Source: Bauldia sp. (GTDB lineage: Bacteria; Pseudomonadota; Alphaproteobacteria; Rhizobiales; Kaistiaceae). Taken from it: 41,577 bases of DNA. The DNA lies in assembly GCF_020442045.1 (NCBI RefSeq), contig NZ_JAGRLA010000035.1:1-41577 (forward strand). Reading direction: 5' to 3'. Position numbers and translations under genes: made by a program. Positions 1 through 41,577 of this stretch are shown here, piece by piece (positions within the stretch are counted from its first letter, which is position 1; each line of letters starts with the position of its first letter). Below the pieces are notes generated by a model that saw nothing but the letters and a program-made list of their open reading frames with translations, was not told the DNA's origin and made no database searches.

Positions 1-53
1 CGGCGGCGGCAACGGTCAATGGATGATCGCGGGGGGGCGTGAAGAAGACGGCA

Positions 54-209
54 ATGCGCATGGCAGCCTCATATCACGAGAACTGCGAAGATGTTGCGAC
101 AGTCGCTGGCGTCATGGATCGCCTCTGGTCGATGGAAGACGTCGTGGTACTGATCGACGCTCGCGCGCCGAAGCCGGGTAAGCGGGGGCCGTACCGCAAG
201 CGCGCTTAA
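54..209 (+). pseudogene. IS1-like transposase, C-terminal remnant
   Basis: The last ~35 codons read GVMDRLWSMEDVV, then LIDARAPKPGKRGPYRKRA and a TAA stop. This matches from memory the C-terminal tail of IS1-like DDE transposases common in alphaproteobacteria, where PAMAAGVTDRLWSMED... precedes a terminal KRGPYKKR. The residues before it do not preserve the usual YNFVRIHKTLR...PAMAAG segment in one frame. The nucleotides still resemble it across frames, and there is an in-frame stop at 24-26, so the copy is decayed. An intact transposase could lie left of the window only if the frame were restored, which seems unlikely. ATG at 54 is the first convenient start and GTG at 39 is also in frame; neither need be used. 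Confidence 0.55.
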
Positions 210-318
210 AGGACCTTATGTGAGCGGAACAACTGGGTTAGTGTTGTGTTATCTAAGCGAATTGCATCTGTAGTTTTCTCTTGAATCAGAGACCTACCTA
301 TGCCACTTGATATGCACT

Positions 319-354
319 CCGTTGTGTCCTGCTACGCTATAGAGGCCACAACGG
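319..354. repeat. Inverted repeat CCGTTGTG/CACAACGG
   Basis: Perfect 8-base arms (319-326 and 347-354) separated by 20 bases, lying between the transposase remnant and the NYN gene. It could be an operator, a remnant of a mobile-element end or part of a leader structure. Nothing else recognisable was found in 210-318 or in this interval. Confidence 0.4.
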
Positions 355-359
355 CATAA

Positions 360-381
360 AAGGGCTCCTGCGGGAGCCCTT
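360..381 (+). terminator. Stem-loop AGGGCTCC-TGCG-GGAGCCCT
   Basis: Perfect 8-bp stem (361-368 with 373-380) and a 4-base loop, extended by an A-T pair (360/381). It is followed by TGCTATTT, a weak T-rich tail. It ends 20 bases before the NYN start codon, so it would end transcription arriving from the left or act as a leader hairpin for that gene. The short T tract keeps confidence moderate. Confidence 0.5.
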
Positions 382-401
382 GCTATTTGTGAGCCATCCA
401 T

Positions 402-1262
402 ATGGATCGCATCGCTGTTTTCGTTGACGCGGGCTACCTTTTTGCTCAAGGGAGCGCTGCCGTCACCGGCAGTAAGAAGCCAAGAGCGAACGTGGTTTTG
501 GATGCCCCAGAGGCGTTAGCGGCGCTCAAGGCGTTGGCTGCAGAAAAAGCCCCAGATTGTAAGCTACTTAGAATTTATTGGTACGATGGCGCCATCGGAG
601 GCGCGCGCCCTACGACCGACCAGGCCGTACTCGCAAACCTGGACGATGTGAAGCTCAGGCTGGGATTTGTAAATAGTTCAGGCCAGCAGAAGGGAGTGGA
701 TTCTCTAATCGTAACGGACCTCATCGAGCTCGCGCGACTCAAATCTGTCAGCGACGCAATTTTACTTTCTGGCGACGAAGACGTGCGTGTCGGCGTACAG
801 ATCGCGCAGAATTATGGAGTTCGGGTTCATCTGTTGGGCATCACGCCAGCAAGGGGATCACAGTCGCATCAACTTCTGCAGGAGGCCGACACCACTACTG
901 AGTGGGATGAGAACGTGGTTGCGCGCTTTATTTCAATCCGGGACCCTCAGCCCCAAGTCGAAATACGCAATGAGGTGACAACCACTGAGGTTGTAGCGGT
1001 GGCGGTCGCATCGGTTGAAGCTTCAGTGGCCGATATTGGAGCCGCTATCACTGTCGCGGTCGAAGCGTTTGTGGGTGGTTTGAGTACGACCGATGTTCAG
1101 GGTATCGCCACTTATTGGGAAACCGAGCGAGGAGTGCCGTCCGATTTTGACCGGAGGCTACTGCCAAAGTGCCGGGACGCAATTGGTAGGAACCTGGAAC
1201 GGGATGAGATGCGACAAGCGCGGGCAGCATTTCAAAAAGCGGTCCAGAACCGGCTTTCTTAG
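402..1262 (+). CDS. NYN-domain protein (LabA/DUF88-like putative RNase)
   Basis: The 286-aa product begins with the PIN-like NYN signature: VFVDAGY with Asp9, then KGVDSLIVTDLIELA with Asp100, and LLSGDEDV with Asp125/Asp127. It continues with a strand-helix-strand segment that ends near RVHLLGI (residue 146). These acidic residues are the expected metal-binding set of NYN/PIN nucleases, so RNA cleavage is the likely but unproven activity. Residues ~185-225 are a Val/Ala/Thr-rich linker. Residues ~226-286 form a small helical C-terminal domain that I do not recognise. Codon use is visibly more A/T-rich than in the genes to the right, and the gene sits beside a transposase remnant, which suggests horizontal acquisition. 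There is no strong ribosome site before ATG 402 and no partner gene that would indicate a target. Confidence 0.8.
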   Translation: MDRIAVFVDAGYLFAQGSAAVTGSKKPRANVVLDAPEALAALKALAAEKAPDCKLLRIYWYDGAIGGARPTTDQAVLANLDDVKLRLGFVNSSGQQKGVDSLIVTDLIELARLKSVSDAILLSGDEDVRVGVQIAQNYGVRVHLLGITPARGSQSHQLLQEADTTTEWDENVVARFISIRDPQPQVEIRNEVTTTEVVAVAVASVEASVADIGAAITVAVEAFVGGLSTTDVQGIATYWETERGVPSDFDRRLLPKCRDAIGRNLERDEMRQARAAFQKAVQNRLS

Positions 1263-1315
1263 TCCCCCTAGGTGACTTACGCAGGCCCGGCATAATGTTC
1301 AAATTGGAACGTTGT

Positions 1316-1346
1316 GGCCGAATAATCCCACCAGATTATTGGGGCC
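1316..1346. repeat. Imperfect hairpin between convergent genes
   Basis: AATAATC (1321-1327) pairs with GATTATT (1334-1340) around a CCACCA loop, flanked by GGCC (1316-1319) and GGCC (1343-1346). It lies just after the NYN stop in an A/T-rich stretch and may terminate that transcript. The rest of 1263-1415 shows no gene. Confidence 0.35.
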
Positions 1347-1415
1347 AATTTTCCCACGGCGAGATGCCCCCATATCCCCAAATTTCAAACTGAGACACTA
1401 CCCGACAGTCGCGGG

Positions 1416-1445
1416 AAAAACCCGGCCCGGTTCGGCCAACCGGGT
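1416..1445 (-). terminator. Rho-independent-like terminator of the eight-gene operon
   Basis: Read on the minus strand, CCCGGTT (1444-1438), loop GGCCG, AACCGGG (1432-1426) form a perfect 7-bp stem. Five bases later comes TTTTT (1420-1416). The site lies 34 bases after the stop codon of the last minus-strand lactonase gene, where the operon's terminator should be. Confidence 0.6.
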
Positions 1446-1478
1446 GCGCCAGCTGCCCGGATGACCGAACCGGCTCCG

Positions 1479-2357
1479 TCAGCCGCCGAAACGCGGCTCC
1501 GGAACGCCCGTGATGCCGAGGTCGTGGATGGCGAAGAGGCTGCCGCGCAGCACGCCGTCGCCGGGGAAGCGCGGCAGCGGCGGCTTGGCCATCGAGGTGA
1601 CGTAGAGGATATCGAGATTGGGCCCGCCGAAATTGACGCTGGTCACCTTCTTGACCGGCATGTCGATCACCCGGTCGACCGTGCCGTCCGGCGCGTAGCG
1701 ATAGAGCTTCCCGACATAGACGCCGGCGCTCCACACATAGCCCTCGCTGTCGACGGTCGCGCCGTCGGCGGCGCCGCCCTCCGAGGTATCGACCTTGGTG
1801 AAGGTCCGGCGGTTGGAGACGCCGCCGGTGTCGAGGTCGTAGTCATAGGCCCAGATCTCGCCCGACCAGGAATCGGCGAAATAGAAGATCCTGCCGTCCG
1901 GGCTCCAGCACGGGCCGTTGGAGACGATGATGCCGTCGTCGATCTTGTGGACCGACATGTCGGGATCGAGCCGGTAGAGGGCGCCGTTCGGGCCCGATTC
2001 CTGGGTATCCATCGAGCCGGCGACGAAACGGCCGCGCCTGTCGACCTTGCCGTCATTGATCCGGTTGGCGTCCTTGCCGGGCTCGGGATCGTGGATCAGC
2101 TCGACGTCGCCGGTCCCGAAGTCCAGCGTATGGAAGCCGTTGGCGAGCGAGCAGATCGCGCCGTTGCCGTCCTTGCGGATGGCGATGGAGCCGATCTTCT
2201 CCGGCACGTCCCATGCCCGGATCTCGCGGCCGTCATGGGTCGAGCGGAAGACCCGGCCGTCAAAGGAATCGATCCAGTAGAGCCGCTGCTGCTCGACGTC
2301 CCAGAGCGGTCCTTCCCCGAGAGTCGTCTTGACGTCGACCAGAACCTCGATGCGCAT
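1479..2357 (-). CDS. SMP-30/gluconolactonase family lactonase (distal copy)
   Basis: A 292-aa six-bladed beta-propeller of the SMP-30/LRE family, which uses a divalent metal to hydrolyse aldonolactones to aldonates. The family's metal and substrate residues are visible: Glu15 in LGEGPLWD, Asn101 in RINDGKVD, Asn147 in SNGPCWSPD and Asp198 in GAADGAT. There is no signal peptide, so it is cytoplasmic. It is the last gene of the minus-strand operon, 31 bases after its paralogue at 2389-3261. The ATG is preceded by GGGGAAAGGA at good spacing. The two copies share long identical stretches around the active site but differ in the loops after residue 120 and near the C-terminus. That suggests duplication with changed substrate preference. 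The exact lactone is unknown. Confidence 0.88.
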   Translation of the reverse strand: MRIEVLVDVKTTLGEGPLWDVEQQRLYWIDSFDGRVFRSTHDGREIRAWDVPEKIGSIAIRKDGNGAICSLANGFHTLDFGTGDVELIHDPEPGKDANRINDGKVDRRGRFVAGSMDTQESGPNGALYRLDPDMSVHKIDDGIIVSNGPCWSPDGRIFYFADSWSGEIWAYDYDLDTGGVSNRRTFTKVDTSEGGAADGATVDSEGYVWSAGVYVGKLYRYAPDGTVDRVIDMPVKKVTSVNFGGPNLDILYVTSMAKPPLPRFPGDGVLRGSLFAIHDLGITGVPEPRFGG

Positions 2358-2388
2358 GGCGTTGTCCTTTCCCCAATCAGATTATCGG

Positions 2389-3261
2389 TCAGCCGGCGAA
2401 GCGCGGCTCGGGCAGGCCGCGGACGCCGAGCCCATGGACGGCGAAGACGCAGCCGGCCTCGCGCTCCAAGTGATAGGCGTTGCCCATCGGCCGGGCCATC
2501 GACGTGACATAGGCGATGTCGAGATTCGGGCCGCCGAAGATGACGCTGGTCGTCGACTGCACCGGCAGGCCGACGATGCGGTCGACGACGCCGTTCGGGT
2601 CGAAGCGGATCAGGCGGCCCGAATAGACCTCGGCGCTCCACAGGTATCCCTCCTCGTCGACCGTCGCGCCGTCGGGAAACCCGCGCAGCTTGTCGAAGGT
2701 GGTGAAGGTACGCCGCGAGAGGAGGTTGCCGGTCTCGATGTCATAGTCGTAGGCGTAGATGACCTTCCGCATCGAGTCGGCGAAATAGAAGGTCTTGTCG
2801 TCGGGGCTCCAGCACGGCCCGTTGGAGACGACGATATCGGTGTCGAGGAGATGCAGCGACAGGTCGGGATCGAGCCGGAACAGCTTGCCGACCCCGTCGC
2901 GCTCCTCGAAATCCATCGAGCCGGCGATGAAGCGGCCGCGGCGATCGACCTTGCCGTCATTGAGGCGCGGCCGCAATTCGCCCGGCTGCGTCTCGTTGAT
3001 GCGGGTCACCGCGCCGGTGCCGAAGTCGAGGAAGTGGAAGCCGCTCCGCAGCGCGACCACCGCGCCGCCGTGTTGCCGCAGAGCCATCGAGCCGACCGGC
3101 TCCGGCAGCCGCCAATGCCTGACGTCGCGGCCGGCCGCGTCGCAGGAATGGACCGCCGGGCCGTAGGAATCGATCCAGTAGAAGCGCTGCTCCTCGACAT
3201 CCCAGAGCGGCCCCTCCCCGAGGCTGTCCTTGTCCTCGATCAGGACCTCGATCCTCAGCAT
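2389..3261 (-). CDS. SMP-30/gluconolactonase family lactonase (proximal copy)
   Basis: The 290-aa paralogue of the next gene, same fold and length. Active-site residues are Glu16 (LGEGPLWD), Asn101 (RLNDGKVDRRGRF), Asn147 (VSNGPCWSPD) and Asp197 (FPDGAT). As a cytoplasmic lactonase it would hydrolyse a lactone formed by one of the two dehydrogenases upstream. It starts with ATG after a strong GGGGAGGGGAAG ribosome site and lies 12 bases after the BKACE stop, so it is part of the same transcript. Two lactonases in one pathway are unusual. They could handle gamma- and delta-lactones, two stereoisomers or two different sugars. Confidence 0.88.
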   Translation of the reverse strand: MLRIEVLIEDKDSLGEGPLWDVEEQRFYWIDSYGPAVHSCDAAGRDVRHWRLPEPVGSMALRQHGGAVVALRSGFHFLDFGTGAVTRINETQPGELRPRLNDGKVDRRGRFIAGSMDFEERDGVGKLFRLDPDLSLHLLDTDIVVSNGPCWSPDDKTFYFADSMRKVIYAYDYDIETGNLLSRRTFTTFDKLRGFPDGATVDEEGYLWSAEVYSGRLIRFDPNGVVDRIVGLPVQSTTSVIFGGPNLDIAYVTSMARPMGNAYHLEREAGCVFAVHGLGVRGLPEPRFAG

Positions 3262-3273
3262 CTTCCCCTCCCC

Positions 3274-4206
3274 TCAGAACGCCACCTTGTCGCCGCCCTT
3301 GAGCTCGAGGATCTCGCGCGCCTCGTCGGAGGTGGCGATCTCCTTGCCGAGGCCCTCGATGATCTTGCGGACGCGGGCCACCTGGTCGGCATTGGTCCTG
3401 GCGAGCTCGCCGGGACCGTTCCACAATGAATCCTCGAGACCGACACGGACGTTGCCGCCCATCGCCGCCGCCTGGGCGGCGATCGCCATCTGGTTCCGGC
3501 CGGCGCCGAGCACCGACCAGCGATACTGGTCGCCGAACAGGCGATCGGCGGTGCGCTTCATATGCGCGACGTCCTCCGGATGCGGGCCGATGCCGCCGAG
3601 GATGCCGAAGACCGACTGGACGAAGAAGGGCGGCTTGACGATGCCGCGGTCGGCGAAATGGGCGAGCGTGTAGAGATGGCCGATGTCGTAGCACTCGATC
3701 TCGAAGCGGGTGCCGTTCTCGGCGCAGGTCGACAGGATGTATTCGATATCGGCGAAGGTGTTCTTGAAGATGCGGCTGACCGATTCCTCGAGATAGGGCC
3801 GCTCCCAGTCGTATTTGAACTCCTTCTGGCGCTTCAGCATCGGGTAGAGGCCGAAATTCATCGAGCCCATGTTGAGCGAGGCGACCTCCGGCTTGAAGGT
3901 CGCGGCCGGGCGGACGCGCTCCTCGATCGCCATGGTCGGCGCGCCACCGGTGGTGATGTTGACCACGCAGCCGGAGCGCTGCTTGATCACCTTGAGGAAG
4001 GGCGCGAAGGCCTCCGGCGACTGGTCGGGCTGGCCGTTCTCCGGATTACGGGCATGAAGGTGGACGATCGCCGCGCCGGCCTCCGCCGCGCCGATCGCCG
4101 CGTCGGCGATCTCCTCAGGCGTGATCGGCAGGTAGGGCGACATCGAGGGGGTGTGGATGGCGCCGGTAACCGCGCATGTGATGATGACCTTGTCCTTGGC
4201 TGCCAT
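3274..4206 (-). CDS. Beta-keto acid cleavage enzyme (BKACE, ex-DUF849)
   Basis: The 310-aa TIM-barrel protein has the BKACE signature. The zinc ligands are His49 and His51 in VHLHARNP and Glu258 in RVGLEDSLW, with Arg254 and Asp259 beside them. The family condenses a 3-keto acid with acetyl-CoA and splits it into a CoA thioester and acetoacetate; the founding member is 3-keto-5-aminohexanoate cleavage enzyme (Kce). In Kce an acidic residue after the CGA motif is, as I recall it, near the substrate amine. Here the motif is TGAIHTPSMSP with no acid, which fits a hydroxylated, non-amine substrate. The gene is 16 bases after the HAD-fold dehydrogenase, which could supply the 3-keto acid. The family assignment is firm; the substrate is inferred. 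Confidence 0.88.
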   Translation of the reverse strand: MAAKDKVIITCAVTGAIHTPSMSPYLPITPEEIADAAIGAAEAGAAIVHLHARNPENGQPDQSPEAFAPFLKVIKQRSGCVVNITTGGAPTMAIEERVRPAATFKPEVASLNMGSMNFGLYPMLKRQKEFKYDWERPYLEESVSRIFKNTFADIEYILSTCAENGTRFEIECYDIGHLYTLAHFADRGIVKPPFFVQSVFGILGGIGPHPEDVAHMKRTADRLFGDQYRWSVLGAGRNQMAIAAQAAAMGGNVRVGLEDSLWNGPGELARTNADQVARVRKIIEGLGKEIATSDEAREILELKGGDKVAF

Positions 4207-4222
4207 TTTCCCTGTTCCTCGC

Positions 4223-5170
4223 TTACTCGCTGATATCCTTGGCGGCGCGCCGCTTGTGCGCGGCCAGCGCCATCAGCCGCCGATCCCGCCAGGCCTGGTG
4301 CCTGACCAGGTCCTTTTCCGGCAATTTCGCGCGGCGGTCCCGTTCGATGACGTCCATCACCGGTCCGGCCCAGTCGACGCGGCGCTGCATCTGGGGGAAG
4401 AGATTCTCGTAGATGCCCTGGTAGCGGATCGCATAATCGCGGATGCCGCCCGGCGCGTTGAGATCGATGGTCTCGAACGGCCCCATGAAGGACCAGCGCA
4501 GCGCCAGCCCGTCGCGGATGCCGATATCGACGTCCTCGATGGTCGCATAGCCGTCGGCGACCAGCCGGAAGGCCTCCTCGAGCAGCGCGCCCTGCATGCG
4601 GTTCATGATGAAGCCGTCGAGCTCGCGCTTCATGACGATCGGCGCCTGGCCGCAGGAGACGAGGAAGTCGCGGACGCGCTCGACCACCTCCGGCGCGGTC
4701 CATGGCGCCGGGACGACCTCGGCCGCCGGAATGAGATAGGGCGGGTTGATCGGATGGACGACGAGGCAGCGGGCGCGGCCTTCGAGCTCCTCGGTGAAGT
4801 GGGAGGGCAGGATCGCCGAGCTGGAGCTGGCGATGGAGGCATCCGCCGGCGCCGCCGCGTCGAGGCGGGGGAAGATCTCCTTCTTCATCGCCACCGTCTC
4901 GGGCGTGTTCTCCTGGACATGGGAGACACCGGCCAGCGCGGCCTCGAGATCGTCCTCGACGCGGATGCTGGCCAGCACGTCGTCCGGCTCGCGCCCCATC
5001 AGCAGGTCGTTGGCCTTCAGATCGGGCAGGACGCCGGCGATGAAGTCGATCGCCCGCCGCGGGGCTTGGCTGTCGTTGTCCCATAGGGCGACGTCGTGGC
5101 CGGCGCGCGCGAAGGTGATCGCCCAGGCGCGGCCGATGAAGCCGGAGCCGATGATCGCGGTCTTCGACAT
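4223..5170 (-). CDS. 3-hydroxyacyl-CoA dehydrogenase-fold NAD dehydrogenase (gulonate 3-dehydrogenase/carnitine dehydrogenase type)
   Basis: The 315-aa protein starts with a Rossmann motif IIGSGFIGRAW (Gly8, Gly10, Gly13) and Asp31 at the end of beta-2, so NAD is the likely cofactor. Catalytic-region residues of the family are present: the Ser cluster 116-119, His140 in VVHPINPPYLIP, Glu152 and Asn191 in GFIMNRMQ. Small members such as L-gulonate 3-dehydrogenase (lambda-crystallin) and L-carnitine dehydrogenase oxidise a 3-hydroxyl of a free acid to a 3-keto acid, exactly what BKACE needs. The ATG directly abuts the stop of the SDR gene with no intervening base. The sugar-type transporter and the lactonases argue for a sugar acid over carnitine. 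Confidence 0.85.
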   Translation of the reverse strand: MSKTAIIGSGFIGRAWAITFARAGHDVALWDNDSQAPRRAIDFIAGVLPDLKANDLLMGREPDDVLASIRVEDDLEAALAGVSHVQENTPETVAMKKEIFPRLDAAAPADASIASSSSAILPSHFTEELEGRARCLVVHPINPPYLIPAAEVVPAPWTAPEVVERVRDFLVSCGQAPIVMKRELDGFIMNRMQGALLEEAFRLVADGYATIEDVDIGIRDGLALRWSFMGPFETIDLNAPGGIRDYAIRYQGIYENLFPQMQRRVDWAGPVMDVIERDRRAKLPEKDLVRHQAWRDRRLMALAAHKRRAAKDISE

Positions 5171-5980
5171 CTACAGGGTCTCCACATTGGCATCGACGCC
5201 GAGCGACTGGCCCGAGACATTGGCGCCGGCATCGGAAAGCAGGAAGGCGATCATCGCCGCGACGTCATGCGGGCTCACCATGCGGCGGAGCGACACCCGC
5301 GAGAGATATTCCGCCTCCATCTCCTCATAGGACACCCCGACCTGCTCGGCGCGGGCGCGGATGACCCCGGTCATGCGCGGCCCCTCGACAATGCCGGGGA
5401 GGATCGCATTGACCCGGATATTGGCGGGCCCGAGCTCCTTGGCGAGGCTCTGGGTGAAGCCGATGACGCCGAATTTCGCCGAGGAATAGGGCGTCCGGAA
5501 CGCGTAGCCGTGACGGCCCGCGGCCGAGGACATGTTGACGATCGAGCCGCCGCCCGCCGCCTTCAGCATCGGCACGCCACGATGGGCGCAGAGGAACTGG
5601 CCGGTCAGGCAGATATCGAGGGTGCGGCGCCAATCGGCCGGATCGATCTCGTCGACGCCGCCGGTCGGACCGGCAATGCCGGCATTGTTGATCAGGGCAT
5701 CGAGGCCGCCGAGCGTGTCGGCGACGGCGGCGAACATGCGGTCGACATCGCCGTCGTCGGAGACATCGGCCTTGATCCGGCCGGCATCGGGAAAGTCGCG
5801 CCCGAAGGCATCGAGAGCCTCGTCGGAGACGTCGCAGACGAAGATCCGCGCGCCGTGACGGGCGAGCCGGCCGGCGATGGCGAGGCCGATGCCGCCTGCG
5901 CCGGCGGTGATCAGGACGCGCTGCCCGGCGATTCCCGCCGCAAGGTCGTTGCTCGCAGCCGCTTCAGTCATGGCATTCAA
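5171..5980 (-). CDS. SDR family NAD(P) dehydrogenase (sugar or sugar-acid)
   Basis: A classical short-chain dehydrogenase of 269 aa. It has the glycine motif TAGAGGIG (25-32), Asp50 as a likely NAD-selecting residue, NNAG (98-101), catalytic Ser152, Tyr165 and Lys169 (YSSAK), and the C-terminal VSGQSLGVD segment. In this operon it most plausibly oxidises the imported sugar at C1 to the lactone. It could instead oxidise C3 of the aldonate, with the HAD-fold enzyme doing another step; sequence alone does not decide. It follows the permease by 9 bases. The first ~15 residues are poorly conserved, and ATG at the fourth codon is an alternative start. Confidence 0.87.
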   Translation of the reverse strand: MNAMTEAAASNDLAAGIAGQRVLITAGAGGIGLAIAGRLARHGARIFVCDVSDEALDAFGRDFPDAGRIKADVSDDGDVDRMFAAVADTLGGLDALINNAGIAGPTGGVDEIDPADWRRTLDICLTGQFLCAHRGVPMLKAAGGGSIVNMSSAAGRHGYAFRTPYSSAKFGVIGFTQSLAKELGPANIRVNAILPGIVEGPRMTGVIRARAEQVGVSYEEMEAEYLSRVSLRRMVSPHDVAAMIAFLLSDAGANVSGQSLGVDANVETL

Positions 5981-5989
5981 TCCTTACTG

Positions 5990-8077
5990 TCAACTCGTTT
6001 CCCGCCGGTCGCGGAGCGCGATGACCGCGCCGAGGACGACGACTCCGTAGATGATCGCCCGGGTGGCGTAGGGCAGCGTGGTACCGGCAAGCAGGGTCTG
6101 GAGTGCGGTGAGCAGCAGGACGCCGCCCAGCATTCCGAGGTAATGCCCGCGGCCGCCGGTGATCAAGGCCCCGCCGACCACGACGACCGCGATCGAGGGC
6201 AGGAGATAGTCGTCGCCCATGCCGAGGCTCGCCTGGCCGGAAAAGCCGGTCAGCAGGATGCCGACCAGCGCCGAGCAGACCGCCGACAGCACGTAGACGC
6301 CGACCAGCGTGCGGCCGACCGCGATCCCGGAAAGCTGCGCCACCCGGACGCCGTTGCCGATGCCGTAGACCCGCCGGCCGAAGGAGGTGCGCGACAGGAA
6401 GACCACCGCGAAGATGACGAAGGCGACCATGAAATAGACGACCGGGGTGATCCCGAGGAATTTCGAGGTCATGAAGGCGCGCAGCATCGGCGAGGAAAAG
6501 CCGGCCGGCGTGCCGCCGGAATAGAGCAGCGCCGCCCCTTGCAGGACGCCGTTGGTGGCGAGCGTCACGACGATCGGCGAGAGCCCCAGCCAGACGATGC
6601 CAAGGCCGTTGACGAGACCGATGACCACCGCGACGAGGATCACGACCGGAAGCGCATAGACCAGCGCCGCGTCCGATCCCTGCACCATGCCGGCGAGAAG
6701 GATGCCGCAGAAGCCGATCGTCCAGGGCACCGACAGGTCAAGCCCGCCGGTGAGGATCACCGTGCCCTGCCCCAGCGCCAGGATGGCGAGGAAGCTCGAC
6801 AGGACGATCAGCGAGTTCCAGTAGGTCCAGTTGAAGATCGCGTTGCCAAGCCAGAACTGGGTGACGAGGACGACCAGCACCATCGCGACATAGGCGGGCA
6901 GCGCATAGCGGAGCGCCTCGCCGTGGCGGCTCCAGAAGGATGGCGCTTCGCCGGTCCGCGATTCCGGCCGGGTCACGTCGGTCATCGACAGCCGCCGGTC
7001 GCCGCCGCCGATCTGGGAGGGCAGCATGCCGGCGCGCCAGGCGCCGATCCGCGTCGCCGCACCGCGGATCTGGCGGGCAAGCTCCGAGTCGCGCGAGATG
7101 GAGCCGGCGAGCACCGCGAGCAGCAGGATGACGCCCTCGGCGATCGTCGAATAATAGGCCGAGACGTTGAGGACGAGCAGGATGTTGACGACGATCATCA
7201 GGATATAGGCGCCGAAGATCGAGCCGATCGGGCCGCCCTTGCCGCCGCCGAGCCGGGTGCCGCCGACAACCACCGCCGCGAAGATCGACAGGAGCAGCGG
7301 ATTGCCGACCAGCGGGTCGCCGGAACCGGTCTGGGCGCTGATGAAGACGCCGCCGAGGCCGTAGAAGCCGCCCGCCACCACATAGACGAAGAAACGCGTC
7401 CAGGCGACGCGAAGGCCGGCCGAGGCGGCGGCATGCGGATCGCTGCCGACGGCATAGATCGCCGTGCCGAACCGCGTCCGCTTCATCCACAGCCAGAAGA
7501 AGCCGACGACGACAAGCAGCGCGATCGGCATCGGGATCCAGTTCGGCACCAGGTCGCCGAGATAGAAACCGCCGATCGAGGGCGAAACGAAGCCGCCGGG
7601 CTTGTCGAGGATGAGCAGCGTCACGCCCTGGATGATGAACATCGTCGAGAGGGTGACGACGATCGGCTGCAGGCGGACGAAGGCGATGAAGAAGCCGTTG
7701 ACCGCGCCGATCCCCATGCCGACGCCGATGCCGACCAGCGTCCACAGCAGGACATTGGCCTCGAAGTTCATCGGGTCCATGCTGGTCGCCAGCACGACAT
7801 TGACCAGCGACAGCACGGCGCCGGCCGACAGGTCGAAGCCGCCGGACAGGATGACGATGGTCTCGCCGACCGCGGCGAGCGCCAGCGTCGCGCCGCCGCT
7901 CGACAGGAAGCTGATGTCGAAATAGCTCAGCGGCCCGGCGCTGATCAGGTCGACGACAAAGAGCAGGATGGCGAAGACGACGACCGCCGTCGCCAGCCCG
8001 CGGAAGCGGTTGAAACGAATGTCGAGACCGCGCTTGCGTTGTCCCTCGTCACGATCATAGGACGCCGAGGCGCTCAT
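5990..8077 (-). CDS. Fused ABC sugar permease (two RbsC-type domains)
   Basis: The 695-aa membrane protein contains two consecutive RbsC/BPD_transp_2-type permease units. The first, about residues 25-330, has GGFDLSAGAVLSLVN, VTLSTMFIIQGV and VVVGGTRLGGGKG. The second, about 385-690, has GGLDLSVPWTIGF, VTLATNGVLQGAAL and VVVVGGALITGGRG. A ~55-residue hydrophilic cytoplasmic linker (rich in Arg, Ser and Gly) joins them. Ordinary RbsC proteins are ~320-350 aa and dimerise, so this one supplies both halves of the channel in one chain. The two halves are clearly diverged, indicating an old duplication-fusion and possibly an asymmetric pore. Its ATG overlaps the ATPase stop by 4 bases, so translation is probably coupled. 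Confidence 0.9.
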   Translation of the reverse strand: MSASASYDRDEGQRKRGLDIRFNRFRGLATAVVVFAILLFVVDLISAGPLSYFDISFLSSGGATLALAAVGETIVILSGGFDLSAGAVLSLVNVVLATSMDPMNFEANVLLWTLVGIGVGMGIGAVNGFFIAFVRLQPIVVTLSTMFIIQGVTLLILDKPGGFVSPSIGGFYLGDLVPNWIPMPIALLVVVGFFWLWMKRTRFGTAIYAVGSDPHAAASAGLRVAWTRFFVYVVAGGFYGLGGVFISAQTGSGDPLVGNPLLLSIFAAVVVGGTRLGGGKGGPIGSIFGAYILMIVVNILLVLNVSAYYSTIAEGVILLLAVLAGSISRDSELARQIRGAATRIGAWRAGMLPSQIGGGDRRLSMTDVTRPESRTGEAPSFWSRHGEALRYALPAYVAMVLVVLVTQFWLGNAIFNWTYWNSLIVLSSFLAILALGQGTVILTGGLDLSVPWTIGFCGILLAGMVQGSDAALVYALPVVILVAVVIGLVNGLGIVWLGLSPIVVTLATNGVLQGAALLYSGGTPAGFSSPMLRAFMTSKFLGITPVVYFMVAFVIFAVVFLSRTSFGRRVYGIGNGVRVAQLSGIAVGRTLVGVYVLSAVCSALVGILLTGFSGQASLGMGDDYLLPSIAVVVVGGALITGGRGHYLGMLGGVLLLTALQTLLAGTTLPYATRAIIYGVVVLGAVIALRDRRETS

Positions 8078-9615
8078 GCCACCGCCTCCGTCCCGGCCGT
8101 GTCCGCGCCGAGCGCCGCCCGCATGATGGCGTGCTCCGACAGATCGTCGGCGGCGATCTCGGCGACGATCCGCCCGGCATAGAGCACGATCACCCGGTCG
8201 CAGAGATGCACCAGTTCGGGGATCTCGGTGGAATGGAAGAGGATCGAGCCGCCGAGCTCCGCGAAAGCCCGCATCAGCACATAGAGCTCATGCTTGGTGC
8301 CGACGTCGATACCACGGGTCGGGTCGAAAAGGAGCAGGGTCCGGCTCTCGGCGAAGAGCCACTTGGCGACGGCGATCTTCTGCTGGTTGCCGCCCGAGAA
8401 GGAGCCGACCCGGGTCCACAGCGCCCGGTGGTCGACCTCGACCCGGTCGAAGACCCGCTGCACCGCCTCCCGCTCCCGCCCCGTATCGATGAGACCGCCG
8501 CGGCTGAGACGGTCGATGACCGGCAGCGACACGTTGTGACGTCCGTTGAGCTTGAGGAACAGCGCCTCGGTCTTGCGGTCCTCCGGCAGCAGGCCGAGGG
8601 CGATATTCGGCCGGATCGCGTCGCGCGGCGAGGCGATGGTCACCGGCCGGCCGTCGACGCGCAGGCCCCCGGCGCTGATCTCGCGCATGCCGAAGGCGGC
8701 GAGGAAGAGGTCGAGCTGGCCCATGCCCTGGAGGCCGGCAACGCCGAGGATCTCGCCCTTGCGGAGCGAGAAGCTCGCGTCGCGGAGCTTGGTTCCGGCC
8801 GAGAGACCGTCGACGGCGAAGACTTCCTCCGCCTTGTCCGGTGTCGTCTCCGGCCGGGCGGGAAAGGTCTGGGCGATCGACCGGCCGATGATCATCTCGA
8901 TGATCTCGGTATCGGTGAAATCGGCGATGGAGCCGGTGGCGATGTGGCGGCCGTTGCGCAGCACCGTCAGCTTGTCGCAAAAGGCGCGCACCTCACGCAT
9001 GCGGTGGGAGATGAAGACCACCGTCGTGCCTTGCGCCTTGAGCCGGGCGATCACCTCGCCGAGCCAGTCGACGTCGCGGCCGGCCAGCGTCGAGGTCGGC
9101 TCGTCAAGGAGCAGGATCTTCGGCTTGCGGTAGATCGCGCGGGCGATCTCGATCTTCTGCTGGAGGGCGAGGTCGAGGTCGCCGACCTCGTCGCGCAGGT
9201 TGACCGAGAAGCCGAGCGAATCGAGATGGGCGCGGACCTCCGCCTCGGCCGAGCGACGGCGGATCATCGCGGTCGGCCCGACCGGCGCGTAGGGAATCAG
9301 CATGTTGTCGAGCACGGTCAGGTCGCGGACCAGGGTCATCTCCTGGAAAGCGGTCTGGATGCCGAGGGCATGGGCGGCGCGCGGCGAACGCAGGCGGCTC
9401 GGCCGGCCATGGACCTCGAAGCGGCCCTTGTCCGGCTCGATCAGGCCCGAAAGCAGCTTGACGATGGTCGACTTGCCGGCGCCGTTCTCGCCGAGCAGGG
9501 CATGCACGGTCGCGGGCGCGATCTCGAAGCTGACATCGTCAACGGCGACCGTGGCGCCAAATGCCTTGCGCAGCCCTTCGACCGCCACCGCGGGGGCGCC
9601 GCCAGCCTCCGTCAT
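8074..9615 (-). CDS. Sugar ABC transporter ATP-binding protein (RbsA type)
   Basis: The 513-aa protein has two tandem nucleotide-binding domains as in RbsA/MglA. Domain 1 has a canonical Walker A LLGENGAGKST (40-50), an altered signature DLDLALQQK where LSxGQQQ is usual, and Walker B LLLDEPTS (168-175). Domain 2 has the degenerate Walker A usual for this family (GLQGMGQLD), a canonical FSGGNQQK signature (406-413) and LLLFDPTRGID (428-437), where DEP is replaced by FDP. So ATP hydrolysis probably depends on one composite site. ATG 9615 is chosen over GTG 9618 because AAGGGAGGGG is better spaced for it. It powers uptake with the fused permease (8-kb end) and the binding protein at 9726. Confidence 0.9.
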   Translation of the reverse strand: MTEAGGAPAVAVEGLRKAFGATVAVDDVSFEIAPATVHALLGENGAGKSTIVKLLSGLIEPDKGRFEVHGRPSRLRSPRAAHALGIQTAFQEMTLVRDLTVLDNMLIPYAPVGPTAMIRRRSAEAEVRAHLDSLGFSVNLRDEVGDLDLALQQKIEIARAIYRKPKILLLDEPTSTLAGRDVDWLGEVIARLKAQGTTVVFISHRMREVRAFCDKLTVLRNGRHIATGSIADFTDTEIIEMIIGRSIAQTFPARPETTPDKAEEVFAVDGLSAGTKLRDASFSLRKGEILGVAGLQGMGQLDLFLAAFGMREISAGGLRVDGRPVTIASPRDAIRPNIALGLLPEDRKTEALFLKLNGRHNVSLPVIDRLSRGGLIDTGREREAVQRVFDRVEVDHRALWTRVGSFSGGNQQKIAVAKWLFAESRTLLLFDPTRGIDVGTKHELYVLMRAFAELGGSILFHSTEIPELVHLCDRVIVLYAGRIVAEIAADDLSEHAIMRAALGADTAGTEAVA

Positions 9616-9683
9616 CACCCCTCCCTTCGCCGGCCGTCGGCGCGGCCGCTGGCTATTTCAAGGTGTTTCATTCCGGATGGATG

Positions 9684-9709
9684 GGAGGACGGCGCGCACG
9701 CCGCCCTCC
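9684..9709. other. Stem-loop between binding-protein and ATPase genes
   Basis: GGAGG-A-CGGCG, loop CGCA, CGCCG-C-CCTCC (684-709 of this kilobase pair) form a G/C-rich hairpin with one mismatch. It has no T tail. Such hairpins after binding-protein genes commonly protect the upstream mRNA or lower distal expression, which would give excess binding protein over ATPase; that role is inferred. Confidence 0.45.
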
Positions 9710-9725
9710 GGTTCGTGAGTCGCGA

Positions 9726-10859
9726 TCAGAGTTCCGGCTGACCGACCAGAGCGGCGTTGAGGCCGATCTCGGGGGTCTCTTCAGAGAAGATCGAGGCGAA
9801 CCAGCCCGGATTGGTGACGATCGATGGCTGGAACGCATTGCAGCCCGCCTTCATCTCTTCCCAGGTGCCTTCGACGCAGAGCTTGACCGTCTCGCTGGTG
9901 ACGATCGGCAGCGGCAGGACGGTGAGCTTCGGCACGTCGCCGCCGTCGAGCTTCTGGACCGCCAGCTTCAGGGCGAGACCACCCGAATAGGGCGGCGAGG
10001 CGTAGGAGATGCGCGGCGCGCCAAGCGGCGCATAGGGGCTTGCCGCACCTTCGACCTCGGTGTCCGGCGACAGCATCTGGATGCGGCCGCCATTCGAGCC
10101 CTCACCGGCGCAGGGGAGCAGCCCCTCCGGCGTCTTGCCGGCTTCGAGTTGCATGGCGTTGGCGGTGTAGCAGCCGGCCTGCATCCACAGCCCGTCGATC
10201 TCGTCCCAGTCATGGGTGGCGAGGATCTTCGACAACTCGGTGCGGGCCACGGCCTGCGACCACATGCCGACCGCCTCGCCCACGACGTTGATGTCGGGAT
10301 GCTTGGCGAAGACTTCCTTCGCGGCGGCGGTGCGCTGGGTGTCGACCGAAGTGCCCGGCACGCCGGTCACCAGGACGATATTGCCCTTGCCGCCGAGCTG
10401 CTCGACCAGCCACTCGGCCGGGATGCGGCCCGCCTCGCTCTGGTCGATATGGACGTTATAGGCGCATTCCTCGGTGATCTCGGCGTCATAGGCGAAGACC
10501 AGGACGCCCTTGTCGCAGGCGTTCTTGACCACCTGGTTCAGCGCGGTCGGCGAGATCGGGAAGGTCACGATCGCGTCGGCGCCCTGCTGCACCATGGCAT
10601 TGATCTGCTGGATCTGACGCTGGGCGTTCGGCCCGGCGACCTGGACCTGCAGGTCGACCTTGTCGGCCATGCCCGGCGCGGCCGCCATGGCCTTCACCAT
10701 GTTCGCCGCCTCGGCCTGCCAGTCGTTGCCGATGTAGCTCATGCTCAGGAAGATCTTGTACTTGTCCTGGGCCTGGGCCGATGTGCCGGTCAGCGCCGCT
10801 CCGCCAAGGAGCAGAGCCGCGACGGCGGCAGTGCCGATAGTCCGTGAAGCGAGTCTCAT
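9726..10859 (-). CDS. Periplasmic sugar-binding protein (RbsB/PBP type 1)
   Basis: The 377-aa precursor has a clear Sec signal peptide: positive N-terminus, hydrophobic core 10-24 and a likely cut after SAQA at residue 30. The mature part has the type 1 periplasmic-binding fold, with IFLSMSYIGNDWQ at the ligand cleft, QIQQINAMVQQGADAIVTFP, VLVFAYDAEI and GNIVLVTGVPGTS. It is the first gene of the operon, with an AGGGAGGA ribosome site 5 bases before ATG. RbsB-type proteins bind pyranoses, furanoses and related polyols. The ligand here is unknown, and several Cys residues in the C-terminal half could form disulfides. Confidence 0.9.
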   Translation of the reverse strand: MRLASRTIGTAAVAALLLGGAALTGTSAQAQDKYKIFLSMSYIGNDWQAEAANMVKAMAAAPGMADKVDLQVQVAGPNAQRQIQQINAMVQQGADAIVTFPISPTALNQVVKNACDKGVLVFAYDAEITEECAYNVHIDQSEAGRIPAEWLVEQLGGKGNIVLVTGVPGTSVDTQRTAAAKEVFAKHPDINVVGEAVGMWSQAVARTELSKILATHDWDEIDGLWMQAGCYTANAMQLEAGKTPEGLLPCAGEGSNGGRIQMLSPDTEVEGAASPYAPLGAPRISYASPPYSGGLALKLAVQKLDGGDVPKLTVLPLPIVTSETVKLCVEGTWEEMKAGCNAFQPSIVTNPGWFASIFSEETPEIGLNAALVGQPEL

Positions 10860-10876
10860 GCAGTTCCTCCCTGTTT

Positions 10877-10898
10877 TTTGGCCACGCTCGCGGCCAAA
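10877..10898. promoter_or_regulatory. Inverted repeat TTTGGCC/GGCCAAA in operon leader
   Basis: Seven-base perfect arms (10877-10883, 10892-10898) around 8 bases, just upstream of the ribosome site of the binding-protein gene. It may be a second operator or a 5' leader hairpin. Confidence 0.35.
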
Positions 10899-10905
10899 CC
10901 TCCGT

Positions 10906-10922
10906 TTTGATCATAGATCAAA
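10906..10922. promoter_or_regulatory. Candidate GntR operator TTTGATC-ATA-GATCAAA
   Basis: A perfect palindrome with 7-base arms and a 3-base centre, in the 139-base gap between the binding-protein gene and the divergent gntR gene. Size, symmetry and position fit the operator of a dimeric FCD-type GntR regulator controlling the operon and itself. The assignment is by position and symmetry; no footprint consensus is known to me for this protein. Confidence 0.55.
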
Positions 10923-10998
10923 TGTCAAAGATCGTGCAAGATGGGATCGTGACGCCTAGAAGTGCTGCGATGCTCTGACACCAACCGACGGAGGAGGC

Positions 10999-11676
10999 AT
11001 GGAATCCACGGTCGACAAGCTGGACATCCAGGTCGAACCGCTGGCCCGGGATACCCTGCAGCAGCGCGTCTACGATCAGGTCGCCGGCCTGATCCTCGAC
11101 GGGGGGATCGCCCCCGGGCAACTCGTCACCATCCAGAGCCTCGCCGATTCCTTCGGCGTCAGCACGATGCCGGTCCGCGAGGCGCTGAAGCGGCTGACCG
11201 CGGAAAAGGCGTTGACCGTGGTGTCGGGACGGTCGATGGGGATCCCGCCGCTGTCACTCGAACGGCTCAACGACCTCCGCAGGGTCCGTATCGAGCTCGA
11301 AGGCTCGGCGATCGCCTGGGCCGCCGGCAGCATCGGCAAGGATGCCCTGGCCAGCCTCGATGTCGACCTCGAGCGCATGGACCGGGCGATCGCCTCGAGC
11401 AGCGCCAGGGACTTCCTCCAGGCCAACCGATCCTTCCATTTCGGGGCCTATAAGGCGTCGCAATCGCCGACCCTGGTCTCGCTGATCGAGATCGTCTGGC
11501 TGCAGATCAGCCCGTATTTCAACCTGCTGCGCGGCTCCGGCAACTACGTCGCTGCCAATGCCAACCATCGCCGCATGGCGGAAGCGCTCGGCCGCCACGA
11601 CCCGGATTCGGCGCGGGAGGCAATGGCCGCCGACATCAACGACGCTTACGATATCCTGGCGACGCTGCTCGGATAG
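10999..11676 (+). CDS. GntR family regulator, FCD subfamily
   Basis: The 225-aa regulator has an N-terminal winged helix (about 18-85), with the recognition region LADSFGVSTMPVREALKRL, and a C-terminal all-helical FCD ligand domain (about 90-215). In the FCD part, the helix with NRSFHFGAY and the later NHRRMAEAL carry the His residues that usually bind a metal and the ligand's carboxylate. FCD regulators of this type often sense a sugar acid or pathway intermediate. ATG is preceded by a strong GGAGGAGG. It is divergent from the uptake/catabolic operon and is its likely repressor. Its 3' end faces the tamB stop with only 15 bases between them and no evident terminator. Confidence 0.9.
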   Translation: MESTVDKLDIQVEPLARDTLQQRVYDQVAGLILDGGIAPGQLVTIQSLADSFGVSTMPVREALKRLTAEKALTVVSGRSMGIPPLSLERLNDLRRVRIELEGSAIAWAAGSIGKDALASLDVDLERMDRAIASSSARDFLQANRSFHFGAYKASQSPTLVSLIEIVWLQISPYFNLLRGSGNYVAANANHRRMAEALGRHDPDSAREAMAADINDAYDILATLLG

Positions 11677-11691
11677 GGCGGCCGCCGCGGC

Positions 11692-14600
11692 TCAGTATTC
11701 GTATTCGTAATTCAGGCCGAGCGAGCCCGAGCCGTCGTCGCCGGCCGTGCCCCGCGCCTTGAGGTTGCGGGTGATATCGAGATCGATGGTGACCCGCCCG
11801 GCGCCGCCGCTGTCCTGCTCGAAGCCGACGCGGAGATTGTCGTTGATCCGCTTGCCGACGCCGACGGTGGTGCCGCCGGAATCGTTCTCGCGGACATCGA
11901 TATCGTCGAGGCCGGTCATCTTGCGGACGCGGGTGAAAATCCCGTCGCCACGGGCGAAGGCGCCGGTGAACTGGCCGACCGCGTCGACGAGCTGGGCGGC
12001 CTGGAAGGCCGTCAGGTTGCCGACGGTACGGTTGAACAGGATCTGGGAGATCACCTCCTCTTCCGGCAATTCGGGCCTGGATGAGAAGGAGATCTGCGGA
12101 TCGTCGGCGGGACCGTCGACATTGACGATCGCGGTGATTTCCGCCGTCCGGGTCTCCGCCTCGAAGTCGAGGACCGGGATGAAGTCACCGGTGAAGGTCA
12201 TGCGGCCCCGGGTGAAGTCGAAGCGACGGCCGATGACCTCGATGCGGCCGCGCGACAGCTCGAAACCGCCGACGATCACCGGCGCGTCGGTGGTGCCGGT
12301 GACCTCGATCGAGCCGCCGACGCCGGCATCCAGCCCGAAACCGCGGACCGAGATGGCGCTGCGGTTGGTGGTGGAAACCGTGATGCCGAGGGCCAGTCCG
12401 CCGCTCGCCTGGCCGCCGCCGCCGGTCGCGGCCGGCGGCGCGGGCTTGACCGGCTGGACGAAGCCCGGCTCGGTGTTGACGTGGCGGACATCGAGGGCGG
12501 CGCCGCCGCCGAAGCTGTCCGGCAGCAATATCTCCGCCTTGGAGATGTCGAGGCGGCCGCCGACCTTGCCGGTGGTCATCACCGGTCCGGTGACGGTGAG
12601 AGCCGCGGAGAAGGTAGCGTCGACCATCTCGCCGTCGACATAGCGGCCGTCCCGGATGCTGACCTTCATGTTGGCGGGCAGCCCGGCGGCGGGATCGATC
12701 TCGACCGACCCGCCGACGGTGATAGCACCGCCCTGGGCCATCTGGCCCTTGAGGTCGATCGTGGCGGTCTGGCCGCTGAGGCGGATCTGGCCGGCGACAC
12801 CTTTCACGCCGAACCGCGTCTGGGCGTCGACAAAGACGGCGTTGGCCAGCGTCACGCTCCCCGAGATCGCGGTCGGGCCTGCGACATCGAGCGCCAGCCG
12901 GGCGGTGCCGCCAAGATCGATTTCCCGGTCGACGAACAGCGCCACGAGCTCGAGCGGGGCCGTGCCCTCCACCCTGATATTCGGGTCGCCGCCGGAAAAC
13001 GGTACGCGGCCGTTCGCCTCCAGGGTCGCGCCGGCGCCGGAAATCCTCGCGGCAACCGTCGTCGCATCGAGCGTCGCCTCGCCGCTGCCGGAAATCGCCA
13101 GCGCGGGAAGCCCGGCCGACGCGGTCTGGGCAACGGAGAAACCGGAGAGATCGACCTGCCAGGCGACATTCGGAGCATCGGTTGTACCGGTCGCCCTGAC
13201 CTTGCCGGAGAGGGTTCCGGCGGCACCGAGGCCGGGCGAGAACTGGTTGGCGAGGGCGAGCGAGACCTTGTCGATGGTGACGTCGACGCCGAGCTGCGGC
13301 GATACCGGACCGGCCGCGGTTATCCGGCCGCCGCTGAGGGCGAGGTCGAGCCGCTCGACCGCCATCTGGTCGCCGAGCCGGACGCGCACCGGCCCATTGA
13401 GCCTGATCGGGACGGCATACGCATTGCCGGTCAGCCGGCTGACCTCGAGGAGCTGGCCATCGCCTTCCATGGTCAGGCTGCCGGCGCCGTCGAGGTCCAT
13501 GTCCGGCCCCTTGGCCGCGACCTCGAAGCGGGTATCGTTGCCTTCGACCTTCGCCGACATCCGCGCCGTGTCGATCTTGACCGAGCCGGCGTCGATTCCC
13601 TCGAGATCGACCTCGCCGTCGACCTGCGGCGTGCCCAGCGCGTCGGCGATCCTGACATTGCCCTCCGCCTTGCGGGCGACGAGCGTCGCGGCCGAGATAT
13701 TCCGACCGTCAAAGGCGACGTCGACCGCCTGTTTCCCGCCATCCGGCTGAAAACGGATCTTGGCCTCGGCCGAGCCGGCGGCCTCGACCAGGGCAAGTGC
13801 CGCGAGCGTCGCGACGTTGGGGACGTCGAGCGACAGCGAACCGGAAAGCAGCCCGCCGTCAGTCTGTTCGATGGCGCCGGTGATCCGGTTCTCGGCGATC
13901 GCGAGGTCAACCGCGGGAAGCGCGAAACGGCCCGAGGCGACATCGAGCATCGCCTCCGCCGTTCCCTGCAGCGGCCGTCCGGCGAAGGAGCCGCCCAGCG
14001 CCAGGGCGGCGTGCCAGCCGGAATCGACCGGCTCGCCGGCGGCATGCACGGTCGCATCGGCGATCGGCTGGCCGACGAGCTCGCCATTGGCAACCGCCAG
14101 CATCACGTCGAAGGTCGGGGCGTCGAGCGCGCCGCTGACCTTCGCCTTGAACGTCGCGGCGCCACGCGACTGGTCGGCGACCAGCGCGAGGTCGGAAAGG
14201 CCGCCGGCAAGGTCTGCGTCGATGGTCGAACCGGCAAGCGCGACGTTGCCGGAGAGCGTTACCGCGTCGCCGTTCACCGCGAGGTCGGTGATCGCGATCC
14301 GGCCCGTCGCGTCGTCCGACACCTTGAGGGCGAAGCGGGTCTGGCCGGCGAGCAGCGGCGCCACCGAAGGCTCGCCCGGATCGAGGTCGGTCGCCGTGCC
14401 CTCGATCGCCAGCGCGATGCCGTCGGCGCCGAAATAGCGGCCGTTGACGGTTGCCCCGACCGCGCCGGCGAGGTCGCGTCCGGCCAGCGGCGACAGCGGC
14501 GCGAGATCGGCGAAGCGGAAGCGGAGCTCGCCGGTCGCCGTCTCGGACGAAACGTCGCCGGAGAAGAGCGCCCGTCCGCCGATCGCCGACAGGTCGGCGT

Positions 14601-16002
14601 CGAGCTTCGCCGACATCGCCGCGACATCGAGCGTCCCGTCGGCGGTGACGAGCAGCGGCTGGGCGTCGGTCGCGACGATGTTCCCGGCCGCGAGGTTGAT
14701 CGCATCCGCTTCGACGCGAACCGCGAAGGGCAGCTCCCTGACCATCAGCGGGTCGTCGCCCTCCGCCTCGACGGCAAGCGACAGGCCGATGCCCGGCACC
14801 GCGATTCCCGACACCGAAAGGCCGGCAATGCGGCCGATCAGGTCGAGCCGGCGGCTCCCCTCGCCCGGTGCGATCCGTCCGTTGAGGGTCAGGCTGTCGA
14901 AGCGCAGCGGATCGGGGCCACCGACCGGCAGGGTCAGGGCGCCGCCATGCGGGCCGGCCGCGTCGATCTTCAACGCGATATCGGTATCGGCGCCGCCGAA
15001 GACGCCGGAAGCAGCAACGCTCACCGCGCCGGTCGAGACCTTGCCGTCATGGATGACGACGCGCGGAAGGCTGGTGCCGGCGACGGCGCGCCACTCCGCA
15101 TCGATGGCGACGTCGATGCTGCCGGCAAGCAGGTCAGCGAAGCCCGGCGGGACGAGCTCGGCAAGATCGCCCTCGCCGGTCACCGTCAGCCTCTGTCCGT
15201 CGCCGGCGGCGGCGAAGCCGAAGCGGCCGGAGAAGCGGGCGGCGCCGTCCGATGTCAGCGAGACGGCGCCGGTGAGGTCACCGTCGGCAAGCGACGACTT
15301 GGCGGACAGGCGGTAGCCGGGTCCGCCGTCGCGTCCCATCAGGCCGACGAGGATGCCGTTCGCCGCCTCTTCCACCGTCAGGTCGACACCGATCGGCGCC
15401 GTGCCGCCGGCGCGATCGACCAGGGCGCTGACCGAGCCGAGCTGGCCATCGAGCCGCTCGGCCTTGACGTCGGCGTGGATGCCGCCATCGGCACGCAGCG
15501 CGAAGGCGCCGCCAACCGCGAGCGCCGCGGGTTGACCGACCAGCTCCTCGCCGAGCTCGAGCCTGGCGATCGCCAGCTTGTCGACGGAGATCGGGAAGAG
15601 GCCGCCGCCACCGCCGGTGCCGGCATCGGCGTCGCCGGCGCCACCCGCCGCATCCTCCAGCTCGGGCACGCGGACGAAGGAGATGCGGTCGGCGCCGATC
15701 GAGTCGAAGGCGATGTTGGCGGTCAGCAGGGCGCCGATGTCGAGATCGATCTCAAGCCCGTCGATTTCGGCGAAGACGCCCCTGGTGTCGGAGGCAACGA
15801 TCTTGTCGGCGCCGAAGGCGAAAGGCGGCCAGCCGGTCAGCGCGCCGATCGACACCGTCATGCCGTTGCCCGACGCGGCCCGCTCGACGATGCCGGCCAG
15901 CACCGCACGCCCGGGCGGCGTCGCCAGCAGGACGAGCAGCAGCCCGACCAGGGCGATCAATCCGACGATCGCAAATCCTGCATAGCGAAGCGCGCGCCGC
16001 AT
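11692..16002 (-). CDS. tamB: TamB, translocation and assembly module inner-membrane component
   Basis: The 1436-aa protein has one N-terminal transmembrane anchor (about 8-28, AGFAIVGLIALVGLLLVLLA). It continues as a very long run of amphipathic beta-strand repeats, typical of AsmA/TamB-like lipid-transfer bridges, and ends with the conserved TamB (DUF490) domain: SRGRIEVIGRRFDFTRGRMTF, then PELPEEEVISQILFNR and a C-terminal aromatic strand NYEYEY. It spans the periplasm between the inner membrane and TamA and takes part in outer-membrane protein insertion and/or phospholipid transport. It is somewhat longer than the E. coli protein (1259 aa). A Gly/Ala-rich low-complexity insert is visible near residues 120-135. 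It follows tamA by 33 bases in the same transcript. Confidence 0.93.
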   Translation of the reverse strand: MRRALRYAGFAIVGLIALVGLLLVLLATPPGRAVLAGIVERAASGNGMTVSIGALTGWPPFAFGADKIVASDTRGVFAEIDGLEIDLDIGALLTANIAFDSIGADRISFVRVPELEDAAGGAGDADAGTGGGGGLFPISVDKLAIARLELGEELVGQPAALAVGGAFALRADGGIHADVKAERLDGQLGSVSALVDRAGGTAPIGVDLTVEEAANGILVGLMGRDGGPGYRLSAKSSLADGDLTGAVSLTSDGAARFSGRFGFAAAGDGQRLTVTGEGDLAELVPPGFADLLAGSIDVAIDAEWRAVAGTSLPRVVIHDGKVSTGAVSVAASGVFGGADTDIALKIDAAGPHGGALTLPVGGPDPLRFDSLTLNGRIAPGEGSRRLDLIGRIAGLSVSGIAVPGIGLSLAVEAEGDDPLMVRELPFAVRVEADAINLAAGNIVATDAQPLLVTADGTLDVAAMSAKLDADLSAIGGRALFSGDVSSETATGELRFRFADLAPLSPLAGRDLAGAVGATVNGRYFGADGIALAIEGTATDLDPGEPSVAPLLAGQTRFALKVSDDATGRIAITDLAVNGDAVTLSGNVALAGSTIDADLAGGLSDLALVADQSRGAATFKAKVSGALDAPTFDVMLAVANGELVGQPIADATVHAAGEPVDSGWHAALALGGSFAGRPLQGTAEAMLDVASGRFALPAVDLAIAENRITGAIEQTDGGLLSGSLSLDVPNVATLAALALVEAAGSAEAKIRFQPDGGKQAVDVAFDGRNISAATLVARKAEGNVRIADALGTPQVDGEVDLEGIDAGSVKIDTARMSAKVEGNDTRFEVAAKGPDMDLDGAGSLTMEGDGQLLEVSRLTGNAYAVPIRLNGPVRVRLGDQMAVERLDLALSGGRITAAGPVSPQLGVDVTIDKVSLALANQFSPGLGAAGTLSGKVRATGTTDAPNVAWQVDLSGFSVAQTASAGLPALAISGSGEATLDATTVAARISGAGATLEANGRVPFSGGDPNIRVEGTAPLELVALFVDREIDLGGTARLALDVAGPTAISGSVTLANAVFVDAQTRFGVKGVAGQIRLSGQTATIDLKGQMAQGGAITVGGSVEIDPAAGLPANMKVSIRDGRYVDGEMVDATFSAALTVTGPVMTTGKVGGRLDISKAEILLPDSFGGGAALDVRHVNTEPGFVQPVKPAPPAATGGGGQASGGLALGITVSTTNRSAISVRGFGLDAGVGGSIEVTGTTDAPVIVGGFELSRGRIEVIGRRFDFTRGRMTFTGDFIPVLDFEAETRTAEITAIVNVDGPADDPQISFSSRPELPEEEVISQILFNRTVGNLTAFQAAQLVDAVGQFTGAFARGDGIFTRVRKMTGLDDIDVRENDSGGTTVGVGKRINDNLRVGFEQDSGGAGRVTIDLDITRNLKARGTAGDDGSGSLGLNYEYEY

Positions 16003-16035
16003 CGTCCCTGCTCTTTCTCCTTCGCCTCCGGCCGG

Positions 16036-17904
16036 TCAGAAGGCCTGGCCGAGTCCTATATAGAGCGCAACTGTGGGGTCATCGCGGCGGGGATCGAGCG
16101 GCACGGCGAGATCGACGCGCAGGGGCCCGACCGGGGTGAGGTAGCGGATGCCGCCGCCGACGCCGACCTTGAGGCGGCTGATGTCCGGCAGCATGTCGCG
16201 ATAGGCGTTGCCGGCGTCGACAAAGGCGACGAGGCCGAGGGCGTCGGACAGGCGGTAGCGGACTTCCCCGGAAACCGCGAAATCGCTGCGTCCGCCGACC
16301 AGGTCGCCCTTCTTGTTGCGCGGACCGATATTCTGGTAGCCGTAGCCGCGTACCGTGCCGGCGCCGCCGACATAGAAGCGCCGGCTCGCCGCGACGTCGC
16401 GGATCTTGTCGACGGTCAGCACGCCCGACTGGACGCGACCGGCCAGCACGAAGCGCCGCTCCGCGTCGATCGCGCGGTAGATCGAGACGTCCTCCTTGAA
16501 GGTGGCGAAGGTCTGGTCCTGGAGGAAATCGTAGGCGGGCGCCGCTTCGAGATGGACGTTCATCCCCCGCGTCGGATTGAGCTTGTTGTCGCGCGTATCC
16601 CAGTCGACGGCGCCGGTCAGGGTGGCGATCAGGTAGTCCTCCTTGGGGATCGCCTCGTCGATCTGGGTATTCTCGATCTCAAGCAGCAGCGCGCCACTGA
16701 GAGTATCGGTGAAGATGCGGCTGAGGCCGACCTCGGCCTCCTGGGTCGTCGCCCGATAGGCGTCGGAGGTCTCGCGAAAGGCCTCCGCCCGCAGGGTGAA
16801 GTCGGTCATCGGATCGAGGATTGCCGGCTTCTTGAACTTGGCCGCGAAGTTGTAGTCCGGTTCGTCATAATCGGGATCGAAGAAGCCCGAGACTCCGGCG
16901 GAGAGCCGCAGCGACTCCGCTCCGCCCCAAAGGTTGCGGTCGGCCCAGTAGATCTCGGCGCCGGCACCCTCGGTGTTCGAATAGTTGACGCCCGCGCCGA
17001 TCACGTGGCGCTTGCGCTCGGTGACGATGATGTCGACCGGGATCGTGCCGTCCGGGTCGAGATGGTCGGCCGGCACGACGCGGACCGAGTCGAAGACGCC
17101 GAGGTCGCGGAGCCGGGCCTCGGCCCGACGGGTTATCTTGGGCGAATAGACCGTGCCGCCGTCGATGCCGGCGCGGCCCTCGACCAGATCTGGACGGACC
17201 CGGTCGGTGCCGCTGACGGTTACCCTGCCGAAATCCGCCACCTTGCCGGGATCGACCCCGATGGTGACGTCGAGGGTGCGGCTGCCGTGATCGGCGACGA
17301 CGTCGGTCTTCACGACCGCGGCGAGCGGATGCCCTTCGTCCCGCCAGCCGCCGACGATCGTATCCTCGGCATTGACGATCCGCCCGGACTCGGCGATCTC
17401 GCCCGGCTGGAGCTTGAGGTCCTCCAGCGTCATGTCCGGCGGCAGCGGACCGGCATTGACGGTTCCGAAGACGAATTGCGGACCGGCCGTCACCACCACC
17501 TTCACCGGCACCGGCTGGGCACCGACCGGATCGAACGGGCTCAAGCTGTCGATCGGCCGGCCGGCGACGGTGACCGCGACCTGACCGGCATAGCGCGCAT
17601 TCTGGTAGAGGACGGCGGTCAGGCTGCCGATGTCGCCCCGCGCGCGGGCAAGCAGGCCGACCATGCCCGATGCCGGCGTCTTCCGCCGGGTATAGAGAGA
17701 CGAGGCATTGCGAAGCGAGCGCTGGAAACTCCGGCTGCCGCCGACCACCTCGATATCGACGGTGTAGGTGACGGGATCGGGGACCGGGTCCTCGACCTTG
17801 TCGTTGCGGGTGAAGGGCCAGATGGCGAACGACGGCGTCGCCGCGCTCCCGGCCACGAGAACGACGCCCAGCACAATAGCGATGCGTCCCAGACGTGAAC
17901 GCAA
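16036..17904 (-). CDS. tamA: TamA, Omp85-family outer-membrane protein
   Basis: The product has a signal peptide (hydrophobic IAIVLGVVLVAGSAA, cut after PSFA), three POTRA-like periplasmic modules (about residues 45-265) and a C-terminal 16-stranded Omp85 barrel. The barrel shows the conserved VRGY motif (TVRGYGYQNI) and the terminal strand that ends in LYIGLGQAF with an aromatic last residue. It works with TamB in outer-membrane biogenesis. I place the start at TTG 17904 because GGGGAAGG lies 6 bases before it, giving 622 aa. The in-frame GTG at 17934 would add ten residues but has a poorer site. The gap 17905-18257 contains only the hairpin noted at 18103. Confidence 0.92.
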   Translation of the reverse strand: MRSRLGRIAIVLGVVLVAGSAATPSFAIWPFTRNDKVEDPVPDPVTYTVDIEVVGGSRSFQRSLRNASSLYTRRKTPASGMVGLLARARGDIGSLTAVLYQNARYAGQVAVTVAGRPIDSLSPFDPVGAQPVPVKVVVTAGPQFVFGTVNAGPLPPDMTLEDLKLQPGEIAESGRIVNAEDTIVGGWRDEGHPLAAVVKTDVVADHGSRTLDVTIGVDPGKVADFGRVTVSGTDRVRPDLVEGRAGIDGGTVYSPKITRRAEARLRDLGVFDSVRVVPADHLDPDGTIPVDIIVTERKRHVIGAGVNYSNTEGAGAEIYWADRNLWGGAESLRLSAGVSGFFDPDYDEPDYNFAAKFKKPAILDPMTDFTLRAEAFRETSDAYRATTQEAEVGLSRIFTDTLSGALLLEIENTQIDEAIPKEDYLIATLTGAVDWDTRDNKLNPTRGMNVHLEAAPAYDFLQDQTFATFKEDVSIYRAIDAERRFVLAGRVQSGVLTVDKIRDVAASRRFYVGGAGTVRGYGYQNIGPRNKKGDLVGGRSDFAVSGEVRYRLSDALGLVAFVDAGNAYRDMLPDISRLKVGVGGGIRYLTPVGPLRVDLAVPLDPRRDDPTVALYIGLGQAF

Positions 17905-18102
17905 GCCAACCCTTCCCCAACGACAAAACGCCACCCCGCGCGGCGTTCCGGCCCATCCCGGACCTTTGCGAGCCCTAGTCTAGCAACCCATCCCTGAATC
18001 GCGAGTTTATCCCGATATGCGCTGGCTTTGGCCGATTTTCGTCGGCGGGCCGATATCCCTGGCTGCCAGCGCGACGTCCCTCGCGTCGCTGCTACAGATA
18101 CG

Positions 18103-18126
18103 GAAATGGCGAAATACCGCCATTTC
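18103..18126. repeat. Inverted repeat GAAATGGCG/CGCCATTTC
   Basis: Perfect 9-base arms around 6 bases, midway between the stop of the kduD-like gene and the start of tamA, both on the minus strand. It may terminate the kduD transcript, although no T tract follows on either strand, or act as an operator for tamAB. No gene is evident in the ~350 bases around it. Confidence 0.4.
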
Positions 18127-18257
18127 ATGCCGGCAGACAAGCCAAAATGCGCAATGGCTCAGCCGATGAGCGAAGAGGCCGCGGTCGATCGGGACGGCCC
18201 GGGGCTCCGGATCGGCCCCGACGACCATCCCCGCGAGCCCGTTTGCCGCATACCCGG

Positions 18258-19022
18258 TCAGCGGGCCATCCAGCCGCCATCGACGGTGACCACCGACCCG
18301 GTGACGTAGCCGCTCGCCGGCGCGGCAAGGAACAGCAGGGCGGTCGCAAGCTCCTCCGCGCGGCCAAAACGGCCGAGCGGAATGCGCTCGATAAGCTGCC
18401 GGCTACGATCCGCATCGTTGCGCAGCGCCTCTGTGTTGTCGGTCTCCATATATCCCGGCGCGATCGCGTTGACGGTGATGCCGTGCGGGGCGAGCTCGTT
18501 GGCGAGCAGCCGGGTCAGGCCGACGATCCCGTGCTTGCTGGCGGTGTAGGAGGGCACCCGCACGCCACCCTGGAAGGAGAGGATCGAGGCGATATTGACG
18601 ATACGGCCCGCGGCCCCGCGCTCGACCATGTGGCGGGCCACGGCCTGCGAGAGGAAGAAGGCGCTCTTGAGGTTGACCTGCATCACCTCGTCCCAGTCCG
18701 TCTCCGCGAAGTCGAGGACATCGGTACGGCGGATGATGCCGGCATTGTTGACCAGGATGTCGACGCGCCCACTGGCGGCGACGGCCTTCCCGACAATCTC
18801 GGCAAAGTCGTTCGGCACGGCGAGGTCGGCGGCGATCCCGGTGAAACCGCGATTGCGGGCCTCGACCTCGCGGGCCGTCCCATCCATGGGATTGGGGCCG
18901 ACGCCGACGATGTCGGCGCCCGCATCGGCAAGGGCAAGCGCCATGGCCTGGCCGAGCCCGCGCCGGGCGCCGGTCACCATCGCCACCTTGCCCGTCAGGT
19001 CGAAGAGCTGAGCAACTGTCAT
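18258..19022 (-). CDS. SDR oxidoreductase, KduD-like (2-deoxy-gluconate 3-dehydrogenase type)
   Basis: The 254-aa SDR has TGARRGLGQA (17-26), NNAG (92-95), Ser146, Tyr159 and Lys163 (SYTASKHG). It shows the pattern LFDLTGKVAMVTG...GYMETDNTEALRND near positions 6 and 205 that is characteristic of KduD/2-dehydro-3-deoxy-gluconate 5-dehydrogenase relatives. It should be a cytoplasmic NAD(H)-dependent keto-sugar-acid reductase/dehydrogenase. The ATG at 19022 gives the usual family length; reading further upstream in frame only adds unconserved residues. It is divergent from the allophanate hydrolase, with a 285-base gap. No other pectin/uronate genes are adjacent, so the substrate is uncertain. 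Confidence 0.85.
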   Translation of the reverse strand: MTVAQLFDLTGKVAMVTGARRGLGQAMALALADAGADIVGVGPNPMDGTAREVEARNRGFTGIAADLAVPNDFAEIVGKAVAASGRVDILVNNAGIIRRTDVLDFAETDWDEVMQVNLKSAFFLSQAVARHMVERGAAGRIVNIASILSFQGGVRVPSYTASKHGIVGLTRLLANELAPHGITVNAIAPGYMETDNTEALRNDADRSRQLIERIPLGRFGRAEELATALLFLAAPASGYVTGSVVTVDGGWMAR

Positions 19023-19130
19023 CGCCGCTTCATAGCAGCCGGTGGGCCGGTTTTCTCCCCGTATTCGCCCATCCGCCGCGATGCCGGCGGCGGTCCGGTC
19101 CCCTGACGCCGCGCGACTGCACAATTTCCG

Positions 19131-19180
19131 TGCATGCAAACTTCCGTCGCAACGCGAGGAATTGCAGATTGCATGCGATC
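19131..19180. promoter_or_regulatory. Two GCATGC-centred palindromes in divergent promoter region
   Basis: TGCATGCA (19131-19138) and the near-perfect GATTGCATGCGATC (19167-19180), centres about 39 bases apart, lie between the kduD-like gene and the allophanate hydrolase. They may be operator sites. No regulator gene is adjacent. The remaining bases of 19023-19307 show no gene. Confidence 0.35.
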
Positions 19181-19307
19181 ATGGAATTTATGGGCCGCGT
19201 GGGCGGGCAGGCCCCTGATTCGGCGGGCAGCCTGGCGACTGGAAATGCCGGCATGGCCCGGATATTGCTCGCCAAATACCGGTTGTAACAAAAGCGGACA
19301 CGTCGCC

Positions 19308-21101
19308 TTGCCGATATCCCATGACGCCGAGATTTCCCGGCTGTTGACCGACTATCGCCACGGCAACAAGGCGGTCGACACGATCGAGGCGGCCTTCGTC
19401 GCGATCGAGGAAGCCGAGGATCCGGGCATCTTCATTTCGCTGGTCGATCGCGAGGACGCGCTGTCGGCCGCCCGCGAGCTCGGTGGCCGGATCGACCCGA
19501 CCAAGCCGCTCTACGGCGTGCCCTTCGCGGTCAAGGACAATATCGACGTCGCCGGCATGCCGACGACCGCCGCCTGCCCGGACTATGCCTATACGCCGAC
19601 GGCCTCCGCGCCGGTCGTCGACCGGCTGATCGAGGCCGGGGCGATCCTGATCGGCAAGACCAACCTCGACCAGTTCGCCACCGGCCTGGTCGGGACGCGG
19701 ACGCCCTACCCGGTTCCGCGCAACGCGCTCGACCCGGCGCTGGTTCCCGGCGGCTCGTCCTCCGGCTCCGGCACGGCCGTTGCCCGCGGGCTGGTCTCCT
19801 TCGCCCTCGGCACCGACACGGCGGGCTCCGGGCGGGTGCCGGCGGCGCTCAACAATGTCGTCGGGCTGAAGCCGAGCTGCGGCGCGCTGTCGACGCGCGG
19901 CGTGGTGCCGGCCTGCCGCAGCCTCGACTGCGTCTCCGTCTTCGCCGGGACGGTCGCCGATGCCTGGCTCGCCTTCTCCGTCGCCGCCGGCTTCGACAGG
20001 GCCGATCCCTATTCGCGGCCGATCCCCGTCGGCCGCCCGACCCTGCCGCCGTCGGTCCGCATCGGCGTGCCCGACGATGCCAGCCGGATCTTCGGCAGCG
20101 CCACGGCGGCCGCGGCCTTCGACGCGGCGCTCTCCCTCTTCCCGCGCATCGGCCCGGCGCCGCGGCCCGTCGACCTCGCGCCCTTCTTCGAAACCGCGGC
20201 GCTGCTCTACGAGGGCGCCTGGGTGGCGGAGCGTTACCAGGCGATCCGCGATTTCGTCGAGGCGAGCCCGGACTCGATCCATCCGGTGACCCGCCGGATC
20301 ATCGAAGGCGCGCGGTCGCGCTCGGCGGCGGATGCCTTCGCCGGCTTCTACCAGCTCGCCGAGCTCAAGCGCGCGACGGCCGACGTCTGGAGCCATGTCG
20401 ACGTGCTGGTCGTGCCGTCGATCCCCGATGTCTGCACGCTCGCCGACGTCGAGGCCGATCCGATCGGCGCCAATTCGCGGCTCGGCACCTATGCCAGTTT
20501 CGTCAACCTGCTCGACCTCTGCGCGCTCGCCGTGCCGGGACCGTTCCGCGGCGACGGGCGTCCCGCCGGCGTCACCCTGATCGCGCCGGCCGGTCGCGAC
20601 GGACTGCTCGCCGCCGTCGGCGCTGCCATGCATTGCGCCGCCGAGGTGAGGATCGGCGCCAACGGCTTCAGGGTCCCGGCAGTCGCCCCCCAGCCGGCGG
20701 AAGCCCCCCCGGCAAGCATCGAGGTCGCCGTCGTCGGCGCCCATCTCTCCGGCATGAGCCTCAATCACGAGCTGGCGTCTCGGGGCGGGGTCTTCGTCCG
20801 CAAGACCACGACCGAGCAGCATTACCGGCTCTACGCGCTGCCCGGCGGTCCGCCGCCGCGACCCGGCCTGATGCGCACCAACCAGGTCGGCAGCGCGATC
20901 GAGATCGAGGTCTGGGCCCTGCCGAGGGAAAGCTTCGGCGATTTCGTGTCCGGCATCCCGTCGCCGCTCGGCATCGGCACGGTGAAGCTCGCCGACGGAA
21001 CCGCGGTCAAGGGCTTCCTCTGCGAACCGGCGGCGATCGACGGGGCGCGCGACATTTCCGACTTCGGCGGCTGGCGCGCCTATCTGGACTCGCTGCGCTG
21101 A
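19308..21101 (+). CDS. atzF: Allophanate hydrolase
   Basis: The product hydrolyses allophanate to ammonia and CO2, the second step of urea-carboxylase-type urea degradation. The amidase-signature catalytic triad is intact: Lys76 (FAVKDNID), cis-Ser150 (GGSSSGSG) and Ser174 (GTDTAGSGRVPA). A C-terminal domain (about 480-597) with HLSGMSLN, YRLYALPG, GSAIEIEVW and FGGWRAYLDSL is specific for AtzF-type enzymes and separates it from ordinary amidases. I choose TTG 19308, which gives 597 aa (AtzF is ~605). The upstream in-frame ATGs at 19134 and 19245 add residues of no family character. No urea carboxylase gene is in the window, so its partner must be elsewhere or it acts on another source of allophanate, such as cyanurate or biuret. 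Confidence 0.9.
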   Translation: MPISHDAEISRLLTDYRHGNKAVDTIEAAFVAIEEAEDPGIFISLVDREDALSAARELGGRIDPTKPLYGVPFAVKDNIDVAGMPTTAACPDYAYTPTASAPVVDRLIEAGAILIGKTNLDQFATGLVGTRTPYPVPRNALDPALVPGGSSSGSGTAVARGLVSFALGTDTAGSGRVPAALNNVVGLKPSCGALSTRGVVPACRSLDCVSVFAGTVADAWLAFSVAAGFDRADPYSRPIPVGRPTLPPSVRIGVPDDASRIFGSATAAAAFDAALSLFPRIGPAPRPVDLAPFFETAALLYEGAWVAERYQAIRDFVEASPDSIHPVTRRIIEGARSRSAADAFAGFYQLAELKRATADVWSHVDVLVVPSIPDVCTLADVEADPIGANSRLGTYASFVNLLDLCALAVPGPFRGDGRPAGVTLIAPAGRDGLLAAVGAAMHCAAEVRIGANGFRVPAVAPQPAEAPPASIEVAVVGAHLSGMSLNHELASRGGVFVRKTTTEQHYRLYALPGGPPPRPGLMRTNQVGSAIEIEVWALPRESFGDFVSGIPSPLGIGTVKLADGTAVKGFLCEPAAIDGARDISDFGGWRAYLDSLR

Positions 21102-21107
21102 GACCAG

Positions 21108-21237
21108 TGCGTCCTTCGAGGCTCGGGCTTCCGCCCTCGCACCTCAGGATGGCCAGGTCGGGGATGGCAGCGGGCAGGCAAGCTCTACCGCTGCCATGCT
21201 GAGGTGCCCCGGCAAAGCCGGGGCCTCGAAGGACGCA
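21108..21237. repeat. Paired palindromic intergenic element (REP/BIME-like)
   Basis: A 40-base arm (21108-21147) begins TGCGTCCTTCGAGGC and ends GCACCTCAG. A 39-base arm (21199-21237) is its near-exact reverse complement, ending GCCTCGAAGGACGCA. Each arm contains its own smaller hairpin (GGGCTTCCGCCC and CCCCGGCAAAGCCGGGG). The spacer is ~50 bases. The GCGTCCTTCGAGG...CTCAGGATG core resembles high-copy intergenic palindromes of Hyphomicrobiales. It lies 6 bases after the atzF stop, between convergent genes, so it may also terminate or stabilise transcripts. Confidence 0.75.
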
Positions 21238-21253
21238 TGGCTGCGCCGCTTCG

Positions 21254-21274
21254 ACCCTCCGACAAGGGGAGGGT
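21254..21274. terminator. Stem-loop ACCCTCC/GGAGGGT
   Basis: Perfect 7-bp stem with 7-base loop, between atzF and the convergent lysR gene and next to the paired palindrome. The GACAAGGGGAGGG sequence resembles another common rhizobial intergenic repeat. There is no T tract, so the termination role is uncertain. Confidence 0.4.
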
Positions 21275-21323
21275 TGGGGAGCTGTGCAGGCGGCCCGGAG
21301 CGTGGCCACGCGGGCAGGTGGAG

Positions 21324-22250
21324 CTAAGGGTCCGCCCGGCGTGGCTCCGTCGCACTTTCCCCGGCAATCGCGAGGAGACGGCGAAGCGTCGGCGGCGACC
21401 GGTCGGTGCGCCAGGCAAGACCGGTCTCCATCGCCGGTGATTTTCGCGCCGGAGGCAGATAGACGACGCCGGGCCGCGCGAGACCGCGCATCGAATCCGG
21501 GACGAGCGCCATGCCGATCGCCGCCGAGACGAGGCCGATGATCGTCTGCATCTGAACCGCCTCCTGGACGATGGCGGGCGTCACCCCACCATCGATATAA
21601 TAGCCGGTGATCAGGTCGTGCAGCGCCGGCGCGCTCTGGCGCGGGAAGACGATCAGCGGCGCCTCGCGCATCTGGTCGAAACCGAGCCTGCCGCGCTTCG
21701 CCACGATCCGACCCGACTCCACCCAGGCCTCCGGGACCACGGCGACCAGCCTTTCCCGATAGAGCGGCCGGTAGCCGAGCTGTGGCGGCATGATCGGCTG
21801 CGGCGCGGCGATCAAAAGGCCCGCATCGACGTCGCCGTCGAGCAGCCAGTCGATCTGGACGTCGCCGGTCGCCTCGCGCAGCGACAGCTCGACCTCGGGA
21901 TAGAGCGCCTTGTAGCGGCTGATCAGCGGCGGCATGACGCTGTAGGTCGCGGTGCTGACGAAGGCGAGGCGGAGCGCGCCGACCTCGCCGCGCGACAGGC
22001 GGAGCGCGATATCCGGCAGCGCCGCCGCCTCGGCCAGGACCTTGCGGGCATAAGGCAGCCATTCGGCGCCGACCGGCGTCAGCGCGACGCTCCGCCGCGT
22101 GCGGGCGAAGAGCTGAACGCCGAGCGTCGCCTCCAGCGCCTGGATGCTCTGGCTGAGCGGCGGCTGGGTCATGTTGAGCTTTTCGGCGGCGCGGCCGAAA
22201 TGCAGCGTCTCGGCGACGGTGACGAAATGGCGGAGCTGGCGCAGGTCCAT
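21324..22250 (-). CDS. LysR family transcriptional regulator
   Basis: The 308-aa regulator has the N-terminal LysR helix-turn-helix (LRQLRHFVTVAE...FGRAAEKLNMTQPPLSQSIQALE, about residues 3-43 in sum) and a two-lobed periplasmic-binding-like effector domain (about 90-295). It is divergent from the dihydroxyacid dehydratase gene with a 109-base A/T-rich gap, the usual arrangement for a LysR activator and its target. Effector unknown; an intermediate of branched-chain or sugar-acid metabolism is a guess. The last ~30 residues are polar and variable. There is no strong ribosome site before ATG 22250. Confidence 0.9.
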   Translation of the reverse strand: MDLRQLRHFVTVAETLHFGRAAEKLNMTQPPLSQSIQALEATLGVQLFARTRRSVALTPVGAEWLPYARKVLAEAAALPDIALRLSRGEVGALRLAFVSTATYSVMPPLISRYKALYPEVELSLREATGDVQIDWLLDGDVDAGLLIAAPQPIMPPQLGYRPLYRERLVAVVPEAWVESGRIVAKRGRLGFDQMREAPLIVFPRQSAPALHDLITGYYIDGGVTPAIVQEAVQMQTIIGLVSAAIGMALVPDSMRGLARPGVVYLPPARKSPAMETGLAWRTDRSPPTLRRLLAIAGESATEPRRADP

Positions 22251-22282
22251 GCGTTAATATGCAGAACAACTTAATAGAGCGC

Positions 22283-22296
22283 AAAATATATATTTT
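22283..22296. promoter_or_regulatory. Perfect A/T palindrome AAAATATATATTTT
   Basis: A 14-base perfect palindrome in the divergent lysR/ilvD promoter region, in strong contrast to the G/C-rich surroundings. It could be the promoter melting region or a LysR-type site. LysR boxes usually follow T-N11-A with A/T-rich interrupted dyads, which this fits loosely. Confidence 0.4.
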
Positions 22297-22359
22297 ACAG
22301 TCTTTCGAGAACCGACTAAGCCATGGCCCGGGAAACGCGAGGATCAGGAGCAAGCCGCC

Positions 22360-24033
22360 ATGCCAGCGAATGAGAGGTCGAGCCACATCACCCAGGGCGA
22401 CGCCCGCTCGCCCAACCGGGCGATGTATTACGCCATGGGCTACCAGAAGGCCGATTTCGACAAGCCGATGATCGGCGTCGCCAACGGCCATTCGACCATC
22501 ACGCCATGCAACTCGGGCCTGCAGCCGCTGGCCGACGCGGCGATCGCGGCGATCAAGGAAGCCGGCGGCAATCCGCAGGTCTTCGGCACGCCGACGATCT
22601 CCGACGGCATGTCGATGGGCACCGAGGGGATGAAATATTCGCTGATCTCGCGCGAGGTCATCTCCGACTGCATCGAGACCTGCGTCCAGGGCCAGTGGAT
22701 GGACGGCGTCGTCGTCATCGGCGGCTGCGACAAGAACATGCCGGGCGGCATGATGGGCATCGCCCGCTGCAACGTCCCGGCGATCTACGTCTATGGCGGC
22801 ACCATCAAGCCAGGCCGCTGGAAGGGCCAGGACCTCTCCATCGTCTCCGCCTTCGAGGCGGTCGGCGCCTACTCGGCCGGCAAGATGAGCAGGGAGGACT
22901 TCGAGGGCATCGAGCGCAACGCCTGCCCGTCGAGCGGCTCCTGCGGCGGCATGTACACCGCCAACACCATGAGCTCCTCCTTCGAGGCGCTCGGCATGTC
23001 GCTGCTCTATTCCTCCAACATGGCCAACCCCGACCATGAGAAGATCGACTCGACCGCCGAGTCGGCGCGGGTCCTCGTCGAAGCGGTGAAGAAGGGGATC
23101 AAGCCGCGCGACATCATCACCCGCGAAGCGATCGAGAACGCGGTCTACCTGATCATGGCGACCGGCGGCTCGACCAACGCGATCCTCCACTATCTCGCCA
23201 TCGCCCACGCCGCCGAGGTCGACTGGACGCTCGACGATTTCGAGCGGATCCGGGTCAAGGCACCGGTGCTCTGCGACCTCAAGCCGTCGGGCAAATACAT
23301 GGCCGTCGACCTTCACAAGGCGGGCGGCGTGCCGCAGGTGCTGAAGCTCTTGCTCGACGCCGGGCTGCTGCATGGCGACTGCCTGACGATCACCGGCCGG
23401 ACCATGGCCGAGGAGCTCGCCGAGGTGCCGTCCGAGCCGCGTGCCGACCAGGATGTCATCCAGCCGATCAGCGACGCCCTCTACAAGCAGGGCCATCTCG
23501 CGATCCTGAGGGGGAACCTCGCCGAGCGTGGCGCCGTCGCCAAGATCACCGGCCTCAAGAGCCCGGTGATCACCGGCCCCGCCCGCGTCTTCGACGACGA
23601 GCAGTCGGCGCTTGAAGCGATCATGGCCGACAAGATCAAGGCCGGCGACGTCCTCGTCCTGCGTTATCTCGGCCCGAAGGGCGGCCCCGGCATGCCGGAG
23701 ATGCTGGCGCCGACCTCGGCGATCATCGGCCGCGGCCTCGGCGAAAGCGTCGCGCTGATCACCGACGGACGCTTCTCCGGCGGCACCTGGGGCATGGTCG
23801 TCGGCCATGTCACGCCGGAGGCCCACGAGGGCGGCACGATCGCGCTGGTCGAGGAAGGCGACTCGATCACGGTCGACGCCCACAAGCTGCTCCTCCAGCT
23901 CAACGTCGACGACGCGGAGATCAAGCGCCGCCGCGAGGCCTGGAAGCAGCCGGCGCCGCGCTACACCCGCGGCGTCATGGCGAAATACGCGGCGCTCGCG
24001 ACGCCGGCCGACAAGGGAGCGGTGACCGGGTAG
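22360..24033 (+). CDS. ilvD: Dihydroxyacid dehydratase (IlvD/Edd family)
   Basis: The 557-aa enzyme converts 2,3-dihydroxy-3-methyl(iso)valerate to the 2-keto acid in valine, leucine and isoleucine synthesis, using an Fe-S cluster. The three cluster cysteines are Cys50 (TPCNSG), Cys123 (GGCDKNMPG) and Cys195 ([12 protein letters not shown]). Further family motifs are [24 protein letters not shown] and [10 protein letters not shown] near the C-terminus. It matches the ~557-aa IlvD form, as distinct from the longer E. coli-type form. Sugar-acid dehydratases are homologous, but these motifs favour IlvD proper. Start ATG follows CAGGAG at slightly long spacing. Being next to a dedicated LysR gene and away from other ilv genes is unusual for a housekeeping copy. 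Confidence 0.9.
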
Positions 24034-24062
24034 CCGGCCCGCCCGTCCGCCGCGCCATTGCC

Positions 24063-24875
24063 CTAGCCCATGGCGCGGAGGACCACCTGGTCGAACAGGC
24101 GGTCGGGAAGCATCCGCCGCAGATAGACCAGGAGGTGCGAGAACTGTCCGGCGCGGTAGCGGGTCTTCGGCCGCCGCGCCGCGACGGCCCTGGCGATGAC
24201 GCCGGCGATGACGTCGGGCTTCGAGCCGCGGCCGGGCCGCGACGCGTCGGCGATCCCCTTCGCCATCGCCGCGTAGGGGCCTTTCGCCGACGCCTTCGCC
24301 ACCTGCTCGCCGAGGATTTCGTTGAAGCCGGTATCGATGGCGCCCGGCGCGACGATCACCACGTCGATGCCGAACCGGGCGAGCTCGATCCGGAGGCAGT
24401 CGGAGAAGCCTTCGACGGCATGCTTGGTGGCGTGGTACCAGGCGCCGAGCGGCGTGTAGATCGTGCCCCCCATCGACGAGATGTTGATGATCGTGCCCGA
24501 CCGCCGCTCGCGCATCCCCGGCAGCACGAGCTGGATCATCCGCGCGAGCCCGAACAGATTGACCTCGAACTGATGGCGCGCGTCGGCGATCGGCACGTCC
24601 TCGACCGCGCCATAGACCGCGTAGCCGGCGTTGTTGACCAGGACGTCGATCCGCCCCTCCCTGTCGAGGATCGTGTCGACGGCGGCGGTCATCGACGCCT
24701 CGTCGCCGACGTCGAGCGACAGGACATGGCCGCCGGCCGCCTCGATCGGCGCCATCGCCGCCGTCCGCCGGGCGCCGCCATAGACGACATGTCCTTCCGC
24801 GACGAGCTTCAGCGCCGTCGCGAGACCAATTCCGGATGACGCGCCGGTTACCAGGATCACCTTCTTCTCCGCCAT
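24063..24875 (-). CDS. SDR family oxidoreductase
   Basis: The 270-aa SDR has TGASSGIG (10-17), NNAG (81-84), Ser134, Tyr147 and Lys151 (WYHATKHA), and a C-terminal extension after residue ~215 with RYRAGQFSHLLVYLRRMLPD. This type is close to retinol/17-beta-hydroxysteroid-dehydrogenase-like and DltE-like bacterial SDRs; the substrate cannot be told. ATG is preceded by GGAG at 8 bases. The gene is divergent from a TetR repressor whose paired operator lies between them, so it is probably induced by a hydrophobic or xenobiotic ligand. Confidence 0.85.
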   Translation of the reverse strand: MAEKKVILVTGASSGIGLATALKLVAEGHVVYGGARRTAAMAPIEAAGGHVLSLDVGDEASMTAAVDTILDREGRIDVLVNNAGYAVYGAVEDVPIADARHQFEVNLFGLARMIQLVLPGMRERRSGTIINISSMGGTIYTPLGAWYHATKHAVEGFSDCLRIELARFGIDVVIVAPGAIDTGFNEILGEQVAKASAKGPYAAMAKGIADASRPGRGSKPDVIAGVIARAVAARRPKTRYRAGQFSHLLVYLRRMLPDRLFDQVVLRAMG

Positions 24876-24923
24876 CGCTGATCTCCGACCGGGTTGCGGA
24901 AAGGTTCGGCAACCCCTATTAAA

Positions 24924-24958
24924 TGACCATTGGTCACTTATTTAATGACCAATGGTCA
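24924..24958. promoter_or_regulatory. Double TetR operator TGACCATTGGTCA / TGACCAATGGTCA
   Basis: Two 13-base near-palindromes (24924-24936 and 24946-24958) that are exact reverse complements of each other, with centres 22 bases (about two helical turns) apart. They sit between divergent SDR and tetR genes in a short A/T-rich promoter region. This is a textbook TetR-family operator layout controlling both genes. Confidence 0.75.
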
Positions 24959-24981
24959 TTTGTCAAAGGGATTCGTCGCGC

Positions 24982-25638
24982 ATGCCGAAAAAAGCCGCCC
25001 CGGCCCAGCGCCGGGCCCGCACCCCGGACCAGAAGCAGGACCGTCGCGCGGCAATCCTCGCCGCGGCGGTCGCCCATACCCGGGAAAGCGGCTTGGACAG
25101 CGTCACCATGGCTGGCCTCGCCAAGCGCGCCGGCCTCGCCAAGGGGACGCTCTACCTCTATTTCGAAACCCGCGAGGAGGTGTTCCTCGCCCTTTATCTC
25201 GACGCGCTCGCCCAATGGGCCTCGCGGATCGAGGCGGCGCTCGTCCCCGGCATGAGCGACGACGCGGCGATCGCCGCGATCGCCGAAGCGACGCGGGGCG
25301 CCCCCCTCTTCATCGCGCTCGCCTCCCGGCTGTCGGGCGTCATCGAGCAGAATGTACCGATCGCGACGCTGGTCGCCGCGAAGCGGGCATCGCTGCCGGT
25401 CTATCTCTCCGTCGCCGGCCGTCTCGAGGAGAGCCTCGGGCTCGCGGCGGGTGATGGGATGCGCTTCGGCTCGGCGCTGATGGCGCTCCTCCTCGGCGCG
25501 GCCGGGATGGATACCGGCGATCTCGCGATGCGCGACGACCTCCCGGGCGACGTTCGCGACATTGTCGCGCTGTCGCGCTTCGAGACCGTCTTCGGCGAGG
25601 GCGTGCGTCTGCTGCTTGCCGGGATACGGAGATCATAG
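24982..25638 (+). CDS. TetR/AcrR family regulator
   Basis: The 218-aa repressor has an N-terminal TetR helix-turn-helix (about 20-68): RRAAILAAAVAHTRESGLD, VTMAGLAKRAGLAKGTLYLY and FETREEVF. An all-helical ligand/dimer domain follows. ATG 24982 is chosen because the upstream in-frame ATG at 24952 lies inside the operator and AAAGGGA precedes 24982. It likely represses itself and the divergent SDR. The basic Lys/Arg/Pro-rich first 18 residues are a flexible tail. Confidence 0.88.
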   Translation: MPKKAAPAQRRARTPDQKQDRRAAILAAAVAHTRESGLDSVTMAGLAKRAGLAKGTLYLYFETREEVFLALYLDALAQWASRIEAALVPGMSDDAAIAAIAEATRGAPLFIALASRLSGVIEQNVPIATLVAAKRASLPVYLSVAGRLEESLGLAAGDGMRFGSALMALLLGAAGMDTGDLAMRDDLPGDVRDIVALSRFETVFGEGVRLLLAGIRRS

Positions 25639-25769
25639 CGGGAAGGCGGCCTTGGCTTACCGGCACGTGCCCCAATCCTTCTTCTGCTCGCCCAAGCTGC
25701 TAACGTCTCCGGCATCTCGACGGCGCCGCCGTCAAGGGCGGTTCCGCATCCCATCGAGAGGAGGCGCAG

Positions 25770-26483
25770 ATGTCCGGATTCGAGATCCTGCTGAACGCGG
25801 CGAACGTCGTTTATCTCTTCGCCTATTCGGTGCGGGATATCCTCTGGCTTCGGATCCTGGCGGTCGCGGGGGGAATCATGGCGCTTCCCTATTACTATTT
25901 TCGATCCGATCCGCTGTGGCCGACCATCGCCTGGAGCTTCGTCTTCATCGCGATCAACAGCTTCTGGATCGTCAAGCTCATGATCGAGCGCCGCCCGGTC
26001 AAATTCAGCGACGACGAGAGGCGCCTGTACCAGCTCGCGCTCCGCAACATGTCGGAGCACGAAGCCGCCGGGCTCTTTCGTCTCGGCACCTGGTCGACCG
26101 TGCCAGCGGGATCGGTCCTCCTGGAACAGGGGAAGCCGGTTGAGGCACTGACCCTCATCGCCTCGGGCACCGCCCGTGTCGACGACAATGGCACGCTGGT
26201 TGATACGGTCGGTGAGGGCCGCTTCCTCGGCGCTACCGCATTTCTCAGCCACGGGAAGAAGCCGATGGCACCGGTGACGGTCAAAGCGGCCGAATCGGCT
26301 CGTGTCGTCGTCTGGCCGTCGGCCGTCCTGGAGAAAGAGGCCGCTCGCGACAGCGATCTCGAAATCGCCATCGAGGCGAGCCTCGGGCTCGAGCTTTCGC
26401 GTTTGCTGTGGACCTCATGGGCGGAGCTGCTCCACCCGCTCCACCCGCGCTTCGGCCAGCCCAACCTCGACGGCGCGCGGTGA
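25770..26483 (+). CDS. Popeye-like membrane cyclic-nucleotide-binding protein
   Basis: The 237-aa protein has three predicted transmembrane segments (about 7-20, 26-44, 50-69) followed by a single cNMP-binding beta-roll (about 85-190). That layout is the one known for Popeye-domain (POPDC) proteins and their bacterial relatives. The roll includes VPAGSVLLEQGKPVEALTLI, a turn with ASGTARVDD and VGEGRFLGATAFLS, which corresponds to the phosphate-binding cassette region but lacks the usual FGE...R-A core. Ligand binding may therefore be altered or absent. There is no output domain. ATG follows GAGAGGAGG. It stands alone between tetR and the oxygenase and has no obvious operon partner. Confidence 0.75.
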   Translation: MSGFEILLNAANVVYLFAYSVRDILWLRILAVAGGIMALPYYYFRSDPLWPTIAWSFVFIAINSFWIVKLMIERRPVKFSDDERRLYQLALRNMSEHEAAGLFRLGTWSTVPAGSVLLEQGKPVEALTLIASGTARVDDNGTLVDTVGEGRFLGATAFLSHGKKPMAPVTVKAAESARVVVWPSAVLEKEAARDSDLEIAIEASLGLELSRLLWTSWAELLHPLHPRFGQPNLDGAR

Positions 26484-26630
26484 CGGCCGGATCGCTCGCC
26501 CGACCTTCCTCGTCGATGCCGCTGACATCATCGCCGGCGACCCGCCGGGGGCGTCGGCCATTATTCCGGCAGGTGCCTGCCCGGCAGTGCCGATTCAGCT
26601 TAAATCATATGCAGCAACGACCGCCGCGGA

Positions 26631-27599
26631 TCAGGCGTCGACCGGCCTGCCGGCCGCGAGGAAATCGTAGGTCCGCGCCAGCCGGTCCATCAGGTAGTCG
26701 GCTCCCGAGATCGGCGGATAACGGGCCGGCTCCCCGTCCGGGACGCAGGTCGGCAGGCAGGCGATCGTCGCGTCGGGATTGGGATCGAGGAAGAAGGCGA
26801 CCGAATAGCGGTCGTCCCCGCGATTGACCACGCGATGCGGCGTCGAGACATAGAGGTCGTTGGTCCAGCGCATCAGGCAGTCGCCGATGTTGCAGACGAA
26901 GGTGCCGGGCCGCGGCGGCACGGTGATCCACTCCCCCCTCCGCGTCCTCACCTCGAGGCCGCCGACGTCGTCGGTGAGGAGCAGCGTGACGTCGCCATAG
27001 TCGGTATGGGCGCCGGCGCCGATCTGTCCCTCGGCCGCCGAGACCGGCTGGGTCGGATAATGCAGCAGCCTCAGCGTCGCCATCGGCTGGTCGAGCTTGT
27101 CCTCGAAGAAGTCGGGCGCGAGCCCGAGATCGATCGCGACGCCGCGATGGAGCCGTCGCCCGACCGACCAGACCGCGTCGAAATAGGTAAGCATCGTGTC
27201 GCGCCAGCCGGGAAGGTCCGGCCACAGGTTGACGCCGCGGAACGGCTCGCCGGCGATCACCCGCGGATCGTCCGGGGAGAGATCGAGGCCGATGTTGAAG
27301 GCCTCCTTCAGATCCGCCGGCATCGACGGGTCGAGGCTCTCGCCCTGCATGGCGACATAGCCGCGGTTATGCGGCGAGGTGCGGATCGACCGCTTCTCCT
27401 TCTCTTCGAGGTCGAGGGCGAAGAAGCGGGCCGACTCGCCGAACACCTCGTCGATCAGGGTCGTCGGAATGCCGTGGCCGGTGACGAAGAAGAAGCCGAC
27501 GCCGCGCGCCGCCTGCCCGATCTCCCCGGCTATCCGCTCGTCCGCCCCGGGACCGGGGGTGAGATCGACGACGGGCAGGGTGTCGGCGGCGGCTGTCAT
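26631..27599 (-). CDS. 2-oxoglutarate/Fe(II)-dependent oxygenase, isopenicillin-N-synthase-like
   Basis: The 322-aa protein has the DIOX_N region (LPVVDLTPG...GFFFVTGHGIP) and the double-stranded beta-helix core. Iron ligands are His198 and Asp200 (GAHTDYGDVTLL) and His255 (STPHRVVNR). Arg264 in DRYSVAFF is the 2-oxoglutarate or substrate carboxylate ligand. Members hydroxylate or desaturate small molecules, including gibberellin-like and amino-acid substrates. I start at ATG 27599, with GGGAG 8 bases before; the longer in-frame reading to 27740 runs into the operator-like dyad at 27718-27760. It is divergent from the dha operon and may share its control region. Bases 26484-26630 hold no gene. 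Confidence 0.87.
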   Translation of the reverse strand: MTAAADTLPVVDLTPGPGADERIAGEIGQAARGVGFFFVTGHGIPTTLIDEVFGESARFFALDLEEKEKRSIRTSPHNRGYVAMQGESLDPSMPADLKEAFNIGLDLSPDDPRVIAGEPFRGVNLWPDLPGWRDTMLTYFDAVWSVGRRLHRGVAIDLGLAPDFFEDKLDQPMATLRLLHYPTQPVSAAEGQIGAGAHTDYGDVTLLLTDDVGGLEVRTRRGEWITVPPRPGTFVCNIGDCLMRWTNDLYVSTPHRVVNRGDDRYSVAFFLDPNPDATIACLPTCVPDGEPARYPPISGADYLMDRLARTYDFLAAGRPVDA

Positions 27600-27717
27600 G
27601 GCTTGGGCTCCCGGGGCTGGTGGCAGTGGCGTTCCGTCTTGCCCCTCCCATCCATGAACCATGCCAGCCTGCGGCTCCAGTGCCGCCGGCATCGAAAAAT
27701 TCGCGCGACGGCTTGCC

Positions 27718-27760
27718 GTGTTTAGTAAATTGTGCTTCACTAAACTAAATTACTAAACAC
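27718..27760. promoter_or_regulatory. Large dyad GTGTTTAGTAA ... TTACTAAACAC upstream of dha operon
   Basis: Perfect 11-base arms (27718-27728, 27750-27760) around 21 bases, with a further internal ACTAAA (27740 region). In total there are several TTTAGT/ACTAAA units in a strikingly A/T-rich patch of a G/C-rich sequence. It lies 124 bases before dhaL and 118 before the divergent oxygenase start, so it probably binds a multimeric repressor controlling one or both. The rest of 27600-27883 shows no gene. Confidence 0.6.
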
Positions 27761-27883
27761 AGCGTCGGATACCGGGAGGACGCCGACGCCCTCCATCACA
27801 CCGCGGCTATTTGTGTTTCGGGGCCTGTCGCCGGCCTGGAGGCGCGCCTGGCTGCCTCCCCAATGCAAGGACTCCGCAGGCCG

Positions 27884-28492
27884 ATGCCCGCCATGATTCC
27901 CGACGAAGCGACCCGCCGCCGGCTGATCGAATCGGTCGCCCGGGCGATGCTCGACCACGCTGACGAACTGACCGCGCTCGACCAGGCGATCGGCGACGGC
28001 GACCACGGCATCAACATGAAGCGCGGCTTCGAGGCGGTGATGGCGGATATCGACACCCACGCCGCCAAGCCGCTGCCGGAAGCGCTCGCCTCGGTCGGCA
28101 TGGCGCTGGTCATGAAGGTCGGCGGTGCCTCGGGCCCGCTCTACGGCACCCTGTTCATGACCCTCGGCAAGCATCTCCCGGCCGAGCCCGACCGCACCGC
28201 GCTGATCGCGGCCTTCGGCGCGGCGATCGACGCGGTCAAGGCGCGCGGCAAGTCCGATTTCGGCCAGAAGACGATGCTCGACGTCCTCGGGCCCGTCCAT
28301 GCGGCGCTCGCGAGCGGCGGCGATCTCGACGCTGCTGCCGACGACGCCGCCGAGGCGACCGTGCCGATGAAGGCGATCCGCGGCCGCGCCTCCTTCCTCG
28401 GCGACCGCTCGATCGGCCATATGGATCCCGGCGCCCGGTCGAGCGCCCTCATGGTTCACGCCGTCACCGCCGTCCTGGAGCCCTCCGCATGA
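27884..28492 (+). CDS. dhaL: Dihydroxyacetone kinase subunit DhaL (ADP-binding)
   Basis: The 202-aa all-helical subunit holds the tightly bound ADP that carries phosphate from DhaM to dihydroxyacetone on DhaK. Mg-binding Asp33, Asp38 and Asp40 lie in LDQAIGDGDHGINM. Other nucleotide-site motifs are GGASGPLYG and GRASFLGDRSIGHMDPG. Candidate starts are ATG 27863, 27884 and 27893. I prefer 27884, which has AAGGA/GCAGG upstream and gives a family-typical length. Its stop overlaps the dhaM start (ATGA). It is the first gene of the dhaL-M-HPr-EI-HTH-K operon. Confidence 0.9.
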   Translation: MPAMIPDEATRRRLIESVARAMLDHADELTALDQAIGDGDHGINMKRGFEAVMADIDTHAAKPLPEALASVGMALVMKVGGASGPLYGTLFMTLGKHLPAEPDRTALIAAFGAAIDAVKARGKSDFGQKTMLDVLGPVHAALASGGDLDAAADDAAEATVPMKAIRGRASFLGDRSIGHMDPGARSSALMVHAVTAVLEPSA

Positions 28493-28878
28493 GCAACGTC
28501 GGCATCGTCATCGTCTCGCATTCCGCCGACGTGGCGCGCGGCACCGCCGACATGGTGCGCCAGATGGTCGGCGACGAGGTGCCCCTCGCCTTCTGCGGCG
28601 GCGATCCCTCCGGCGGTCTCGGCACCAGCGTCGAGACGATCATGCAGGCGATCGACGCCGCCTGGTCGGACAGCGGCATCGCCATCCTCGTCGATCTCGG
28701 CGGCGCCGAGACCAACAGCGAAATGGCGATCGAGATGCAGCCGGCCGAACGGCGCGGCCGGATCGTCATCTGCAACGCGCCGGTCGTCGAGGGCGCCGTC
28801 ATGGCGGCGACCGAGGCCTCGGGCGGCGGTTCGCTCGACGATGTCAAACGGACGGCCGAGGAGTTGTCGCCGGGCTGA
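28489..28878 (+). CDS. dhaM: PTS-dependent DHA kinase phosphotransferase DhaM (EIIA-like)
   Basis: The 129-aa single-domain DhaM resembles the mannose-type EIIA fold. The phosphorylated histidine is His11 in VIVSHSADVA. GGLGTSVETI and ILVDLGGAETNSEMA are typical. It accepts phosphate from HPr and passes it to DhaL-ADP. In E. coli DhaM is fused to HPr- and EI-like domains; here it ends after the EIIA-like domain and the next two genes encode those parts separately. Start ATG overlaps the dhaL stop by 4 bases. Confidence 0.9.
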   Translation: MSNVGIVIVSHSADVARGTADMVRQMVGDEVPLAFCGGDPSGGLGTSVETIMQAIDAAWSDSGIAILVDLGGAETNSEMAIEMQPAERRGRIVICNAPVVEGAVMAATEASGGGSLDDVKRTAEELSPG

Positions 28879-28903
28879 CCGGGCGACGGGCAGGGAAGAG
28901 GCA

Positions 28904-29209
28904 ATGTCAGACCGGCAAGCATCAGCCACCGTCCTCCTGACCCACGCGGTCGGGCTCCACGCCCGTCCGTCGGTGAAGCTCACCAAGCTTGCCAAGACCT
29001 TCGGCGCGACCATCGAGCTCGGCCTTTCGGCGGAGGGGCCGTGGATCGACGCCAAGAGCATCGTCAAGGTGATGGCCGCCAAGGTGCCGCAGGGAACCGA
29101 GCTCCATATCCGCGCGGCCGGGACCGATGCCGACGACGCGGTCGCGGCCCTGATCGGTCTTGTCGAGCGCGACTTCGACGAGGCGGGAGCCGATGCGCCC
29201 GGCGGTTGA
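28904..29209 (+). CDS. HPr phosphocarrier of the DHA kinase PTS
   Basis: The 101-aa HPr has its phosphorylation site at His19 in AVGLHARPSVKL, and a KSIVKVMAAKVPQGT segment that corresponds to the Ser46 region. It carries phosphate from EI (next gene) to DhaM (previous gene). ATG 28904 is preceded by GGGAAGAGG. The longer in-frame reading from 28841 overlaps dhaM and has no HPr character. An extra ~10 acidic/Gly residues lie at the C-terminus. It overlaps the EI start by 17 bases. Confidence 0.9.
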   Translation: MSDRQASATVLLTHAVGLHARPSVKLTKLAKTFGATIELGLSAEGPWIDAKSIVKVMAAKVPQGTELHIRAAGTDADDAVAALIGLVERDFDEAGADAPGG

Positions 29210-30800
29210 ACGGCGTGGCCGCATCGCCGCGCCGGGGATCGCCGCCGGTCCGGTCGTGCGCCTCGACCGGCCGGAGGCCGGGCGACGAAACCCGAGCGGC
29301 GACCCCGCCCGTGAACGGGCCGATCTCGAGGCGGCGATCGCCACCGCCATCGAGGCGATAGCCGGCCTCGCGGCGGGGCTGGAAGGCGACGCCGCCGATA
29401 TCCTCGATTTCCAGATCGCCATGCTCGAGGACGATTCCCTTTCCTCCGGCGCCTTTGCCGCGATCGCCAGCGGCGGCGATGCCGTCACCGCCTGGTCGGA
29501 CGCGATCGCCGTCCAGATCGCCGACTACGAGGCGACCGCCGACGAATATTTCCGCGCCCGCGCCGCCGATCTCGCCGATATCCGCGACCGGGTGCTGCGC
29601 GCGCTGACACAAGCCGGCGACGACGCGACGCCGCCCGGCGCCGTGCTCGCCGGAGAGGACGTGACGCCGAGCCGCTTCCTGTCGGTCGACTGGGCCGCCG
29701 GCGGCGGCCTCGCCCTCTTCGCCGGCAGCCCCTCCAGCCACGTCGCGATGCTCGCCCGGTCGCGGGGCGTGCCGATGGTGGTCGGCATCGGCACGATCGC
29801 GGTCGGCGACGGCGATGTGGCGATCGTCGATGGCGAAACGGGGCGTATCATCCTCAACCCGGGCGAGGCCGACTGGGCCGCCTACGAGACGGCACGGAAG
29901 CAGGCCGCGGCGCGCGCCGCACGCGAGGAATCGGTGTTGCGGCTGCCGGCCGTGACCGGTGACGGCGTCGCCATCCGGATGATGATCAATGTCGCCGAGC
30001 CCGAGGAGCTCGACGCGCTCGATCCGGCGATCTGCGACGGCATCGGCCTGGTCAGGACCGAGTTCCTCTTCCACCGCCCGGCCGGCCTCCCCGACGAGGA
30101 GACGCAGCTTCGCGCCTATGCCCGTATCGTCGAATGGGCGGACGGACGCCCGGTCGTGCTCAGGACCCTCGATGCCGGTGGCGACAAGCCGGTCGCCGGA
30201 CTCACCCATGACGACGAATCCAACCCCTTCCTCGGCACGCGCGGCATCCGCCTCTCGCTCGTCCATCCCGATGTCTTCATGGTCCAGCTCCGCGCCATGG
30301 CCCGCGCGGCGGCGCTCGGCGACGTCAAGGTCATGCTGCCGATGGTGACGGTGCCGGCCGAGATCGAGGCCGCGGCCGCGCTGCTCGACCAGGCAGTCGC
30401 CGATCTCACGTCCGAGGGCGCCGCCTGCCGCCGGCCGGCGCTCGGCATCATGGTCGAGGTGCCGGCGGTGGCGATCGAACCGGCGCTCTATGCGCGAGCC
30501 GACTTCTTCTCGATCGGCAGCAACGACCTCACCCAGTATGTGACGGCAAGCGCCCGCGACACGGCGGCGGTGTCCGCCCTGAACGATGCCGGGCACCCGG
30601 CGGTGGCCAGCCTGATCCGCAACGTCGTCGAGGCCGGCGCCGAGCTCGGTCGGGACGTCAGTCTCTGCGGCGACATGGCAAGCGACCCGGCCCATATCCC
30701 CGCCCTCGTCGCGGCCGGCATGCGGACGCTCTCGGTCGCGCCAGCCCTTGTCGGCCGCGCCAAGCTCGCCATTGCCGAAACTGTCGCCGGGTCGTCATGA
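29193..30800 (+). CDS. PTS enzyme I (PEP-protein phosphotransferase) of the DHA kinase system
   Basis: The 535-aa EI has the N-terminal HPr-binding and phosphohistidine domains with His183 in SPSSHVAMLAR, and the PEP-binding barrel with GLVRTEFLF, RTLDAGGDKP, NPFLGTRGIRLS, GSNDLTQY and active-site Cys492 in SLCGDMASDP. It starts the relay PEP -> EI -> HPr -> DhaM -> DhaL-ADP -> DHA. It is slightly shorter than general EI (575 aa in E. coli) but carries all catalytic motifs. ATG 29193 has GGCGGGAG just upstream. Its stop overlaps the next start (ATGA). Being within this operon implies dedication to DHA kinase, not general sugar transport. Confidence 0.92.
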   Translation: MRPAVERRGRIAAPGIAAGPVVRLDRPEAGRRNPSGDPARERADLEAAIATAIEAIAGLAAGLEGDAADILDFQIAMLEDDSLSSGAFAAIASGGDAVTAWSDAIAVQIADYEATADEYFRARAADLADIRDRVLRALTQAGDDATPPGAVLAGEDVTPSRFLSVDWAAGGGLALFAGSPSSHVAMLARSRGVPMVVGIGTIAVGDGDVAIVDGETGRIILNPGEADWAAYETARKQAAARAAREESVLRLPAVTGDGVAIRMMINVAEPEELDALDPAICDGIGLVRTEFLFHRPAGLPDEETQLRAYARIVEWADGRPVVLRTLDAGGDKPVAGLTHDDESNPFLGTRGIRLSLVHPDVFMVQLRAMARAAALGDVKVMLPMVTVPAEIEAAAALLDQAVADLTSEGAACRRPALGIMVEVPAVAIEPALYARADFFSIGSNDLTQYVTASARDTAAVSALNDAGHPAVASLIRNVVEAGAELGRDVSLCGDMASDPAHIPALVAAGMRTLSVAPALVGRAKLAIAETVAGSS

Positions 30801-31225
30801 GCGCCAGGAAGCGACGTGCCGGCCCCACCCCCGACAGCGAGGCGGTCGGTCGCTACAAGGCGATCCTCCAGAAGGTCATGGACACCCGCCCGTCGGGAAC
30901 GCGCCAGCGGCTCGCCGGCGCGCTCGGCAAGAACCGCAGCTTCGTCTCGCAAATCACCAGCCCGGCCTATGCGACGCCGATCCCGGCCCGTCACCTCGAG
31001 ACCATCTTCGAGATCTGCCACTTCGCAGCGGACGAGCGGAAGCGCTTCCTCGGCGCCTATGCGCTCGCCCATCCGAGGCGCACCGCCGTTGCTCATGAAG
31101 GACCGCACTCACGTCCCCATACCGTCTATCTGCCCGACCTCGGCAACGAGGCCCGCAACCACGAGCTCGACCGGATGGTCGGCGACTTCATCCAGAGACT
31201 GACGCGCCTGATCGCCCAGACCTGA
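30797..31225 (+). CDS. Small HTH-like protein embedded in the dha operon
   Basis: The 142-aa protein is of unassigned function. Residues ~35-75 look like an XRE-type helix-turn-helix: TRQRLAGALGKNRSFVSQ, then a loop and RHLETIFEICHF. Next come FAADERKRFLGAYALAHP and a C-terminal helix NHELDRMVGDFIQRLTRL. The N-terminus is basic. It overlaps the EI stop by 4 bases and precedes dhaK by 28, so it is co-translated with the kinase. It could be a regulator that senses flux through the phosphorelay, as DhaK/DhaL do with DhaR elsewhere. DNA binding is inferred from the helix pattern only. Confidence 0.7.
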   Translation: MSARKRRAGPTPDSEAVGRYKAILQKVMDTRPSGTRQRLAGALGKNRSFVSQITSPAYATPIPARHLETIFEICHFAADERKRFLGAYALAHPRRTAVAHEGPHSRPHTVYLPDLGNEARNHELDRMVGDFIQRLTRLIAQT

Positions 31226-31253
31226 CGCGTCCCCGACAAGGGAGGAAAGACCG

Positions 31254-32237
31254 ATGAAGAAATTCATGAACGGCGCGGAGACCATTCTCGCCGAGAGCCT
31301 CGACGGCTTCGTCGCCGCCCATGGCGATATCGTTGCGATGGGCGACGAGCGGAAGTTCGTCCGCCGCGCGACGCCCGCGCCCGGCAAGGTGGCGCTGATC
31401 TCCGGCGGCGGCTCCGGCCACGAGCCGCTCCATGCCGGCTTCGTCGGCCACGGCATGCTCGACGCCGCCTGTCCCGGCCAGGTCTTCACCTCGCCGACCC
31501 CGGACCAGATGATCGCCGCGGCCGAGGCGGTCGACGGCGGCGCCGGCGTCCTCTTCATCGTCAAGAATTACGAAGGCGACGTGATGAATTTCGAGATGGC
31601 GGCGGAGATGGCCGGCCGCGAGATCATGACCGTCGTCACCGACGACGACGTCGCGGTCGAGACCTCGACCTATTCGATCGGGCGGCGCGGGGTCGCCGGC
31701 ACGATGGTGGTCGAGAAGGTGGTCGGCGCCGCGGCGGAGGAAGGGCTCTCCCTCGCCGACCTCAAGGCGCTCGGCGACCGGGTCAACGCCGCCACCCGCT
31801 CGATGGGCGTCGCGCTGACCAGCTGCACGGTTCCCGCCGCCGGCTCCCCGACCTTCGCGATCGGCGACGACGAGATGGAGATGGGCGTCGGCATCCACGG
31901 CGAGCCCGGCCGGCGCCGGGTCAAGCTCGAACCGGCCGCCGCCATCGCCGAGGAGATGATCACGGCGATTGCTTCGGAACTCGGCGATGCCGGCGACGCG
32001 CTCCTCCTCGTCAACGGCTTCGGCGGCACGCCGCTGATGGAGCTCTACCTGATGTATCACGAGGCCCGGGCGAAGCTCGAGGCGCGCGGGTACCGCGTCG
32101 CCCGCTCGCTGGTCGGCAACTTCGTCACGTCGCTCGAGATGGCCGGCTGTTCCCTCACCGTCACCAGGCTCGACGACGAGATCGCCCGCCTGTGGGACGC
32201 GCCGGCTCACACCGCGGCACTGCGTCTGGGGATGTAG
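31254..32237 (+). CDS. dhaK: Dihydroxyacetone kinase subunit DhaK (DHA-binding)
   Basis: The 327-aa subunit binds dihydroxyacetone covalently through His215 in MGVGIHGEPG. His56 (GGGSGHEPLH) and Asp109 (KNYEGDV) are the catalytic partners, at the same numbers as in E. coli DhaK. It phosphorylates DHA to DHAP with DhaL. A strong GGGAGGAAAG precedes ATG. It is the last gene of the operon, separated from dhaL by four genes, which is an unusual order. The 167 bases after it (32238-32404) show no gene or clear terminator. Confidence 0.93.
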   Translation: MKKFMNGAETILAESLDGFVAAHGDIVAMGDERKFVRRATPAPGKVALISGGGSGHEPLHAGFVGHGMLDAACPGQVFTSPTPDQMIAAAEAVDGGAGVLFIVKNYEGDVMNFEMAAEMAGREIMTVVTDDDVAVETSTYSIGRRGVAGTMVVEKVVGAAAEEGLSLADLKALGDRVNAATRSMGVALTSCTVPAAGSPTFAIGDDEMEMGVGIHGEPGRRRVKLEPAAAIAEEMITAIASELGDAGDALLLVNGFGGTPLMELYLMYHEARAKLEARGYRVARSLVGNFVTSLEMAGCSLTVTRLDDEIARLWDAPAHTAALRLGM

Positions 32238-32404
32238 GCGGACCTCGCGCCGCCGCCAGCGATCATCCTCGATCCCGTCCGGACCACCGATCCCTTGACG
32301 CCCGCACCATCCGCCCGTAGGCCGGTCGGGCTCTTGCGCGCCGCCGGAGCAATCCTGCCTGCCGCGCGCCTCCCGCATTTGTCCAGGTCGCGCGGATTGA
32401 ACGC

Positions 32405-32968
32405 ATGAATATCACGTATGAAAGGCTGTCGATTCCCGACGTCATCCTGATCAGGAACAGGATCTTCGAGGACGAACGCGGACGATTTCAGGAGATATTC
32501 CGCAAGGACTTCTTCACATCCCTCGGCATCCGCTTCGAGCCCGTCCAGGAGAATCACTCCTTCTCGCACAACAAATGGACCATTCGCGGCCTCCACTTCC
32601 AGCGTCCGCCGGCGAACCAGGCGAAGCTCGCCCGCATCGTCAGCGGCTCGCTCTTCAGTGTTGCGGTCGATCTTCGGAAGGGGTCGCCGACCTTCGGAAA
32701 GTGGGCAGGCGCGACGATGCATGCCGGAGCCGGCCACCAGTTCTTCGTGCCCTATGGATTCGCCTATGGATTCTGTACCCTCGAACAGGGCACCGAGATC
32801 ATCTATCTCAGCGATCATCACTACGCGCCCGACCTGGAAGGCGGCGTGCGCTACGATGACCCCGATGTCGCCATTGCCTGGCCGCTTGGAAACGAGACGG
32901 TGACGGTGAACGATCGCGATGCCGGCTTCCCAGGCCTGAGCGAACTGGATTCGCCCTTCTCGGTGTGA
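32405..32968 (+). CDS. rfbC: dTDP-4-dehydrorhamnose 3,5-epimerase (RmlC/RfbC)
   Basis: The 187-aa cupin has the RmlC signature. Arg61 and catalytic His64 are in [10 protein letters not shown], Lys74 in QAKLARIV, Asp89 in [15 protein letters not shown] and Tyr140 in HYAP. The usual AHGF motif is AYGF here (Tyr121 in place of His), a departure that could alter substrate positioning or indicate a 3- or 5-only epimerase. The neighbouring rmlB, rmlD and rmlA strongly support the rhamnose assignment. It is the first gene of the locus and lies 7 bases before rfbB. Confidence 0.87.
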
Positions 32969-32975
32969 GCCGCTC

Positions 32976-34046
32976 ATGGATTCGCAAGGCAAGGTCTTCG
33001 TCGTTACGGGAGGGGCCGGCTTCATCGGCTCGGCGGTTGTCCGCCACCTGATCGCCGAAACGCCGCATCGCGTCGTCGTCGCCGACAAGCTGACCTATGC
33101 CGGCAATCTCGCTTCGCTTGCCCCGGTCGCCGGGGATTCCCGCTACCGTTTCGTCAAGGCCGACATCGCCGATGCGTCCGGGATGGCCCGGCTCCTCGCC
33201 GAGGTCAGGCCCGGCGTGGTCATGCATCTCGCCGCCGAGAGCCATGTCGACCGCTCGATCGACGGACCGGCCGCCTTCATCCAGACCAACCTCGTCGGCA
33301 CCTTCTCGCTGCTGGAGGCGGCGCTCGGATACTGGCGAAGCCTCGACGACGAGCGCCGGACGGCCTTCCGCTTCCATCATGTATCGACCGACGAGGTTTT
33401 CGGATCCGGCGGCCCCGACAGCGGCTTCACCGAAGAATCGCCCTACCGGCCGAACTCGCCCTATTCCGCCTCCAAGGCCGGCGCCGACCACCTGGCGCGC
33501 GCCTGGAATCGCACCTACGGCCTGCCGGTGGTGACCAGCAACTGCAGCAACAACTTCGGCCCCTATCAGTTCCCCGAGAAGCTCATTCCGCTGATGATCC
33601 TCAACTGCCTCGATGAGCGGCCGTTGCCGGTCTACGGCTCGGGCGAGAACATCCGGGACTGGCTGTTCGTCGACGATCATGCCCGGGCGCTTCTGACCAT
33701 CGCCGAGCACGGCCGGTCCGGCGCCGTCTACAACGTCGGCGGCGACGCCCGGCGCACCAATATCGAGGTTGTCCGCGCCCTCTGCGCGATCATGGACCGG
33801 GAGGCGCCACGTCCGTCGGGCGGCGGCTATGCCGATCTCATCTCCTTCGTCGAGGATCGTCCCGGTCACGACCTCCGCTACGCCATCGACTCGACCAGGA
33901 CCAGGCGGGAGCTCGGATGGGCGCCGCGGGAGAGCTTCGAGTCCGGCCTCGCCGCCACCATCCGCTGGTACCTGGCGAACCGGGACTGGTGGGAACCGAT
34001 CCGCGCCGGCACCTATCGCGGCGAGCGGCTGGGGGTGACGTCGTGA
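32976..34046 (+). CDS. rfbB: dTDP-glucose 4,6-dehydratase (RmlB/RfbB)
   Basis: The 356-aa extended SDR converts dTDP-glucose to dTDP-4-keto-6-deoxyglucose. It has GGAGFIGSA for NAD, the catalytic Thr138-Asp139-Glu140 in VSTDEVFG, and Tyr163/Lys167 in [26 protein letters not shown] and YNVGG are also family-typical. Its product also feeds amino-deoxysugar routes, relevant to the DegT aminotransferase downstream. The stop overlaps the GTG start of rfbD (GTGA). Confidence 0.95.
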
Positions 34047-34927
34047 TCCTGATCTTCGGAGCCGGCGGTCAGGTCGGACAGGAGCTTGCCGCCCGCGCGG
34101 CCGCCGCCGGGATGCCGGCAACCGCCCTCACGCGTGGCGAGGCAGACATCTGCGACGCGCGCCAGGTCGCCGGGGCCATCGCCGCCGCGAAACCGGCCGT
34201 GGTGATCAACGCGGCCGCCTACACGGATGTCGATCAGGCGGAGAGAGAGCCGGACGCCGCGATGCGAGCCAACGCGACCGGTCCCGGGATACTGGCCGGA
34301 CATTGCGCGGCGGCCGGCCTGCCGCTGATCCACTACTCGACCGACTATGTCTTCGACGGCAAGAAGACCGTCGCCTATCGCGAGGACGATCCGCCGGCGC
34401 CGCTTGGCGCCTACGGGAGGAGCAAGCTCGCCGGCGAGCAAGCCATCCGCTCCCGTCACGCCGGACACGTCATCATCAGGCTCGCCTGGGTATATGGCCG
34501 CTACGGCAGGAACTTTCTCAAGACCATGCTTCGCCTGCGACGGGAGCGCGACGAAGTGAGGGTCGTCGCCGACCAGCGAGGCTGCCCGACCGCCACCGCG
34601 GATATTGCCGAGGCGACCATCCTGCTGATGGCGCTTGCCACGAAGGGCCGGTTCCGGTTTGGAACCTATCACCTGGCCGGAACCGGCGAGACCACCTGGT
34701 ATGGCTTCGCGCGGGAAATCATGGAAAGCGCGAACGCAATCACCGGAAAGGCCGTCACCGTGCATCCCATTTCCACCTCGGACTACCCGACGATCGCGCC
34801 GCGGCCGGCGAATTCCGCCCTCGATTCCGCGCTCTTCGAGCGGACGTTCGGCTTTCGCGCCCGGCCGTGGCAGGAGGCGACCCGCGCGGTTGTCGCCGAA
34901 CTCCTCGACAATGGAGAAGCCCGTTGA
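34043..34927 (+). CDS. rfbD: dTDP-4-dehydrorhamnose reductase (RmlD/RfbD)
   Basis: The 294-aa reductase has the N-terminal [14 protein letters not shown] for [17 protein letters not shown], the [10 protein letters not shown] segment and catalytic Tyr124/Lys128 in [10 protein letters not shown]. It makes dTDP-L-rhamnose, the last step. The start is GTG 34043, which overlaps the rfbB stop; nothing upstream in frame is conserved. It overlaps rfbA (TTGA). Confidence 0.95.
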
Positions 34928-35793
34928 ACCGCAAGGGCATCATCCTCGCCGGCGGCTCGGGAACCCGGCTCCACCCGCTGACGCGGGTGGCCTCCAAGCA
35001 GCTCTTGCCGATCTACGACAAGCCGATGATCTACTATCCCCTGTCGACGCTGATGCTTGCCGGCATCCGGGAGATCCTGATCATCACCACGCCGCATGAT
35101 CTGCCGGCCTTCCGCGCGCTGCTCGGCGACGGCTCGGATTGGGGGCTGTCGATCTCCTTCCTGCCACAGCCGACTCCGGACGGGCTGGCCCAGGCATTCC
35201 ATATCGGCGCGGACTTCATCGGCGAGGATCCCTGCTTGCTCGCTCTCGGCGACAACCTGACCTATGGCCATGGCCTCCCCGAAACCCTGGCCCGTGTCGG
35301 CGAGCGGGCATCCGGCGCGACCGTCTTCGCCCACCGGGTCGACAATCCGCAGCGCTACGGCGTGATTGCCTTCGATGACGGGGACCGGGTGATTTCGATC
35401 GAGGAAAAGCCGCGGGCGCCGAAATCCCACTGGGCGGTGATTGGCCTCTATTTCTACGACGGCACCGCCGTCGATCGGGCCCGCGAGCTGCGCAAGTCCC
35501 GGCGCGGCGAATTCGAGATCACCGACCTGAACCAGTCCTATCTCAGGGACGGAGCACTCGCCGTCGAGCGCCTCGGTCGCGGCTATGCCTGGTTCGACGC
35601 CGGCACCCACCGGTCGCTGCTCGAGGCCGGCGAATTCGTCCATGTCCTGCAAAGGCGACAGGGCCAGTTGATCCTGTCACCGGAAGAGATCGCCTACAGC
35701 CATGGCTGGATCGACGCGGCGAAACTGGCCGAACACGCCGAGCGCCTCGGGCAATCCGATTACGGAAGGGCGCTGGCGGCCCTGCTTCCGTGA
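34924..35793 (+). CDS. rfbA: Glucose-1-phosphate thymidylyltransferase (RmlA/RfbA)
   Basis: The 289-aa enzyme makes dTDP-glucose from dTTP and glucose 1-phosphate. It has the nucleotide loop LAGGSGTRLHPLT, Lys25 in SKQLLPIYDKPMIYYPL and Asp110 in LALGDNL for Mg2+, with EKP and WFDAGTHRSLLEA further on. The start is TTG 34924, overlapping the rfbD stop by 4 bases, and gives exactly the conserved family N-terminus. Gene order C-B-D-A with three tight junctions indicates one transcript. Confidence 0.95.
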   Translation: MNRKGIILAGGSGTRLHPLTRVASKQLLPIYDKPMIYYPLSTLMLAGIREILIITTPHDLPAFRALLGDGSDWGLSISFLPQPTPDGLAQAFHIGADFIGEDPCLLALGDNLTYGHGLPETLARVGERASGATVFAHRVDNPQRYGVIAFDDGDRVISIEEKPRAPKSHWAVIGLYFYDGTAVDRARELRKSRRGEFEITDLNQSYLRDGALAVERLGRGYAWFDAGTHRSLLEAGEFVHVLQRRQGQLILSPEEIAYSHGWIDAAKLAEHAERLGQSDYGRALAALLP

Positions 35794-35894
35794 CGCCGGC
35801 CGGCGAACGCTCTACAACCGGCACGTTGTCTATCTCCGGCCCGAGCCTCTAGGTTGGAGCCGGGAAGACACCACCAGGGGGCGAGCCGACCCAT

Positions 35895-37553
35895 ATGGAC
35901 CTGATCTATTGCAGCGACCCCTCCCTGGCCGGCGAGATCACGGGGGTCTTGGCCGAACAGCCAACCGCGAAGCCTGTCACCCACAAGGCCACCGGACCAT
36001 GGGGAGCCTTCGTTGCCACGGACACCCCCTATTGGGGCTATGCACCATCCGTCGTCGACAATGACCTGTTTTGCATCCTCGGCGACCCCCTGACCTCCAA
36101 GGTCCCGGTTCGCGGGCACGGCGGTGCCGAGAGAACCCTCGGTGTCGCTCGAAAATGGACAGCGGACCCAAGCTCCGTGGAGCCTGACCACCCCGCCGCG
36201 CTGATCCGGGCGCGGGCTTCGCGATCCGTCGACATCGTCACCGACGCCTGGGGAGCGGTCTCGCTCTTCTATGGAGTCTTCGAAGGCGACCTCTATCTGG
36301 CCACCAGTCCCGATCTGATCGCACTGTGCGTCCGGACAGAAGTCGATCCGCTTTCGGCGCAGGAGTTTCTTGCGACGACGCAGCTGTCCTTTCCCAACAC
36401 GCTGTACAAGGGAATCAAGCAGGTTGCTCCGGCCTCACACGTCACATTGACCCCCAATGGCCTTGAGTCGTCCGTCCAGTACTGGACAGCGCCACTTCCG
36501 CTGCCTGACAAGACGCCCGAAGAATGGGCGAGCCGCCTTCAGAAGAGTGTTACCCGGACGTTCAAGCGGATTCGCACCGAACTCGGCAACAAGGGGACTT
36601 CCACGCTCAGCGCCGGGCTCGACACCAGGTTCCTGGTCGCCATGGCGACCCGGGAGAAGCTGCTCGACGTCGATGCGATCACGGTGACGCCGATAAGAAA
36701 CCAGGAGTTCTGGATAGCGAAACGGGCGGCGCACGCGATGGGCGTGCCGCACACATGCGTCTCGCCGCCGCGCGGCGCCTACGGAGAGCGCATGGTCAGG
36801 AATGCGCCCGTCATTCCATCGCACATGGACCGTGACCATGCGCATTTCACCGATCAGGTGCTTGGAGAAGTCACGAGCCCGTTTCTGCTGGGCGGCTACA
36901 TGGCCGACACGATCCTCCATTTCGCGAACCCCTTCTATACAATGCGCCGGCACGCGGTCCGGCTCGGGCGCATACCGGCCGACGCGCCGCGATGGGCGCT
37001 GACGACCTTCAGCACGACCCTCGACAGCGAGACGGCCGACGCCATTTCCCGGCGCTGGCAGCAATCCGATGCCTTGCTCGGCATCACCGCGGACCACGAA
37101 CAGAGTCTCGTCACGGCCTATCCCGCCGCCCGCCAGGCGCATATCGCCCATTTCCAAGCGGCGCATCGCGAATACCCGATCTACGAGCCGTTCATGACGC
37201 GCAGCGCTCTCGCGCTCGGGTTCAAGATCCCGATTCGAATGAAGGAGAAGACCAGGAAGGATGTCTTCTATTCTCCTTATCTGGACGGGCTCAGCTCCGG
37301 CATGTTGGTGGCTGGCGGTTCCAATGTCATCACCAAGCGCGTCGAAACACGGCTGAAGGATGTGCCTCCCGACAAACGCCCCGAATGGACGAAGCTGAAT
37401 TCGGCATGGTATTCCACCCAGGGGCCTTCGAACGAAGAATATAAACGGTGCCTGACGGCGTCGCGCGGCCGGACCAAAAAGCAGTTCAGCGGCGACTACA
37501 CATCCGTATCGGCACAACTCTGTTTCCAGATTGCTCGGGCACTCGACACGTGA
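35895..37553 (+). CDS. Asparagine-synthetase-like protein without N-terminal Cys
   Basis: The 552-aa protein has an N-terminal half (about 1-205) that resembles the class II amidotransferase fold of AsnB, with LYLATSPD and VAPASHVTL near the domain end. The C-terminal half (about 210-550) is a PP-loop ATPase with TLSAGLDTRFL (237-247) in place of SGGLDS. The catalytic Cys2 needed to release ammonia from glutamine is missing (the protein begins MDLIYC), so like beta-lactam synthetase it may adenylate a carboxylate and use another amine, or be fed ammonia. In O-antigen loci homologues amidate uronic acids. It has somewhat less extreme G/C bias than rfbA and starts 101 bases after it, with a poor ribosome site. 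Confidence 0.75.
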   Translation: MDLIYCSDPSLAGEITGVLAEQPTAKPVTHKATGPWGAFVATDTPYWGYAPSVVDNDLFCILGDPLTSKVPVRGHGGAERTLGVARKWTADPSSVEPDHPAALIRARASRSVDIVTDAWGAVSLFYGVFEGDLYLATSPDLIALCVRTEVDPLSAQEFLATTQLSFPNTLYKGIKQVAPASHVTLTPNGLESSVQYWTAPLPLPDKTPEEWASRLQKSVTRTFKRIRTELGNKGTSTLSAGLDTRFLVAMATREKLLDVDAITVTPIRNQEFWIAKRAAHAMGVPHTCVSPPRGAYGERMVRNAPVIPSHMDRDHAHFTDQVLGEVTSPFLLGGYMADTILHFANPFYTMRRHAVRLGRIPADAPRWALTTFSTTLDSETADAISRRWQQSDALLGITADHEQSLVTAYPAARQAHIAHFQAAHREYPIYEPFMTRSALALGFKIPIRMKEKTRKDVFYSPYLDGLSSGMLVAGGSNVITKRVETRLKDVPPDKRPEWTKLNSAWYSTQGPSNEEYKRCLTASRGRTKKQFSGDYTSVSAQLCFQIARALDT

Positions 37554-37578
37554 GCCGAGTCCTTCGGGAGACCCGTCT

Positions 37579-38676
37579 TTGAAGGTTCTCATCCCGACCC
37601 TGCGCTCCGATCTGATCGGAGGAAAGGAGACCTTCACGCGGGACCTCGCGCTCGGGCTCGAGCGGCGCGGGCACACCGCGGTGGTCCTTGCCGAGCCGCA
37701 TCCCCACGCGGCGCGCGGCATGGCAGCCGATGGGGTCCGGGTCTGCACCGACTGGAACGACATCGGCTTCGCCCCCGATATCATCCACGGCCAGCACACG
37801 GTCGACACGATGGTGGCGCTGACCCGCTGTCCGGACGCGCCGGCATTCTACCAGGTCCATGGTGCGGCGGCCTTCAGTTCGCCCCAGCCGCATCCGCGCA
37901 TCTACCGCTACGGAACGATGACCGGATCGCTTGCCAACCGGCTCTCCATCGAGATGGGACTGCCCAGGCAGTCGTTCGTCGTCGTCCAGAACACGGCCGA
38001 CCTGTCGCGCTTCGCCAACGTCCGCGAGCCGCCGGCACGCCCGTCGAAAGCGCTCTTCTACAGCAGCTACCATCGGCCGGAGAGCCGGACCTTCGAGGCG
38101 GCTCGCGCGGCGGCCGAGCAATGCGCGCTCGAATTCCATTGCGTCGGTCGCCCCTTCGGCAACCGGATCGAGCAGCCCGAGGGCTTCCTCCCCGGCTTCG
38201 ACCTCGTCTTCGCCTGCGGCCTGTCGGCGATCGAAGCGCTGTGTTGCGGCTGCGCGGTCATCGTCCTCGGCATGACGAGCTGCGGGGAGATGGTGCTGCC
38301 GGAGAATTTCGAACGGTTTCGCGCCGCCAATTTCACGATCCCCTTCAATGCCGTGCCGCCGTCGGTCGCGGACATCGTGGCCGCGATCGAAACCTATGAC
38401 GCGATGACCCTGCGCGGCGTGACCGCCCTCAGCCGGACCGCCTGTGACGGGTCGCGCATGATTGGCGAGATGATCGACCTCTACGGCACGATCCTCGCCG
38501 AACACGGAATGGCGGAGCGAAACGAGCCGGCCGAGCGGCGGGCGCTGGCCGGGATGCTGCGGACCTGGTCGCCGGTCGTCAACCTGAACGATCGGCACGT
38601 CACGTTCGAGCCGACGAAATGGCGATCGGCGCTGCGCTCCATAGGCGCCCAGATCACGAGGATGGAAGACCGATGA
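37579..38676 (+). CDS. Glycosyltransferase, GT-B fold (GT4-like)
   Basis: The 365-aa protein begins MKVLIPTLRSDLIGGKETFTRDLA, a typical GT4 N-terminal loop. It has a C-terminal nucleotide-sugar domain with VFACGLSAIEALCCGCAVIVL (about residues 210-231), where the conserved Glu and the Gly-x-Ala-Val signature sit. A cytoplasmic or peripheral membrane enzyme that adds a sugar, possibly rhamnose, to the polysaccharide unit. TTG 37579 is chosen: CGGGAG is 9 bases before and it starts at the conserved strand. It is 25 bases after the previous gene and overlaps the next (ATGA). Confidence 0.75.
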   Translation: MKVLIPTLRSDLIGGKETFTRDLALGLERRGHTAVVLAEPHPHAARGMAADGVRVCTDWNDIGFAPDIIHGQHTVDTMVALTRCPDAPAFYQVHGAAAFSSPQPHPRIYRYGTMTGSLANRLSIEMGLPRQSFVVVQNTADLSRFANVREPPARPSKALFYSSYHRPESRTFEAARAAAEQCALEFHCVGRPFGNRIEQPEGFLPGFDLVFACGLSAIEALCCGCAVIVLGMTSCGEMVLPENFERFRAANFTIPFNAVPPSVADIVAAIETYDAMTLRGVTALSRTACDGSRMIGEMIDLYGTILAEHGMAERNEPAERRALAGMLRTWSPVVNLNDRHVTFEPTKWRSALRSIGAQITRMEDR

Positions 38677-39839
38677 CGCTCGCGCCTGCCGCTCCTGACC
38701 GCTCCGGGCGCGGGCCGGGAGACACGACCGGCTTCATCCCCCAGGCGGCCCCCCGCCTCAGGATCGGGCGATTTGGCGCGGCCGTCGCGGCAGCCGTGCG
38801 GCAGGTCCTCGAATCCGACCATTACGGGGTGGGCCCCGCCGTCGCCCGCTTCGAGCGGGATTTCGCCTCATATCTCGGCGTGGATCACTGTATCGGCGTC
38901 GGCTCCGGCACGGACGCCCTGGCCATCGCCTTTCGCGCCCTTTCCCTGCCGCGCGGAGGCGAGATCCTGACCGTCGCCATGACGGCATCGGCAACCGGTT
39001 CGGCCATCCTGCTCGGCGGCCATGTCCCGCGTTTCGTCGATGTCGATCCGCGGTCGCGTCTCATCGACATCGACCGGATCGCCGCCTCGGCCGGCCCGAA
39101 GACCGTCGCCATCGTGCCGGTCCACCTCCACGGATATCCGGTCGACATGCCGCGACTGATGACGGTCGCGGACGCGCTCGGCCTGCCGGTGATCGAGGAT
39201 TGCGCCCAGGCGCACGGCGCCCGGATCGGCGGCCGCGCGGTGGGCACCTTCGGACAGGCCGCGGCCTTCTCCTTCTACCCGACGAAGAATCTCGGCTGCG
39301 CCGGCGACGGCGGTGCGGTGACGACCAATGACGGCGACGTTGCCCGACGTGCCAGGGCGCTTCGCGAGCATGGCTGGGGAGAGGTTCGCGGTCGGAGCGA
39401 GATCGCGGGCCTCAACTCCCGGCTGTCCGAAATCCAGGCCGCGATCCTGTGCGTGCTGCTGCCGCAGCTTGATGACGGCAATGCCGAGCGCCGCCGGATT
39501 GCCGAACGCTACCGGCGCGGTCTTTCGGCCGCGACCGTCGCCGGAAGGATCGGCCTGCCGCCCGAGGATGACGGTTCGGTCTATCATCAATTCGCGATCG
39601 AGGTCGACGATCGCGACCGGGTGCGCGAGGCGCTTTTCGCGGCCGGTGTCGGAACCGCGGTCCACTATGCCGACCCGCTCGACCGCCAGCCGGCCTTCGC
39701 TGGATTCGCGACCGGACCGCTTGCCGGGGGCGATGCGCTGGCGGCGCGCTTGCTGAGCCTGCCGATCCAGCCGGAGGTTGCCGGTCCCGCCGTGGACGAG
39801 ATCATCGAAAGGGTCGTCCGTGCCGTGTCGCAAGGCTGA
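38673..39839 (+). CDS. DegT/DnrJ/EryC1 family PLP aminotransferase
   Basis: The 388-aa protein has the sugar-aminotransferase pattern: GVGSGTDALAIA (75-86) for the cofactor phosphate, Asp176 in VIEDCAQAHGA, and Lys205 in FSFYPTKNLGCAGDGG forming the Schiff base, followed by HGWG. It would place an amino group at C3 or C4 of a dTDP-keto-sugar, such as the RmlB product. A few homologues instead are PLP dehydratases, but those have His for this Lys. ATG 38673 overlaps the glycosyltransferase stop. The first ~22 residues are unconserved. Confidence 0.88.
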   Translation: MTLAPAAPDRSGRGPGDTTGFIPQAAPRLRIGRFGAAVAAAVRQVLESDHYGVGPAVARFERDFASYLGVDHCIGVGSGTDALAIAFRALSLPRGGEILTVAMTASATGSAILLGGHVPRFVDVDPRSRLIDIDRIAASAGPKTVAIVPVHLHGYPVDMPRLMTVADALGLPVIEDCAQAHGARIGGRAVGTFGQAAAFSFYPTKNLGCAGDGGAVTTNDGDVARRARALREHGWGEVRGRSEIAGLNSRLSEIQAAILCVLLPQLDDGNAERRRIAERYRRGLSAATVAGRIGLPPEDDGSVYHQFAIEVDDRDRVREALFAAGVGTAVHYADPLDRQPAFAGFATGPLAGGDALAARLLSLPIQPEVAGPAVDEIIERVVRAVSQG

Positions 39840-39902
39840 GATCGGCGACGCGGTGGCGGAAATCCGCCCCGGCCAAAGCACGAGACCGGACGGGAGGGCG
39901 TG

Positions 39903-41366
39903 TTGACCAGCGGCTCGGAACAGGTCCCCGCCTCCGCCGCGCGGATCATCCTGCCCTCCGGCGGGGCCGGCAAGCCGAAGGCCCATTTCCTCGGCGTGTG
40001 CGGCAAGGGCATGGGCGCGATCGCCGCGGCGCTGGCCCGGGAGGGATGGCGGATCACCGGCTCGGACGAGGCCACCTACCCGCCGATGGACGGCTACCTC
40101 GCCACCGCCGGAATTTCCGTCAGCTCGCCCTTCGCTCCCGGCAATATCCCCGACGACGTCGACCTCGTGGTCGTCGGCAAGCGCATCCGACCGTCAAACC
40201 CGGAATTGCGGCACGCGATCGATGCCGGCCTCGCCTGGCGCTCCTTTCCGGCACTGCTGCGCGACGGCCCCCTCCGCCGTTCGCGGAACGCGGTGGTCGC
40301 CGGCGGCGTCGGCAAGACCACGACCACGGCGATGCTCGCCTGGATCCTCGAATCCACCGGCGGCCGGCCGGACTACATGATCGGGGGCTTTGCCGGGAAT
40401 TTCGCCGAGCCGGCAAGGCTCGCCGGGGCCGGCTTCGCGGTCATCGAAGGCGACGAATACGCCTCCTGCTTCGACGATCCCGGCCCGAAATTCCTCAAAT
40501 ACAATCCCGAGGTCGTCCTCGTCACCAACATCCTCGAGGATCACCCGGATCTCTATGCCGGAGCCGGCGCGGTGGCCGCGGTCTTCGCGGATCTCGTCGG
40601 CATCCTGCCCGCCAATGGCTGCCTCATCCTTCCGGATGACGACGACAACGCCGTCGCGCTCGCCGCCGCATCTCCGTGCCCGGTGACGCTCGTCGGCTTC
40701 TCCTCCGGCGCGACCCACCGCATCGCGGCGCTGGAGGGCCGGCCGACGGAATCGCGCTTCCGGTTCATGGGCAGCGATTTCACCCTGCCGCTGGCCGGCC
40801 GGATGAACGTGATGAACGCGGCCATGGCGGTGGCGGCCGCCGGACATCTTGGCGTCTCCGCCGGGCAATCGGCCGAAGCGCTCGGCCTGTTCCGCGGGGT
40901 CGCCAACCGGCAGGAGGCACGGCAGGTCGGACGCTTCACGCTGCTCACCGACAAGGCGTCGCATCCCCGCGCGCTCCGACAGCTTTTCGAGAGCGCCCGA
41001 CAGCGATTCCCCGATCGGCGCATCGTCTCGATCATTCGGCCGCGCGCGACCGGCGGCAGGGAATGGGTCTACCAGCGCGACCTGCCCGACGCCCTCTGCG
41101 GGGTCGATTCCGTCGTGCTGCTGCCCGCATACGAGCACAAGCCGGAACCCGGCCGGTCGTGGCCGGGAGGCCCGTTCAGCATGGAGCTTCTCGAATCGGA
41201 GCTGGTCCGGGCCGGGCAGGACGTCGTGCGCCTCGGTGCGGACGACGCCCTGGCGGATGGATTGCGACGATCATTGCGTGACGGCGATGTCGTCGTCGCC
41301 ACCCTGCCCGAACAGGACCTCGACACCGGCGCATCGCTGGTCCGCCTGCTCGGCGAACGGCGCTAG
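39903..41366 (+). CDS. Mur ligase family protein, Mpl-like
   Basis: The ~487-aa protein has the three Mur-ligase domains. The N-terminal Rossmann domain has HFLGVCGKGMGAIA. The central ATP domain has a P-loop AGGVGKTTTT (133-142; most Mur ligases have GTHGKTT). The region IEGDEYASCFDDPGPKFLKYNP parallels the DEYDTAFFDKRSKF region of Mpl (as two stretches), and NILEDHPDLY stands where E-x-DH is usual. A C-terminal ligand domain follows. Mpl joins recycled murein tripeptide to UDP-MurNAc. Here, inside a polysaccharide locus, it may ligate an amino acid or peptide to a sugar acid. TTG 39903 suits GGGAGGG better than GTG 39900. No murein gene is near. Confidence 0.8.
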   Translation: MTSGSEQVPASAARIILPSGGAGKPKAHFLGVCGKGMGAIAAALAREGWRITGSDEATYPPMDGYLATAGISVSSPFAPGNIPDDVDLVVVGKRIRPSNPELRHAIDAGLAWRSFPALLRDGPLRRSRNAVVAGGVGKTTTTAMLAWILESTGGRPDYMIGGFAGNFAEPARLAGAGFAVIEGDEYASCFDDPGPKFLKYNPEVVLVTNILEDHPDLYAGAGAVAAVFADLVGILPANGCLILPDDDDNAVALAAASPCPVTLVGFSSGATHRIAALEGRPTESRFRFMGSDFTLPLAGRMNVMNAAMAVAAAGHLGVSAGQSAEALGLFRGVANRQEARQVGRFTLLTDKASHPRALRQLFESARQRFPDRRIVSIIRPRATGGREWVYQRDLPDALCGVDSVVLLPAYEHKPEPGRSWPGGPFSMELLESELVRAGQDVVRLGADDALADGLRRSLRDGDVVVATLPEQDLDTGASLVRLLGERR

Positions 41367-41387
41367 GCTGCTGCGCTCCCGCCGCCT

Positions 41388-41577
41388 TTATCCCCGCCCG
41401 CGGCCGAACCAGCCGAGAATCCCGCGGCGGCGCTTCTCCCGCGATGTCCGGATGATCCTGTTGAAGCGCCGGACGAACCGCTTGTGCTTCTTGATCAACT
41501 GCGTGTGCGCCTCCGACAGTTTCCCATGCGCCTCCCGCAATTGCCGGTGCGACTCGCCCAGGCGCCGATGCGCCTCC
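41388..41577 (-). CDS. C-terminal end of a heptad-repeat coiled-coil protein (partial)
   Basis: The minus strand reads open from the window edge to TAA at 41390-41388, giving 63 residues. The first ~42 are six consecutive seven-residue units of pattern (E/K/R)(A/S/K)HxxLx: the first four begin EAH, ESH, EAH, EAH with Leu at the sixth place, then KKH and RRF units. This predicts a strong coiled coil. A very basic tail with REKRRRGILGWFGRGRG ends it. The family cannot be named from the tail. In polysaccharide loci such coiled coils occur at the ends of glycosyltransferases, methyltransferase/kinases or chain-length rulers. The protein's start is outside the window. It converges with the Mur ligase gene, 21 bases away. 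Confidence 0.65.
   Translation of the reverse strand, partial: EAHRRLGESHRQLREAHGKLSEAHTQLIKKHKRFVRRFNRIIRTSREKRRRGILGWFGRGRG

Follow-up and report, generated by a model that had tools for sequence, protein, structure and literature searches.

Scanning of the window (the whole analysed stretch of 41,577 bases) with Pfam profiles revealed a divergent GntR gene followed by a run of genes in the order RbsB-RbsA-RbsC/C-SDR-HAD-BKACE-SMP30-SMP30 (Table 1). All eight minus-strand genes that an earlier note had placed at 1479-10859 were recovered, above the Pfam cut-offs and with the families named there. The description of these genes as abutting or overlapping holds for all neighbours (gaps of 31, 12, 16, 0, 9 and -4 bases, read from the SMP-30 end) except RbsB and RbsA, which lie 107 bases apart. 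The GntR/FCD gene, the palindrome and the terminator-like hairpin (1444-1426) fall outside the span of the earlier note and are part of the same unit.

Table 1. Genes and other features of the operon in the window.
Feature	Position	Strand	Evidence
Terminator-like hairpin 3' of the last gene	1422..1444	-	consensus match only
SMP-30/gluconolactonase family protein 1, predicted lactonase	1479..2357	-	PF08450, 273.7 bits; regucalcin 3g4e aligned
SMP-30/gluconolactonase family protein 2, predicted lactonase	2389..3261	-	PF08450, 268.4 bits
BKACE, predicted 2-deoxy-3-keto-pentonate cleavage enzyme	3274..4206	-	PF05853, 370.4 bits
HAD-fold (3HCDH) dehydrogenase, lambda-crystallin/L-gulonate-3-dehydrogenase-like, predicted free-acid 3-dehydrogenase	4223..5170	-	NF004783
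SDR dehydrogenase, predicted deoxyribonate-type 3-dehydrogenase	5171..5980	-	Pfam match; YSSAK and GAGGIG motifs
Fused double RbsC-type permease, 695 aa	5990..8077	-	two PF02653 (BPD_transp_2) stretches
RbsA-type ABC ATPase	8074..9618	-	PF00005, two stretches
RbsB-type periplasmic binding protein	9726..10859	-	PF13407 (Peripla_BP_4), 168.3 bits
TTTGATCATAGATCAAA, predicted operator of the GntR regulator	10906..10922	.	TGATC-N3-GATCA palindrome
Divergent GntR/FCD regulator gene	10999..11676	+	PF00392 and PF07729 above cut-off

Recurrence of the gene block and comparison with known clusters

Relatives of the fused RbsC permease were found in 21 of 397 genomes of the order (E <= 1e-150). The co-occurrence of BKACE, SMP-30 and HAD genes, for which the earlier note had proposed a genome-neighbourhood search, was borne out: among 25 re-read Rbs-type loci, RbsC/C, SDR and SMP-30 were present in all, HAD and BKACE in 24 each. 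Locus L184 possesses SDR, BKACE and SMP-30 genes and lacks the HAD gene, while L172 contains the importer and lacks BKACE. The block was found again, in the same gene order, in other genera and families, and this recurrence is more than chance. Across 321 genomes of the class, four matches were obtained (G028, G751, G847 and G859), and the full block of G859 lies under a LacI-family gene. A match on a plasmid of Pseudomonas sp. MPC6 was rejected as a relative; its context is different and BKACE is not annotated there.

The GntR regulator gene is kept in 23 of the 25 loci; one of the remaining two reaches the contig end and the other carries a LacI-family gene at that place. The palindrome occurs once in the window and is present in 12 of 24 GntR-RbsB intergenic spaces (window counted). 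In 23 further loci totalling 486,801 bases it occurs 15 times, 11 of them within this space. We suggest that it is bound by the GntR protein.

The earlier note had considered the gene set to be unlike known ones, but the difference proved smaller than stated there. Compared by published gene content, the deoxyribose/deoxyribonate pathway of P. simiae WCS417 (PS417_07240-07265), as described in the available part of PMC6365646, has the same clustering of a GntR-type regulator, an SDR 3-dehydrogenase, a BKACE and a lactonase, a GATC-core palindrome ahead of the regulator gene, and glyceryl-CoA and acetoacetate as predicted products. However, it has two MFS proteins instead of an ABC importer, and the window adds the HAD-fold dehydrogenase and the pair of SMP-30 lactonases. 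The window operon contains no molybdenum deoxyribose dehydrogenase; such an enzyme is present in one of the four bacteria of Price et al. 2019 (PMC6365646). Among the features of the deoxyribonate pathway, the kind of SDR and a clustered lactonase were found in the window, and a glycerate kinase and acetoacetate activation in its genome.

The cluster of Paraburkholderia bryophila and B. phytofirmans (H281DRAFT_00640-00644; here L219 and L220) encodes homologous SDR (53%) and BKACE (55%) proteins. Unlike the window operon, it has an AraC regulator and an MFS importer, is devoid of a lactonase, and carries a FabG-like SDR as second dehydrogenase (L219) where the window has the HAD-fold protein. 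Clusters with branched-chain-type (Liv) importers, composed of SDR/GntR and Liv-type ABC - HAD - BKACE (Bosea, Microvirga, Cereibacter, Paracoccus, Burkholderiales), share the SDR, HAD and BKACE subfamilies of the window, but SMP-30 is absent in 79 of 80 BKACE loci and their SDR belongs to a separate clade. Finally, Caballeronia plasmids with the order GntR-SDR-BKACE-lactonase-RbsB-RbsA-RbsC/C-HAD-SMP30 join the P. simiae-type order with the importer described here.

Dehydrogenases, SMP-30 proteins and importer

The SDR tree was built from 64 of 112 rows after thinning of the Liv-type and Rbs-type ones, with L142, L151-L168 and L197 treated as Rbs-type. In it, the window SDR groups with deoxyribonate-dehydrogenase-type SDRs (support 99/97; group assigned by gene order). 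The window SDR and BKACE are 53% and 55% identical to their counterparts in Caballeronia Lep1P3, whose cluster order AraC-BKACE-MFS-reductase-SDR is that of the P. bryophila deoxyribonate cluster; for both Lep1P3 and P. largidicola, the assignment to deoxyribonate is by gene order. Because of this grouping, and because L184 has no HAD gene, the window SDR more likely yields a 3-keto acid rather than a lactone, which argues against the sugar 1-dehydrogenase of the earlier note. If so, the lactone itself may be the imported compound.

The alternative is that a 2-deoxy sugar is imported and converted by the SDR, as a sugar 1-dehydrogenase, to the lactone, the HAD-fold enzyme alone then forming the 3-keto acid to be cleaved by BKACE. 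This would agree with the CUT2 type of the importer and with the lactone implied by the SMP-30 pair, and an L-gulonate 3-dehydrogenase-like HAD-fold enzyme could handle C3 alone. We nevertheless consider it unlikely: besides the position of the SDR in the tree, L184 would be left with no 3-dehydrogenase, the NCBIfam D-xylose 1-dehydrogenase model gave the window SDR 143.5 against a cut-off of 400, and Price et al. detected no action of their own SDR on deoxyribose (PMC6365646).

The HAD-fold enzyme scored 468.9 bits with NF004783 (cut-off 347). Its best PDB match is lambda-crystallin 3ado (HPINPPY versus HPVNPPY), it fits the free-acid motif HPxNPPY, and by fold, motif and best match it belongs to the lambda-crystallin/L-gulonate 3-dehydrogenase group. 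HAD-fold enzymes act on L-3-hydroxyls and FabG-like SDRs on D-3-hydroxyls; the SDR and HAD-fold proteins of the operon would be alternative 3-dehydrogenases, perhaps one per C3 configuration. The pairing of HAD and BKACE is also known as the carnitine arrangement, and many relatives have SDR-HAD-BKACE with Liv-type importers and without SMP-30, as would be expected if a non-sugar 3-hydroxy acid (carnitine, betaine) were degraded and the importer and SMP-30 genes were incidental. The presence of SMP-30 in all 25 Rbs-type loci makes this extremely improbable. As to carnitine or betaine as substrate, the L-carnitine dehydrogenase models NF005716 and NF005471 were missed by far (177.4 of 592 and 159.2 of 414 bits).

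The two SMP-30 proteins are 57% identical to each other, and both carry the typical motifs LGEGP, RINDGK, SNGPCWSPD and DGATVD. A second SMP-30 gene is found in 11 of the 25 relatives, in tandem in 10. It should be mentioned that SMP-30 enzymes have a broad substrate range. The importer is of the CUT2 (Rbs-type) sugar ABC kind, with Peripla_BP_4, a double ATPase and a BPD_transp_2 permease; none of the specific-sugar NCBIfam models reached its cut-off on it. Assignment of the substrate from RbsB homology was abandoned, since the closest solved chain (4pe6, 95 bits only) is too distant to indicate the ligand.

BKACE and its lineage

The window BKACE is the sole BKACE of its genome. It scored 561.4 bits (cut-off 430) with NF053538, the model of 3,5-dioxohexanoate cleavage enzyme; this does not discriminate function, as the deoxyribonate-type BKACE of L219 also passes (503.9 bits). 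Residues H49, H51, E171, R254, E258 and D259 are present and do not vary in any of the 150 relatives aligned, and some of them presumably bind zinc (HxH motif). BKACE15 of Paracoccus denitrificans (PDB 8RIO, 8RIP, 9HNF) belongs to the same subfamily, its locus copy being 67% identical to the window BKACE, but it is encoded within a Liv-type cluster. E171 and R254, whose roles in BKACE15 are given in the available part of PMC11961710, are conserved in the window BKACE with the same numbering.

The window BKACE is a replacement that stems from the Liv-importer lineage, which includes the crystallised BKACE15 (for the AU test, the Rbs-type rows L185-L187 and L216 were taken out of the group under test once the first tree had been seen). 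Both lineages therefore probably catalyse the same reaction, and such natural swaps of BKACE between importer types amount to an in-nature test of this. According to the available part of PMC11961710, BKACE15 accepts 5-hydroxy-3-ketohexanoate and 3-ketopentanoate and was used in the CORE CO2-reduction cycle by authors who call its native role unknown; the unit described here would predict that role.

Neighbouring genes and the predicted pathway

Genes of the glycerate-2-kinase family adjoin 3 of 25 Rbs-type loci, whereas none of the 79 BKACE loci of other types has one (Fisher p 0.013, ignoring kinship). Since the loci of Rhizobium and Agrobacterium are related to each other, the three count as fewer than three independent events. 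Adding CtfA/B weakens the contrast to p 0.055, and no further glycerate kinases were found in 34 more flank pieces (671,668 bases, 18 genomes). In R. ruizarguesonis the operon is accompanied by a chemoreceptor gene, larACEB, the glycerate kinase and a hydrolase, then CtfAB and thiolase; in A. tumefaciens by a chemoreceptor, glycerate kinase and hydrolase. The third gene, in G529, is a divergent (34%) DUF4147/MOFRL member located 60 bases past the regulator gene. None of the three kinases scanned reached the NCBIfam glycerate 2-kinase cut-offs (550 and 670 bits). Because of these neighbours, the acyl product of BKACE is most likely glyceryl-CoA, and they favour the 2-deoxy-C5 version of the route in the earlier note; the option given there of a 2-hydroxy (non-deoxy) substrate found no support here.

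The Rhizobium hydrolase (L195, 28751-29815) resembles 3-hydroxyisobutyryl-CoA hydrolase (NF004127, 445.4 bits, cut-off 274; PF16113 over its full length), and this protein of Rhizobium and Agrobacterium is a likely candidate for the glyceryl-CoA hydrolase. An "unknown glyceryl-CoA hydrolase" stands on the GapMind authors' list of missing steps in the available part of PMC9007349, for which a testable gene is now on offer.

Glycerate kinase, hydrolase and CoA-transferase genes are absent near the window's own operon. Its genome has one MOFRL kinase, adjoining UxuA and a PfkB kinase away from the operon, and two matches to acetoacetyl-CoA synthetase above the cut-off; CtfA was not found in this genome. 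A search there for the hydrolase with PF16113 (ECH_2) was set aside, as the listed matches were partial and E. coli and other controls matched too.

We favour, with moderate confidence, a catabolic operon whose substrate, step order and products we infer from its genes. It would import 2-deoxy-pentonolactone, or the corresponding 2-deoxy-pentose or -pentonate, the SMP-30 proteins would open the lactone, and C3 of the 2-deoxy-pentonate would be oxidised by the SDR and/or the HAD-fold enzyme. The predicted 3-keto acid and acetyl-CoA would then be converted by BKACE to acetoacetate and glyceryl-CoA. Hydrolysis of glyceryl-CoA, for which Rhizobium and Agrobacterium would use the above protein, would release glycerate as the substrate of a MOFRL glycerate 2-kinase. 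Acetoacetate would be activated by a CoA-transferase, or by acetoacetyl-CoA synthetase in the case of the window's genome. The sequence lactone, aldonate, 3-keto-aldonate and BKACE cleavage, put forward in the earlier note, is the best-supported route. The ABC-fed operons of Rhizobium, Agrobacterium, Phyllobacterium, the window's genus and others would be tied in this way to the deoxyribonate pathway.

The same chemistry could act on another 3-hydroxy-acid lactone, namely 3-hydroxy-butyrolactone/3,4-dihydroxybutyrate (giving glycolyl-CoA) or 2-deoxyhexonolactone (giving tetronyl-CoA). The breadth of SMP-30 enzymes would allow this, glycerate kinase is absent beside 22 of the 25 loci, and BKACEs of this subfamily accept a broad range of substrates in vitro (PMC11961710). 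Kinship with deoxyribonate clusters and the adjoining glycerate-kinase-family genes, one of them divergent, speak for the 2-deoxy-pentonate route instead, and we regard other lactones as quite improbable.

A more far-reaching version of the favoured pathway, which we put forward as a doubtful speculation, is a stereo-blind route for oxidised 2-deoxypentoses from oxidatively damaged DNA. Here 2-deoxyribono- and related lactones would be imported whole and opened by the SMP-30 proteins, a D-specific SDR and an L-specific HAD-fold enzyme would bring both C3 epimers to one 3-keto acid, and BKACE would cut it. The 3-hydroxyisobutyryl-CoA-hydrolase-like enzyme would be the missing glyceryl-CoA hydrolase, the nickel LarA-type racemase of Rhizobium would admit L-glycerate, and the Liv-importer clusters, including that of BKACE15, would perform the same cleavage.

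On other Rhizobium and Sinorhizobium plasmids, the glycerate kinases examined (2 of 298 records matched) sit in other contexts.

Organization and conservation of the operon

All eight minus-strand genes of the operon are present, and gene calls and profile searches placed them in the families that the earlier note had named: RbsB, RbsA and fused double permease (RbsC/C) of the importer, SDR, HAD (a lambda-crystallin/L-gulonate-3-dehydrogenase-like protein), BKACE and two SMP-30 predicted lactonases. The genes had been described as abutting or overlapping, which holds for gaps of -4 to 31 bases but not for the RbsA/RbsB gap of 107 bases.

Features of the operon and of other parts of the window
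Feature	Position	Description
Operon	1479-10859	eight genes, minus strand
BKACE gene	3274-4206
Fused permease gene	5990-8077	two RbsC-type permeases in 695 aa; fusion retained across relatives
Terminator-like hairpin		3' of the operon's last gene
Palindrome TTTGATCATAGATCAAA	10906-10922	sole TGATC-N3-GATCA in the window
GntR/FCD regulator gene	10999-11676	divergent from the operon
Low-GC end	1-2000	GC 0.588, below the rest
NYN-domain gene	402-1262	weaker codon bias than the rest
IlvD/Edd-type dehydratase region	21324-27740	dehydratase adjoins LysR gene; 2OG-Fe(II) oxygenase farther along
PEP-utilising enzyme and Dak1 genes	27863-32237	resembles PTS-type dihydroxyacetone kinase set

The TGATC-N3-GATCA motif was present in 12 of 24 GntR-RbsB intergenic spaces, and of the 15 occurrences counted across 23 other loci (486,801 bases), 11 fall in such spaces. 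The portion of PMC6365646 dealing with P. simiae places GTGATCAC before the GntR gene.

The window's genome (4.19 Mb, 196 contigs) has one BKACE copy, that of the window itself. The HAD gene was found in the RbsC/C-SDR-HAD-BKACE-SMP30 context in all five genomes of the genus. Among 397 genomes of the order, 21 contain relatives of the fused permease (E <= 1e-150). A neighbourhood search found BKACE (24/25), SMP-30 (25/25) and HAD (24/25) in 25 loci with this importer (Rbs-type loci), drawn from four genus mates, three named plasmids, 17 genomes of the order and one of the gammaproteobacterial class; a short contig (L188), the divergent locus L189, a duplicate of G003 (L016) and Caballeronia-type loci were kept outside this set. 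SDR and RbsC/C occur in all 25 loci, GntR in 23 and two SMP-30 genes in 11, and the gene order of Phyllobacterium zundukense is exactly that of the window, both SMP-30 genes included. Locus L172 of G336 has no BKACE gene between HAD and SMP-30 (11998-12960), and L184 has no HAD. The operon is real and conserved. A Mesorhizobium B2-1-1 plasmid (L142, 8181-9945) retains SDR and HAD but no other gene of the block; an FCD fragment is located about 8 kb on.

Dehydrogenases and relationship to deoxyribonate catabolism

According to the part of the study consulted (Price et al., PMC6365646), the P. simiae cluster comprises GntR, SDR, BKACE, lactonase and two MFS genes, and that of P. bryophila AraC, BKACE, a transporter, a beta-hydroxyacyl-CoA dehydrogenase and SDR. 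Caballeronia Lep1P3 and P. largidicola carry AraC-BKACE-MFS-FabG-like reductase-SDR, which we equated with the P. bryophila cluster by gene order. The SDR and BKACE of the window are 53% and 55% identical to those of Lep1P3, whereas the Lep1P3 reductase is unrelated to the HAD protein. Caballeronia plasmids (two examined out of four) contain GntR-SDR-BKACE-MBL lactonase-RbsB-RbsA-RbsC/C-HAD-SMP30, uniting the P. simiae-type order with the window-type importer.

In an SDR tree of 64 rows with very long outgroup branches, the 21 Rbs-type SDRs form one side of a branch (support 100/98) and join deoxyribonate-type, Caballeronia-type and three other SDRs at 99/97, while alphaproteobacterial SDRs from loci with a Liv-type importer are set apart from the Rbs-type and deoxyribonate-type ones (100/100). 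The SDR had been taken for a lactone-making sugar 1-dehydrogenase; because it groups with deoxyribonate-type SDRs, it is more likely a 3-dehydrogenase. If so, the operon would lack an enzyme turning sugar into lactone, and the simplest reading would be that the lactone itself is imported, import of the sugar and its oxidation outside the operon-encoded steps being an admissible alternative.

The HAD protein exceeds the NF004783 cut-off, and its nearest solved structure is lambda-crystallin. If SDR and HAD are alternative 3-dehydrogenases, loci with a single enzyme are expected; accordingly, BKACE co-occurs with SDR minus HAD in L184 and with HAD minus SDR in L189 of G337. From the stereochemistry usual in the two families, we infer that they would take opposite C3 configurations. 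The L189 cluster (6217-14955) holds an Rbs-type importer, cupin, HAD (31%) and BKACE (58%) genes opposite a tannase-family gene, and neither SDR nor SMP-30 was found in it.

No description of this gene set was recognised in literature searches. We regard the operon as a putative, previously undescribed form of the oxidative deoxyribonate pathway, for which a substrate class rather than one exact compound is fairly well supported.

BKACE lineages

The BKACE residues H49, H51, E171, R254, E258 and D259 show no variation across all 150 aligned rows. In a tree of 61 rows, the copies of the window, G003 and G002 cluster at 97/91 and nest in a 21-row group whose other 18 copies are not Rbs-type (96/93). 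Eighteen Rbs-type BKACEs form a separate group (97/92), with L185-L187 also outside. A tree forcing 21 Rbs-type rows together was rejected (p-AU 0.0056; L185-L187 and L216 left out after the first tree). Between the window and G001, DNA identity is 77.6% for BKACE and 83.7% and 85.5% for the flanking HAD and SMP2 genes; the window BKACE is 86.5-86.6% identical to those of G003 and G002. These trees and identities indicate at least two in-place replacements of BKACE (affecting the window, L097, L098 and L185-L187) by copies from outside the main Rbs-type lineage. Such replacement suggests that the Rbs-side and Liv-side lineages catalyse the same reaction.

A P. denitrificans plasmid gene (L278, 10001-10930) matches exactly three long peptides of BKACE15 (PDB 8RIO). 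A HAD gene lies just before it, SDR and GntR matches upstream, and a Liv-type ABC ATPase match in the cluster; this places BKACE15 on the Liv side. Among the best 80 BKACE loci, out of 569 confirmed in named genomes, 55 have HAD, 47 SDR and 46 both. Of 30 HAD loci from Burkholderiales, 26 have an adjacent BKACE and 23 an adjacent SDR. Model NF053538, named 3,5-dioxohexanoate cleavage enzyme, has a cut-off of 430 bits, which the deoxyribonate-type BKACE also exceeds (503.9); the model name is therefore misleading for these genes. In Sagittula (L146, 2211-10886), SDR-HAD-BKACE diverges from TRAP transporter, SDR and degradative HMG-CoA reductase genes; this cluster possibly acts on another substrate.

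Neighbouring genes and the predicted products

On R. ruizarguesonis pRlX3 the operon is followed by a chemoreceptor gene, larA-larC-larE-larB, glycerate kinase and an enoyl-CoA hydratase/isomerase family gene; beyond a short gene on the opposite strand come CoA-transferase A/B and thiolase. On A. tumefaciens pQ15_94_2 it is followed by a chemoreceptor gene, by glycerate kinase and by another copy of that hydratase/isomerase-family gene (67% identity over the matched part). The Rhizobium copy, the only one profile-scanned, scored 445.4 bits against the curated 3-hydroxyisobutyryl-CoA hydrolase cut-off of 274 and matched PF16113 end to end. LarA scored 340, below the 460 required for a lactate racemase. 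A glycerate-kinase-family gene of the DUF4147/MOFRL type, with an identity of only 34%, begins 60 bases past GntR in G529, and in G399 CoA-transferase A/B lies on the far side of GntR.

Glycerate kinase adjoins three of the 25 Rbs-type loci, two of which are closely related, and none of the 79 other BKACE loci (Fisher p 0.013, uncorrected for kinship); with CoA-transferase counted too, the numbers are 4/25 and 3/79 (p 0.055). The kinases exceed Pfam cut-offs and fall under the NCBIfam glycerate 2-kinase cut-offs, and another 671,668 bases of flanking sequence (34 pieces, 18 genomes) contain no such gene. The kinase neighbours fit a glyceryl-CoA product, i.e., 2-deoxy-3-keto-pentonate as BKACE substrate, and CoA-transferase with thiolase fits acetoacetate as a product. 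None of these diagnostic genes was found in the window's own surroundings, nor CtfA in its genome. The MOFRL kinase of that genome adjoins UxuA and a PfkB kinase, and two acetoacetyl-CoA synthetase matches there exceed the cut-off.
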